64,000 bases of DNA, from the NCBI GenBank assembly GCA_037447655.1, contig JBBHKE010003190.1, forward strand, positions 365,424 to 429,423, written 5' to 3'. The notes beneath the pieces were generated by a model, which did no database searches, was not told the DNA's origin, and saw only the letters and a list, made by a program, of their open reading frames with translations. This document shows, piece after piece, positions 1 to 64,000 of this stretch; position 1 is the stretch's first letter; every line of letters starts with the position of its first letter. The position numbers were made by a program, and so were the translations under genes. This stretch comes from Zygnema cylindricum (taxonomy: Eukaryota > Streptophyta > Zygnematophyceae > Zygnematales > Zygnemataceae).

Positions 1-311
1 ATCTCCATTAGGGTAGAAATATCTGCATGGACTACTGAGTCTAAAGCTTTAGGGGAGTGTTGAAATTGAAAGCTTTAGTTCTCAGTAGATGAGGCTATGA
101 GGAGGAAGTTAAGGGTGAAAAGAGCAGCTGCTAGAGCTGCGATGTCAAAATAGCGCAGCGTAGCACAAAATAGCGCAGCGTAGCACAATAGCAGTACACG
201 TTGCATATTGTATTCATACAGCACTGCGCTATCGAACTGGCGCGGCGTAGCAATATAGCATTACATGATGCATATTTTATAGGTGCACGAAACTAAATAT
301 TTAAGGGAGTG
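1..311 (+). mobile_element. Family Q Copia 3' end and LTR fragment
   Basis: The first 57 bases end in a purine-rich tract (aggggag) followed at 58 by TGTTGAAATTG, the usual layout of a Copia 3' end entering its LTR. Bases 150-260 repeat the unit tagcgcagcgtagcac. Similar CGCAGC-rich sequence occurs in the minus-strand LTR piece at 14504-15108. Bases 281-302 are an inverted match to the start of the following LTR, so a junction between two LTR pieces probably lies here. Left end is outside the window. Confidence 0.5.
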
Positions 312-1190
312 TTGTTTTGAAAAGTTTGTTTCGTGCGTACACGACAGTTCGTGCGCTATGGAATTTAATGCGAAGGTTCGAATGGATTCATGGATTGGGG
401 GAACGAACAAACAGATATAATTTAAGTGATGTAAAATATTCACTGAGTGGCGTGTACAAGCATTAACAAATGGACGACGGATTGCGAAGCGATCTGATGT
501 GGAATAAATGAAATGTTGGAACAGGCACCGCCGGTACGGCGCAGTTGCGACGCAGACAAGACAATGCAACTGCGGTTATTTTGGATGAATATGTGCCGCC
601 GGTACGGAGGAGCTGCGACGCAGACAAATCAAACGCAACTGCGGTTACCTTGATATGATCCGTACGGACAAAGCAGTTGACGCAGCTGCGGATAATATAA
701 CTAGTATAGATTGTGAGTAATGATATTTGTTTAGTGGTTACTTAGTGGTAGCTTGGTTTTTGACATACGAAGATTGTGGAGATGTCGGTGTAAATATTAT
801 GTACAACATAGGTTTGTCTTTTTGCTAATTAGTTTATTAGTGCAGAGTTGTTCAGTCTGACATACCTCGAACTATTCGGGTATACTTACAATAGTTTAGG
901 TAGATAGTAAATACCGTACGGCTGGTATGCCTCCGTACATTCAGTAGTGAACTCTTTGAGTATAAATTGTAGGACTTAGAATACTTTGAGTATCATAGTC
1001 AAGTTTAATCAAAGCAATGGCAAACTGTTTTCTACATCTTTGACCTGTTTGTGTGATCACTCTGTTAAGTGCATTCATGTGAAACTTTGTGGGGTTATTT
1101 TATGATATAAAATATATATGTGTGTAAAGTTTCATACTATTCAGGAATCTCTCTAAGGTTCTGTGAGCAGTCTAAGTGGTTAGTTTTGTT
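312..1190 (+). mobile_element. Family Q LTR, 3'-truncated
   Basis: Starts TGTTGTTTTG after a gggag tract. It aligns by eye along most of its length with the inverted copy at 10811-11890, for example the stretch around 370-420 and the stretch 1016-1110. It also resembles solo LTR S2 at 29769-30843, which has proven ends. It contains repeated CGCAG/GCAACTGCG words at 540-700. Homology fades after about 1190. No coding capacity was seen. Confidence 0.6.
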
Positions 1191-1369
1191 TCTGTCACAC
1201 TATTTTTCTGTTGCACTATTTTTCTATCACACTACTAGTAATTTGCAGTTTTCAGTTTTTCATTTTTCTGTTTTCAGTTCCCAGTTAGTTTGCAGTTTCT
1301 TATCTAAAAATACAAATTATTATATAATATAAATTAATTTTGTCTAAGTAATGTAGTAATACGTTACTA

Positions 1370-1495
1370 TTTGATACAGCTATATGTTAGATAGAGTAAT
1401 ATATACTAATACATAATAGTATAGTAATATACATATATAATATATATACATATATAATAGATATATATCTTCATAGATATATCTTTAAATAACTT
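1370..1495. repeat. AT-rich simple sequence
   Basis: Long run of ata/tat words (for example tatatacatatataatag) with local palindromes. No gene was seen from 1191 to 1661; the rest of that interval is T-rich and unremarkable. Confidence 0.7.
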
Positions 1496-1661
1496 CATTC
1501 TACTAAGTTAGGATTTTAATTAGGGTTAGGGTTTCTTTAAGATAACATGTTTTATAGTTAAACGGCACATTATGGTCCAGGAATTATATACCTTGTAGCC
1601 CGCAAAGTGTTTTTCCAAATGTCCTTAAAACGGATTAAGGAATATCAGATCAAAAGAATTA

Positions 1662-2103
1662 ACGTTGCTAGGTTTGAAACCCTAAAAAATGTTTTAAAAA
1701 AAGATGCATAGTGATTGTAACCAGATTGGAGTTAATTGTAGAAAAAGGAGGAAGAACAAAAAACCGAACTGGTCGATAGGAGGGACCAAATAGAATGGAG
1801 GGACCAAATAAAATGGACAAATGGACAGGTGACGAGAAGGAAGAGCTGTACTTTAGCGATGGAGCAGAGGAGAAAAGGGGGACGAAGGGGAGAGGGGGAC
1901 GTTTTAGTAAATTTGAAAATCTGCAGGTTTGTTTTCGCGCCTATGTTTGATGACGTCGAAGCGTGTGACGTGTCACGTGACACCTTCAATCGGAGTTACG
2001 TGCCAAAATTTTGGTGTGAACAAGACCCGTTTTCCGATGAGTTTTCGGAAAATCATCGGAATGGGCAAAAAGTTACAAATGCTCCGGTGGGTATAGGCTA
2101 TCA
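1662..2103. repeat. 442-bp direct duplication, copy 1
   Basis: Matches 3751-4192 at a constant offset of 2089 with only about four differences found by eye. It contains a cluster of ACGT-core words near 1950-2000 (GACGTC, GACGTG, CACGTG) and a strong hairpin near 2030-2062 (arms TTCCGATGA and TCATCGGAA). The copies end in ...ggctatca and then diverge. A short frame is open in both copies but resembles nothing I recognise, and I do not call it a gene. Confidence 0.85.
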
Positions 2104-2135
2104 ACCCTGTTACTGTTTTTTTTCATTTTGCGACC

Positions 2136-2202
2136 AATACAATATGTTTTGAGTACAATAGGCATATTGTATGGGCCTACTTTCACCTACTTTTGAACTA
2201 TG
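2136..2202 (+). mobile_element. Truncated copy of the type B MITE
   Basis: The sequence is the inverse match of 8909-8975, ending in the same terminal word tacttttgaactatg. The other end of the element is absent here, so this is a fragment. Confidence 0.6.
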
Positions 2203-2398
2203 ATTTGAACGGTCGTCACAATTCCAAACGGTCGTCGTGATATCTTAAAGGCGACAAACTAAATGACGGCAAGTCCAGTCAACTGTCGCAAAACGACAAA
2301 ATATGGTATCTCATAAGATACGCACAGCCTGAAAATCCATTGCCGACAAATCTTTTCCCTGTCCGCATTTTTTCCGGAGTGAAAACTCTGACTTTCGT

Positions 2399-2454
2399 AC
2401 AGTACTGTACTGTACTGTAAAGTACCGTACAGTACCATACAGTATAGTAAAGTA
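2399..2454. repeat. GTAC-rich palindromic simple repeat
   Basis: Repeated gtacagtac/gtactgtac words directly left of the MITE at 2455. A matching GTAC-rich block lies directly right of it at 3018-3070, so the MITE appears to have inserted into a GTAC simple repeat. Bases 2203-2398 hold nothing else recognisable. Confidence 0.6.
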
Positions 2455-3017
2455 CACCGCCAATCGCTATTAGCGTAGAAGTTTCTTTAGCGTATATGAA
2501 TAATTAATTACCATGGTTTACACTAATTAAGAATTTGAAAATTTTGAAAAAAAACATACATTCTAATTGTTTAATAATTCAAATTTGGGTCTTTGAAAAA
2601 AATAAATGTCGGTCGCAAACTTGCTTACACTAATATAGGTATTTGTACAAAATCTGACAAATCGTACACAAATCGTACTTTCCCACAGTCGAAACGTGGT
2701 TGCTGGACGAATATATGCGAACGTGATATTTGACAACCCGATTTGATCCCCTTTTTTGAGCGCACATTCTCATGCTTCCGCGACTACTAAACAAAATGAA
2801 TTGTACTTTTTCACTTAAAAAGGTACGTTTCTATACGAAATGACTCTGACCGTACACCACACTATTTAAAAGTTGACGTACTTCAGCTTTGTACGGTACT
2901 AAAATATTTACCCTAAATAGAGTAAAGAAAAAAATAGAATGAACTACGCTAATGGAGAATAAAAAAAAAAAAGTGGGACGGAATTAGCGTACACTACGCT
3001 AATAGCGATTAGCAGTG
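2455..3017. mobile_element. Type A MITE, copy A1 (mariner/Stowaway-like)
   Basis: Terminal inverted repeats: left end CACCGCCAATCGCTATTAGC, right end the reverse complement of CACTGCTAATCGCTATTAGC. TA lies on both sides (2453-2454 and 3018-3019), the target duplication expected for Tc1/mariner-type transposition. 563 bp with no coding frame. The interior matches copy A2 (4262-4766) in reverse orientation. Confidence 0.8.
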
Positions 3018-3750
3018 TACCGTACATTACCGTACAGTACCATACAGTACAGTACTGTATTGTACTGTCTGGGAAGGACTTCTGACAAATTTTTCGTGTC
3101 CAATCATATTATTCCATGTCGTATTATTCTATGTCGCATTATACGAAAGCTGTACACGGCGATTTGCAGATTACGCAGCTTGACGAAAGTCCTCCACAGA
3201 AGTCAAATACATTTCCGTAGTTTCGTACTAAACACGCTTTCTTTTTATGGATTCCGTTGTAAAATGAGATTTCGTGCTCGCACGGAACCCTAGGAAAAAT
3301 AGTTCGAAATATTTGCCACGAGAAGGTGACCAGTTCCATACTACTAAAAGTTTTTCACAATCCTACCATTTCTTTAACTCGCACTAAATATCGCACTAAA
3401 TTAATTTAGTGCGCACTATAATGAAGTGCGCACCTGACACTTTTTGATGCCGCCGAACTTTTGAAATACCGAGTCAAGTATCCATCCTTTTAAAAAACCG
3501 AGAGGAGAGAAGAAAAATCAGACCAGAAAAAATGACATAATAACCACAATATTATAAACTGTTAAAATAAAAATACTGTTCAAAAACTATTTTTGGTAAT
3601 CCTGCAGAAGACTTTTATTTAAAGGAAACCTGAAGGATTCCTTTTAGTCTCTCTAGTTCTTTTACTAATTTGGCTCTACTCCTCATTGTTTTGTTTTAAC
3701 AAGGGCTTAAAAAAAGAAAAAAGAAAAAAAAAAAAAAAAAAAAAAAAAAA
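3018..3750. other. Intergenic stretch ending in poly(A)
   Basis: No gene seen. It holds GTAC-rich repeats at 3018-3070, an inverted-repeat cluster around cgcactaaat/atttagtgcg at 3378-3415, and an A-rich run of over 30 bases at 3720-3750 that directly precedes the second copy of the 442-bp duplication. Confidence 0.6.
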
Positions 3751-4192
3751 ACGTTGCTAGGTTTGAAACCCTAAAAAATGTTTTAAAAAAAGATGCATAG
3801 TGATTGTAACCAGATTGGAGTTAATTGTAGAAAAAGGAGGAAGAACAAAAAACCGAAATGGTCGATAGGAGGGACCAAATACAATGGAGGGACCAAATAA
3901 AATGGACAAATGGACAGGTGACGAGAAGGAAGAGCTGTACTTTAGCGATGGAGCAGAGGAGAAAAGGGGGACGAAGGGAAGAGGGGGACGTTTTAGTAAA
4001 TTTGAAAATCTGCAGGTTTGTTTTCGCGCCTATGTTTGATGACGTCGAAGCGTGTGACGTGTCACGTGACACCTTCAATCGGAGTTACGTGCCAAAATTT
4101 TGGTGTGAACAAGACCCGTTTTCCGATGAGTTTTCGGAAAATCATCGGAATGGGCAAAAAGTTACAAATGCCCCGGTGGGTATAGGCTATCA
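3751..4192. repeat. 442-bp direct duplication, copy 2
   Basis: Near-identical to 1662-2103. It begins directly after the poly(A) tract and keeps the ACGT-core cluster and the TTCCGATGA hairpin. The two copies flank 1.65 kb of non-coding DNA. An LTR pair of a small non-autonomous element is conceivable, but I find no matching target-site duplication and no primer site. Confidence 0.85.
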
Positions 4193-4261
4193 GTTTACAC
4201 CACAGTTACCAATGTGGGAAACCCATTGCAAACACTATATTTGGTTTCCACTTTTTAGGTA

Positions 4262-4766
4262 CACCGCCAATCGTTATTAGCGTTGTGTACGCTAATTCCG
4301 TCCCGCTTTTTTTTATTATTATTCTCCATTAGCGTAGTTCATTCTATTTTTTTCTTTATTCTATTAAGGGTTATTTTCAGTACGTTGTCTCTTAAATAGA
4401 GTGTTGTACGGTCAGTGACAGACCGTACATAAGTGTACCTTTTTAAGTTAAAAAGTACAATAAATTAGTTATAGTAACCACGGACGCATGAGAATGTGCG
4501 TTATAAAAAGGAAAAAAAACCAGGTCGTAAAAAATCCCGCTCGCACATATTCGTCTGACAGCCGCGTTTCGACCGTGTGAATGTACGATTTGTGTACGAT
4601 TTGTCAGATTTTGTACGGAGACCTACATTAGTGTAAGCATGTTACCATAACCAAACAATTAGAATGTATGATTTTTTCCAAAATTTTCAAATTCTTAAAT
4701 AGCGTACACCACGGTAATTATTTTTATACGCTAAAAAAATTTACACGCTAATAACGATTGGCGGTG
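4262..4766. mobile_element. Type A MITE, copy A2
   Basis: 505 bp between TA dinucleotides at 4260-4261 and 4767-4768. The ends CACCGCCAATCGTTATTAGC and its reverse complement form nearly perfect inverted repeats. The interior is the reverse-complement relative of copy A1: the arm with gctaattccgtcccgc and the internal acgatttgtgtacgatttgt region occur in both. Non-coding. Confidence 0.8.
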
Positions 4767-4972
4767 TACTGTATTGTACTGTACTGTCCTGTAGCCAGGT
4801 ATAATATGTGTACAGTAAGTACAGTACCGGGTCGCAAAGGAGCCTTGTGAACTGTTTTCCCTCGTTTGAACAACGCCTTATACCGCAATGGGGTCGTCCA
4901 TCATGATTTTTAGCGGTGAGAAAGGCTGTTGGGGTTATTGGTACTTTTCAGTATTTACTCAACTGCATGCTA

Positions 4973-5172
4973 CACCTTGAATCGTTATTAGCGTATAGAA
5001 ATTATTAGTGTAAAGAAAAAAATAGCGTCATTCATTCTAATTTAATTTCTAGGAGACGTGGCAGATTATGGTCCACGTCCTTAAATAGTATAATTTATTA
5101 TATTTAAGGTATCAATGTCAAAATTTTGGGGTGCTGATATAGTGTACATAAGGTTAATAACGATTCACGGTG
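4973..5172. mobile_element. Type A MITE, copy A3 (short)
   Basis: 200 bp flanked by TA (4971-4972 and 5173-5174). The ends CACCTTGAATCGTTATTAGC and the complement of CACCGTGAATCGTTATTAAC form inverted repeats matching copies A1, A2 and A5. The interior is short and AT-rich. Confidence 0.75.
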
Positions 5173-5736
5173 TATCTCATGCTGTTGATTTTGTCTTTTT
5201 GTGTACGGCTTACGTTTCGCGTTTCTGTTCACTTGTACGGATTTTGATGCCTACATGTTTCCGTAAATACTTCAGTTTCAGTTTACAGTAGACGTTTTTT
5301 AACGATTTTTTCAAAAGTCACGAATTATACGTTTCAATCGTAAAAAAGGAAAAAATCGTGCGATTTGAACAACTATGATATGAAGGAGCGCATCAATGTG
5401 GTAGAATACTCACATTCACATCCGTTAAAATTTGAAAGGATTCTTAATTTGCACTATGTCGAAAATGACATTTTAATCAAAGGATGTCGAGTCAACCTTC
5501 GACCAACATTGGTGAAATTTTCATCAATAAAATTTACTTATATCAATGATTGCATGTTCCCTTGTATATACAACTGCACGCCATTTACTTTTAGGCGAAA
5601 AGATTCCTTGTAGCTTCCCTTTTATATGTTTCAGCAACATGCACCTTTTTGACAGGAATGGAGTATTCTGTGTAGAGCCATTGAAGGCAAAGAAATAGTT
5701 CAACTCTTGCAGCAACATTTTTTGTCGTATAAGGTA
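5173..5736. other. Intergenic, no gene seen
   Basis: AT-rich. The only frames are short, overlap on both strands, and have no recognisable domain. I see no RNA gene or regulatory motif that I can support. Confidence 0.5.
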
Positions 5737-5968
5737 CACTCACTATCGTTAATTCGTGTTTACAACACTTCATCTATGCTGTTTTTCTTTTTTTTCTTTT
5801 ACCTCTGAAAATAAATTCCACAAGTAACACTGATTATCGTTTTCTTATCTCTAAAGAGTTAACTCCAGAAAATCATCCACGTCCATCGAACGTAAATTAG
5901 AATAATAACACTGAATTAAACCTCGCATGATATAAACGAAACGGTAACACTAATAGCGGTTCAAGGTG
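5737..5968. mobile_element. Type A MITE-like copy A4, degenerate
   Basis: Left end CACTCACTATCGTTAATTCG and right end the complement of CACCTTGAACCGCTATTAGT resemble the type A termini. TA is present on the left (5735-5736), but the right flank reads TC. Weaker than the other four copies. Confidence 0.45.
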
Positions 5969-6545
5969 TCATTGCCAAAGGTTGACAGACTCCATAGATA
6001 CCCACTCACATATTATTCAATGGTCATAAGCGCATAATGTAAAAGAACCACAAGTCAGTGTAACAATTTCAAAAAAATAAAAGGGACCGGGAGTGGGAGG
6101 AGGGGAGAGAAAAAAGGAATATATAAAGAAGAAGGATGGAAAAGTAACTGATAACATGTCTCCCATTTATCCATGTGCAACTGACATGTTGAAATGTTCA
6201 CACAGTTGAAACTTTCAAAACCACTACATACCGCAGTTTTTCCTCTGAGCAAGTGAATGAATTCTTTTGACATTAGTGGATAACTTGAAATAAAAAAATA
6301 ACAAAGAAAAACAAAGAGGACTGGCTCTCTTTGATTAACAAGAAGGATTATTCTCCCACAACTAATTACACTACGAATTATAAAAAAGAAGGATAGCAAA
6401 ATGAATTACTCTACATAATTTGACTACTTTGCACTGTACCCTCCAGAGACTCCACAATACTCTAATCACAAAAAAAACAGAAGTCTCTACATAAATAAAG
6501 ACAGAGATCACGACAAAAACATCCACCTCGTCCTTCTGTCCATCA

Positions 6546-6551
6546 TTTATT
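6546..6551 (-). promoter_or_regulatory. Putative poly(A) signal of the FAD4-like gene
   Basis: AATAAA on the minus strand about 170 nt downstream of the stop codon at 6718. It is the nearest canonical signal I found. The rest of 5969-6717 holds no recognised gene and is probably 3' UTR and intergenic DNA. Confidence 0.4.
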
Positions 6552-6717
6552 CCGCCCAAACAATTTTCTACCGTCTTCCTCCTCCAAAAATTTAAAAAAA
6601 AAAGGACCCAAAAAAAGAGTGGCTGTTACAAAATCATTTTCATTCCCTATATCATTTCCATTTCCTGTACTAATTTCCACTCTATTTCCGTATCCGCTTC
6701 CCTTTCCTTCCCTCTAT

Positions 6718-7935
6718 TTACATTGCGGCTGTGTCCACTGCAGACCCGTCCTCGTAATACTCCTCCTGTATCCACTCTGGCGCCGTCTCTCCCCACGACC
6801 TCGGAGCCACCCCCCATCTCCTCAAAACCTCTCCCTCCATCCACGGAATCAATCCGGACTTGTCCAACGGCCCGTTACAAATCCCACTCACAATACAATA
6901 ATTAGTGTTGTACGGTGGTCGGTGGTGAGTCCCATGCATCCGTCTACCGACCAAAAGTCCCGCATCTTGCAATGAGACAACGACACCTGGCAATTTACTT
7001 TTTGGAGTATGTGCCCAAGCGTGAAATTGCTGACTCAGCACCACACAACCGAGGAAAGTTCCGAGGAAAGCATCCAAAACCGTACTATTAGGAGTAAACA
7101 AAAAGGGAAGTAAGAAAAAGAAGGCGGGTCGGGTTAAGGAATGCAAATTATTCGCCATCGCACGCTTTGTAATCGTCCATGGCCGTTGATGGTGTCCCTG
7201 GAAAGCGTCAATTTGGGGGCCAAAAATAGGGGTATTTCCATCTCCGTAATTATCTATACCCCAATGATAAATTCCGGTTCCAAAATCTGCTAAAACATAA
7301 GCCCCTGCAGCCGCCAAAACGGCCGAGGCAGCCCCTTCCACACTGTCCACGGCAGCCGCGGACTTCAGAAGCATGCAGCCCACGGCGACAGCGCCAGCTG
7401 TCACCCACGCTCTGTGGACAGCTGTTGACTCGAGATCCGTATCTTTGCGCCCCATCTGCTCCTTTTTTCGGAGAGTCTCTTGCAATGCGGCTTGCGCCTC
7501 GCTCCACTGAGGGGACGCCGCGTCTGATTGGCTCGAGCGTGACCCTGGGCCTGCGTCTGCGTCCGGCCGGCCGCCTAGCCCTGCGATTTCGACCGCCGCT
7601 TCGCCCGGCGGAGATATGGACGGGAGCTCAAACTCCAAACGGCTGCCGTCGCCTCTCGCTCTCGCTGCGGAGACCTGGCGATCATCCCTAGCAAGGACGG
7701 CTTGTACGGGAGGAGGGAAAGGGCGACAGCTATGGATGGTGGGTTGCGAATCTCTTCTTGAATTTCTAACTCCGAAAGATGGTGTTCCATGTCTGACCTG
7801 CTTTTGCAGAGAGTTCAGCTGCGTGCCACGTGGCGAACAGATAGCGTTGGACTCAGCCGTGGGGGAGGACAGCTGGGAGAGAAACAAAAGAGGAGTTTTC
7901 GAAGAAGGCAGCTGAGCTGCCATCTGTAGAGACAT
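6718..7935 (-). CDS. FAD4: FAD4-like chloroplast fatty acid desaturase
   Basis: A 405-residue single-exon frame of the FAD4/TMEM189 (Kua) lipid-desaturase family. In plants FAD4 makes the trans-delta-3 double bond of palmitate at sn-2 of plastid phosphatidylglycerol. Residues 1 to about 165 are rich in Ser, Arg, Pro and Ala, as expected for a transit peptide plus linker. Hydrophobic segments lie near 176-215 and 270-300. The histidine motifs are intact: YHW at 223-225, QGHHQRPW at 247-253, ANNLH at 261-265, HAWAH at 305-309, and MHGTHH at 333-338, followed by RPPYNTNYC. The start ATG at 7935 is followed by a second ATG five codons in. G+C content is clearly higher than in the flanks. It is the only intact host gene here and is flanked by MITE-rich DNA. 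FAD4 rather than TMEM189 is favoured by the long plastid-type N-terminus. The electron donor and substrate are inferred from the family. Confidence 0.88.
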   Translation of the reverse strand: MSLQMAAQLPSSKTPLLFLSQLSSPTAESNAICSPRGTQLNSLQKQVRHGTPSFGVRNSRRDSQPTIHSCRPFPPPVQAVLARDDRQVSAARARGDGSRLEFELPSISPPGEAAVEIAGLGGRPDADAGPGSRSSQSDAASPQWSEAQAALQETLRKKEQMGRKDTDLESTAVHRAWVTAGAVAVGCMLLKSAAAVDSVEGAASAVLAAAGAYVLADFGTGIYHWGIDNYGDGNTPIFGPQIDAFQGHHQRPWTITKRAMANNLHSLTRPAFFFLLPFLFTPNSTVLDAFLGTFLGCVVLSQQFHAWAHTPKSKLPGVVVSLQDAGLLVGRRMHGTHHRPPYNTNYCIVSGICNGPLDKSGLIPWMEGEVLRRWGVAPRSWGETAPEWIQEEYYEDGSAVDTAAM

Positions 7936-8907
7936 GGCAGAGGAGAGAGTAAAAACAGACGTGGAGAGCCGAAAGAGAGGAAACCGCAGTACGGTTCGAG
8001 GGTAGAAAATTAGAACTGCGACTGTTGGCTTCCGCGAGTGCCGAGGGCGATTGAAAAGATGGTTTCGGTTTTAGACGATGACCACAGGGGAGGAGCTTCC
8101 CAGCCTCCAGCACAGTACAGCCACGCGGCCAGGTCGGTGTTAGAGGGTGGCGGCATGCGCCAGGCAGACGTCACACGGTGGACTGGACTGTAGCGCGACA
8201 GAATAGAAAGGGTGTCCAATACACTCGAGGCTTCCCTTTGGCCACGTGGCAGCTAGCAGTTTTTATTGACGCGGGAGGCGCCCCGGGCCACAAGAGACTC
8301 GGCAGGTTCCTACAGGCGGTGGGTGAATACGCGGACGACGCCTAGCGGTACGGATACATGGCAGCGTGGCTGCTTTGAAGGCATATACTCCGGCGAGGGG
8401 CGAATATAATTTACAGTGTGGACTGCCACGTCATGCGCTGTGTGGACTGCGATTGTGCCTCATGAGGTACTTTTTGGTACACACGTTTGGACGGCTCAAA
8501 GAACGGACAGAAAGTACAAAAACATATGTCCGTACAGTAATGTTCAGCCCTTTGGACTCAGGTTCGGTTCAAGAATGAAGGGAAGTAATCAGCGCATGCG
8601 TCAGTTTGGTTGGGTGCAAGCGACTACGTCATCTTGTACAAAATACTACAGTTTACGTACACATTTTGGTACCGCTGAGATGTAGTTTGACGGTAACAGT
8701 TTGACGGTCAATCAGTTGGAAAGCTTTGACTTTGAAAATTGTAACAAGCCGGTTAAAATTTTGCCGCGCTTGTGAACGTCGACCGTCGTAAAAAAATCAA
8801 TAATCCACACAGCCGGCCGACTTTAATAAATCAAAATTGCGACTGCCACATGTAAATAATAATGTTGCGCGCGCAAGCCCACTTTCTCACTACGGGAACC
8901 TTTTAAC
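7936..8907. other. Upstream region of the FAD4-like gene
   Basis: No coding region supported. The first 400 bases are GC-rich and should hold the 5' UTR and promoter of the minus-strand gene; I see no clear TATA box. Bases 8465-8680 contain several GTAC words in inverted arrangement (ggtactttttggtac; gtccgtacag; ggtaccgc), resembling the GTAC motifs in the U3 of the Copia LTRs further right. Confidence 0.5.
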
Positions 8908-9164
8908 GCATAGTTCAAAAGTAGGTGAAAGTAGGCCCATACAATATGCCAATTGTACGCAAAACATACAATATATTCGGACCTATTCGGACCAATTAAA
9001 ACATTCGGACCAAAAAAAATTATTTACACCGTCAGATTCGGACGATCAGACGGTCGTTGATCAAAGAAGCGATCTAAGAAGATCACATGAAAAGCCCATA
9101 ACACAACTTACGATAAAGGCGCCGACCAAAGGCCTACCATAAAGACGCATACTTTTGAACTATG
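8908..9164. mobile_element. Type B MITE with 7-bp target duplication
   Basis: Perfect 15-bp terminal inverted repeats (catagttcaaaagta at 8909 and its complement ending at 9164). The direct repeat TTTTAAC lies on both sides (8901-8907 and 9165-9171). Non-coding. A truncated relative lies at 2136-2202. A 7- to 8-bp duplication suggests a hAT-like origin, which is inference only. Confidence 0.7.
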
Positions 9165-9173
9165 TTTTAACTA

Positions 9174-9390
9174 CACCGTGTATCGCTATTAGTGTTAATA
9201 TTATTTTTGCCACTTAAAACATCTAATCTGCACACACACATGTCCGATTCTCAGGTTGAGACCGCCAATCGGAAGCTGAGAATCTTACCTTTCAATCGCA
9301 ACCGCCAGATTCCTAATCAAACAAGTGTGTACAGAGAAAAAATGTTTTAAGAGAAGAAAAATACATTAACGATAATAGCGATTCACGGTG
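9174..9390. mobile_element. Type A MITE, copy A5
   Basis: 217 bp between TA dinucleotides (9172-9173 and 9391-9392). The ends CACCGTGTATCGCTATTAGT and the complement of CACCGTGAATCGCTATTATC form inverted repeats of the same family as A1-A3. It sits directly next to the right target duplication of the type B MITE. Confidence 0.8.
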
Positions 9391-9702
9391 TACAGGTAAG
9401 GTTCGTTAGTGTTATCGCCCGTGGTGTGAAGGGTGTGAAGGGGTCCAAAATGTACTGTGACCTTCACACTTTGCAAAATACCGCATGGGTACCTCGGATG
9501 TTTAGGGTCATAGGGTTATTGGTTGTGTTTTTTTTTGTATATAAAAAAAACACAAATGAGAAAAAACCCCTAAACATATTTATACTTGCGACGCGCCGCG
9601 CGGCGCGAGGCGTCATAAAGCGAAATTGGAGTGAAAAGAGTAAAAGGCGAAGTGGACCCTTTCACAAGCGACCTTCACATCTAAAAACGCAAGATTCGGT
9701 TC

Positions 9703-10115
9703 AGTGTTGTGTATCGAGGGCCCTTTGCCAATGTTCGATATTTACCTAATTTTGGGTACACGATACTCGATATATCGGCTCGTTGTATCTTGAAACTAAT
9801 TATTGTTGGCTCGATATGTCGATAAATTCATACCGCAATATATCGAAGTGACTTGAGTTTCATTTTTTTTTAAAAGCCCCCCCCTCCCTGTGGCGCGTCC
9901 CCAACCGTTAAGAAGAGGAGGGGGGGGAGATCGTCTGTACGATTTACCCTACAAATTTTTCGTACTAAAGTTGTATTGACACCCACCTCCCACTAAATAT
10001 ATCGCGATAAATTTTTCTCGCCTTAGAACGATATATCGAGCCCTCTGACGGTTCGATATTCGATATATTGAATATCAAATTTATCGCGATAAATTTTTAC
10101 CCAATACACAACACT
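9703..10115. mobile_element. Inverted-repeat element rich in TATCGATA words
   Basis: The ends AGTGTTGTGTATCG (9703) and the complement of AGTGTTGTGTATTG (ending 10115) are inverted repeats of about 14 bp. The interior has repeated cgatatatcg and tatcgcgataaattttt words, themselves palindromic. No target duplication was found, so transposon status is probable but unproven. Bases 9391-9702 hold nothing I can name apart from a gcgccgcgcggcgcg palindrome near 9592-9607. Confidence 0.5.
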
Positions 10116-10810
10116 ACTTTTAACTTACATGATACATGTTTGTATGCACGTCTTCGTTTTGTATGCAATGTTTGTTTCGTTTTGTGCAAGTTTGTACTAT
10201 TTCGTTTCGTATGCAATGTTCGTTTTATTTTGAGTAGTATCAATTCACCTCGTTTTTTAATTTGTGTTGAAGTTCAATGTGATGTTTTTAGGTTTCAGTT
10301 TTGCGGATGAGGGTACGTTCCCATATAACCTGAACTGAGACCGTGTCCCCATATGTCAAAGCAAGGGTTTTATTTTGTTGTTTTCCTCAAAAACTTAGCG
10401 CCGCATCGATTACATTAGAACTGAACAAAGAAAGTGAAAATTGTGAAAATACAATTTTCATCATTGTCAAACTTAGAATGTACTACATGTTGTCGTCTTG
10501 TGTTGTCCAACCCTCGACCACGTCATGCGACGTCACCTTCAAAATTCACCTTAAAACACATCGGTGATGTTTTCTAAAATAAAATAGCACCACACGACAA
10601 CTAGGAAAACAACTTGACACTTGTCAAAGGCTTTCAAAAGTTTTGGACTATTTCAAACGACGAGGAAAAGTACATGATTTGTTTGTTTTTGTCCGTTTGC
10701 GTCGGTACGAATGTTTTTTTGCAAGGGTCTCAAGATTCCGATGCCATATCATGGCGATCAGACAAAGAGGCAAAGGCAAGGGCTTCTTTTTCAAACATGA
10801 ATGGCAGAAA
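10116..10810. other. Intergenic, no gene seen
   Basis: Low-complexity tttcgttttgtatgcaatg words repeat at 10139-10240. Short frames in several phases have no recognisable motif, and I would not call a gene here. Confidence 0.5.
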
Positions 10811-11890
10811 TGTTTTTATATAGCCTATTTCAGCCATGGATTACTCTCAGAAGCACCACAGACTACCCCCAAAACAACTGTGTTTCAGACAACACAGATT
10901 ACTCCACAATAAACAAAACCACATCAAACTGTACGAATGTGCAGTAAAATCATACAATATGACCTCCCAAAGTTACACCCAAATCCAGAAAGGCATCCAA
11001 AAGATATGACCTGCAGAGTTTTCCAAAAACATCTAACAGCTTACCAAACTAACCAGGTAGACTCCTCACAGAATCCTACAGAAACAACAGATCACACTGA
11101 AACTATACACACCTACATTTTTTATATTATAAAATATATCCACAAAGTTTCACACCAAAATAACAACCAGAGTGATCACACTAACAGGTCAAAGTTGCAA
11201 AAAAACAGTCTGCCATGTCTTTGATTAACTTAGCTGTGATGTTCAAAACTATCTAAGTCCTACAAGTTATACTCAGAGAGTTCAATACTGAATGTAGAGA
11301 GGCATACCAGCCGTAAGTTATCTTCAACCTACCTTAATTATTGTGAGTATACCCGAATAATTCAAGGTATGTCAGACTGACTAAATCTACACTGATAAAC
11401 TAATTAGCAAAAAGACAAACCTCTGTTGTATAGAATATTTACACTGACACCTCCGCAAAGTCAACTTTCTTAGTCACTTGTGATCTTCTTATGAATCTTG
11501 TCTACCGAATTGATCCATATCAACCGCAACAGCTTTGTCAACTTCGTCGTAACTGCGTTGTCACATATTTGGACATATCCAAAAAATAACCGCAACCTCG
11601 TCGCAGCTGCGTTGTCCTATTTAAAGTACACTTGTCTCAAATATATGCACTGTACCAACGGCGCATATTTCAAGGTTTCACACATTTTAAATCGGATCGC
11701 TTCGCGATCCGCCGTCCATTTGTTACTACGTGTTCACGCCACTCAATAAGTCATTTCTTTCACTTTAGTTTTATCTGTACGTTCGCTCCCCCAATCCGTG
11801 AATCCATTCGAACCTCCACATTAATAATATACGCACGAAATGTCCCAAGCGTACAAAATGTCGCGTACGCATGTCGAGCGTGCCTTGGAA
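10811..11890 (-). mobile_element. Family Q LTR, inverted copy
   Basis: Reverse complement of the LTR at 312-1190 over most of its length, with the extra 3' part that the first copy lacks. On the minus strand it ends near ATGGCTGAAATAGG, matching the end of solo LTR S2. It includes the CGCAG/GCAACTGCG words at 11520-11620. The right boundary is approximate and no target duplication was found. Confidence 0.6.
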
Positions 11891-11917
11891 AATATAAGGT
11901 GAGGCCCACAGCCCACC

Positions 11918-12837
11918 TTAGTTGTTGTGGGAGTCATGCAAATGATCCCTGATGCGCGTGCTTCCCATGATAGTGACCATGCCCATTTTTGCCACCAAAT
12001 TCCCCGAGGAAATGCATGCAAAACAAAAAGGACATAGAGCCCGCATGGGAAATGAAGGCGAGGGGAGGTGAAAAGATACCCTATCCCCCCCTCTAAGGCT
12101 GATATCCCAATTTCCCCCCCTCTTAGTCAACCTTGACAAAGATATAAATTTACCCGCCCAATTCACAGTTCCCACAGAACTAAGGGCCTTGGGGTTGAGT
12201 GTGAGGTTTCCAAGAGGAGGAGATACATGTTGTATGCCAGCATTGGCTGCATCTGTCACAGACCAAGACAGGTTTTGGTGAGGATGACGGCGTGCAGTCT
12301 CAAGAGCAGGAAGTAGGGTTGGCAAAGTAAGTTGGATAGAAAGTGGGTTCGTCTTCAAATCCTCGAAGATGGTAAGGGGCTACATTGATCTGATTTTCCT
12401 TGATTCTCCGACCATCTTTTCCTTCCAAGGTAAAAACCCTTTTATTGGAAACGTCCACCACTTTTAAAATCACTCTCCCGGCAGAAATATCTAACATGTA
12501 TTTTTTTCTGCTGCATCCAATACACAAAGTCTTTTGGCATGAATCGCCATTGCCGAGTTACATAGTTCCCGCTCCTGGGTTGAGAATACCATAACCAATC
12601 CCGATGCTGCGCTGCTTGTAAATTCCCCATGGCGAGAGGCATCTCTCGGTGGAACACTTTGGCTTGGTCAGCGATGAGTTTCTCGACTGTCCCTTGATTA
12701 TCCATCTGTGGGAGGACCACTGCTTGGGCCAAAACAGCGCCGAGAAGGATGGGATGTCGTCCAAATAAAATAAAATAAGGGCTATAGGAGTGTAGAGAGG
12801 CTTGCCGGCTGAACCTGTATCCCATGGGAATCGAAGA
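11918..12837 (-). pseudogene. Ty3/gypsy integrase C-terminal part with PHD-like finger
   Basis: Minus-strand remnant of a gypsy integrase. From 12825 downward it reads GYRFSRQAS...SPYFILFGRHP, then a QHRDWLWY segment and the GPY/F-like region RFMPKDFVYW. After a frameshift near 12440-12530 it continues with RVILKVVDVS, LEGKDGRRIKENQIN and APYHL. Downstream, in another phase at about 12224-12272, comes CDRCSQCWHTTC, a PHD-finger core. The catalytic domain is missing because Cop1 is inserted at 12838. In an intact element it would integrate the cDNA, and the PHD module would probably read histone tails. Broken and not functional. Confidence 0.75.
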
Positions 12838-13847
12838 TGTTGAATTATTAGATTTATATAGTATTTTCTAAGTCTGAATAGCTTAAGTGTAAATAGAAAA
12901 AGAAAAACGTAGGCATTTTGCCTCCGCTTCTTTCCTCTTCCCCCATACTTCTTTTAGTCACTGAAGGAAAGAGAGGGTGGTGGAGCCATGGCTGCCTTTG
13001 CTCCTTAGGCAAGTCAAAAGAAGTGACATAAGTCACCTCTAACAAAAAGGTTGAGTCCGCCAGGACTCGAACCTCTGACCAGCAGAGCGAGGCATAGCTG
13101 CCAGCTTTAACTAGTCTGTCGTTGAAGTCTGTTAGAGTACATGGGGTAGGATTAGTATTTAAATATGTCAGAATTTACTAATCCGATTAACGGAATTACG
13201 GATAAGTAACATAGAAACAAAATGAAATATAGTGCAAAAGTGAAACCGCACGAAACAAAGTTACCGGACATTGATTTTGAACAGTTAGCATTAAATGCGG
13301 ATTTGAATCCGCCGGCACGCATCATCGCCGAGATTTAAGAATGGTCGCTTTGGCGGTTTTTTGGGCGTGACATGACTTAGAGCCACGTGGCAGGATACCA
13401 TTGGATAGTGAGAATCCAAGGGAGCATGAGGGCGAGTTCGGAGGAGATAGGCGTCCACTCAATGGCCGAGTCGTTCACACACCGTACAAAAAGTACACCG
13501 GCCACAGTACCTTTCTGTACTTTGCTTTTCTCTGATTGGTTCGTACATCAGTAGATAGAGGTTGTGAGAGGGGTTTAGGACTTAGGAGATATAGGAGGTA
13601 GCTGCCTCTCTCCCACTGAGCTTGTATATATTTTGGCATCTTTGCCACTTGATAATTAATTGCGTGGTTGGGCGTTTTTAGTTATCTCTTTTGTTGCAGA
13701 CTCAAGAGAGTCCAGGCTGCATACGTGTGCAGTTAAATTGCTTGTCTACCTACTTGAGTATCTGTGATCTTAGCTGAAGAGGGGTTAGCCAAAAACTATC
13801 TAAAGGCTTCTTCAATTCTGTAGTCCAATGGGGGACAGAGAATTGCA
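12838..13847 (+). mobile_element. Cop1 5' LTR (family P Copia)
   Basis: 1010 bp from TGTTGAATTATTAG to ...GAATTGCA. The shared LTR block agccatggctgcctt lies at about 12984. An antisense tRNA-like segment with a perfect B-box lies at 13063-13073, GTAC words at 13481-13530, and a TATA-like box at 13625. The LTR ends with an in-frame ATG at 13828. It is inserted into the gypsy integrase remnant. Confidence 0.85.
13625..13631 (+). promoter_or_regulatory. TATA-like box in Cop1 LTR
   Basis: TATATAT at the position where the other family P LTRs have TATAAAA or TATAAAT, about 220 nt before the LTR end. It probably marks the U3/R transition. Confidence 0.5.
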
Positions 13848-13862
13848 CGTTATGGGCCCACC
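13848..13862 (+). other. Cop1 primer-binding site (half-tRNA type)
   Basis: cgttatgggcccacc directly after the LTR end. It matches the family consensus GGTTATGGGCCCACC except the first base. The consensus is complementary to initiator tRNA-Met nucleotides 25-39. Confidence 0.75.
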
Positions 13863-14310
13863 CTCTAAGGTGCCCATCTTTAGCGGACCTGTTTCATTTA
13901 TTGGGAAGCCATGATGGTAGGAACTATGTGTGAAAACGATACTGGGGTATCGTTAGTGGACAAATGAAATGTCCATCTCAGGGAATTCCACCAGGGTTTA
14001 GTGGTGTGAGGTTTTCTGCAGCAGTATCTCCTCCCACCGAGGAGGCAAACAGCGGGGACAACACTCTGTCTGAAAAAAAGAAAGGGAAGGAGACACCTTT
14101 TACTCCTATCACCAAGGTACCCGAAGCGGCGGCCGTGAAGTCCGAAGAAAACGATATTTAAATGTGGGAATACACAAACATGGTAGCCATGCTCTTCATT
14201 CTGAGGCATCTTACTCAAGCTTTGGCAACCTCCCATCTCCACATTTTCAAGGCCGAGGAGTTGTGGGAGACCTTAGTGGAGATGTATAGAGCCGGTACCA
14301 TTGAGGAGCT
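13852..14310 (+). pseudogene. Cop1 gag, N-terminal part
   Basis: Starts MGPPSKVPIFSG, the family P Gag start, in frame with the LTR ATG at 13828. A stop follows after 17 codons. Further on it reads ENDI*MWEYTNMVAMLFILRHLTQALA, equivalent to the NMAAKHFILRHLTQGLA region of Cop3. It breaks off at about 14310 where a minus-strand family Q fragment interrupts it. Confidence 0.7.
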
Positions 14311-15108
14311 CTTCAGATGCATACAACGAACCATCCAATATATTCAAAAGATTCACATTCTCAAAATCTGTCTCCACCATATCCGCCCAGTAAACATACT
14401 TATCGCCGGAAAAGATAGGAATTCTTGGAGACAGGCCCATAACCTGTTGTTCTACAACCACCGCTGCAGGTGGAGGAGCAGCAATAGTAGTAGAAGTAGA
14501 CATGATACACTCTCAGAAGCTATCAAGAATCCTACCAAACAGCTGTTCTCAAGTGCTCACCAATTCTTATATAAGCATCCAAACCTCACAAAACTCTATC
14601 AAAATATAGAGTAGCATAAACAATGACAACTCCCAAAGTTTCAGCACAATTGACCTGACAACTCTTAAGATATAATGCTCAGAATTTTCCCAAAAACTGT
14701 CTGCAGTTTTACTACTTGGAAGTCTGGGTGCATAACATGTACTGAGTCCTAAGTCTTATACTTGTGTTGAACTGGCAACACCAGTGTACTTGAGAGGTAC
14801 GTCAAACCACCAAGCTACCACTGAGCTTTCACTAAGCTACCATTGAGCTATCACTAAGCTACCAATAAGTTACCCACTAAGTTACCACTGAGTTACCCAC
14901 TAAGTTGACTAGAATCGTATCTATCGCAATTGCTCTATCCTGTACAGAATCACATTAAGAATATCAGACGCTGCGTTGTCTGTACGGACCATATCAAATA
15001 TAATCGTGGTTGCGTTGTTCTGTATGTGTTGCAGCTTCGCTACTGCGTTGCTCTGCTGTATAGCAGCTGCGCTGCTGCGTTGCTGCGCTGCTCTGAGACT
15101 GAAAGCTT
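14311..15108 (-). mobile_element. Family Q Copia fragment (LTR plus gag start)
   Basis: Inserted in Cop1 gag in opposite orientation. On the minus strand the LTR begins near 15108 (gaaagctttcagtctcag, like the LTR at 58) with CGCAGC repeats. Gag starts at 14503 with MSTSTTIAAPPPAAVVVEQQ, followed by VMGLSPRIPIFSG and YVYWADMVETDFE. The VMG codons lie in caggttatgggcc, the same primer-site core as in family P. Gag is cut off at about 14312. Boundaries are approximate. Confidence 0.65.
14808..14906. repeat. Tandem repeat of ~10-11 bp units in the family Q LTR
   Basis: About nine degenerate units of the type agctaccactg / agttacccacta in a row. A shorter version (ttagtggttacttagtggtagc, other strand) occurs in the related LTR near 735-755. 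Confidence 0.75.
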
Positions 15109-16687
15109 TCCAAAAAGACAAGAGGGGAAGGATTCAAAGAAGCCATACGATAACTTCTAGGGAGAGAAAGATCAAATTGGAGGACCGAGGCCTCCAAAGG
15201 GCCTTTGTCATTTTTGCAAAAAGCCGTGACACTTCATAACTGATTGCACCAAGCTATCGGAGCCGAGGCTCCAAAAAAACCGTGGATGAGGATCTTCCGA
15301 GGGAAAAAAGAAGGCACTTGTGGTCACACAAGTGAAAGGGGAGACCAAGGAGGATGAGTCCTGAGAGGAGGAGGATAGAGAGCTTCTTCTTAACGAAAAT
15401 TTTGAGGAGAAATAAATTCCTTGAAAAAAGATGTGTGCTCTCGGAGCCATTCTGGAACCTCCACAAGAAGGATGGATCATCGATTAAGATATCATTCTGG
15501 TAAAGCACCTACTTGTCATGGATGAAGGGAAGTCATTTGACCGTTTTAAATACACCAAGAAGATAAAAATCAACTTTGAGGTCGAGGGTGAGTAAATCTC
15601 AGATCTTCCCATAAAAGACATGAGTGAAAAAGTAATTGCATTTTCGAGGGAGATCCGCGATGAAGGAGATAAATCAGAATCTGCCCATATCCCTGTTCAC
15701 TTCGAGGAGACAGAAGAAGAGGAGATGGAAACGACTTCTATGGATATGGGAGCCGATGAGAGAGTGAGGAGGAACCCGAGTCTTCCCTCCATCCCAGCTT
15801 CGGATTTTGAAGGAGGATGAAGGAGCAGCAAAAGGTTACAGGAAAGACAAACTGCTCACAAGGTAACTAAGTTGTCTCACCCAGATGAGCCACAGTCATA
15901 CTCAGATGGAATTGATAGTCCGGAGAAGGATAGATGGGTTAGAGCCATAAATGATTAGATGGCATCCATCATGGAAGCAAATACTTGGGAACTAGTGGAT
16001 TGCCCTCCAAACAAAAAATTGATCGAGTGCAAATGGGTGTTTAAACTGAAACTGAACTTAGAAAATAACATTGAAAGATATAATGCTCGGTTGGTAGCAA
16101 AAGGGTTCACTCAAATAGAAGGGATAGATTATGAAGAGATTTTGCTCTTGTGGTACGGTTCCCATCAGTAAAGATTCTTTTTAATCTAGCGCCAGCGTAA
16201 GACATGGATATCAGATGGATATTAAGACCGCCTTCCTCAAAGGTGAACTAGAGGAAGAAATCTTCATGCGACAACCAAAAAGGTTTGTAGAGGAAGGCGA
16301 GGAGAGCAAAGTCAGAAGACTTATAAAGTCCTTATATGGACTAAAGTAGGCTCCCAGACAATGGAATAAGAAACTATATGAGTTTCTCACCAGTATGGGA
16401 TATATCCGGATCAACTTAGACCACTCTATTTATATGTTTGAGGATGAGAATGGTGTTATTTTCATTGCAATTTATGTAGATGATTTGCTGGTGTTAAGCA
16501 AATCTATGGAAAAGATCAACAAGTTAAAGAAAGATCTTAGAAGCATGTTTGATATGAAAAATCTAGGAGAGGCAAGATATATCTTGGGAATACAAATGGA
16601 AAGAGATAGGGGAAGAAAGATTATCAGACTTACCCAGAAAGATGCTATAGGGAATATGCTCGAGAAATTCCAAATGGAAAAGGTAAA
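15109..16687 (+). pseudogene. Cop1 gag-pol remainder with internal deletion
   Basis: Resumes Cop1 after the family Q fragment. It contains a decayed CCHC knuckle at about 15205-15250 (CHFCKKP in another phase), then GWIID of the protease at about 15470. This is joined directly to DIILVKH...MDEGK, the linker that normally follows integrase, so the protease active-site region and the whole integrase are deleted. The reverse transcriptase follows with WVFKLKLN, an intact YVDD near 16470, and IGNMLEKFQMEK, and is cut at 16687 by the insertion of Cop2. Multiple stops; not functional. Confidence 0.75.
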
Positions 16688-17699
16688 TGCAATTCTGTGT
16701 CCTCCATTGGACTACATAATTCAAGAAGCCTCTAGATATATTTTAACTAACCCAATTCAAGCCACAACCACTACTGCCTAAGAGAGCAAACAGAGAGTCT
16801 GACAACACCTTTGTGCAGCTTGGACTCTCGTGAGTCCGTAGCAAAAAGAATCACTAAAAACGGCAAACCAACCAATAAGTTATGAGTCGGCAAAGATGTC
16901 AACCTTATACAAAGCTATCTAAGAGAGAGGTGGCTACCTACCAAATTTCCTAAGTCCTAAACCCATCTCACAACCCCTATCTACTGAAGTACGAACCAAT
17001 CATATGAGTGTAAAGTACAAAAAGGTACTACGACCGATGTACTTTCTGTACGGCCTGTGTACGGCAAGGCCATTGAGTGGACGCCTGTCTCTATATGATT
17101 CGTCCTTATGCTTCCCGAGATTTTCGCGTTCTAATGTTATCCAGCCACATGGCGCCAAGTCATGCCACGCCTAAAAATTGCCAAAACGGTCATTCCGAGA
17201 TCTCGGCATTAGTATGGGCCGTCGGATCCACATCGGTTTTTCATGTGAGTCGTTGAAACAAATATCTAATTCATTTGTTTTGTGCGTGACGTGCACAATT
17301 ATATTCTACACGAGTTTTATGTTCGCTATCCGCAATTCCGTTAATCGGACTAGTTCTTTAAAACCATGCTAAAAATATATCAAACCCTACGTAATTCAGG
17401 GAACTTTTACGACAAACTGATTATAGCTGACGGCTAAGCCACGCTCGGCTGGCCGGAGGTTTGAGTCCTGCCGGACTCAACCTTTTGTTGAGAGTGACAT
17501 AAGTCATCTTTAGTCCTGCCTGTTGAACTAAGACAGCCATGGCTCAACCACCCTCTCTATCCTTCTATGACTGTAACAAGTATGGTGGGTAGAGAGAGGA
17601 GGTGGAGGCAGGCTGTCCGCCTTTTTTTTTCCTTTTATACTAATCTATTTAGATCTTGAAAATACTATTTAAATCTAGTAATTTCAACACTCCCTTTAT
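16688..17699 (-). mobile_element. Cop2 3' LTR
   Basis: 1012 bp. On the minus strand it runs TGTTGAAATTACTAG ... GAATTGCA and has the family P features: GTAC words at 17000-17055, an antisense tRNA-like segment at 17425-17505, and an end ATG in ATGGAGGACACAGAATTGCA. It is inserted in the Cop1 reverse transcriptase. The candidate target sequence on this side is gtaaa; the other side is lost. Confidence 0.85.
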
Positions 17700-17702
17700 T
17701 TT

Positions 17703-18965
17703 TTAGTCTAACTTTAATTTCAGTTTTAGTTCACGTTTTTCTCTGCAATATTTTAACTTGGGAGAAGACAGTCGTTTTGTTATCATATCAGACACCATTT
17801 CCTCATCAGATCTATATACAAGATTCACAATCTTATTCTCAACTTTTTCTCTCACAAAACTTAATCTTATGTCCATATGCTTAGCCTTGAAATGATGTTT
17901 TGGATAAGCTGCAATTGCAATGACAGCTTGATTATCACAAAACACTTCATGCACTCCCTCCTTCATATACCCCAGTTCTTGCAACAAGGATTTGACCCAC
18001 ATCAACTCTTTCACCGCAGAATAAGAGGCCATGTACTTAGCCTCCATAGTAGACTAAGCAACCACCTTTTGTTGCTTATTGCTCCAATAGCAAGCACCTT
18101 CCCCAATATATAACACATACCTAGAAGCGCATCTTCTCATATGTGCGTCGCTATAACTGGCATCACTCCAAGTAGTGATGTTTGTGTGCTCCCCTCCCAA
18201 ATGCAACCAAAACTCCCTGGTTCCCACCAAATATCTCATGACTCTCTTGGCTGCCTCCCAGTCTCTCTTTTTGGGATCATTAAGACTCCTACTGAGTACT
18301 CTAATTGTTGCCGCTATGTCCAGCCTGGTACAGTTCATAAAATAGATAAAACTTCCAACGATCTGTCTATAAGGGATAGACTCCATAAACTCTCTCTCCT
18401 CTAGACTCATCTGATCATCTAAGATTATCACTTCTTCTTCTACACTCCCATCACTTACTTTTTTCAAGTCCATGGGAATGGCACAACTGTTTCATTTTTC
18501 CATCTGGAATTTCACAAGCATATTACCTATTGCTTCTTTATGAGTAAGTCTGATAATCCTTTTCCCCATATCTCTCTCCATTTGGATCCCCAAAATATAT
18601 CGTGCCTCTCCAAATCGTTCATATCAAATCTGCTTCTAAGATCTTTTTTTAACTTATTGACCTTTTCCAAAGACTTACTTAACACAAGTAGATCATCCAC
18701 ATAAATTGCAATAAAAATGACACCATTCTCATCTTCAAACATATTGATAGAATGGTCAAAGCTGATCCGGATATATCTCAAAACAGTGACAAACTCATCT
18801 AGTTTCTTATTCCACTGTCAAGGAGCATGCTTCAGTCCATATAAAGACTTAATGAGCCTACACACTTTGCTCTCTTCTCCTTCTTCCACAACCCCTCTGG
18901 TTGCCGCATGAAAATTACTTTCTCTAACTCATCATTAAGAAAGAAATGCGTAATATCCATCTGGT
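17703..18965 (-). pseudogene. Cop2 pol, RT C-terminal half and RNase H
   Basis: Minus-strand Copia RNase H with MEAKYMASYSAVKELMW, FCDNQAVIAIAAYPKHH and HMDIRLSFVREK, ending next to the LTR. Upstream lie NCTRLDIAATIRVLSRSL, ATTWSDASYSDA-like residues and an RT part with FIAIYVDDLLVLSK (18527-18781). Stops and frameshifts divide it. It is interrupted at 18966 by solo LTR S1 and continues at 20137. A polypurine tract (ctccctttatttt on the plus strand) separates it from the LTR. Confidence 0.8.
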
Positions 18966-18970
18966 GTATT

Positions 18971-20131
18971 TGTTGATATTTGGATATTTTTTAGGTCTTT
19001 ACTAGATAGAAAAAGAGTAGAGGCAGTCTGCCTCTGACTCCCTTCTCCAAGCCCCCACACTTGTTGTAGTCACTAAAGGCTGGGTAGGGTGATAGAGCCA
19101 TGGCTACCTAAAGCTTTGTAGCAGACAGGTAGTAGAAACTAGATGGGTTTACCAAAAGTATTGATGGACCCAGGAATTGATCTTGGAACTTGCCGTGCGT
19201 TAATGTAGCCGTTAGCTTTGTCCGTTTAGTCTAGGACTAGTGCTACGACATATAGGGTTTGATAATGATATAAATATGTACGTGTAGACGAATTCATTTA
19301 ACGGCGCGAATAGATCTTTAGTACATAGAAACAGTTTAGAGTACTACGGTTTTTGCGAAACTAATACCGCGCATTTGTTTCGACGGCGAAACAAATACCG
19401 CGCACATATTTTCGACGGGTAAGAATGAATACCGGATTTAATCGACGGCCGTGGTGGTAGCCGAGATTTTGGAATGGCCGCCTTGGCGTTTTTTGATGCC
19501 GCCACTCTGGATGACACGTGGAAATGCGCTGGAGGATAGCACAATCTCCGTAGCGCAAGATAACAAGTTTGGATGTGACATTTGTCACTCGTATGGTCCT
19601 GCCGTACAGTTGCCGTACAGAAAGTACTCCGGCGCCTGTAATTTTATGTACGGTACAGTCTTGTGATTGGCGCCGTACTTCAGTAGAAGGGGTTTAGAGA
19701 GGGACTAGGACTTAGAATATTTCTGATAGGTAGCTGACTCTCCCAGAGAGCACCTTGTATAAATGGCAAACTTTGGCCAGCCATAACAATCAACTCAGTT
19801 GACCAAATTCAGTGATTCTTTTTGCTGCGGACTCACGGGAGTTGAGGCTACACAGGGGTGTAGTCGTCATAATGTTTGCTTGGCAGAGTGGCTGCATTTC
19901 TAAGGGAAATTCAAAGTGGGTGAATGTGTCCAAATCTCATATTCTAACTTTGCATTCTGTGGTGGAACTGAGCACACAGAAAGTGTTATTTCACAGGGGT
20001 GAATCTGTAATGGGGTTCTCATTGTCAAGGGGTCAATCATTTGGGTTTATATAAACTTGGAGTCGGCACTATCTAGATTAGCTTCTTTTGATCTGCGAAT
20101 TCTGTGTGGCAATGGAGCCCATAGAATTTCA
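18971..20131 (+). mobile_element. Solo LTR S1 (family P) with TSD GTATT
   Basis: 1161 bp from TGTTGATATTTGG to ...ATAGAATTTCA, flanked by GTATT at 18966-18970 and 20132-20136. Removing it and one GTATT rejoins the Cop2 RT sequence (catctggtg...ctgctgccaaactgag). It contains the conserved hairpin of CGCGCATTTGTTTCG arms at 19366-19404, an antisense tRNA-like segment at 19160-19240, and the LTR-end ATG at 20112. It arose by recombination between the two LTRs of a complete element. Confidence 0.93.
19758..19764 (+). promoter_or_regulatory. TATA box in solo LTR S1
   Basis: TATAAAT after the conserved cccagagagcac block, at the same relative position as in the Cop6 and Cop9 LTRs. Confidence 0.6.
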
Positions 20132-20136
20132 GTATT

Positions 20137-22906
20137 TGCATGTTTTTCGCTGCTGCCAAACTGAGGAGAATACTTACCGATGGGAAGCGAACAATTGGAG
20201 CAAAAGTCTCCTCATAGTCAATCCCCTTCTTTTGGGTGAACCCCTTTGCTACGAATTAAGCCTTATATCTCTCAATGGTATTATCTGGGTTCAATTTTGA
20301 TTAAAGACCCATTTACAGCTAATTAGTTTTGTGTCCGGAGGGCGGTCCGCTAGTTCCCAAGTATTTGCTTTTATGATGGAGGCAAACAAATCATTTATGG
20401 CTCTAATCCATTTGTCTTTCTCCGGAGTGTTCACTGCCTCCAAGTATGACTGAGGCTCATCTGGGTAAGAAAGCTTAGTTACCTTGTGAGCGGCCTGTTT
20501 TTCTTGTATTATGTTGCTACTTTTTCTCCCTCCCTCAAACTTCAAAGTTGGGATAGAGGGAAGTCTTGAATTTCTCCTTATTGTCTCATCGGCTCTCCTA
20601 TACATGGAAGCTGGTTCCGGTTCCTCCTCTTTTGTCTCCTCGAAGTCTATAGGATTATGTGAGGTGTCCGGTGGATCTCTTATATATTGGATATCCCATG
20701 AATCTGCAATCCTTGTTTTACTCATGTCCTTTTCGGGAAAGATGTATTCTTTTTTACCTTTGGACTCAAATCTGATTCTTATCTTATTAGTATATTTAAA
20801 GGGGTCAAATGACTTCCCTTCATCCATGAAAACTAGGTGCTTGACCAAAATGATATCTATCTTTGTTAGATCATAGACTCTATATCCCTTGACATCCTCA
20901 TCATATCCCACAAAGTATCCAATTTTTCCCTTAGCATCTAGTTTCTAGTTTTTCCTATCCGTATCAAGACAGTAAACTTGGCTACCGAATACTCTTAGGT
21001 GAGAGATATCTGGTTTACTTCCAACCCATCTCTCATAAGTTGTCATTCCCTTTACAACTGAGGTGAGGACTTTATTCTTAATGTAGTTGGCACAATTCAT
21101 GGTTTTTAACCAAAATCTCTTTTGTATTTTCTCGTCGGCCAACATACTGCATGCACTATCTCTTAGTGTTCGGTTCAACCACTCACCTACCCCATTTTAT
21201 TTTGAGTTATATAGTACAGTTTTTTGGTGCTGAACTCCCTCATCTCTCAAATATTCCTCAAATTGGTTAGAGGTATATCCCCCCTCATTATCACTCCTTA
21301 TTCTCTTAATGTGGGTTCTATGCAACTTCTCATTCCAAGCTGTATATTTTTTGAAGTAAGTTGATGTTTCAGTCTTTATTTTTAGGAAGTACACTCTAGA
21401 GTATCTAGACCATTCATTGGTTATTGTCAATATAGACCTCTTTCCTCCAACGGAAGGTACTTTTGCTGGTCCCCAGATATCTGTGTGGACCACATCCAGT
21501 ACTTTCTCTCCTCTATATGTGGCGGATTTGGGAAATGGAAGTCTGTGAGCCTTACCTTGAGCACAACCACTACAATCTTCTATCATTTCATTATCCCCAA
21601 ACTGAATGCCTTCTACTACTCCAAGCTTTTTCATTTCCCTCAACTTCTCAAAATACACATGCCCCAATCGCTTATGCCAAATCATCAACTTTGGGACACA
21701 AACATAGTAAGCATTCTTCTTTTCATTACTCAGTTTAAGCCCAAACATTCCTTGGCTACTCTATTTGCCATCAAGTAGAATTCGTCCCCATACCTAGATG
21801 TAAAGACTCCCTTTCTAGTGAAGGTATCAAATTTTTTGTCACCTAACACTGACGTAGAGACAAGATTTTTAGTCAGTTGAAGAATATAGAGTACATCTGA
21901 GAAGATGAGTATAGAAGTCTTTCCCTCCACTAAGTCTTTCAAATCTACTGACCCCACTTGATATGTTATAACCACTCTCCCATCCGGATACTCTATCTTC
22001 ACTGTAGGGATTTTTCTTATCTTAGTAAAGAGATGCTTATCACGTCACAGATGCATGGATGCACCTCAGTCGATAATTCATCTTTCTTGTGGAGCTTCCC
22101 GAATTGCTCCGAGAGCATACTTCTGTTTCCGAGGGATCTCTTTCTTTTCCAGAATCTCTTCAAGAACAAGCTCTATATCCTCCTCTTCAGAGGACTCGTC
22201 CTCAATTTCTCCTCTCACTTTTTGGTCACAAGTGCTTTCTTCTTCCATCCGGAAAGATCCCCTCCACGGTTCTCTTGGAGCCTCAGCTCTGATTGCTTGA
22301 CACAATGTGCTATGAAGTGTCCTGAGTTTTTGGAAAAGTGACAAAGACCCTTTGGGGGCCTCGGTCCTCCATATTGATCTCTCTCTCTTTTGAATGGTTT
22401 ATTCAGATCCTTTTCCCATCGGTTTCCTCTTACAGCCAGAGCTTCGATGCTCATTCCCCCCCTCCTAATATAATTTGTGTTTTGCTGCACAAGTATCATC
22501 CGGACCAGTGTGTTCCACTTCTATGAACTGTCAATCATTTCTTGTACTCGGTACACAATGTTTTCATACTCGTCGGGTAACTTCATGGTGAGGGTGTTGA
22601 ATTTCATTTTCATTGTACGGGTCCACCCGACACTCTCCATCTCCATATATAAACAAGAGAGGTCATTACAATAGTCTAGCATTTCCCCCCATTTGTAAGT
22701 ATAATTCCCCAGCTTTTGTTCGGCCAACTGGAGCTCCTAAATAGTACCAGCTCTATATATTTCCACCAAACTCACCCTCAACTCCTCGGCCTTGTAAATG
22801 TGAAGGATGGGGGTTGCTAAAGCCTGAGTGAGGTGTCTTAGAATGAAATTTTAGGCAGCCATGTTGATGTCATCCCACGTTTGGGTGTCGTTCTCACAGT
22901 CTTCAC
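20137..22906 (-). pseudogene. Cop2 gag-pol, middle part
   Basis: Minus-strand continuation of Cop2. Reading down from 22906: Gag (LGNYTYKWGEMLDYCNDLSCLYMEMESVG region), a decayed CCHC (LCHFSKNSGHFIAHC at about 22290-22345, second Cys replaced by Ser), a protease region whose DSG is degraded at about 22070, and pre-integrase MIWHKRLGHV and CSGCAQGKAHRLPFPK. Then come integrase HTDIWGPAKVPS and SDNEGGYTSNQF, and the linker GYDEDVKGYRVYDLTK with MDEGKSFDPFKY. It is broken by many stops. The Gag N-terminus continues at 29366 beyond the inserted Cop3. Confidence 0.8.
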
Positions 22907-22911
22907 GATCG
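22907..22911. repeat. Cop3 target-site duplication, left
   Basis: GATCG, identical to 29361-29365 at the other end of Cop3. Cop2 gag reads on across the pair. Confidence 0.93.
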
Positions 22912-23960
22912 TGAAACTCTGAGACCTCCATAAGTCCTCAGAGTGGACAGCTTCCAAGAAGCCTCTAGGATAATCCTGACCCCTTTGTGTTTAAGCAAAA
23001 ATAACTGCCACCCTGGCAGACAAAAACTCAGACCAACTTCACCCCTGTGAAGACAAGACTCCCCTGAGTCGATAGCAAAAAGAATCTCTGAATTTGCTCC
23101 CCTGAGCAGTAAGTTATGGAGGGTCAAAGTTGACCTTTTGTACAGAAGCTCTCTGGGAGAGAGGATCCTATCTTCTAATTTTTCTAAGTCCTATCTCTCT
23201 CACAGACTCTATCTACTGATGTACGGAACCAATCAGAATTGAGTTCCGTACGCAAAAGTACAGCTGCCGGTGTACTTTATGTACGGACATTGTACGACAT
23301 GGCCAAAATGTCGACACATGTCAAATCCGGATTCGGTGCCATAATCTCCCGAGTTTCCACAATCCAACGGAATTTTGCCACGCGTCATCCGATGTGGCGA
23401 TGGCCACAAACCGCTGAAATCTTCCTCCGCGATCTCGGCGCTAATTCCGGCCGTCCGATTAAATTCGGCTTTAATCGTAGCCGTAATAAATACATGCGCG
23501 GTATTTGTTTCATTTACGAAACAAATGCGCGGTACTGATTTATGTCCGTACCGTAAGTCGTACATTACATATTACTGGATCTATGTATCCCGTAATTAAT
23601 TCTAGTTAAATGGTTTATCGCTTGTATACATATATAAATAATTATCAAATTATATGCTAGGTAACACTACCGCTAGATGAAACGGCTAAGGCTACCGGCT
23701 ACATTGTGTCTGCCGGCCGGCAGGTACAAGGATCAAATCCTGCCGCCGGCACATACATTTTAATTAAAAATATAAACCCTAATATAAAATTCCCGTAAAC
23801 CTCTGGATAACCAAGGTAGCCATGGCTCTAGCTTCCTCTCCAATTTCTCAGTGACTGCGACAAGTTTGAGAGTTGGAGAGAGAAGTTAGAGATAGACTGC
23901 CTCGACTTCTATATTTCTTTTCAGACCTAGAAAATACTAATAAAACCATTAGTTTCTACA
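22912..23960 (-). mobile_element. Cop3 3' LTR
   Basis: 1049 bp, minus-strand TGTAGAAACTAATGG ... GAGTTTCA. It is almost identical to the LTR at 28313-29360; about ten differences were found by eye (for example cccgag/ccggag near 23346, and taata/tata near 23485). It carries a hairpin with ATTTGTTTC arms at 23496-23533, GTAC inverted words at 23245-23300, and an antisense tRNA-like segment at 23675-23760. Confidence 0.95.
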
Positions 23961-23973
23961 CTCCCCTTATTTT
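23961..23973 (-). other. Cop3 polypurine tract
   Basis: aaaataaggggag on the minus strand, directly between the gag-pol stop and the 3' LTR. This is the plus-strand DNA primer site. The same tract occurs in Cop4, Cop5, Cop6 and Cop9. Confidence 0.85.
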
Positions 23974-26900
23974 CTAGTCAATCTTTAATTTCAGACCACA
24001 CTTCTCCCTGCAAAAAATTAGCTTAGGGGAAGGCACAGGTTTGGTCATCATATCTGCTACCATCTCACTATCTGGTCTGTACTCTAAACTGATTATTTTG
24101 TTTTCTACTTTCTCTCTAACAAAGCTGAGTCTGATGTCCATGTGTTTGGCTTTAAAATGGTGTTTAGGATTGGCAGAAATAGCGATTGCTGCCTGATTAT
24201 CACAAAATATTTTCTGCACACCACTCTTAAGGTGACCAAGCTCACCAATCAAAGACTTGACCCACATCAATTCTTTTACAGCAGAGCAAGAGGCCATATA
24301 CTCAGCCTCCATGGTGGACTGAGCAATAACCTTTTGCTGTTTGCTACTCCAACAGCAAGCCTCATCACCCACATATAATACATATCCAGAAGTACATCTC
24401 CTCATCGGAGCATCACCATAACTGGCATCACTCCAAGTAGTGATGTCAGTATTCTCCCCACCCAAATGCAACCATAGATCTCTAGTTCCTACCAAGTATC
24501 TAAGGACTCTCTTAGCTGCCTCCCAATCCTTCTTAGTGGGAGCATTTAGACTTCTACTCAGCACTCCTACAGCTGCAGCTAAATCCGGCCGGGTACAATT
24601 CATAAAATAGATTAGACTTCCCACTACTTGCCTGTAAGAAATAGTCTGCATGAACTTCTGTTCTTCAGGAGATAATTCCTCGTCTAAGACTATGACTCCT
24701 TCTTCCTCACTCCCCTCACTTCCCTTCTTCAATTCCATTGGAGTTGTGCAACTATTAGCTTTATCCATTTGAAATTTTTCAAGCATGTTTCCTATTGCTT
24801 CCTTTTGAGTCAATCTTATAATTTTTCTTTTTCGGTCTCTCTCTACTTGAATTCCCAAAATATATTTTGCTTCCCCCATATCCTTCATTTCAAATCTCCC
24901 CTTAAGATCGGTTTTCAGTTTATTAATTTTTTCCATTGATTTACTTAAAACAAGCAAATCATCAACATAAATTGCAATATATATAAAACCTTCCTCATCT
25001 TCGAAAACATAGATTGAGTGATCTGAGCTGATCCGAATATATCCTAGACCGGTAAGAAACTCATCAAGCTTCTTATTCCACTGTCGGGGCGCCTGTTTCA
25101 AACCATAAAGAGATTTAATCAGCCGGCATACCTTACTCTCCTCTCCTTCTTCCACAAACCCTTCGGGTTGTCGCATGAAGATCTCCTCTTCTAATTCTCC
25201 ATGCAAAAAGGCTGTTTTGACGTCCATCTGGTGCACTTCCATGTCTTCCGCCGCTGCTAAACTGAGAAGTATGCGGACGGAGGGAAATCTGACCACCGGG
25301 GCAAAGGTTTCCTCGTAGTCAATTCCTTCCTTTTGTGTAAATCCCTTTGCCACTAATCTGGCCTTGTAGCGCTCGATTGTGTTATCTGGGTTCAGTTTCA
25401 GTTTGAAAACCCACTTACAACCGATTGGTTTTCGGTTAGGTGGACAGTCCACCAGCTCCCAAGTATCGGCTGCCATGATTGAAGCCATCTCCTCATTGAT
25501 GGCTGTCTTCCACCGGTTTCTTTCTGGACAAGTCATCGCCTCTCGATAAGTTTGAGGTTCATCTTGATGAGATAGTTTAGTTACCTTGTTATTAACCTGT
25601 TTTTCTTGCAGTCTTTTGCTACTTCTCCTCCCTCCCTCAAAATCTGAGGCCGGAATAGATGGTTCTCGTGGATTCTTTCGAACAAACTCGGCTTCTCCCC
25701 TATCCCTTGATTCCGAATCAATTTCCACCACGTCTTCCGCTTCGAGTAGAGTTGTCACAGGAGTTTCCACAGCCGAGTCCTTTTCGGTCTGATTTGTTCC
25801 TGCAAGAATGTCATCGTCTCTAAAACCTGGATAGTTAGGAAGCTCAAAGTCATCAGAATTTTCTGACTCAAATCTGATTTTTACTGACTTTGTATATTTG
25901 AAGGGATCCACAGACTTTCCTTCATCCATAACTACTAGATGCTTTACTAAGATTATATCTTCTCTTTTTAGATCATAAACTCTATATCCTTTAACATCCT
26001 CATCATATCCTAATAAGTATCCCGGTTTTCCTTTAGGATCTAGCTTCCAATTGGACCGATCAGTATCTAGACTGAATACTTGACTGCCGAAAACCTTTAA
26101 ATGAGATAAGTCTGGTTTCCGGCCTGTCCATCTCTCATAAGGTGTTTGATCTTTTATAGCTGAAGTAAGAACTCTATTTTTGAGGTAATTAGCACAGTTC
26201 ATTGCTTCTGCCTAAAACCTTTTTCCTATCTTCTTATCCGACAACATACTTCTAGCACTATCACTTAGTGTTCTATTTAACCTTTCAGCTACCCCATTCT
26301 GTTCAGGATTTTCTGGCACTGTCTTTTGGTGTTGAACCCCATCTTCCCTCAAAAAATCCTCAAACTGGTTAGAAGTATACTCTCCACCATTGTCACTCCT
26401 TACTCTCTTGATTGGAGTTTCATGGAGTTTTTCGCTCCATGCTTTATATTGTCTAAAACAGTCCTCAGCTTTTGACTTGTTTTTCAAAAAATATACTCGG
26501 GAATACCGAGACCAATCATCAGTTATAGTCATCATAAATCTCTTCCCCCCCGGTGAGGGCACTCTAGCCGGTCCCCAAATATCTGTGTGTACTAGATCTA
26601 GAAGTTTTTCTCCCTTGTAGGTGGCTGTTTTTGGAAAGGGTAATCTGTGTGCTTTACCTTGAGCACACCCACTACAATCACTTATATCATCACTCTCACT
26701 GAACTGAATCCCTTCCACCACTCCCATCTTTTTCATCTCTCTTAACTTATCTAGATTCACATGCCCAAGCCTCTTATGCCACATCATAATATCATAAACA
26801 CCAGCATAATAAAGTTTCTTCGTTTCATTACTTAAGATCAGCCTAAACATCCCATGGCTACCTTTCTCTGCAATGAAATAGACATCCTCCTCAAAACTAG

Positions 26901-28332
26901 CAGTAAAGACTCCTTCCCTAGTGCTAGTGAAAAAACCCTTATCATCTAATACTGATGTAGAGATAAGGTTTTTGTTCAACTCCGGAATAAGAAATACATC
27001 GGAGAATGTTAATATGGATGTCTTTCCTTCAACTAACACTTTCAGATCTACCGATCCTACAAGAGTAGTGGTGACTATCCTCCCATCCCCGTACTCTATC
27101 TCTACGGTGGGAATCTTTCTTATCTTAGTGAACAGGTGTCTATCCTTACACATGTGCATTGAGGCACCTGAATCTATAATCCAGCATGCTTCACCTTTCA
27201 ATCCACCGTAAGCACATTTCTGCCTTCGTGGAATTTCAACCTCAGTTTTCGCCTCCAACTCCTCATCCAAAAGGAGCTTATCGTCCTCGTCCTCGGATTC
27301 CGCCTCAAGTACCTGTGTGACAAGGGCCTTTTTCTTTCCTCTCGGGGTACCACCGGTCTGCCCCTCCTTTAACCGAAGCTCGGTTAGCTTGGTGCACTCT
27401 GCCATATAGTGCCCAGGTTTCTTACAAAAATGACATAAACCTTTGGGAGCCCTTGGTTGGAACTCGCCAACCTGTTTTTCCCGCTCCCTACCCCCATAGT
27501 TTCTGACTGGTTTCCGGGAATCCTTGTTCTTCCAATCGGTCGCTGTTGCCAAGGCTTGGCCACTCTTTCCTCCCCTTCGGATCTCAATCGTATTCTCTCG
27601 AACGAGAATCATCCCTACCACTGAGTTCCATATCCACCTTGAGTCCGGCAAGTCCTGCGCACGGTTGACTATGTTCTCGAACTCATCAGGTAACTTCATT
27701 AGTAAACAGTTAACTTTTTCTTTTTCACTAAAAACTTTACCCGCACTCTCTAGCTCCATGAAGAGTGTAGCAAGCTCATTGCAAAAATCCAACATATTTC
27801 CCCCTTTGTATACATACTCCTTAACTTTCTGATCAGCCAACTGTTGTTGCTGAATCGTACCACTTCGGTACATCTCTATGAGAGCCATCCAAAGATCGGA
27901 TGCCCTCTCTACCTGCAAATGAGGACATGCAAGTCCTTGAGTGAGATGGCGTAGGATGAAGTGCTTTGCCGCCATATTGTTGAAGTCCCAGGTTTCAGTA
28001 TCATTCTCCTCGTTCCTCGGAATAGGTGACATGAATGCTAAACCAGTTGCTATTGGTGTGGTCGCCTCCTTCTCCTTTCCTTTGTCCACCACCTCTCCTT
28101 CCTTTGTTTCCTCCGTTGAAGGTGAATCCTCATTCCTGGTGAATCTGCTTCCTTTAAACCCTGGAGGAATTCCAAGACTTGATGGACGCCCCAATCGTCC
28201 ACTCACTATCCCCCAAAACCTTTTTTCGCATAGAGCTCCTATCATCATACTTTCCCAGTATATGAAGCCAGTTCCATTAAATATTGGTACCCTAGAGGGT
28301 GGGCCCATAACCTGAAACTCTGAGACCTCCAT
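23974..28332 (-). pseudogene. Cop3 gag-pol polyprotein, one nonsense codon
   Basis: Full-length Ty1/copia Gag-Pol in one phase, about 1450 codons. Counting from the LTR-encoded ATG at 28332: Gag core 9-290, CCHC knuckle C300-C303-H308-C313, protease DSG at 387-389, integrase zinc residues H519, H524, C553, C556, and integrase catalytic D584, D647, E683. The reverse transcriptase has YVDD at about 1122-1125, and the RNase H has the SDASY, MEAEYMA and FCDNQAAIA motifs. It ends KLKID just before the polypurine tract. The only break I find is TAG at 26212-26214, where relatives have TGG (Trp) in KRFWAEAMNCANY. Domain order PR-IN-RT-RH is diagnostic of Copia. A second ATG at 28308 lies in the primer site. 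Catalytic residues are intact, so this is the youngest and best preserved element here, but as read it ends after integrase. Confidence 0.93.
28298..28312 (-). other. Cop3 primer-binding site (half-tRNA type)
   Basis: GGTTATGGGCCCACC on the minus strand, beginning on the base after the 5' LTR end. It is complementary to nucleotides 25-39 (anticodon stem-loop) of plant initiator tRNA-Met and not to a tRNA 3' end. The ATG inside it is in frame with Gag. Confidence 0.85.
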
Positions 28333-29360
28333 AAGTCCTCAGAGTGGACAGCTTCCAAGAAGCCTCTAGGATAATCCTGACCCCTTTGTGTTTAAGCAAA
28401 AATAACTGCCACCCTGGCAGACAAAAACTCTAACCAACTTCACCCCTGTGAAGACAAGACTCCCCTGAGTCGATAGCAAAAAGAATCTCTGAATTTGCTC
28501 CCCTGAGCAGTAAGTTATGGAGGGTCAAAGTTGACCTTTTGTACAGAAGCTCTCTGGGAGAGAGGATCCTATCTTCTAATTTTTCCAAGTCCTATCTCTC
28601 TCACAGACTCTATCTACTGATGTACGGAACCAATCAGAATTGAGTTCCGTACGCAAAAGTACAGCTGCCGGTGTACTTTATGTACGGACATTGTACGACA
28701 TGGCCAAAATGTCGACACATGTCAAATCCGGATTCGGTGCCATAATCTCCGGAGTTTCCACAATCCAACGGAATTTTGCCACGCGTCATCCGATGTGGGG
28801 ATGGCCACAAACCGCCGAAATCTTCCTCCGCGATCTCGGCGCTAATTCCGGCCGTCCGATTAAATTCGGCTTTAATCGTAGCCGTATAAATACATGCGCG
28901 GTATTTGTTTCATTTACGAAACAAATGCGCGGTACTGATTTATGTCCGTACCGTAAGTCGTACATTACATATTACTGGATCTATGTATCCCGTAATTAAT
29001 TCTAGTTAAATGGTTTATCGCTTGTATACATATATAAATAATTATCAAACTATATGCTAGGTAACACTACCGCTAGATGAAACGGCTAAGGCTACCGGCT
29101 ACATTGTGTCTGCCGGCCGGCAGGTACAAGGATCAAATCCTGCCGCCGGCACATACATTTTAATTAAAAATATAAACCCTAATATAAAATTCCCGTAAAC
29201 CTCAGGATAGCGAAGGTAGCCATGGCTCTAGCTTCCTCTCCAATTTCTCAGTGACTGCGACAAGTTTGAGAGTTGGAGAGAGAAGTTAGAGATAGACTGC
29301 CTCGACTTCTATATTTCTTTTCAGACCTAGAAAATACTAATAAAACCATTAGTTTCTACA
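28313..29360 (-). mobile_element. Cop3 5' LTR
   Basis: 1048 bp, near-identical partner of 22912-23960. Minus-strand TGTAGAAAC ... GTTTCA, followed by the primer site. The end contains ATG at 28332, 24 nt before the ATG in the primer site. The right flank is GATCG. Confidence 0.95.
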
Positions 29361-29365
29361 GATCG
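29361..29365. repeat. Cop3 target-site duplication, right
   Basis: GATCG, pairs with 22907-22911. Confidence 0.93.
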
Positions 29366-29650
29366 TGGCTCCGGGTGCCGTGGTAATATGATTAATTGGA
29401 GTAAGAGGCGTCTCCTTCTCCTTACCTTTTTCGGACATAGTGTTGTCCCAATCATCTGCCTCCCCTCTTCAGTTACAGCAGAGGTTCCTATAACAAACCT
29501 TATTCCACCAAAATCTGGTAGAGTTCCCTGAGGTGGACGTTTCACTTGTCCACTATAAATACCCCAGTATTGTTTTTCGCACAAGGCCCCTTTCATCATG
29601 GCTTTCTATTTGATGAACCCAGATCCATTGAAGGTGGGCACCCTAGAGGG
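29366..29650 (-). pseudogene. Cop2 gag, N-terminal part
   Basis: Minus-strand Gag start of Cop2: MMKGALCEKQYWGIYSGQV and LPDFGGIRFV match the Gag start of Cop3 (MMIGALCEKRFWGIVSGR). Upstream it joins the 5' LTR as GAATTGCA followed directly by CCCTCTAGGGTGCC, so the 13 bases corresponding to the primer site (GGTTATGGGCCCA) are deleted in this copy. Continues at 22906 across Cop3. Confidence 0.8.
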
Positions 29651-29768
29651 TGCAATTCTGTGTCCTCCATTGGAAAACAGGAATCAAGAAGCCTCTAGAT
29701 AACTTTTAAATAACCCACTTCAAGCCACAACCACTGCTGCCCAAGAGAGCAAACTAACAATCTGACTG
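29651..29768 (-). mobile_element. Cop2 5' LTR, first part (to the S2 insertion)
   Basis: Minus-strand LTR end GAATTGCA preceded by ATGGAGGACACA, matching the Cop2 3' LTR at 16688. It is interrupted after GACTG (29764-29768) by solo LTR S2 and continues at 30849. Confidence 0.85.
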
Positions 29769-30843
29769 TGTTGTCTATAGCCATTTTCAGCCATGGATTT
29801 ACCCTTGGAAGCACCACAAACTACCCAAATATAGCCTACTTTGAATCAACACATAATTCTACAGAAATAACAAAACAAGCTGAAACTACAATCAGAGATA
29901 GTTTCTAAGCTTTAGGATAACCTTACAAAGTTTCAGACAAAAAAATAAATAGATTGATCACATCATCTAGTCAAAGTTGCAGAAAAACAGTTTGGCACAA
30001 CTTTTATAAAATTGACCAACTTCACAATGAAGTAAAACACATACTAGATTTAAAATAGGCCTAAAAATCTTTGATAATATACAAAATACAAAGAGGAACA
30101 TACATGCAAAATTTCACATAATATTGCCAATTGATCTGAGAGCAATACTCAGAAAAATTTACCAAAAATGATCATATACAGTTTTTGGTACAGAAAGTTC
30201 CCTAAGTTCAAAAATGACTAAGTCCTACATGTATACCCTCACAAACTACACTACTAAGTTAGTCCACCAATCAGACGCCTTGTTGAATTACGGCGGCATA
30301 CCAGCCGTACGCTAACTTCCTCCTACATTCACTAGTGTTGTTATACCCGAAAACACAAGGTATGCCAAAAACTGATAAAACTACACTAATTAGATATTTA
30401 CAAAAAGACAAACCACTGTTGAACCAAAAATTTACGCAGACACGAAAGTATGCTTGTTGAGTCATCGAATCATTAATGTGGTATTCGTGAGTCATCATTT
30501 GTCGGCGGTCTTCCGTCCGCCGTCCGTGTACCCAAATCGACACCGTTAACCAAATGCCGCGTGTCACCAAAGTACTCAAAGTGTATCCGCGAACCGCAAT
30601 GGAAATTCCGAAATCTACTAGTCATTCTATTGTCGTAAATAATCTGCGCGATACTCCACGAGTAATCATACGCCACGTTCTTGTATTCAAGTCGCTGCTT
30701 TACAAACTGAATCCTCCAAATGAACCCGCACCGAATCACGTAAATCACAAATCGTTTGCTCCCCAAAATTACGTACGCCTCATACCGTATTATTAAGGCT
30801 ACACTAAAACAAATGTGTACGAAACTAAATATTTAAAACAACA
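29769..30843 (-). mobile_element. Solo LTR S2 (family Q) with TSD GACTG
   Basis: 1075 bp; the plus strand reads TGTTGTCTATAG ... TTTAAAACAACA, with GACTG at 29764-29768 and 30844-30848. Removing it restores the Cop2 LTR (aatctgac...cacctttgtgcag). The minus-strand 3' end is ATGGCTGAAAATGG...CAACA. This ATG is also in phase with a following G-GTT-ATG primer site. Confidence 0.93.
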
Positions 30844-30848
30844 GACTG

Positions 30849-31672
30849 CACCTTTGTGCAGCCTAGACTCCCTTAATTTTGTAGCATAAAGAATGACTGA
30901 AAACGACAAGGCAACCAATAAGTTATGAGCCGGCAAAGATGCCAATCTTATACAAAGCTCTCTTAGAGAGAGGTGGTTACCTACCAAATTTCCTAAGTCA
31001 TAAACCACTCTTACAACCCTTATCTACTGAAGTACGAACCAATCATATGACTGTAAAGTACAGAAAGGTACTACGACCGATGTACTTTCTGTACGACTTG
31101 TGTACAGTAAGGCCATTGAGTGGACGCCTGTCTCAATATGATTCGTCCTTATGCTTCTCGAGATTTTCGCGTTCCAATGTTATCCAGCCAGATGGCGCCA
31201 AGTCATGCCACGCCTAAAAATCGCCAAAACGGTCATTTCGAGATCTCAACGTTAGTATAGGCCGTCGGATCCACATTGGTTTTTCATGTGAGTAGTTGAA
31301 ACAAATGTCTAATTCATTAGTTTCGTGCGTGACGTGTACAATTATATTTTACACGCGTTCTATGTTTGCTATCCGCAATGCCGTTAATCGGACTAGTTTC
31401 TAAATAAATATCATGCTTAAATAAATATCAAACCCTATATAATGTAGCGCACTTCTACGACAGATCGGTTAGAGCTGACGGCTACGCCACGCTTTGCCGG
31501 TTGGAGGTTCGAGTCCTGCTAGACTGAACCTTTTGTTAAGAGTGATACAAGTCACTCTTTAGTCCTGCTTGTTGAACTAAGGCAGCCATGGCTCAACCAC
31601 CCTCTGTATCCTTTAGTGACTACAACAAGTATGGTGGCTAGAGAGAGGAGGTGGAGGCAGACTTGTCCTGCA
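30849..31672 (-). mobile_element. Cop2 5' LTR, second part, truncated
   Basis: Continues the LTR after S2. It holds GTAC words at 31050-31110, an antisense tRNA-like segment with a perfect B-box GGTTCGAGTCC at 31506-31516, and the agccatggctcaacc block. Compared with the 3' LTR it loses homology near 31665-31672, so about the first 80 bases of the LTR are missing and no target duplication can be checked. Confidence 0.8.
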
Positions 31673-32776
31673 TGTGTATTATCCAACCAAAAAACATGCA
31701 ACCTAACCAGTTAACGAGTAGAAAACGTGGAATACACAACAGCAACACAGATTTCGAAGGAAAAAAATTATAATACAAAGCTAAAATAAATATTACAATG
31801 TGAAAAAGGAATAACAGGTGAAAAGGATAAAAGGTGGAAGGGGAGTCGGCAGCCGAGAGAGAGATCCATTTATTCTAAGCCGATGGGTAGCCATTAGGCT
31901 CCACGGTCTAGGCGTATATCTTACAAGAGTTAGGTGTAGGATTTCAAATAAAAAAAAACAAAACCAAAAAAATGCAAGAAAACAACAATAGAGATCTGCG
32001 GAGAATCCTAGATAAACAGATCCTAGCACGCGGATTACAGAAAATTACAACGAGAAAACAAGCAATGAGAATATGAAGAGAATCCGAAATAACCGAATTC
32101 TAACAAACAAGTAAAAACAACAACAAGAAAATACAAGTAAGCAACGTTAAAAATCTGCATAAATTTCGAGAAAACCGGATTTTGACACACTAGTAACCAA
32201 TTGCAAAAAATGATAATAGAAAGCAAGCGATTGGAAGCTATAGAGAATCCGAGATAACCGGATTCTGAAAAACCACCAGCAAACTCCAACCAAGGCAACG
32301 AAAATTAGACAAGAAAATGTCAAACACTAATTCACCAAAGGCATCCACAAAGGGTCGGAAACAGCCTGAGAAAGCAGGCAAAATCCACACTAAAAGAGGT
32401 TGTTGAAGGGAAACCGTGCGGACTCCGGCCGAAACCGAGTGAATTAACTTGTAGGTCTTACAATGAAAGTTTAATAAGGAAAGAGAAAAGCTAAGCTCTA
32501 AAAAAACTAAGGCAAAAAAAGCCTCGCAGGGAAAAAACTGACAATTTGACTAAGGAAAAAGACAAATGAAAAAGACAGAAAAATTTAAATCCTCTTCGAC
32601 CAATTTTTGTACTCTCAAATTATGAGAATACAAACATAACGCTATCGCCTAAGTACTAACGACATAGCCAAAGTGCTAATTTCTGACAATTGCTAAATAA
32701 TCAATCACGTGAAAGTGTTTGACTGCACAATTTACGACTAGTTTGGGTCCTGGCCAATAAGCGACCAGAACCATAT
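31673..32776. other. Unassigned AT-rich segment with four hairpins
   Basis: No gene recognised. On the minus strand it looks T-rich and leader- or intron-like. Four degenerate copies of a palindrome (GAATCC ... GGATTC type, for example gaatccgagataaccggattc at 32243-32263) lie at about 31999-32030, 32061-32081, 32167-32190 and 32243-32263. It sits between the truncated Cop2 LTR and the truncated Cop4 RT, so it may be a filler fragment of another element. Confidence 0.45.
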
Positions 32777-33422
32777 GCCAAATGGATATTAAGACCGCCT
32801 TCCTCAATGGTGAGTTAGAGGAAGAAATCTTCATGAGGTAACTAGAGGGATTTGTGGAGAATGGAGAAGAGAGTAAAGTCTGCAGGCTCATAAAATCCTT
32901 ATATGGACTTAAGCAAGCTCCACAACAATGGAATAAGAAACTAGATGAGTTTCTTACTGGTCTAGGATATATCAGGATCAGCTCTGACCATTCTATCTAT
33001 ATGTTTGAGGATGAGAATGGTGTGGTCTTTATTGCAATTTATGTGGATGATCTGCTGGTGTTAAGTAAGTCTTTGGAAAAGATCAATAAGTTGAAGAAAG
33101 ATCTTAGAAGCAGATTTGACATGAAAGATTTAGGGGAGGGAAGATATATTTTGGGAATTCAAATGGAAAGAGATAGGGGTAAAAAGATCATAAGACTCAC
33201 TCAGAAAGAAGCAATAGGAAATATGTTTGAGAAATTTCAAATGGAGAAAGCTAACAATTGTACCACTCCCATCGACTTGAAAAAAGTAAGTGATGGGAGT
33301 GTAGAAGGAGGAGTGATAATCTTAGATGATCAGATGAGTCCGAAAGAGAGAGTTTATGAAGTCTATTCCTTACAAACAGGTCGTAGGAAGTTTGATCTAC
33401 TTTATGAACTGTACAAGGCCAG
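32777..33422 (+). pseudogene. Cop4 reverse transcriptase fragment
   Basis: Begins inside RT (MDIKTAFLNGELEEEIF-like). It contains LIKSLYGLKQAPQQWNKKLDEFL, an intact FIAIYVDDLLVLSK, and IGNMFEKFQMEKANNCTTP, then drifts out of phase by a small indel near 33330-33360. The 3' part (LIYFMNCTRPD in another phase) runs into the target site of Cop5 and resumes at 39891. Everything 5' of RT is missing. Confidence 0.8.
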
Positions 33423-33427
33423 ACATA
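33423..33427. repeat. Cop5 target-site duplication, left
   Basis: ACATA, repeated at 39886-39890. The Cop4 frame TRPD-I-AAAVGVLS is restored across the pair. Confidence 0.93.
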
Positions 33428-34479
33428 TGTAGAAACTAATGGTTTTATTAGTATTTTCTAGGTCTGAAAAGAAATATAGAAGTCGAGGCAGTCTATCTCT
33501 AACTTCTCTCTCTCCAACTCTCAAACTTGTCGCAGTCACTGAGAAATTGGAGAGGAAGCTAGAGCCATGGCTACCTTGGCTATCCTGAGGTTTACGGGAA
33601 TTTTATATTAGGGTTTATTTATTTAATTAAAAGGTATGTGCCGGCGGCAGGATTTGATCCTTTGTACCTACCGGCCGGCAAACAGGATATAGCCGGTAGC
33701 CTTAGCCGTTAAGTCTAGCGGTAGTGTTACGTAGCATATAGTTTGATATGTATTTAAATATGTATACGTGCGATAAACCATTTAATTGAAATGAATTACG
33801 AGATACATAGATCCAGTAATATATAATGTACGACTTACGGTACGGACACAAATCAGTACCGCGCATTTGTTTCATAAATGAAACAAATACCGCGCATGTA
33901 TTTATTACGGCTACGATTAAAGCCGAATTTAATCGGACGGCCGGAATTAGCGCCGAGATCGCGGAAGAAGATTTCGGCGGTTTGTGGCCATCGCCACATC
34001 GGATGATGCGTGGCAAAATTCTGTTGGATTGTGGAATCTCCGGAGATTATGGCACCGAATCCGGATTTGACATGTGTCGACATTTTGGCCATGTCGTACA
34101 ATGTCCGTACATAAAGTACACCGGCAGCTGTACTTTTGCGTACGGAACTCAATTCTGATTGGTTTCGTACATCAGTAGATAGAGTCTGTGAGAGAGATAG
34201 GACTTAGAAAAATTAGAAGATAGGACCCCCTCTCCCAGAGAGCTTCTGTACAAAAGGTCAACTTTGACCCTCCATAACGTATTGCTCAGGGGAGCAAATT
34301 CAGAGATTCTTTTTGCTACCGACTCAAGGGAGTCTTGCCTTCACAGGGGTGGAGGTGGTCAGGGTTTTTGTCTGCCAGGGTGGCCATTATTTTTGCTGGA
34401 ACAAAAAGGGGTCAGGATTATCCTAGAGGCTTCTTGGAAGCTGTCTACTCTGAGGACTTATGGAGGTCTCAGAGTTTCA
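33428..34479 (+). mobile_element. Cop5 5' LTR
   Basis: 1052 bp, TGTAGAAACTAATGG ... GAGTTTCA, same subfamily as Cop3. It has a hairpin with ATTTGTTTC arms at 33858-33898, inverted GTAC words at 34105-34145, an antisense tRNA-like segment at 33635-33725, and the end ATG at 34460. Confidence 0.95.
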
Positions 34480-37400
34480 GGTTATGGGCCCACCCTATAG
34501 GGTACCAATCTTTAATGGAACTGGCTTCATATACTGGGAAAGTATGATGATGGGAGCTCTATGCGAAAAAAGGTTTAAGGGGATAGTGAGTGGACGGTTG
34601 GGGCGTCCATCAAGTCTTGGAATTCCTCCAGGGTTTGGAGGAACCAGATTCACCAGGAAAGAGGACCCACCTTAACCGGAGGAAACAAAAAAAAGAGAGG
34701 TGGTGGACAAAGGAAAAGAGAAGGAGACGACCACACCAATAGCAATTGGTTCGACATTCATGTCACCTATTCCGAGGAATGAGGAGAATGATACTGAAAC
34801 CTGGGACTTCAACAATATGGCGGCAAAGCACTTCATCCTACGCCATCTCACTCAAGGACTTGCATGTCCTCATTTGCAGGTAGAAAGAGCATCTGATCTT
34901 TGGATGGCTCTCATAGAGATGAACCGAAGTGGTACGATTCAACAACAACAGTTGGCTGATCAGAAAGTTAAGGAGTATGTATACAAAGGGGGAAATATGT
35001 TGGATTTTTGCAATGAGCTTGCTACATCTTCATGGAGCTACAGAGTGCGGGAAAAGATTTTAGTGAAAAAGAAAAGGTTAACTGTTTACTGATGAAGTTA
35101 CCTGATGAGTTCGTGAACATAGTTTACCGTGTGCAGGACTTGCCTGACTCAAGGTGGATATGGAACTCAGTGGTAGGGATGCTTCTCGTTCAAGAGAATA
35201 CAATTGAGATCCGAAGGGGAGGAAAGAGTGGCCAAGCCTTGGCAACAACGACTGATTGGAGGAACAGGGATTCCCGAAAACCGGTCGGAAACTATGGGGG
35301 TAGGGAGCAGAAAAAACAGGCCGATGAGTTCGAACCAAGGGCTCCCAAAGGACTATGTCACTTTTGTAAGAAACCGGGGCACTATATGGCAGAGTGCACT
35401 AAGCTAACCGAGCTTCGGTTAAAGGAGGGGCAGACCAGTGGTACCCCGAGAGGAAAGAAAAAGGCCCTTGTCACACAGGTACTTGAGGGTGAATCCGAGG
35501 ACGAGGACGATGAGCTCTTTTTGGATGAGGAGTTGGAGGCGAAAAATGAGGTCGAAATTCCACGAAGGCAGAAATGTGCTTACGGTGGATTGAAAGGTGA
35601 AGCAGGCTGGATTATAGATTCAGGTGCCTCAATGCACATGTGTAAGGATAGACACCTGTTCACTAAGATAAGAAAGATTCCCACCGTAGAGATAGAGTAC
35701 GGGGATGGGAGGATAGTCACCAATACTCTTGTAGGATCGGTAGATCTAAAAGTGTTAGTAGAAGGAAAGACATCCATATTAACATTCTCCGATGTATTGT
35801 TTATTCCGGAGCTGAACAAAAATCTTATCTCTACATCAGTATTAGATGATAAGGGTTTTTTTACTAGCACTAGGGAAGGAGTCTTTACTGCTAGTTTTGA
35901 GGATGATGTCTATTTCATTGCTGAGAAAGGTAGCCATGGGATGTTTAGGCTGATCTTAAGTAATGAAAAGAAGAAACTTTATTATGCTGGTGTTTATGAT
36001 ATTATGATGTGGCATAAGAGGCTTGGGCATGTCAATCTAGATAAGTTAAGAGAGATGAAAAAGTTTGGAGTGGTGGAAGGGATTCAGTTCAGTGAGAGTG
36101 ATGATATAAGTGATTGTAGTGGATGTGCTCAAGGTAAAGCACACAGATTACCCTTTCCTAAGTCAGCCACCTATAAGGGAGAAAAAATTCTAGATCTAGT
36201 ACACACAGATATTTGGGGACCGGCTAAAGTGCCCTCACCGGGGGGGAAGAGATTTATGATGACTATAACTGATGATTGGTCTCGGTATTCCCGGGTATAT
36301 TTTTTGAAAAACAAGTCCGAAGCTGAGGATTGTTTTAGACAATATAAAGCATGGAGCCAAAAACTCCATGAAACTCCAATCAAGAGAGTAAGGAGTGACA
36401 ATGGTGGAGAGTATACTTCTAACCAGTTTGAGGATTTTCTGAGGGAAGATGGGGTTCAACACCAAAAGACAGTTCCAGAAAATCCTGAACAGAATGGGGT
36501 AGCTGAAAGGTTAAATAGAACACTAAGTGATAGTGCTAGAAGTATGTTGTCAGATAAAAAGATAGGGAAAAGGTTTTGGGCAGAAGCAATGAACTGTGCT
36601 AATTACCTCAAGAATAGAGTTCTTACTTCAGCTATAAGAGATCAAACACCTTATGAGAGATGGACAGGCCGGAAACCAGACTTATCTCACTTAAAGGTTT
36701 TTCGGCAGTCAAGTGTTCAGTCTAGATACTGATCGGTCCAAGTGGAAGCTAGATCCTAAAGGAAAACCAGGATACTTATTAGGATATGATGAAGATGTTA
36801 AAGGATATAGAGTTTATGATCTAAAAAGGGAACATATAATCTTAGTAAAGCATCTAGTAGTTATGGATGAAGGAAAGTCTGTGGATCCCTTCAAATATAC
36901 GAAGTCAGTAAAAATCAGATTTGAGTCAGAAAATTCCGATGACTTTGAGCTTCCTAACTATCCAGGTTTTAGAGAAGATGACATTCTTGCAGGAACAAAT
37001 CAGACCGAAAAGGACTCGGCTGAGGAAACTCCAGTGACAACTCTACTCGAAGCGGAAGACGTGGTGGAAATTGATTCGGAATCAAAGGATAGGGGAGAAG
37101 CCGAGTTTGTTCGAAAGAATCCACGAGAACCATCTATTCCAGCCTCAGATTTTGAGGGGGGGAGGAGAAGTAGCAAAAGACTGCAAGAAAAACAGGTTAA
37201 TAACAAGGTAACTAAACTATCTCATCAAGATGAACCTCAAACTTATGGAGAGGCGATGACTTGTCCAAAAAGAAACCGGTGGAAGACAACCATCAATGAG
37301 GAGATGGCTTCAATCATGGCAGCCGATACTTGGGAGCTGGTGGACTGTCCACCTAACCGAAAACCAATCGGTTGTAAGTGGGTTTTCAAACTAAAACTGA

Positions 37401-38817
37401 ACCCAGATAACACAATCGAGCGCTACAAGGCCAGATTAGTGGTATAGGGATTTACACAAAAGGAAGGAATTGACTACGAGGAAACCTTTGCCCCGGTGGT
37501 CAGATTTCCCTCCGTCCGCATACTTCTCAGTTTATCAGCGGCGGAAGACATGGAAGTGCACCAGATGGACATCAAAACAACCTTTTTGCATGGAGAATTG
37601 GAAGAGGAGATCTTCATGCGACAACTCGAAGGGTTTGTGGAAGAAGGAGAGGAGAGTAAGGTATGCCGGCTGATTAAATCTCTTTATGGTTTGAAACAGG
37701 CGCCTCGACAGTGGAATAAGAAGCTTGATGAGTTTCTTACCGGTCTAAGATATATTCGGATCAGCTCAGATCACTCAATCTTTGTTTTCGAAGATGAGGA
37801 AAGTTTTATATTTATTGCAATTTATGTTGATGATTTGCTTGTTTTAAGTAAATCAATGGAAAAAATTAATAAACTGAAAACCGATCTTAAGGGGAGATTT
37901 GAAATGAAAGATATGGGGGAAGCAAAATATATTTTGGGAATTCAAGTAGAGAGAGACCGAAAAAGGAAAATTATAAGATTGACTCAAAAGGAAGCAATAG
38001 GGAACATGCTTGAAAAATTTCAAATGGATAAAGCTAATAGTTGTACAACTCCAATGGAGTTGAAAAAAGGAAGTGAGGGGAGTGAGGAAGAAGGAGTCAT
38101 AGTCTTAGACGAGGAATTATCTTCGATGAACAGAAGTTCATGCAGACTATTCGTTACAGGCAAGTAGTGGGAAGTCTAATCTATTTTATGAATTGTACCC
38201 GGCCGGATTTAGCTGCAGCTGTAGGAGTGCTGAGTAGAAGTCTAAATGCTCCCACTAAGAAGGATTGGGAGGCAGCTAAGAGAGTCCTTAGATACTTGGT
38301 AGGAACTAGAGATCTATGGTTGCATTTGGGTGGGGAGAATACTGACATCACTACTTGGAGTGATGCCAGTTATGGTGATGCTCCGATGAGGAGATGTACT
38401 TCTGTATATGTATTATATGTGGGTGATGGGGCTTGCTGTTGGAGTTGCAAACAGCAAAAGGTTATTGCTCAGTCCACCATGGAGGCTGAGTATATGGCCT
38501 CTTGCTCTGCTGTAAAAGAATTGATGTGGGTAAAGTCTTTGCTTGGTGAGCTTCGTCACCTTAAGAGTGGTGTGCAGAAAATATTTTGTGATAATCAGGC
38601 AGCAATCGCTATTTCTGCCAATCCTAAACATCATTTTAAAGCCAAACACATGGACATCAGACTCAGCTTTGTTAGAGAGTAAGTAGAAAATAAATTAATC
38701 AGTTTAGAGTACCGACCAGATAGTGAGATGGTAGCAGATATGATGACCAAACCTGTGCCTTCCCCTAAGCTAATTTTCTGCAAGGAGAAGTGTGGTCTAA
38801 AATTAAAGATTGACAAG
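34460..38817 (+). pseudogene. Cop5 gag-pol, decayed
   Basis: Same polyprotein as Cop3 in the opposite orientation, all domains present: CCHC LCHFCKKPGHYMAEC at about 35355-35400, protease DSGAS at 35620, integrase HKRLGHV, HTDIWGP and SDNGGEYTS, RT YVDD at about 37826, and RNase H SDASYGD, MEAEYMAS and FCDNQAAIA. It is broken by TAA at 34673-34675, a frameshift between about 35030 and 35090, a frameshift near 36713, TAG at 37445-37447, a frameshift near 38140, and TAA at 38680-38682. The LTR-encoded ATG at 34460 is in frame with the primer-site ATG at 34484. Not functional as read. Confidence 0.92.
34480..34494 (+). other. Cop5 primer-binding site (half-tRNA type)
   Basis: GGTTATGGGCCCACC directly after the LTR, identical to Cop3. 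Confidence 0.85.
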
Positions 38818-38830
38818 AAAATAAGGGGAG
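38818..38830 (+). other. Cop5 polypurine tract
   Basis: aaaataaggggag between the end of pol and the 3' LTR. Confidence 0.85.
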
Positions 38831-39885
38831 TGTAGAAATTAATGGTCCATTTTAAGTATTTTCTAGGTCTAAATAGAAATATAGAAAGAAGCCGAGGCAG
38901 TCTACCTCTAACTTGTCTCTCCAACTCTCAAACTTGTCGCAGTCACTGAGAAATTGGAGAGGGAGCTAGAGCCATGGCTACCTAGGCTCTCCAGAAGTTT
39001 ACGGGGATTATATATTAGGGTTTATTTATTTAATTAAAGGTATGTGCCGGCGGCAGGATTTGATCCTTTGTACCTACCGGCCGGCAGACAGGATATAGCC
39101 GGTAGCCTTAGCCGTTAAGTCTAGCGGTAGTGTTACGTAGCATATAGTTTGATATGTATTTAAATATGTATACGTGCGATAAACCATTTAATTGAAATGA
39201 ATTACGAGATACATAGATCCAGTAATATATAATGTACGACTTACGGTACGGACACAAATCAGTACCGCGCATTTGTTTCATAAATGAAACAAATACCGCG
39301 CATGTATTTATTACAGCTACGATTAAAGCCGAATTTAATCGGACGACCGGAATTAGCGCCGAGATCGCGGAGGAAGATTTCGGCGGTTTGTGGCCATCGC
39401 CACATTGGATGACGCGTGGCGAAATTCTGTTGGATTGTGGAATCTCCGGAGATTATGGCACCGAATCCGGATTTGACATGTGTCGACATTTTGGCCATGT
39501 CGTACAATGTCCGTACATAAAGTACACCGGCAGCTGTACTTTTGCGTACGGAACTCAATTCTGATTGGTTTCGTACATCAGTAGATAGAGTCTGTGAGAG
39601 AGATAGGACTTAGAAAAATTAGAAGATAGGACCCCCTCTCCCAGAGAGCTTCTGTACAAAAGGTCAACTTTGACCCTCCATAACTTACTGCTCAGGGGAG
39701 CAAATTCAGAGATTCTTTTTGCTACCGACTCAGGGGAGTCTTGCCTTTACAGGGGTGGAGGTGGTCAGGGTTTTTGTCTGCTAGGGTGGCAGTTATTTTT
39801 GTTGGAACACAAAGGGGTCAGGATTATCCTAAAGGCTTCTTGGAAGCTGTCTATTCTGAGGACTTATGGAGGTCTCAAAGTTTCA
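38831..39885 (+). mobile_element. Cop5 3' LTR
   Basis: 1055 bp, TGTAGAAATTAATGG ... AAAGTTTCA, partner of 33428-34479 with visibly more differences than the Cop3 LTR pair (for example the first 80 bases). Cop5 is therefore older than Cop3. The right flank is ACATA. Confidence 0.95.
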
Positions 39886-39890
39886 ACATA
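39886..39890. repeat. Cop5 target-site duplication, right
   Basis: ACATA, pairs with 33423-33427. Confidence 0.93.
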
Positions 39891-40528
39891 GCGGCAGCAG
39901 TAGGAGTCCTCAGTAGGAGTCCTCAGTTGGAGTCTCAACGATCCTAGAAAGAGAGATTGGGAGGCAGCCAAGAGAGTCATGAGATATCTGGTTGGAACCA
40001 GAGAATTATGGTTGCATTTGGGAGGGGAGCACACTGATATCACCACTTGGAGCGATGCCAGTTATGGGGATGCACCTTTGAGAAGATGCACTTCTGGATA
40101 TGTTTTGTATGTGGGGGAAGGTGCTTGTTGTTGGAGCAGTAAGCAACAAAAGGTGGTCGCTCAGTCTACTATGGAGGCTCAGTATATGGCGTCTTGTTTT
40201 GCTGTAAAAGAACTAATGTGGATGAAGTCATTATTGCAAGAATTGGGATATATGAAGGAGGGTGTGCATGAAATCTTTTGTGATAATCAAGCTGCAATCG
40301 CAATTTTAGCCAATCCAAAACACCATTTCAAAGCAAAACATATGGACATAAGATTAAGCTTCGTAAGAGAAAAAGTTGAAAATAAAATTTTAAATCTTGT
40401 GTATAGACCTGATGAAGAAATGGTGGCTGACATGATGACCAAACCTGTGCCCTCTCCTAAATTGAAATATTGTCGGAAAAAATACGGGTTGAAAGAAAAA
40501 TTAAAATTAGACTACAAAATAAGGGGAG
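39891..40528 (+). pseudogene. Cop4 RNase H domain
   Basis: Continues Cop4 after the Cop5 insertion: AAAVGVLSRS, then a small tandem duplication (taggagtcctcag twice at 39900-39927) that shifts the frame. This is followed by MRYLVGTRELWLHLGGEH, TTWSDASYGDAP, STMEAQYMASCFAVKELMW, FCDNQAAIAI and HMDIRLSFVREK. The normal stop is mutated (tac in place of tag), so the frame runs into the LTR. The polypurine tract is at 40516-40528. Confidence 0.85.
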
Positions 40529-41553
40529 TGTTGAAATTAATAGATTTCTAGGGTATTTTCTAGGTTTAAAATATTAGTATTAAAGAAAAAGAAAAAGGAC
40601 AGACAACCTGCCTACACCTCCTCTCTCTAGCCCCCATACTTGTTGTAATCACTGAAGGACAGAGAGAGTGGTTGATCCATGGCTGCCTTAGTTCAACAGG
40701 CAGATATTTTTAAGGCTACTAAAAAATATACCTGACGGATGCAGGATTTGATCACGGTACTTGCGGTTCGTCAAACTGGCCGATAGCGGTCAACTTCATC
40801 CTACTAGACTAGGACCAATGCTAAATGATATAGTATGTGATAGATATATATATATTTAGGAAGGAGCAAATCCATTTAACTAAAACTGTATACGGCGTGC
40901 ATGGATACAGTTTTATGAATGTACCAATTCAAAACGGATACCACGCATTTTGTTTCGACAACGAAACAAATATCGCGCAAGTATTTATTATAGCCAAGAT
41001 TGCGTCTCGCTGCAAATCCAACGGCACACATCATCGCCGAAATCCCGGAGTAGTCACTTTGGCGTTTAGTGACGTGGCATGACTAGGAGCCATGTCGAGA
41101 GATGACATTCGGTCATAGGAATTCCGAGGAATGTACGGACGAGTGAAAAGGAGACACGCGTCCGCTAAATAGTCTTGTCGTACATAGGCTGTACAAAAGG
41201 TACACCGGCAGTAGTACTTTTTGGTACGGTATAGTAATCTGATTGGTCCATACTTCAGTAGATAGAAGTTATTAGAGGGAATTAGGACTTAGAAAATTTT
41301 GGTAGGCAGTCACCTCTCCCTTTGAGAGTTTGTACAAATTGGCATTTTTACTGCCTCATAACTTATCGATTGGTTGGGCGTTTTCAGAGATTCTTTTTCC
41401 TACGGACTCAGGGGAGTTTACGTTGCACAGGGGTGCATTCAGATTGTCAGCTAGATTGCCTGGCCAGCAGTGGCTGTGGGTTAAAGTGGGCTAGTTAACA
41501 ACTATCTAGAGGCTTCCTGTATTCTGTAGTCCAATGGAGGACACAGAATTGCA
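40529..41553 (+). mobile_element. Cop4 3' LTR
   Basis: 1025 bp, TGTTGAAATTAATAG ... GAATTGCA, the subfamily of Cop1 and Cop2. It has GTAC words at 41190-41230, an antisense tRNA-like segment at 40735-40820, and the end ATG at 41534. It is inserted in a gypsy integrase. The expected duplicated target tatcg (41554-41558) has no partner because the 5' end of Cop4 is lost. Confidence 0.88.
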
Positions 41554-41569
41554 TATCGACCACCGGATG

Positions 41570-41706
41570 ACCAACCGAGACCATTCACAAGCCGACGGTT
41601 TGGCTGAAAGGTGCGTACAGACTGTGAAGCGGTCACTGCGTAAATATGCTGTTGAAAAGGATTTAGGAGAGTTGGATAGAAGGGTGCTTTGGATTGCCAT
41701 GGTGTC
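41570..41706 (+). pseudogene. Ty3/gypsy integrase fragment
   Basis: Plus-strand SQADGLAERCVQTVKRSLRKYA and VEKDLGELDRRVLWIAM, the part of a gypsy integrase core around the catalytic Glu. It belongs to the same kind of element as the minus-strand remnant at 11918-12837. Sequence after 41706 no longer matches integrase. Confidence 0.7.
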
Positions 41707-43018
41707 AAGCTCGTGTTTCTTTTCGGCAAACCTTTATTTACCCAAGATCTTCGGGACCCTTTCTACCTGTACGGACCTCAGCGTACGGCAAAGAAGGTAC
41801 ACGAAACCGGACCAGATTAAGGGATTTCTTGAACTGAACGGAAAGCATTTTATTTCGCGCCTAACAGAGGCCGGAAAGCCAAGTTATTCCGCTTCAAAGA
41901 TTTCAGTTCTGTTACATGCAGCTTGTTGTCGCTTGACCTTTTGGGGGTCACATTGTGGAACGCCACGTTACTCCTCGGATAGTGTTTTAGATTTGGCTGT
42001 CTTATGTCAGGAGGACTTTAGTTCAGATCCAACTGACTTTCTGTCCATTAATTAGATCAGGTCAAAATCTGGAGTGCAGGTGTCATTTTGAGTACTTTGT
42101 CTTATTGAAATGGAACAAACTTTGACTTTCAGCTGGAAATCTAGCCGCGGCTGGAAGCACAACTTTTTGCCTTAAGCGTAGTACAACTTAATTTGTCTTT
42201 TGTCAGTTCGATAGCATTTGCTTCCCGCTGATTAGTTCCTTGTATTGCTTTGATTTTTTGGATCGGAAGTGGACAAACTTGGTTGTATAAGGCGCTTGGA
42301 GCCGAAGGAGACAGGTTGCTTTTTAGTACTGTCTCGTGTGAAAAACCTCAGAGAAATTCCAAACAAACATTTTTTTGGAGAATCTTTGTTGTGCTTGATT
42401 GCTTGACTCTATTGCCATCTTGGTTTGGATTTGTCTTGTTTGAAGATCGTAGTTCGGGCGGGTAGTTGGCACTATCAATCTTTTTGGGCGATCTTGACTT
42501 TTTGCTATTGAAACCGAGAAGAGTCCAGTGTATTCCGATCTGCGGAAACCGAGTGGTTAAGGAGAATCGTACCTGTCTTTGGTGCCACTGGGAGATATTT
42601 CGTCTTCCCTTTGTGTCATCTTGGCTTTCTAGGGTATGTTGAGCTTGCTTTGCTATAAATCTTCATTCTATCTTTTATTAAGTTTTCTGGGGCAAGGTGA
42701 TATTGTTGAATCTGAAACAGCTAATCATTTCTATTTTATTATTTTCGCGTGGAAGTTCATTTGTCCTCCGCCGCTAGTTCTCTTTGGATTTTGCTGTGTT
42801 CCCTCCGAAATTGGTTTCTTGCATCTTGGGTTCTAAAACACTTGGTTCTGAGGGTACAAAAGTTAGACTTCCACTGGATCAGCACAGTATTGAAAAGCAA
42901 CATCCTTGTCTACTTGGATTACAGGAGATAGGAGCTTTGACTCAAGAATCTCTCTTAGTGGAAGGGGGTTAGATTTTCTCATTTTCTATTACTTCCTCTT
43001 TCTAGTGGTTACCATCCG
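41707..43018. other. Unassigned stretch before the gag-like region
   Basis: No coding domain recognised. It is T-rich from 42100 on. Its position between an integrase fragment and a gag start makes an LTR plus leader of the gypsy-like element plausible, but I could not identify LTR ends or a primer site. Confidence 0.35.
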
Positions 43019-45255
43019 ATGGGAGGAGGAGAGGCTCAGGATAGGGGAACCCCCAGCCTTACGCCTGAGGAGAGAGGTAGGCAAGAGGGGTCTGCCTCTG
43101 GGAGGGGTTCTCCCAGGTTCGAGGAAGCAGTCTAAGGAGCTCCCATGTTTGAATCCCCACCCAAAGGACAGGCCGAGGAAAACGTTTCTCCGACTCCTCC
43201 CGTCCCCACCCCCGAACAGTTTCGTTCTCTAGCCGTAGCGGCCCAGGCCCAAGCTGAAGAGAAAAGGAAAATTTCTCCCACTTCCCGACATAAGCGGTTG
43301 GCCCATAGGGATCTAGTCCCCGGGCATCTGCCGGAGATTGGATTCCACACCCGATCCAAGATTCCCAGGGTCGAGATTCCAATAGACCCTGCGGTGTTAG
43401 CCGATCCTCGTCGTCCTGGTCGTAAGGAACTTCTTGCTCTGCATGATCCCCATGAGCTGAAGGTGAAAAATGAGTTGGTTCAACGAGTGGCCCGTGTCGA
43501 TCGAGCTCGGGTAGTTAGACCCGTGGGAGGAGTGGTGGAAATTTTGAGCAGTTCCTCTGAAAGTAGCTCATCACCATCTGAACAGAGACTACCTCGGAGA
43601 GCCCTGTAATTTTGTCTGCCGCAATCTTTCTTTCAGGACACATCTACCAGCAGGCCAGCCAGAGGACGTACCACCTCTCGATCTCGTCTCGGAGAAGGGG
43701 GCAGCAGGAAGGACTTTCCAGATCCTTGGAAGGGGAAGCGGTTCGACCACCGTGATAATAAAGATAGATTTGCTCGTATTTCCAAAGAGGAAACCTTCCC
43801 AGCACCCGCTCCCGCCTCGACTGGAGGGCATACCTCAGCAATCCCAAGGGTTAACCTCGTGTGGGGTTTAGGCAATCCAAACCAACTGATTCCGAGGTTC
43901 CAGATGTAGGCCGGGGGAGATCATTTCCCAAGGATCCCACAGATCGCCCTTTTGGAGGGCTATGGCGACCCGAACCCACTGATCTCGAGGCGCCAGGTTT
44001 AGAGGTGGGAGATCTAAATGAGGTTTTGAGAAGTGCTAAGGAGTTGGTAAAGAAGTTAAGATCTAAAGGTTGGGCTAGAACGGGGGCCGGACTTGTCGAA
44101 ATAGATTGGGAGGCTTTAGAGGAAGAAAGGAAGAAATTATAGGAACATGAATTGCGGTTGATAAAGGACGCACGACTAAGGTCCGGAGGATCTCTTAGGG
44201 AGCAGGTCTCTACTTCTCCAATACTTAATCCTTACATCTATGATCCGACAAGGGAAGCCGCTCAAGTTCCCAAGTCTAACCCTAAGAAGCCTCCATCTGG
44301 GAATCCACAAGAACTTCCTCTTTTGCGGGGAACGGAAGGAACAGCAGGACCCAATGAAAAGGGTTTGGGTGCAGATCTACCTTCTGAGTTTGCTTCTATA
44401 TCTCGGGAGCATTCTACCTTTGTATCAGTGGATATCTCCTCCGTCGTGGAGGCTTTGGTGGAGTTACGGCCAGACGAAGAAACCACATCCCTTTGAGACC
44501 AGCTACTCCTCCTCCGCCACCTTCCACACAATTTCCTGATCCTACCTCCTCTCCTCCTCCGCTCAGTTCATCTCTAGCCACGGGACGTACAGCAGATCCC
44601 AAAGATATTCCTTTAGGGTCCCCAGGGTTGATAGTTAAATCACTTGCCACTCCTGCGCGACCAAAAACTTCCATTTTCGCCTATTCTCCACCTCACCGGC
44701 GTTCTCAATCATCTAGTTCTGAACCACTCCCTTCTCCTCTTTCTAGGCGCAATGCTAGGGGGCAAACCCCGTATCCCAAGCAAGGTACTTTGCCATCCGC
44801 GTCTTCTTCGTCATTCAAGAGAATACCTCCAAACAGATTGCATCTTCAAATCCCACCAGAAAGGAGAAGTCGGCGATCGCGAAAACCTTCCGCACATGAT
44901 AGGAGCATTACCTGGGGGATACATTTACCCCCCAACCATCTTTTCAGAACCAGGAACTTCCTCAGTGGGTGGGAGAGTGGCCATTTCACAAGCAGCTACT
45001 TTTGTCGGAGAAGTAGGCGACACCGAATCCGAAAACGAAGAGTTAGGGGTGATATCATCGGTGCAGTTTGTCTGTCCCACTAGACCTCACTCTCCCCAAT
45101 TCACTAACCTTGCGGAGGAGGAGAAAGAGATGGGGGACAACCGAATATTTACGGGGGATAATTCCGGGATTGCATTCTCAGATTTCGAATTGTTGTGGAA
45201 TTTCTTCACTCAGTCCGAAATCAACAATTATGGGGGGGGGGGTTATTCCGGATGA
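43019..45255 (+). pseudogene. Gag-like N-terminal region of the methyltransferase-bearing retroelement
   Basis: A likely start ATG at 43019 (MGGGEAQDRGTPSLTPEERG) is in phase with 43145-43609 and interrupted by TAA at 43133. Low-complexity Pro/Ser/Arg/Glu-rich protein continues in several phases: RSRLGEGGSRKDFPDPWKGK at about 43670, a charged helical part near 43990-44170 (AKELVKKLRSK and EALEEERKKL), and Ser/Pro-rich stretches 44493-44900. A more ordered segment FSDFELLWNFFTQSEINNY lies near 45180-45235. A G-run at 45231-45242 shifts the frame. Function is inferred only from the downstream CCHC and protease. G+C is higher than in the Copia elements. Confidence 0.5.
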
Positions 45256-46183
45256 CATCGAGACTACCCTCTTCCCCATGATGGTCACCTATCTCTCTGG
45301 GGGTGCTTTGGCGGATTAGAAGGAGTGGTAACATCTCCTGATGGCTCATAGCATCAAAATCTCCGACTGGACTCTCCATGCCGCAGTTTTACAAGCGGAA
45401 GCCAACTTGGCTTCTGCGGCAGCCGCTCCTGTCTCTCACGCCTTTACCGAGGACATGAAGCTACATGCCCAAGGTCGAGCCTACGTTAACCAACTGCAAG
45501 CTATTCAGGCAGCCCGGGCTGCCACTAGAATGATCGCCAACCCCATCCGCTACACCACACTCCTCGACGCCTAAAGACTTTTGTATAATGAGAGAAATGA
45601 GTCCGCCATCAAAGAATTCACGGACTTTCAATGCTTGAAGAATGAGACGCCTTAGACCCTTTTCAATAGACTCTCCAGTCTTTGCCAGAAAACCAAGCTG
45701 TCAACTATTGATCTTCTAGCAATGGCAACCAAGTACTTTATCGCTGTGCGAAATTCGTTCGGACCCACCGGGTAGGTAGCTCTGGATAACAAGATCGCAG
45801 GGCAGACAATCCAAGACATTAAACCCTCGGCTAAAAAAATCTCCTTGGCAGCCATAAAACTGTACGACCACTTCGTCAACAGTGAGGCTCGAGAAAAGGT
45901 TGTCACCGGCAAAGCCAGAGCAAATTTCGCCGGGTTTGCCAAAATAACCTCTTTGAGCAGTGAAAAGCAAAATGAACTCCAAGCTTTGCGGAGGCTTAAA
46001 GGAAAACAGGCAGATGATAGCGGATCAGAACCCGCCATGGGGACGGATGACAAGATGATTCTGTATAATTGTCTGAACTGTCAACAGAACAGCCACGGAT
46101 GGAAACGGTGCCCCCGGAAACTCAAACCGAAACTCGCTCTAAAACAGAATGAACGGGAAAAAGAAAGGGCAGAAAGAACCTAG
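45256..46183 (+). pseudogene. Capsid-like region with CCHC zinc knuckle
   Basis: One phase with three internal stops (45572, about 45653, about 45773). It has an Ala-rich helical segment (LHAAVLQAEANLASAAAA), then FTDFQCLKNETP, AIKLYDHFVNSEARE, and the knuckle CLNCQQNSHGWKRC (C-x2-C-x4-H-x4-C) at about 46072-46113, followed by a basic tail. The order is that of a retrotransposon capsid and nucleocapsid. Domain call by motif only. Confidence 0.6.
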
Positions 46184-47390
46184 AAGCAAAACGAAAGGAA
46201 ACTAAGAAGGGGATCAGAGGACAAATCACCAGTAACAAAGGACAATTACCGCCCAACTCGCGGATTCGAAACGTCCAAAATGTCTGAAGCTCAGTTCAGA
46301 CTAATAAAACTTCCAAAATTGGATGACGCTAAAATTTCTAATGAGTTACGGAGCAAATACACTACCGAGGGTTTCAAATTTGAGGCATGCGGTTTAATCG
46401 GACAAAAGGAGGGCAATGTTTCCGAAAGAATGGGGTGCCAAAAGAGATGATGCAATACGCCCTGTTTACTGGTGAAGGGGGAGCTGCCGTGAATCCTCTC
46501 CCTCTTCTGCTCCTTTACCTGTGGGGACGCCGCACAAAGGAGGAACCCGAACGAACAACGACAGGGCGAGCACCACGTACACCGGAAGAGATAATTCAAC
46601 ATCAAAGCCAGCAATTGGCTGCGATGGCTTCAGAATTAGCCGCCTTACGTTTAAATTCTCCCTCTGGCCAGCTGCTCATAATCTCCAACGGAGAAAACAA
46701 GAGCTATTACAAAAGCTAGGGGAGCTTGAACAAGAAGCCACGGCCGCTCAGGATGATGACGACATTATGGGAAGGGATATGACGCCTCCAAGAGTTAACT
46801 ATGCCCAAACTTTTCAGTCAGGAGCCAGGAATGTGGGAGTGGGGGATAATCGCAGATCACTCCGCAACACCACATCGAAGCAAAGAAGGGACACACAAAG
46901 ACTGGCACCAAGAGACCATAACAGAAAGATCAAAGGACCATTGTCATTCACTCCTCGGGCAGTAATACTGAATAACGACACCGGCGTAGGAATAAAACCT
47001 ACAAATCCTCCCCCACTAGCTGTGAAGAAACTGCCGCTCTGATTCGAAAAATAGAAGACCAACAAACAAGGGGAGACAGAGAAACAGGCAAAGGAGGAAG
47101 AGAAGCGGAAAACCCAGGACAGGTTTGAACGGTACATGGCAAAACGCCCGGACGATGATACACCAGCGACACCTCGCACGCCAGGTTGGGATGCCGAAGA
47201 GGAGGAAGCAACGGGGGGGGAGCAGTAGAAAACGGAGGAGCCGAGTACCCCCATTTCACCCACTAATGCTCTGCCTCTTTCCTCCAAACCAGCTGTTATG
47301 TTAGTTCTGCACCTAATGCCTTACGCCCTCACACATGTCAAATATCTGGCCTCATCCCACAATCTGCCAGAAGATATCATTATTTAGGCA
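46184..47390 (+). pseudogene. Linker region between gag-like and protease parts
   Basis: Short overlapping phases with coiled-coil-like character (IIQHQSQQLAAMASELAALR; QELLQKLGELEQEATAAQ) and a charged region to 47220. Several stops. I recognise no catalytic domain. It is probably part of the same polyprotein, because phases keep changing without a non-coding gap. Confidence 0.4.
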
Positions 47391-47855
47391 TTGGGAGAGG
47401 AAATCCACTTGGGAAAGGAGAAAGTAGAGCTGGCAGATCGATCCAGTTCCGTCTTTTTATCGGGTGAACCTAAGACCCCTATGATGGATAGGGATTACAA
47501 GGCATTATCGGTGGCTCTTATCCTCAACCGGACCGAAAATTTCAAGCTCAACGGATACGGGGGCTATCAGGATGTAGTGGTCGATACTGGTGCGCTACCA
47601 AATTTAATAACAACTTTTGCTTTACAGCAGATGCCTGAGGAACCACAACCTGAAATCTTACCAAGCGACATCTGCTTGAGTACAGTTAGCAGTGGAAGTC
47701 AACCGGTCCATGGAATCATCAAGGCTATGGAAATTGAATTCTTGGATGATGCGGGTCAACGAGTCTGGATCCAGCTCCCATTCCTAATGGTGGAAGGGAA
47801 GCAATTCAAGATTCTGCTGGGGATGCAACTTGGACCCGACTTAATATGGAGTTGA
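47391..47855 (+). pseudogene. Retropepsin-like aspartic protease
   Basis: Contains VVVDTGALPNLIT at about 47577-47615 (the D-T-G-A active site), a flexible flap-like stretch, LPFLMVEGKQFKILLG and MQLGPDLIWS, typical of clan AA proteases of Ty3/gypsy elements. It would process Gag-Pol. The phase is open over the protease, but an upstream in-frame stop (near 47386) shows that the polyprotein is broken. It lies directly upstream of the methyltransferase motifs. Confidence 0.7.
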
Positions 47856-48097
47856 GTGTGTGGAAGGAGTAGTTCAAGGTGAGGGACCCCGAGGAGCTCG
47901 AAGGGACCCAGGTGGTGGTTTCCTTGGGATTATGGAATAGGGAAAAGATAAATGCGCCTGTGTTCGGTTGGTACCCTGTATATGCCACATCCTCTCCGGC
48001 ATAACTTTTTGCTTGCTCACCTGATATTGCCGACGTGATATAGCAATTCCCTATTTCCAAGCGGTAGGAAGAGGGATACCAAGACCGATTACCTCAA

Positions 48098-48771
48098 ATG
48101 GTAGCACTTCCACGGGGAGTGGAACAGGCTTTTACAGCTATAACACCAAATTATATATTTTCAACTTTTCGGTCAGAATCTTCGGAAATCCTGTTCTTAG
48201 ATGAGAAGTTTAACCAACAGGTGGTGTCACTGTCAATCCTAGATTCCGGACTCCAGATTGTATCATTATTTTCAGGAATCAACACTGATTTGGAAGCGGT
48301 TTTGAATGCAGGATACATAGTGGAGTTGTATACGGTTGTGGAAATATCACCCGAAGCCCGAGCCGTCAGCGAGCATCGCCTACACCAACTTCACCAATTA
48401 TATCCTCAACAGCTCCTAGTGTTGGCAATCTCCCAAGCTCACCAAAGCCTACCTCTGAATGTGGAAAATATCATGACGGGACAGTTGCCAGTCTGGGAAG
48501 GGTAGATTTGTTGGTAGCATGATGGCCTTGTAAGGATACTCCCTTGCAGGACAAGGAAAAGGACATGCAGACCGAAGAAGTATAACTTTCTTTCACATGA
48601 TACAAGTAATATCATAGATACAACATCTCTAGGACACACCAGTGGGGTATGTTTTGGAGAATGTCCACCCGGGGATGACGGGCGACAACATGTAGCGGAC
48701 AGTTAGAAACAGGTCATCCAGATTTTAGGAATCCCGTTGGTTTTCGATGCGGCACTGATAGGATCGCAGGG
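48098..48771 (+). pseudogene. Retroelement-borne C5-cytosine DNA methyltransferase, decayed
   Basis: Four ordered motifs of a C5-cytosine methyltransferase, in shifting phases. Motif I is QIVSLFSGI (48254-48280), followed by LNAGYIVELYTVVEISPEARAV and HRLHQLHQLYPQQL, the usual helix and acidic cofactor-binding strand. Motif IV is VDLLVA*WWPCK (48502-48538), with the Pro-Cys that carries the catalytic cysteine. Motif VI is PVGYVLENVHPG (48639-48674). Motif VIII-like VFDAALIGSQ lies at about 48740-48771, cut off by Cop6. In working form it would transfer methyl groups from S-adenosylmethionine to cytosine. Order and spacing leave little doubt on family, although individual motifs are in different phases. 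It is a pseudogene, with its C-terminal part (target recognition domain end, motifs IX-X) missing. Confidence 0.8.
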
Positions 48772-51700
48772 CCCACCGAGTAAGGCCCAGTCTTGCTATC
48801 CCTCCAAGGTTTGGGGGAAGCAATTTTGGTAGGAAACCAAATCCACCGCCATCAGAGGACTCCAACGACGGAGAAAGCATCGTGATGGAAAAGGGGAAAG
48901 AAAAAGAGAAAACCACACGTATAACAACCAGATCTGCTTTCATGTCTTCTATTCCGAGGAATGAGGAGAATGACATCGATACATGGGACTACAACAACAT
49001 GGCGGCCAAGCACTTTGTCCTGCGTCATCTCACACAAAGACTTGCATGTCCTCATTTGCAGCTGGAAACGGCATCATATCTGTGGGATGCGCTTATAGAG
49101 ATATACCGTAGCGGTACTATTCAGGAATAGAAGCTAGCAGATGAAAGGATCAATGGATACTTTCAGAAAAGAGAGAAGATGCTCGAATTTTGCAATGAGC
49201 TGGCTATACTCTTCATGGAGTTAGAGTGTGCCGGAAAAGTAGAAACTGAGAAGAAAAAGGTTCACTGCTTATTTATGAAACTACCCGATGAGTATGAGAA
49301 CATTGTGAACTGGGTACAAGATCTGCCGGACTCCAGGTGGATATGGAATTCGGTAGTTGGTATGATCCTCGTCCTAGAGAATACAATCGAAATCCGGAGG
49401 GGAGTTAAGAGTAGACAAGCTTTGGCGGCCAGAGCAAGTTGGAGAAACAAAGAGTCACGGAAACTGCTTGGAAGTCATGGAGGGGAAGACGAGAAACATC
49501 AATCTGATGAGCTCGGAACAAGGGGACCAAAGAGGCTTTGTCATTTTTGCAAGAAACCCGGGCATTACATGGCGGAATGTACCAAAATGACCGAGCTTCA
49601 AATTAAAGAGGGGCAAACCGAGGGTCAGCCACGAGGGAAGAAAAAGGAACTTGTCACACAGGTACTCGAGGAGGAATCCGATGAAGAAGACGACGAACTT
49701 CTTTTGGATCAGGAGTTGGAGGTAAAGACAGAAGCCGAAATCCCACGGAAGCAGAAATGTGCTTTCGGTGGATTAAAAGGTGAAGGAGGTTGGATTGTGA
49801 ATTCAGGTTCCTCCATTCACATGTGCAAGGATAAGCATCTGTTCACTAAGCTGAGAAAGATCCCTACAGTAGAGATTGAATATGGGGATGGGAGGGTAGT
49901 TACCAGTACATATGTAGGATCGGAAGATCAGAAAGTCCTAGTGGAGGGAAAAACCTCAATAGTTACGTCATTCGTTGTATTGTTTATTCGGGAGTTAAAC
50001 AGAAAACTTATCTCTACATCTGTATTAGATGATAAAAGATTTGAAACTAGCACCAGAAAAGGAGTTTTTACAGCTAGTTTTGAGGAAGATGTATATCTCA
50101 CTGCTGAGAAAGGTAGCGAAGGAATGTTTAGGCTTGCTTTAAGTAATGAAAACTCAGACTTTAATATGCTGGTGTCAATGATATTATGTTGTGGCATAAG
50201 AGACTTTGGCATGTGAATCTAGAAAAGCTTAAAGGAATGAAAAAGATGGGAGTAGTTGAAGGGATACGTTTTGGGGAAAATGAGAATTTAAGTGATTGCA
50301 GTGGGTGTGGTTAGGGTAAAGCACACAGATTACTGTTACCAAAGGAAGCAACTTATAAAGGAGAAAAAGTTCTTGATTTGGTACACACGGACATTTGGGG
50401 ACCTGCAAGAGTGCTAACACCCGGAGGAAAACGATTTATGCTAACCATTACCGATGAGTGGTCTCGGTACTCTTGGGTATACTTTATGAAAACAAAACAG
50501 AAACTTCGGAGTATTTCAAACAATATAAATCATGGGCCGAGAAGGTTCACGAGACCTCAATAAAGAGAGTAAGAAATGACAACGGAGGGGAATATACCTC
50601 CAATCAGTTTGAGGAGTTCTTAAGAGAGGACGGTGTGCAACATCAAAAGATAGTTCTGGAAAATCAAGAACAAAATGGTGTTGCCGAGAGATTGAATAGG
50701 ACACTGAATTATAGTGCCCGGAGTATGTTGTCAGATAAAAGGATAGGAAAAAGATTTTGGGCCGAAGCTATGAACTGTGCTAATTATTTGAGAAATAAAG
50801 TACTTACTTGGCAGTGAAAGACCAAACTCCATATGAGAAATGGACCGGCCGAAATCCAAATCTATCTCACTTAAAGGTTTTCAGTAGTAAAGTCCTCAGT
50901 TTAGATACAGATAGATCAAACTGGAAACTAGATCCCAAAGGGAAACCCGAATACTTATTAGGATATGATGAGGATGTAAAAGGGTATAGAGTGTATGATC
51001 TAAAAAGAGAAGATTTAATTCTAGTAAAGCACCTGGTAGCTATGGATGAAGGGAAGTCGGTAGATCCCTTTAAATCCTCAAAGTCAGTCAGAATCAAATT
51101 TGAGTCAGACAATTCTGATGACTTTTACCTTTCTAACTATTCCGGTCTCCAAAAAGACAATATTCTTGCAGGCTTAAAATAGACCGAGAAAGACTTGGAG
51201 ACAATGGTGACACCTATACTTGAAGCCGAAGACGTGGTGGAAATGGATATGGATCCTAAGGACAGGGGAGAAGCCATGGTGATTTGAAAAAATCCACGGG
51301 AACTATCTATTCCGGCCACAAATTTTGAGGGAGGAAGAAGAAGCAACAAACGCCTTCAAGAGAAACAAGTTAACAACAAGGTAACCAAACTTTCTCACCT
51401 GGATGAACCTCAAACATATGGAGTGGAAATGAACTACCCGGTGAGAAACCGGTGGAAGACGGCCATTAATGAAAAAATGGCTTCAATCATGGCGGTTGAC
51501 ACTTAGGAGCTGGTGGACTGTCCACTTGATCGCAAACTAATTCGATGTAGGTGGGTTTTCAAACTAAAACTGAATCCTGACAATACTATCGAGCGGTATA
51601 AGGCCCGGTTAGTGGCCAAAGGTTTTACTCAGAAAGAGAGAATAGACTACAAGAAAACCTTTGCTTCGGTCGTCAAATTTCCCTTGGTCCAGATACTTCT

Positions 51701-52990
51701 CAGTCTGGCTGCTGTAAAGACATGGAAGTACACCAGATAGACATAGAGAGAGCGTTCCTACATGGAGAACTAAAGGAGGAGATCTTCATGCGACAACCGG
51801 AAAGATTCATAGAACAAGGAGAAAAAAGTAAGGTATGTCGGCTGATCAAATCTCTCTATGGTTCAAAACAGACGCCCAGACAGTGGAACAAGAAACTTGA
51901 TGTGTTCCCTACTAGTCTTGGATACATTTGGATCAGTTCAGATTATTCAATTTATGTTTTTGAAGATGAGGAAGGTGTCATTATTATTGCAATTTACTTT
52001 GATGATTTGCTTGTTGAGTGAGTTAATAGAGAAAATCAACAAACTAAAAAAAAAATTGAAGGGAAGATTTGAGATGAAGGACATGGGGGAAGCAAGATAT
52101 TTTCTGGGAATACAAGTAGAGAAAGATAGAAAAAAATAATTATTAGACTAACACAGAAAGAGGCAATTGGAAACATGTTGAAAAATTTCAGGTGGACAAA
52201 GCTAACAGTTGAACAACTCCCATGGATCTAAAGAAAGGAAGTGAGGGGAGTGACGAAAGAGACATCCTAATTCTAGATGATGAACTAGGTCCAAAAGAGA
52301 GGAAGTTTATGCAGACTATCCTATACAGACAAGTAGTGGGCAGTCTGATTTGTTTTATAAATTGTACCAGACCGAATTTGGCAGCTGCTGTATGAGTGCT
52401 AAGTAGGAGTATAAATGCTCCTATCAAAAGAGATTGGGAAGCTGCTAAGCGGGTCCTCAGATATCTCATAGGAACTAGAGATCTATGGCTGTACCAGGGT
52501 GGGGAAAATACTGACATCACCACTTGGAGTGATGCCAGCTATAGGGATTCTCTGATGAGAAGATGTACATCTGGATATTTGTTGTATGTGGGGATTGGTG
52601 CTTGTTGCTGTAGCAGTAAGCAGCAAAAGGTCATTGCTCAGTCCACCATGGGGGTTGAGTATATGGTATCTTGCTCAGCTGTGAAGGAATTAATGTGGGT
52701 CAAATCCTTGCTTGGTGAATTGGGGCATCTTAAAAGTGGAATTCAAAAAAATATTTTGTGATAATCAAGCAGCAATTGCAATTGGTTCTAATCCTAAACA
52801 TCACTTTAAAGCAAACCACATGGATATCAGACTTAGCCTTTTAGGGAAAAGGAGGAGAACAAAATAATAAGTCTAGAATATAAACCAGACAGTGAGATGG
52901 TGGCAGAAATGATGATAAAGCCTGTACCTTCTCCTAAATCAATATTTTGCAGAGAGAAGTGTGGACTTAAACTTAAAAATGACTAGAAAA
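48772..52990 (+). pseudogene. Cop6 gag-pol, decayed
   Basis: Family P Copia polyprotein joined directly to the methyltransferase remnant; its 5' LTR, primer site and the first Gag codons are missing. It has Gag NMAAKHFVLRHLTQ, the CCHC CHFCKKPGHYMAEC at about 49540-49580, and a protease with VNSGSS at about 49797, where relatives have DSGAS (catalytic Asp changed to Asn). Then come integrase HTDIWGPARV and NDNGGEYTS, RT with YFDD in place of YVDD near 51999, and RNase H SDASYRD and VEYMVSCSAVKELMW. Many stops and frameshifts. Confidence 0.85.
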
Positions 52991-52999
52991 TAAGGGGAG

Positions 53000-53979
53000 T
53001 GTTGAAATTAATAGGTTTTCTTATGTATTTTCTACGTTTCTTAAGTAATCTAAAATGAAGAAGGAAAAAGCAGAGGCAGCCTGCTTCTAACCTCTCTCTC
53101 TAGCCCCCATACTTGTCGCAGTCACTGGAGGCTAAAGAAGAAGCTAGAGCCATGACTGCCTATGCTTCTCCTAGAGTCAGAAGGCAACCCTTTGTTAAAA
53201 AGGTTAACGGACCAAAGATTTGATCCTGGTACCTTTTGTCCGTCCAAATAGCCAAGCGTCTTTACCATGTAGCCTAGCACCTGTGTCAAAGTATATAGAG
53301 TACGATAGCTACTTAAAGACGTGGAAATATGAAAATTCATTTAACTGACGAACAGACCACAATCACATAGACATAGTTAGATAGAATCACATCGAAAAGT
53401 ATTGCTTGTATTTTAACGGCTATAAATTAAGGTCAATACCAATCGGACAGCGGAAGAGGAAACCGTCATCGCGCAATGGATGATATCGCGGTTTGCTGTC
53501 ATTGCCACGCTGGGTGACACGTGGCAACATGACAATTGATGGCGGCATCTCCGAGACATATCATGGCGAACCTGGATATAGCAGGTGTCGTCTTCTCGGC
53601 CATGTCGTACAATGGCCGTACAAAAAGTACTCCGGGCCAAATACCTTTCTAACTGAATTGATTGGTTCCGTATATTAGTAGTAGAGAGATAAGAGAGGGG
53701 TTCAGGACTTAGAAAATCAGAGGTAGAAGCCTCCCTCCCAGAGAGCTACAATATAAAAGGTCATCTTTGACCATTGATAATTAACTGGTCAGGGGAGCAA
53801 ATTCAAGGATTCCTTTTGTGGAAGACTCAAGGGAGTCAGCTCTTCCAAGGAGTACAGTTTGGTCATTCTATATTTTGTCAGTGTGTCAGCAATACTCATA
53901 CAAAAACGAAGGAATTCAGGTTATCCTAGAGGCTTTTGGTAAGCTGACTACTCTGAGTACCAATGGAGGTCTCAAAGTT
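53000..53979 (+). mobile_element. Cop6 3' LTR
   Basis: Begins TGTTGAAATTAATAGG after the polypurine tract and ends near ATGGAGGTCTCAAAGTT, where the terminal TCA is lost. It contains the TATA box at 53752, gccgtacaaaaagtac at 53610-53630, and an antisense tRNA-like segment at 53205-53285. Confidence 0.85.
53752..53758 (+). promoter_or_regulatory. TATA box in Cop6 LTR
   Basis: TATAAAA directly after the conserved cccagagagct block, the best TATA match among the LTRs together with 62832. Confidence 0.6.
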
Positions 53980-54111
53980 GGAAGAGAGAGAAGATAAGTC
54001 TTAAAGTTGCAAGAGAGAGAAGATAGAAGTAGACAGCCTCTGCTTTTTCCTCCTCATTTGAGATCAATTAAAAATCATAGAAAATACATAAGAAAACTTT
54101 TAATTTTAACA
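53975..54111 (-). mobile_element. Inverted LTR head fragment with a small tandem duplication
   Basis: On the minus strand from 54111: TGTTAAAATTAAAAG, followed by sequence like the first 110 bases of the Cop6 LTR (gtattttcta..., aaaaagcagaggc). At 53975-54032 a ~29-bp unit (aagttggaagagagagaag... / aagttgcaagagagagaag...) is repeated. This makes a head-to-tail junction with Cop6 and a short inverted repeat. Looks like rearrangement debris. Confidence 0.6.
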
Positions 54112-57100
54112 CTTTGTTGAGTTGAAAGCAAAAAGGAGGGTGTCAGTTATGTTGAACGTAGAGGGAAAAACTGTGAAAAGGGTCTTGGAAGATGTGTTAC
54201 ACGTCCCTGCTTTTCAAAGAAATATTTTTTTAACGTAAGTGGTAGAAAAAGAAGGTTTTAAAACTATATCTGAGAATGGAAAGAAAACAGTGAATAAGAA
54301 TGGGAAAATAACTGTAGAAGGATTTGCTGGAGGAAACAATTTGTATCGGTTGACTCTTGCAAATGATAATGACAATGATGTTATGTACTCAAGTGTAATC
54401 AGTGATTGTGATTTATGGCATAAATGTTTAGGAAATGTGATTCATGATAGATTAAAAAAAATGGTAAATCAAATAATGGTGGAAGGTGTAAATATTAGTC
54501 AAAAACGAGCATCAAATGTATATGATGGTTGTGCAATGGGAAAAAATTATAAGTTGCCTTTCCCTTCGCAAACTTATTATAGAAATAACATGGTGCTAGA
54601 ACTAATATATCCAGATGTATGGGGGCCATCTATGTATCTTTTGTGGGAGGTGCTAAGTTTATGCTTACCTTTACTGATGACTAAAGTAGATTTACTACAG
54701 TTTATTTTCTGAAAAGTATGAATGAAGTCTTTGCAAAATTCAAAGAGTATAAGGCTTGGGTTGAAAATCTGCATGAGAGAAAGATAGCAGAATTCAGATC
54801 TGATAATGGAGGGGAGTACATTTCTAATGAGTTTGCATAATTCCTAAAATTGCTTTAAATCTCATTTCAGCTAACCGTTCCTTATTCTTCAGAACAAAAT
54901 GGTGTTTGAGAGACGATGAATAAGACCATATCAGAGTGTGCTAGGAAAATGATGGTTGATATATACATATATTTCAAATTTTGGGCAGAGGCTATGAATT
55001 GTGTAGCTTATGTGAGAAACAAGCTAGAAACAAAGGCAGTAACAGATATAACTATGTATAAATTGTGGACGAGACAAAAACCAGCTGTAAGTCGCTTCAA
55101 AGTTTTTGGAAATAAGATATTTATGCTAGATAATGATCCACACAAATGGAAATTAGAGCCAAAAGGCATACCGGGGATATTTCTAGGGTATGATGATCAT
55201 GCCAAGGGTTATAAAGTATATGACATTAAAAGAAATAGAGTCTTGGTAGCCGAAAACATCATATTGAAAGACGAGGGAAGATGAGTGGATGTATTTAGTA
55301 AGCATATAGATGAAAAAAATAATAGAAGTGTTGATTATATCCATTTAGAGGAAATTACTATGTTTTTAAAAAAAAATATTGAGAATCCATCTACATAAAC
55401 TCAAAGTGACTTGCAATCATCTTCTCTACTAGAAACACGACGTGTTATGCCTGAAAGATTTGCCGACTGTTTTCTACCACAAGCCAAAATTGAATCACAA
55501 GAAAAATCACATATATCAAGGAGGAGGACCCTACCATCTATACCAGCGACATAATTTCCAGGTGGAGTTAGGCAAAGTGCACGACTCAGGGGAGAAAATT
55601 CAGCCTTTGCTCACTCAACACACACACAGAAGAGCCTTTTAAGTTGACAAAAACTTTTTCGAGTAATGAAAGGGTATAGTGGTTGGAAACGGTCAATGAA
55701 GATTTGAAGTCTATCATGGAGGCCCAAACATGGGATATGGTGGATCTTCCTCCAAGAAGAAAGGCAATTAAAATTAAATGGGTGTTAAATTAAAATTGAA
55801 CCCAGGTAATACCATACACAAGTATATGGCTCACTTGGTTGCTAAAGAATATAATCAAAAAGAGGGGATAGATTATGAAGAAAGTTTTTCACCAGTTATA
55901 AGGTTTCCATCTGTCCGCATCTTATTTACATTAGTTGCCATAGAGGATTTTGACATCAAACAAATAGATGTCAAAATTGCCTTTTTGCATGGTGATTTAG
56001 ATGTTATATGAAGCAGCCAGAGGATTATGAGGAAGCAAAAACAAAAATTCTTCTGTGCACACTTTTAAAATCTTTGTATGGCCTAAAACAGGCCTATAGG
56101 CAATGGAACTGAAAGTTACATAAGTTCTTGACAGGATTAGGATTTACTAGAAAATGCTCAGATCGTTCAATATATGTGATGTGAAGTGAAAATCTTGATG
56201 ATGTGATATTCATTGCTGTGTAGGTTGATGATTTGCTGCTAATTAGTACGAGCAAAAATGGAATTGTTAGATTAAAATACGCTCTTTATTCACAGTAAGA
56301 ATTGAAGGATTTATGTGAGGCAAAATACATCTTTGGAATACAAGTTGAAAGAGATAGAGAAAATAAAATCATTAGGCTAACTGAGAAAGAAGCGATAGGA
56401 AACATGTTAGAAAAATTTGGCTTGGCTGATGCTAAAGGTTGTGCAACTCCTATGGAGTATAAGCAAAAATTTGAATGAATGGAGCATGAGTTTCGAGTCA
56501 TAATAGACAAGGAACTCAGTGCAGAAGAGCAAAAATTTATGTCCCAAATACCCTATAGACAAGTACCAGGAAGTATGATTTACTTCATGAATTCCAATAG
56601 ACCCGATATAGCTGCAGCTGTTGGTGTGTTGAGTAGAATTTTGCAAAATCCACGAAAGAGTGATAATGAGGCAGCTAAAGGGTCTTAAGATATCTTGTTG
56701 GGACCAGAAATCTTTGGCTTACTTTGGAATGGGACAAGGTTAGCATTAATACTTGGAGTGATGCTAACTATGGTGATGTGCCTAGTAGGAAGTCTACAAC
56801 TGGGTATGTCATTCAGATTGGAAGTGGAACATGTAGTTGGAGAAGTAAACTCCAAAAAGTCACGACACAATTGACTATAGAAAGCGAATACATGGTTGCG
56901 AGCGCAGCATTGAAAGAGCTGCTTTGGATTAAGGCATTTCTTCAAAAATTGGGGTTTACACAACAAAGAACACAAATTAATGTGGTGCGACAATCAAGCA
57001 ATCATTTGTGTGGATACAAACCCAAGTCACCATTTTAAGATTAAGCATATGGACATTCGGCTACATTTAGTACGAGAAAGAATGTTTGCAAGAGTGGTCA

Positions 57101-57230
57101 AATTTTGTTATTTGCCTGATGAGAAAATGGTTGCTGACATGTTGACAAAGGCCCTTTTAGCTCCGAAGTTGGAGTTTTGCAAAAATACATATTGTCTAAG
57201 TGAGTAAGTCTTTCTAAAGCTGAAGGGGAG
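54112..57230 (+). pseudogene. Cop7 pol (family R Copia), 5'-truncated
   Basis: Starts after the protease active site (MLNVEGKTVKRVLEDVLHVPAF). It then has pre-integrase DLWHKCLGNV and VYDGCAMGK (first Cys of the pair lost), integrase SDNGGEYIS in another phase (54798), the linker KWKLEPKGIPGIFLGYDDHAKGY, and RT WVLN*KLNPG and PSVRILFTL. A stop replaces the Tyr of YVDD near 56221. RNase H follows with NSNRPDIAAAVGVLSRIL, TWSDANYGDVPSRKSTTGYV and HHFKIKHMDIRLHLVRER. It ends in the polypurine tract gaaggggag. Multiple breaks. Distinct from family P in sequence and LTR. Confidence 0.82.
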
Positions 57231-57751
57231 TATTGAAAAGTAAGCTTTAGTAAGTCTTAGGAGTTTAAGACTTAGAATATTTTTGGACCACCAACTATTC
57301 AATATTAGCTATATTTAGTGCGGAATTTTTAGTATCTATTCGAATAGTTATCTTTAAGTAAATAAGTGTGTATGGTCGCCTATGAACATAGACGTGAAAC
57401 ATATCCCTCTCGGATATTTTGGGTCTAGATATTGTTACTAGACAATTCTGGTCCAAGTACTTAGAATTTTGTCAGTAGATATTTTGGTGAACCCTGTACA
57501 TACGATTTAGATGGTTTTGAGATATTTAGAGTTTTTAGTTCAATTAGGATTGATCTATTTGATACACAATATACATTCAACACAAAGTTAAGGAAATGAG
57601 AGCAATAAAGTGCAGTTTAAGGTGTTTTGTGCTCAATTGTCTTTGATTTGCTTGTAGTACATGTTTGTTTGGTTGGAAGACCTCTTTCATTTGTATTTAC
57701 CTATCTTACATTATTGATATAGTCTGATAGGTATTCCTCTTTGAGTTTACA
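57231..57751 (+). mobile_element. Family R LTR shared by Cop7 and Cop8
   Basis: 521 bp from TATTGAAAAGTAAGC (first TG changed to TA) to ...GAGTTTACA. It is the 3' LTR of Cop7 and directly precedes the primer-site-like TGGTAACATG (57754) and the gag of Cop8. So two internal regions share one LTR, as in tandem or recombined elements. Confidence 0.7.
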
Positions 57752-57760
57752 TCTGGTAAC

Positions 57761-58936
57761 ATGTCTAATAATGGCTCAGCTCTTGGTGTAAGTGCTTCTT
57801 TTAGCCCTAGTGCTCCAGTTGCTCCTCTAGGGACAAATATCCCAGCTGGTGCAAGTGTGACTCCTAGTGGGAGTCCACCGCCCAAATTGCCTATTTTTGA
57901 TGGATTGGACTACCTGTACTGGGAAGATATGTTGAGCTCCTATTTTGAAGAGAGGGACTTGTCATCCATTGTGGATGGGACAGCTGATGAGACTGCACCG
58001 GATTGGAGAAAGAAGAATCTCAACTGCTTGAACATCTAAAAGCAGTCTATGACAAAAGAATTGGTAATGTCTTACCTTGAGTTGAAAAAGGCTTCTCAAA
58101 TCTGGTTTAGTGTACATGCTATGTATGTTCAGCTAGGTGTCACTTTTCAGACTAATATGGCAACAAAGATCTTTGAATCTAGATATTCTGGAAGTAGTAT
58201 CTCGAGTCACTGTCATGCTATGAAAAGGTTGTTTCTCTTAAGTACTAGTGCAAGTGGTGACTTTTCACCACCTCAGCAAGCTATATTATTGATGAGAAAT
58301 TTACCAGATGAATATAAGGGAGCCATGGATAGGCTTAGTGCTCTTCCACAACTTCAATGGAACATAACGTTAGTAATACCGTTTATTTTGAGTGAAGAAG
58401 CAAACTAGATTTCACAAAGAGGTAATACTATGTCTCTTCAAGCCCTAGTAAATCAATTTTCTAATTCTAAGGTTAGCAGTGGCGGTGGTAGAGGTACTGA
58501 TCTTAGAAGGCCTTCTTTAACATGCTATTACTGTGATGAGAAAGACCATGTTTTCAGGCTTTGTAATGCGTATAAGCGAGCAAAATCTACAAACTTTTTT
58601 TTGCTTTGGTTAGGATGAAAGCCGAGTTCCATCTCATTGAGGTAGACGTCCAACCTCATTTTCCAACGCATTTCATGAGGAGGACGGGAGCAGCTTTCTT
58701 GACAATAGCAAAAAGAAATACTTTGCGATGGCGCAAGCAACGGAAGGCGTGGAGGAGGACGAATGTATTATGGACTCTAAAGCATCTGCACACATGTGCT
58801 AGAGTCGCCACCTTTTTGAGAGTATTCATTCTACTTCACCCATCAAAAAATATTTTAGTGATGATACCTTTGTTAAGTCGAAAGCAAAGAGGAGTGTGTC
58901 ACTTATGTTGAACGTAGAGGGAAAAAATGTGAAAAG
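57761..58936 (+). pseudogene. Cop8 gag and protease start (family R Copia)
   Basis: ATG at 57761 (MSNNGSALGVSASFSPSAPV), then PPPKLPIFDGLDYLYWEDML, the Copia Gag start motif. It continues with LMRNLPDEYKGAMDRLSALPQ and a CCHC-like CYYCDEKDHVFRLC at about 58528-58570 (H kept, spacing kept). The protease reads IMDSKASAHMC near 58770, where the catalytic DSG is DSK. Stops at 58037, 58406 and elsewhere. It is cut at 58936 by Cop9 and continues at 63212. Confidence 0.8.
58932..58936. repeat. Cop9 target-site duplication, left
   Basis: AAAAG; the right copy at 63207-63211 is AAAAC, one mismatch. The Cop8 coding sequence (gtgaaaa... gtattcgaagatgtg) continues across Cop9 as in Cop7. Confidence 0.75.
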
Positions 58937-60091
58937 TGTTGAAAATCATGTATTTTCTAGGTATGAATAGTAAAAATAAATAGAAAAGTCAGCAAAGGAA
59001 GCCTGCTTCTCCCTCCACTCTCCAGTCCCCCTACTTGTTGCAGTAACTGAAGATAAGAGAGAGAGCTATAACCATGGCTGCGTATGCTGTCCAAAGGAGA
59101 CAGAGAATAGGCTAGATTTAGTCTATATGAAAAAGTGGTTGCCGGCACCAGGAATTGATCCAGGTATCTAACGTCCGCATGAGTAGCCGACAGCCGGTGG
59201 CTTTATCCTATAAACTAGGACCAGTGCTAGAGTAAAAGGTAGGATAACTATGTAAACATTGTCGACGCAATATGCTCCATTCAACAAATTACGGGAGGGA
59301 CTAAACACGGAAATGAATTAGACCGCACAAATTCCAGACCGCATGGAATTAACGAAAAGACATTTTATTTCGACGATCAATACTAAATGTCGGTCTTCAT
59401 CGACGACCGTGGTGCGAGCCGGATTTCCAAAATGGCCGCCTTGGCGTTTTTAGACGTGGCATGACCTTGCATGTGGAGAGATAACATTTGGTTGAGAGAA
59501 TTCCGGGGAACATAAGGACGAGTGAAATGCGGACACGTGTCCACTCAATGGCCTTGACGTACACAATCCGTACAAAAAGTACATCGGCCGTAGTACCTTT
59601 TTTTATGGTACAATCATGTGATTGGTTCATACCTAAATACTAAGGGGCTTAGAGAGGGGTTTTAGGACTTCGAATAATTTTGGTAGGTAGCCGCCTCTCT
59701 CCCAGAGAGCATCTGTATAAATTGGCAAACTTTGCCATTTAATTTTAATTCATTCGATTAACCATTTTCAGTGATTCTTTTTGGTGCGCGCTCAAGGGAT
59801 TCCAGGCTACACCACGGTGTAGTTGGTCAGAGTTTTTGCTTGCCAAGGTGGCTGCATTTTTAAGGGAAATTCAAAGTGGGGAAAGTTATCCAAAACTCAT
59901 ATTCCAACTTTGCATTCTGTGGTGGAACTGAGCACACAAAAAGTCTTATTTGACATGGGTGAAGCTGTATTGGGGTTTTTATTGTTAAGGGGTCAATCAT
60001 TTAGGTTTATATATTCTTGGAGTCGGCACTATCTAGATTAACTTCTTTGGACCTGCGAATTCTATGTGGTCATGGAGCCCATAGAATTTTA
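58937..60091 (+). mobile_element. Cop9 5' LTR (family P)
   Basis: 1155 bp, TGTTGAAAATCATG ... ATAGAATTTTA, same subfamily as solo LTR S1. It contains tccgtacaaaaagtac at 59566, a TATA box at 59716, and an antisense tRNA-like segment at 59140-59235. The end ATG at 60072 is followed by an in-frame TAG at the LTR boundary (CAG in relatives). Confidence 0.92.
59716..59722 (+). promoter_or_regulatory. TATA box in Cop9 5' LTR
   Basis: TATAAAT after cccagagagcatctg, same place as in S1 and Cop6. Confidence 0.6.
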
Positions 60092-60106
60092 GTTTATGGG
60101 CCCACC
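60092..60106 (+). other. Cop9 primer-binding site (half-tRNA type)
   Basis: gtttatgggcccacc, matching the family consensus except one base. Confidence 0.75.
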
Positions 60107-61100
60107 ATCTAGGATGCCTATGTTTGATGGAACAAATTTCACTTAATGGGAGTTCACGATGGAGGGATTGTTTTTTGAAAAGCTCTTACAGGGAATTGTT
60201 TCGGGACAAGTGAGGTGTTTGCCACCGAGCTTTGGAGGACCTCACTTTGGAGAATCATCTGGGGCTTTCCAGAAAATCAACCGGAGTAAGGATGCAACGG
60301 AAGGTGAAAGGAAAATCATTACAATGGAAGGGGGAAAAGGGGAGAAGGATAAAGAGACACCGATAGTGCGGGGGAGCTAGGCTCACGGCTACGGTACCAC
60401 TTGTGGGGATTATAACTGAAGAAAATGACAGAAAAATTTGGAAATATAAACACACTATAGCAAAACATGTCGTACTTAGATATGTGTCTAAGTCCATAGC
60501 TATCACTCTTTTAAATGTAACTCAGTCTTCGGAAATTTGGGAAACACTAATTCAGATTTATAAAAGTAAAACTATACAGAGGCAACAATTAGTAAAACAG
60601 GAAATAGAGGCATATGTTTATAATGACGGTAGCATGATACAGTTTTGCAATGATATTGCTGCATTATATGTTGAGCTTGCTAGTGCGGGATATGTAGAAT
60701 CTGAGGTGAGAAAGATTAACACACTAATAATGAAACTTCCAAATGAGTAGGAAGATATAATTTACCGTATGTTGACAATGGATTGCTCCTCATCGACTTG
60801 GAGCATTATCATGGGGATGATTCTTGTGAGGAAAAACACTTTGGAGCTTCGTAGGGGAACTGACAGGGTGAATGCACTGAAAGCTGGTGGTGACAGGCGG
60901 AAGCGTGATAAAAGTAATGACGGTGACGAGCGGAAGCATGATAAGAGGAAGAAAGACAAAGGTAAACCTTATCGGACATTCAGTGGAAAGAGAGGGAGAA
61001 GAGAAAAAAAAAGAGCTTTGAAAAAAAAAGGTTTGCTTATGTTGTAGGGAACCAGGTCAATATATCAAGAAATGCCCTTGCTTCGAAGAACTTGCAAGTT
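60096..61100 (+). pseudogene. Cop9 gag
   Basis: Starts MGPPSRMPMFDGTNF and is stopped after 16 codons, then continues EGLFFEKLLQGIVSGQV, IWKYKHTIAKHVVLRYVSKS and IYKSKTIQRQQLVKQEIEAYVYNDGSMIQFCNDIAALYVE. A knuckle with the His replaced (CLCCREPGQYIKKC, His to Gln) lies near 61034-61075. Homologous throughout to Cop3 Gag but quite diverged. Several stops. Confidence 0.8.
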
Positions 61101-62037
61101 AGTATATGAATAAGTAGGAAGAAGGGGAAGAGGAGAAAGAGGATGAAGATATTTTGGAGCTTCTTCACATCGGTAGAATAGAGAAGAGAGAAAAGCACAC
61201 AGCAATTCCACGAAAGCAACAATATGCTTTTAGAGATATAAGGGAAGCAAAGAGAGAGGAAGTACTTGAGGATGTTAAGGAGTGTAGAGTGCATGACTTA
61301 GAAATGATAAAGTCAGATCTAGGATCCATAATTCAAATGGTGAAAAATAAAAATAATGAGGATAATTTCATAGATAATTTGGAAACAGAAAATTGTTCGA
61401 AAAGTGAGGCTTCAACGGATTCCGAGGATTGGGGAGAGGTAAATCTAAAAGGGGTTTCAAAGAATAGGGGAGAAGTGGAATATTTGATTAAAGGTTTAAG
61501 AGAGGAGAAATATATTTTGGGAATAAAAATAGAAAGTGATATTGGAAAGAATTCCATGGGAGAGAGTGAGGAAAGTTCACAAAATGGGTAATTATCATGG
61601 ATAAAAATATGAGTTCGGAAAATGTAGATTTTATACGGAACTTAGTAGGGACTCCTGATTTAAGCGTAATTTTGGGGGGTAACGGTTTTGACATCACTAG
61701 TGGGAGTGATGCCATCTATGAAGGTGTGCTTGTAAAAGGGTTAGCATCAAGGTCGATATTGCAGATTGAGGATGGGACTGGCTGTTTGAACTGCAAGAGG
61801 GAATGTGCATGTTGCTCGAATGAAAAAGGGATGAGGTTGATAAAATCTTTGCTCCATGAGCTCGGATTTATGAAAAGTGGCATACGAAACATAATGTGTG
61901 ACCAACAAGATGCAATATGTATTTCAGCTCATTTAATACACTTCTTTAAACACGAAGGTATTTACTTAACGTTTTATAAAGGGAAAAGAAAGAAAACAAA
62001 GAAAAGAAGAAAGATGTTTTTTTTTAAGGTAGACTAG
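61101..62037 (+). pseudogene. Cop9 pol remnant, protease, integrase and RT mostly deleted
   Basis: After an acidic stretch and IPRKQQYAFRDI (the segment before the protease in relatives) comes a short linker-like piece. It is followed by EEKYILGIKIESDIGK, the RT tail, and a decayed RNase H with LVGTPDLSVILGG, ITSGSDAIYEG, KSLLHELGFMKSGI and CDQQDAICIS. The protease active site, integrase and RT core (YVDD) are absent. The internal region is about 1.96 kb where a complete relative has about 4.3 kb. It is followed by a polypurine tract at 62038-62050. Confidence 0.78.
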
Positions 62038-62050
62038 AAAATAAGGGGAG

Positions 62051-63206
62051 TGTTGAAAATCATGTATTTTTAGGGCTGAATAGGTAAAGAAAAAGAAAAG
62101 TCAGCAAAGGTAGCCTGCTTCTCCCTCCACTCTCTAGTAACCATACTTGTTGCAGTCACCAAAGACAGGAGATTGCTAGAACTATGGTTGCCTATGCTGT
62201 CCAAATGAGACAGAGAATAGGCTAGATTTAGTCTATATAAAAAAGTGGTTGCCGGCACCAGGAATTGATCTTGGTAACTAACGTCTGCCAGACTAGCTGG
62301 TAGCCGGTAGCTATATCCTATAGACTAGGATCAGTGCTAGAGTATATAAGGTACAATAGCTATATAATCATTGTCGACACAATATGCTCCATTCAACAAA
62401 TTACAGGACGGACTGTACACGGAAATGAATTAAACCACATGGATTTCAGACCGCACAGAATTAACGAAACGACATTTTATTTCGACGTTCAGTATTAAAT
62501 GTAAGTCTTCATCGACGGCCGTGGTGCGAGCCGGAATTTCGGAATGGTCGCCTTCGCGTTTTCAAACGTGGCTTGACCTGGCGACACGTGGAGAGATAAT
62601 ATTTCGTCGCGAGAATTTCGGGGAACAGAAGGACGAGTGAAATGTGAACACGCGTCCACTCAATGGCCTTGACGTACACAATCCGTACAAAAGGTACATC
62701 AACCGTAGTACCTTTTTGTATGGTATAGTCATGTGATTGGTTTGTACCTTAATACTAAGGGGCTTAAAGAGGAGTTTTAGGACTTCGAATATTGTGGTGT
62801 GTAGCCGCCTCTCTCCCAGAGAACACTCTTGTATAAAAGGCTAACTCTAGCCAGCCATATCTATCAACTCAGTTGAGCATTTTCAATGATTTTTTTTGCT
62901 GCGGAGTAAAAAGAGTCCATGCTACACAGGGTTTTTGTTGATTAGAGTGATTGCTTGCCAAGGTGGCAGCATTTCTAAGGAGAAGTCAAAGTTGGGAAAG
63001 TTATCCAAAACTAATATTCTAACTTTGCATTCTCTGGTGGAACTGAGCACACAGAAAGTCTTATTTCAAAGGTGTAAAGCGATGATGGGGTTCTATTTGT
63101 TAAGGAGTCAATCATTTGGGTTTGTTTATTTTTAGAGTTGGCACTATCTAGATTAGTTTCTTTGGACCTGCGAATTTTTTTTCGCAATGCAGCCCATAGA
63201 ATTTCA
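62051..63206 (+). mobile_element. Cop9 3' LTR
   Basis: 1156 bp, TGTTGAAAATCATG ... ATAGAATTTCA, partner of 58937-60091 with scattered differences. TATAAAA at 62832, tccgtacaaaaggtac at 62686, end ATG at 63187. Confidence 0.92.
62832..62838 (+). promoter_or_regulatory. TATA box in Cop9 3' LTR
   Basis: TATAAAA, aligned with the box at 59716 in the partner LTR. Confidence 0.6.
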
Positions 63207-63211
63207 AAAAC

Positions 63212-64000
63212 GGTATTCGAAGATGTGTTATATGTCTTTGCATTTAAAATAATTTTTTTCTCTACGTCAGTGGTAGAGAAGAAAGGTTTTAAAACTATAT
63301 ATGAGAAATGTAAGAAAACAGTAAGTAAAAATGGGAAAAGAGTTGAATAGGGATTTGCTGGAGGCAACAACTTGTACCGGCTGAGTTTTGCAAATGATTA
63401 TGAGAATGATGTTATGTACTCCAGTGTTATCGTGATTGTGATTTATGGCATAAATGTTTAGGACATGTGAATTATAATAGATTAAAAAAGATGGTAAATC
63501 AAAAAATGGTGGAAAGTCTAAAAATTAGTCAAAAACTAACGTCAAATGTATGTGATGGTTGTGCAATGGGAAAAGTTCATAAGTTGAATTTCCCTTTGCA
63601 AACTGATCATAGAAGTAGCAGGGTGCTAGAACTAATATATTTAGATGTATGGGGGTCATCCAGGTATCCATCTGTGGGAGGTACTAAGTTTATGTTTACC
63701 TTTACTGATGACTATAGTAGATTTACTACAGTTTATATTTTAAAAAGTAAGAATGAAACTTTGTAAAATTTAAATAGTATAACCCTTGGGTTGAAAATCT
63801 GCATGGGAGAAAGATAGCAGAATTCAGATCTGATAACGGAGGGGAGCACATTTCTAATGAGTTTGCAAAATTCCTAAAATTTCATGGAATCTCACGTCAG
63901 CTATCCGTTCCTTATTCTCCGGAAAAAAACGGTGTTTCAGATAGGAAGAATAAGACCATATCATAGTGTGCTAAGACAATGATGGCTGATATGGACATAA
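63212..64000 (+). pseudogene. Cop8 pol continuation, pre-integrase and integrase
   Basis: Resumes the family R polyprotein: EDVLYVFAF, VVEKKGFKTIYEK, pre-integrase DLWHKCLGHVNYNRLKKMV and CDGCAMGKVHKL, then integrase LDVWGSSRYPSVGG (catalytic Asp kept), FTFTDDYSRFTTVYI and SDNGGEHIS in another phase near 63831. Stops are present. It runs off the right edge, so the RT part and the 3' LTR lie outside the window. Confidence 0.8.

What the first reader, a model, noticed from the sequence alone, without database searches (positions are those of the whole stretch)
48098..48771. DNA cytosine methyltransferase carried by a retrotransposon
Directly downstream of a DTGA protease, in the place where pol should begin, lie C5-methyltransferase motifs I (SLFSGI), IV (LLVA-x-WPC), VI (YVLENV) and a VIII-like FDAALIGSQ in correct order, over about 520 bp. 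A methyltransferase inside an LTR element could let the element methylate its own DNA or interfere with host silencing. Retrotransposon-captured DNMTs have been reported from dinoflagellates and charophyte algae (de Mendoza and colleagues, 2018). This copy is a broken relative and says something about the host lineage. Order gag, CCHC, PR, DNMT is seen; membership of one element is inferred.
Basis: partly seen in the sequence, partly recalled or inferred. Interest (0 to 1): 0.86.

Follow-up and report, generated by a model that had tools for sequence, protein, structure and literature searches.

The report
Algal retrotransposon carrying a DNA methyltransferase
The window holds a broken, interrupted copy of an abundant jumping gene, probably of a green alga, that carries its own Dnmt3-like DNA-methylating enzyme and whose end repeats are rearranged in a way that suggests an unusual route of insertion into the genome.

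Summary
Window 48044-48785 is the first half or so of a Dnmt3-type cytosine methyltransferase (DNMT), directly after a retropepsin, in a decayed Ty3/Gypsy element (41703-48785, + strand). A Copia-type element cuts it off at 48786, so no reverse transcriptase follows.

The same genome (353 Mb) has at least 149 related places. Two have open pol frames of 1,520-1,525 codons: DNMT, reverse transcriptase, RNase H, DDE integrase, PHD finger. The DNMT is under purifying selection; a relative folds most like DNMT3A/3B.

The kind is known: KnitGypsy-Dnmt3 of Klebsormidium nitens (2018). Added here: (1) DNMT-Gypsy proteins in two domain orders, also in chlorophytes; (2) a conserved TAG between protease and DNMT, suggesting readthrough; (3) the 'DIRS-like' repeats (A-coding-B-A-B) end TG...CA, three of six two-ended copies have 4-bp target duplications, and the inner B/A joint is a conserved palindrome CA-GC-TG. 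This points to integrase-made insertion of a circularly permuted cDNA (inferred), not tyrosine recombination.

Self-methylation of the cDNA is likely but untested. Host not identified; domain order suggests a streptophyte alga.

The parts
41703..42886 (+). Repeat A1, 5' end of the element; begins TGTCAAGCTCG, TATA-like GGGTACAAAAG near its end
   Evidence: 85-86% to repeats placed 3' of pol in L027 and L028; 41 matches listed in the genome, 40 of 1,403 candidates scored; boundary sequence
43237..48785 (+). Element body, collinear with copy L031 at 84%
   Evidence: blastn
44311..46435 (+). Gag-like region, frames broken; CCHC zinc knuckle at 46070
   Evidence: tblastn with L021 gag; motif scan; no Pfam hit for the gag frames scanned
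47214..48040 (+). Aspartic protease (retropepsin), DTGA at 47583
   Evidence: tblastn with L021 protease frame, E 3.6e-106; Pfam Asp_protease_2 below cut-off
48041..48043 (+). In-frame TAG followed by CAATTC, conserved between protease and DNMT in most copies (possible readthrough stop)
   Evidence: TAG in 28 of 32 and CAATTC in 31 of 32 loci L021-L052
48044..48785 (+). Truncated, disabled Dnmt3-type cytosine methyltransferase (motifs I, IV, VI, VIII), first part of pol
   Evidence: tblastn E 2.6e-46; own-genome protein search; in-frame stops and frame changes seen
48789..53176 (+). Copia-type element that interrupts the Gypsy element (not part of it)
   Evidence: Pol_BBD and RVT_2 over cut-off, Retrotran_gag_2 below it; 77-78% to window 23801-28179 and 34613-38992
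41555..41701 (+). Fragment of another copy's integrase, against which A1 abuts
   Evidence: tblastn pol residues 1249-1297
12153..12831 (-). Fragment of another copy: integrase C-terminal part and PHD end of pol
   Evidence: tblastn pol residues 1295-1520

Best explanation
This is a dead copy of a Ty3/Gypsy retrotransposon whose Pol polyprotein begins with a Dnmt3-type DNA cytosine methyltransferase, followed in open copies by reverse transcriptase, RNase H, DDE integrase and a C-terminal PHD finger. Shown: domain order, collinearity, copy number, purifying selection, Dnmt3-like fold of a relative, a conserved TAG-CAATTC between protease and DNMT. Inferred: Pol with the DNMT is made by readthrough of that TAG, packaged, and the DNMT methylates the element's cDNA (CG most likely) before integration. 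Also inferred, from the ends: reverse transcription makes a cDNA whose long repeat is B-GC-A (polypurine tract before B, TATA box near the end of A); the DNA is circularised, and the DDE integrase cuts at the palindrome GCTCGACA-GC-TGTCAAGC inside the repeat. Cutting after each CA leaves recessed CA-3'OH ends with a 2-nt 5' overhang, as for retroviral integrases. A two-repeat circle opened there gives A-coding-B-A-B with a 4-bp target duplication, which is what is seen.
Against: No activity data: in yeast the K. nitens Gypsy DNMT gave no methylation, which its authors call inconclusive because human DNMT3B also failed (PMC5890265 section 10). CpG is only mildly depleted (observed/expected 0.62-0.72 in this family), so heavy methylation of these copies is not evident. 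Three of six two-ended copies (C1607, C544, C1304) show no target duplication, and C1607 is one of the three with certain pairing of ends. No primer site was established: TGGATCAGCAC at the end of A is a candidate, not matched to any tRNA. The circle is deduced from end structure only; the single-B form could come from B1xB2 recombination. Four of 32 loci (L027, L028, L031, L052) read a sense codon where the others have TAG.
Confidence: 0.8

Rival explanations
1. The DNMT piece is a host Dnmt3 gene or retro-pseudogene that only happens to lie beside Gypsy debris.
For: The window copy is broken and cut off by a Copia element, and no RT of its own follows.
Against: DNMT and RT are in one open frame in L021 and L022, and in that order in 28 of 32 loci, the other four lacking an RT segment; K. 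nitens and Closterium proteins have the same order.
Confidence: 0.01
2. The element integrates as DIRS/PAT elements do, by a tyrosine recombinase acting in trans on a circle; the split direct repeats A-coding-B-A-B are like those of PAT elements.
For: The repeat layout is that of split direct repeats, and the 2018 authors called the K. nitens repeats DIRS-like (PMC5890265 Fig. 4 legend). Three of six two-ended copies lack a target duplication.
Against: DDE integrase and no recombinase domain in the frames scanned; TG...CA ends and 4-bp duplications in 3 of 6 copies, whereas DIRS1-like integration gives no duplication (PMC3266345 passage).
Confidence: 0.15
3. An ordinary LTR element with LTR = A-B (TG...CA); the left LTR lost its B and an extra B lies before the right LTR through later rearrangement.
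For: A2-B2 alone begins TG and ends CA.
Against: None of 12 A1 starts looked at is preceded by B (11 of them scored; five of the 12 had been picked because no B was listed beside them). At A1's end in five copies the leader follows, not B. The polypurine tract sits before B1, not before A2; the B1/A2 spacing is always 2 nt in the 12 read. Independent rearrangements would not repeat this.
Confidence: 0.05
4. The DNMT acts on RNA or on host DNA (silencing rivals, or slowing the element's own spread) rather than on the element's cDNA.
For: The 2018 paper discusses RNA methylation for LINE DNMTs and a benefit from slower transposition; no activity was seen for the K. nitens domain in yeast.
Against: Profile and fold are closest to DNA-methylating DNMT3A/3B, with DNMT2 far below in the profile search (29 against 82 bits); a place inside Pol suits a cDNA substrate (inference).
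Confidence: 0.3

Closest known systems
KnitGypsy-Dnmt3 of Klebsormidium nitens (de Mendoza et al. 2018, PMC5890265; abstract, sections 6, 9, 10, 11 and passages read)
   Same: Ty3/Gypsy domains, Dnmt3-type DNMT in the Pol frame before RT (P0011), purifying selection, repeats described as DIRS-like
   Different: Different genome (353 Mb, at least 149 other scored places); pol ends in a PHD finger (the word PHD does not occur in that paper's main text; P0011 is partial); TG...CA ends, 4-bp duplications, palindrome and conserved TAG described here were not looked for in K. nitens DNA
SymbioDIRS-Dnmt3 of Symbiodinium (PMC5890265 section 6)
   Same: Dnmt3 in Pol; split repeats A-coding-B-A-B
   Different: That element has a tyrosine recombinase; this one has a DDE integrase and, in 3 of 6 copies, target duplications
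PAT/DIRS tyrosine-recombinase retrotransposons (passages of PMC4157794, PMC3266345)
   Same: Split direct repeats (PAT); circular intermediate proposed (DIRS1-like)
   Different: No recombinase found in the frames scanned; 4-bp duplications; C5 rather than Dam-like methyltransferase
Chlorophyte DNMT-Gypsy proteins (Monoraphidium MNEG_11595, Pleodorina PLESTB_000982200, Haematococcus QJQ45_005750)
   Same: Related DNMT and, in the first two, RT, integrase and PHD
   Different: DNMT after RT in the first two; between RNase H and integrase in the Monoraphidium protein; no RT found in the Haematococcus protein
REM1 of Chlamydomonas (recalled; two passages in PMC2774666)
   Same: Green-algal Ty3/Gypsy element; PHD finger and chromodomain as recalled
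   Different: No DNMT recalled; integrase remnant in reverse frame per the passage
DNMT3A/DNMT3B catalytic domains
   Same: Motif order and fold; best sequence and structure match
   Different: About 22-28% identity in the structure alignments; here inside a polyprotein, without PWWP/ADD (recalled domains of the animal enzymes)

Membership tests
DNMT-encoding Ty3/Gypsy (KnitGypsy-Dnmt3 kind) | Dnmt3-type DNMT in the same Pol frame as RT, RNase H and rve integrase | tested here: met
   L021 and L022 frames; the window copy itself is truncated inside the DNMT
DNMT-encoding Ty3/Gypsy (KnitGypsy-Dnmt3 kind) | DNMT related to the K. nitens element DNMT | tested here: met
   P0011 found at 2.6e-49, 42% identity over 49% of the query; lies among the 19 DNMT-before-RT rows on one side of a branch of the DNMT tree, 96*
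DNMT-encoding Ty3/Gypsy (KnitGypsy-Dnmt3 kind) | A-coding-B-A-B repeats | tested here: met
   Three complete copies, nine B-A-B loci in all; the window copy keeps only A1
Ty3/Gypsy | PR, RT, RNase H, integrase order | tested here: met
Ty3/Gypsy | Identical LTRs at both ends, TG...CA, target duplication | tested here: inconclusive
   TG in 9 of 12 starts, CA in 11 of 11 ends, 4-bp duplication in 3 of 6, but terminal repeats are permuted
DIRS/PAT | Tyrosine recombinase | tested here: not met
   No PF00589 in the gag, protease and pol frames scanned of L021, L022, L026
DIRS/PAT | No target duplication | tested here: inconclusive
   4-bp duplication in 3 of 6 two-ended copies, none in 3
DNMT3 | Closest to DNMT3 catalytic domain, motifs not permuted | tested here: met
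   no tree with host DNMTs could be built
Active DNA methyltransferase | Methylates CG | not testable with these tools
   PCQ in 14 of 15 open copies but no assay

The most novel reading that the evidence does not exclude
A widespread green-algal lineage of Ty3/Gypsy elements integrates, with its retroviral-type integrase, from a circular cDNA that is opened at an internal palindromic site inside the repeat rather than from linear ends. This would be a working natural version of the long-discarded retroviral 'circle junction' model (recalled), and its methyltransferase, made by stop-codon readthrough, marks the cDNA on the way.
Probability: 0.4. Interest if true: 0.85.

Novelty: new variant of a known kind. 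Interest (0 to 1): 0.65.

Why it matters
It suggests that DNMT capture by Gypsy elements is not a Klebsormidium peculiarity but a trait of a large green-algal lineage with two domain orders. The end structure gives a concrete, testable route by which a DDE integrase could generate DIRS-like repeats, which bears on how such repeats arise and on whether retroelement circles can be integration substrates. It also gives an abundant system for asking what a self-carried methyltransferase does for a transposon.

Tried and rejected
Pfam on the window's broken pieces gave no DNMT hit. CpG depletion as a sign of methylation: weak and not specific; C-to-T differences between L021 and L022 pol are 17 of 394 at CG against 47 of 1,953 elsewhere. 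A target duplication for the window's own insertion: its right end is lost; the integrase fragment at 12831 on the other strand was checked as a partner and rejected. RNA families: no match at gathering score in the window; tRNAs: none. Host identification by plastid Ycf1: not completed. A genome-wide count of the palindrome did not complete. DNMT1/CMT chains were absent from the lists; those lists are not proof of absence. A DNMT tree with host Dnmt3 genes was not possible: the hits (54) are mostly unnamed, and no canonical host Dnmt3 was recognised among them. No single-capture claim is therefore made.

Literature searches behind 'not seen in print': (open-licence library only). PMC6338049 (passages) already says that methylase-coding Gypsy/DIRS elements occur in green algae and charophytes, without data that I saw. 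PMC12344493 (section 5 and passages) mentions DNMT3 in 'LTR Copia and DIRS' elements of streptophytes and dinoflagellates. PMC12542154 (passages) held nothing of use. The 2005 REM1 paper was not held.

Full report
What is in the window. The broken pieces alone give no Pfam DNMT hit, but the window's own genome (G000, 352,776,454 bases in 2,689 contigs) holds many better kept relatives. A search with the 145-residue piece 48068-48505 scored 150 of 1,018 candidates; all 150 matched (weakest E 6.5e-36), one of them the window itself. Next come 13 places at 69-78% identity, then the rest at 51-65%, with one partial match at 74%. The count is a lower bound, and the 1,018 candidates are not confirmed copies.

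Open copies. L021 (C1374:22500-32499) carries a gag-like frame (716 aa), a protease frame (279 aa) and, in the same frame after a single stop, a 1,520-aa pol. Pfam: DNA_methylase 8.2e-13 (residues 70-249), RVT_1 1.3e-28, RNase H 6.5e-36, integrase zinc-binding 6.6e-15, rve 6.1e-12, PHD finger 0.0044. L022 has a 1,525-aa pol frame with the same domains, PHD at 2.4e-4. The PHD hits are below Pfam's cut-off here, but relatives P0008 and P0013 pass it. In 28 of the 32 loci L021-L052 both DNMT and RT segments were found, always in that order; in L027, L028, L032 and L045 no RT segment was found.

The stop between protease and DNMT. In 28 of 32 loci L021-L052 the codon just before the DNMT-pol reading is TAG; the other four (L027, L028, L031, L052) have sense codons. 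It is followed by CAATTC in 31 of 32; the window has TAG-CAATTC at 48041-48049. Decay would give mixed stops. TAG-CAA-TT resembles the leaky stop of tobacco mosaic virus (recalled), so I infer that Pol with the DNMT is made by readthrough. How gag joins protease was not worked out.

The window copy. blastn makes 43237-48785 collinear with L031 at 84%. tblastn with the L021 proteins gives gag 44311-46435, protease 47214-48040, DNMT-pol 48044-48769 = pol residues 1-242, that is about the first half of the DNMT domain (E 2.6e-46; 200 shuffles at most 22.3 bits). The DNMT is disabled by in-frame stops and frame changes. At 48786 the Gypsy similarity stops; from 48789 a Copia-type element runs to about 53176 (Pol_BBD, RVT_2, weak Retrotran_gag_2; relatives at 23801-28179 and 34613-38992). 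No RT of the Gypsy element follows in the comparisons with L021-L032.

How widespread. A search with RT-integrase gave 1,211 proteins at E <= 1e-30, of which 120 were listed. Of 135 proteins (118 new ones plus the 17), 16 have the DNMT before RT, 63 after RT, 5 have a DNMT but no RT in the protein, and 51 no DNMT. Some of the 51 start just before RT, so a DNMT in another frame is not excluded; K. nitens (P0126, P0174) and Closterium (P0109, P0151, P0180) also have listed proteins without one. Named hosts with DNMT before RT: Klebsormidium nitens and Closterium NIES-54 and NIES-53; after RT: Monoraphidium, Pleodorina starrii (one strong, one weak at 21 bits) and Haematococcus (weak, 21 and 31 bits). 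The name Chrzof1 of P0022 I read as Chromochloris zofingiensis (recalled). In a quick RT tree of 61 chosen rows the after-RT proteins cluster (3 changes of label) and the before-RT ones are scattered (11 changes); in a DNMT tree of 43 rows the 19 before-RT rows lie on one side of a branch (96*). I take before-RT as the likely older order; the rooting rests on three animal proteins only. The order suggests that the unnamed host is a streptophyte alga (inference from few named hosts). A second DNMT-Gypsy family lives in the same genome: L053 lies wholly inside a frame of 2,395 codons and reads CCHC, protease, DNMT, RT.

The ends. In L027 and L028 a 287-bp repeat B stands on both sides of a 1.2-kb repeat A behind pol. 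Window 41703-42886 is an A in front of gag. Genome searches listed 41 places for A (40 of 1,403 candidates scored) and 41 for B (40 of 85). By coordinates, C1607, C2046 and C1243 read A1-DNMT-B1-A2-B2; B-A-B is also seen in C47, C1304, C1365, C605, C1701 and C2468. This is the layout that the 2018 paper gave for K. nitens as 'the same as that of a DIRS retrotransposon' (Fig. 4 legend). The B1/A2 gap is 2 nt in 12 of 12 (C1607, C2046, C1243, C47, C1304, C1365, C605, C1592, C1701, C1220, C1665, C2468). Seven A2/B2 joints read (C1607, C2046, C1243, C47, C1211, C1155, C605) differ by a few bases, although age alone could do that.

A1 starts with TG in 9 of 12 copies looked at (TGTC in 8), and B ends with CA in 11 of 11 (GACA in 10). 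Of six copies with both ends read, C2046 (GTAC), C1243 (AAGG) and C1783 (ATTG) have exact 4-bp duplications; C1607, C544 and C1304 have none; mismatched pairs match in 0 of 115. For C1304, C1783 and C544 the ends are paired by position on the contig and are less sure than for C1607, C2046 and C1243. In 21 copies with a readable pol end a hairpin-like stretch and a purine run (commonly AAGAGGGGGGG) precede B1. The joint GGCACGCTCGACA-GC-TGTCAAGC follows 241-331 nt behind pol, with the start of A2, in 13 of 21 (0 to 3 mismatches; shuffles of the same stretches reach 6 to 8 at best); 7 of 21 (L021, L022, L023, L026, L029, L031, L038) keep only its left half (exact in 5, one mismatch in 2) and go into sequence unlike A; L052 has neither. 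The joint is unchanged between subfamilies whose RT synonymous sites are saturated, so it is probably under constraint.

Mechanism. The purine tract before B and the TATA box about 30 nt before the end of A make B-GC-A look like U3 up to the start of transcription, so cDNA should be BA-coding-BA. TGGATCAGCAC at the end of A may be the primer site; it was not matched to a tRNA. The genomic copies instead begin at A and end at B, as if a two-repeat circle had been opened at one B/A palindrome. CA-NN-TG cut after each CA gives the recessed ends that retroviral-type integrases use (recalled biochemistry). Copies with a single B fit a one-repeat circle or a linear cDNA cut at both palindromes, or later B1xB2 recombination; I cannot separate these. 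The frames scanned hold no tyrosine recombinase, and DIRS1-like integration gives no duplication (PMC3266345 passage). The role of the DNMT stays inferred: cDNA methylation is the published proposal (PMC5890265 Discussion), supported here only by constraint and by the Dnmt3 fold. CpG observed/expected is 0.62-0.72 in this family's copies against 0.50 in two Copia copies of the window and 0.90 in the second family, which argues against heavy methylation-driven decay.

Verdict. The observation and the main interpretation hold. The kind is known; the spread, the PHD end, the conserved TAG, the second family and above all the integrase-type ends of DIRS-like repeats are what this case adds.

Noticed in passing
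L053 (G000:C1344:88500-92500): A second DNMT-Gypsy family in the same genome, with CCHC, protease, DNMT (motif IV WECQ) and RT in one open frame of 2,395 codons; its repeats were not read.
   Followed up: partly
window 48789-53176, 23801-28179, 34613-38992: Three Copia-type copies share similar limits, and the self-comparison showed no pair of flanking repeats for the first; their ends deserve a look.
   Followed up: no
window 12153-12831 (-) and 41555-41701 (+): Fragments of DNMT-Gypsy integrase/PHD ends lie on opposite strands 29 kb apart.
   Followed up: partly
G000:C1783:83793-101194: A copy whose flanks, read by eye, look like the integrase gene of another copy, with a 4-bp duplication ATTG: nested insertion into its own kind.
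   Followed up: partly
window 54176-54969 and 63207-63999: Direct repeat of about 795 bp at 86% identity, not identified.
   Followed up: no
P0013 residues 2352-2407; P0146, P0186: A Tudor-like domain (below cut-off) behind the PHD finger in the Monoraphidium protein, and chromodomains listed for two unnamed relatives: a set of chromatin-reading tails.
   Followed up: no
PMC12344493 section 5: The text calls the streptophyte DNMT elements 'LTR Copia'; the domains seen here and in K. nitens P0011 are Gypsy.
   Followed up: no
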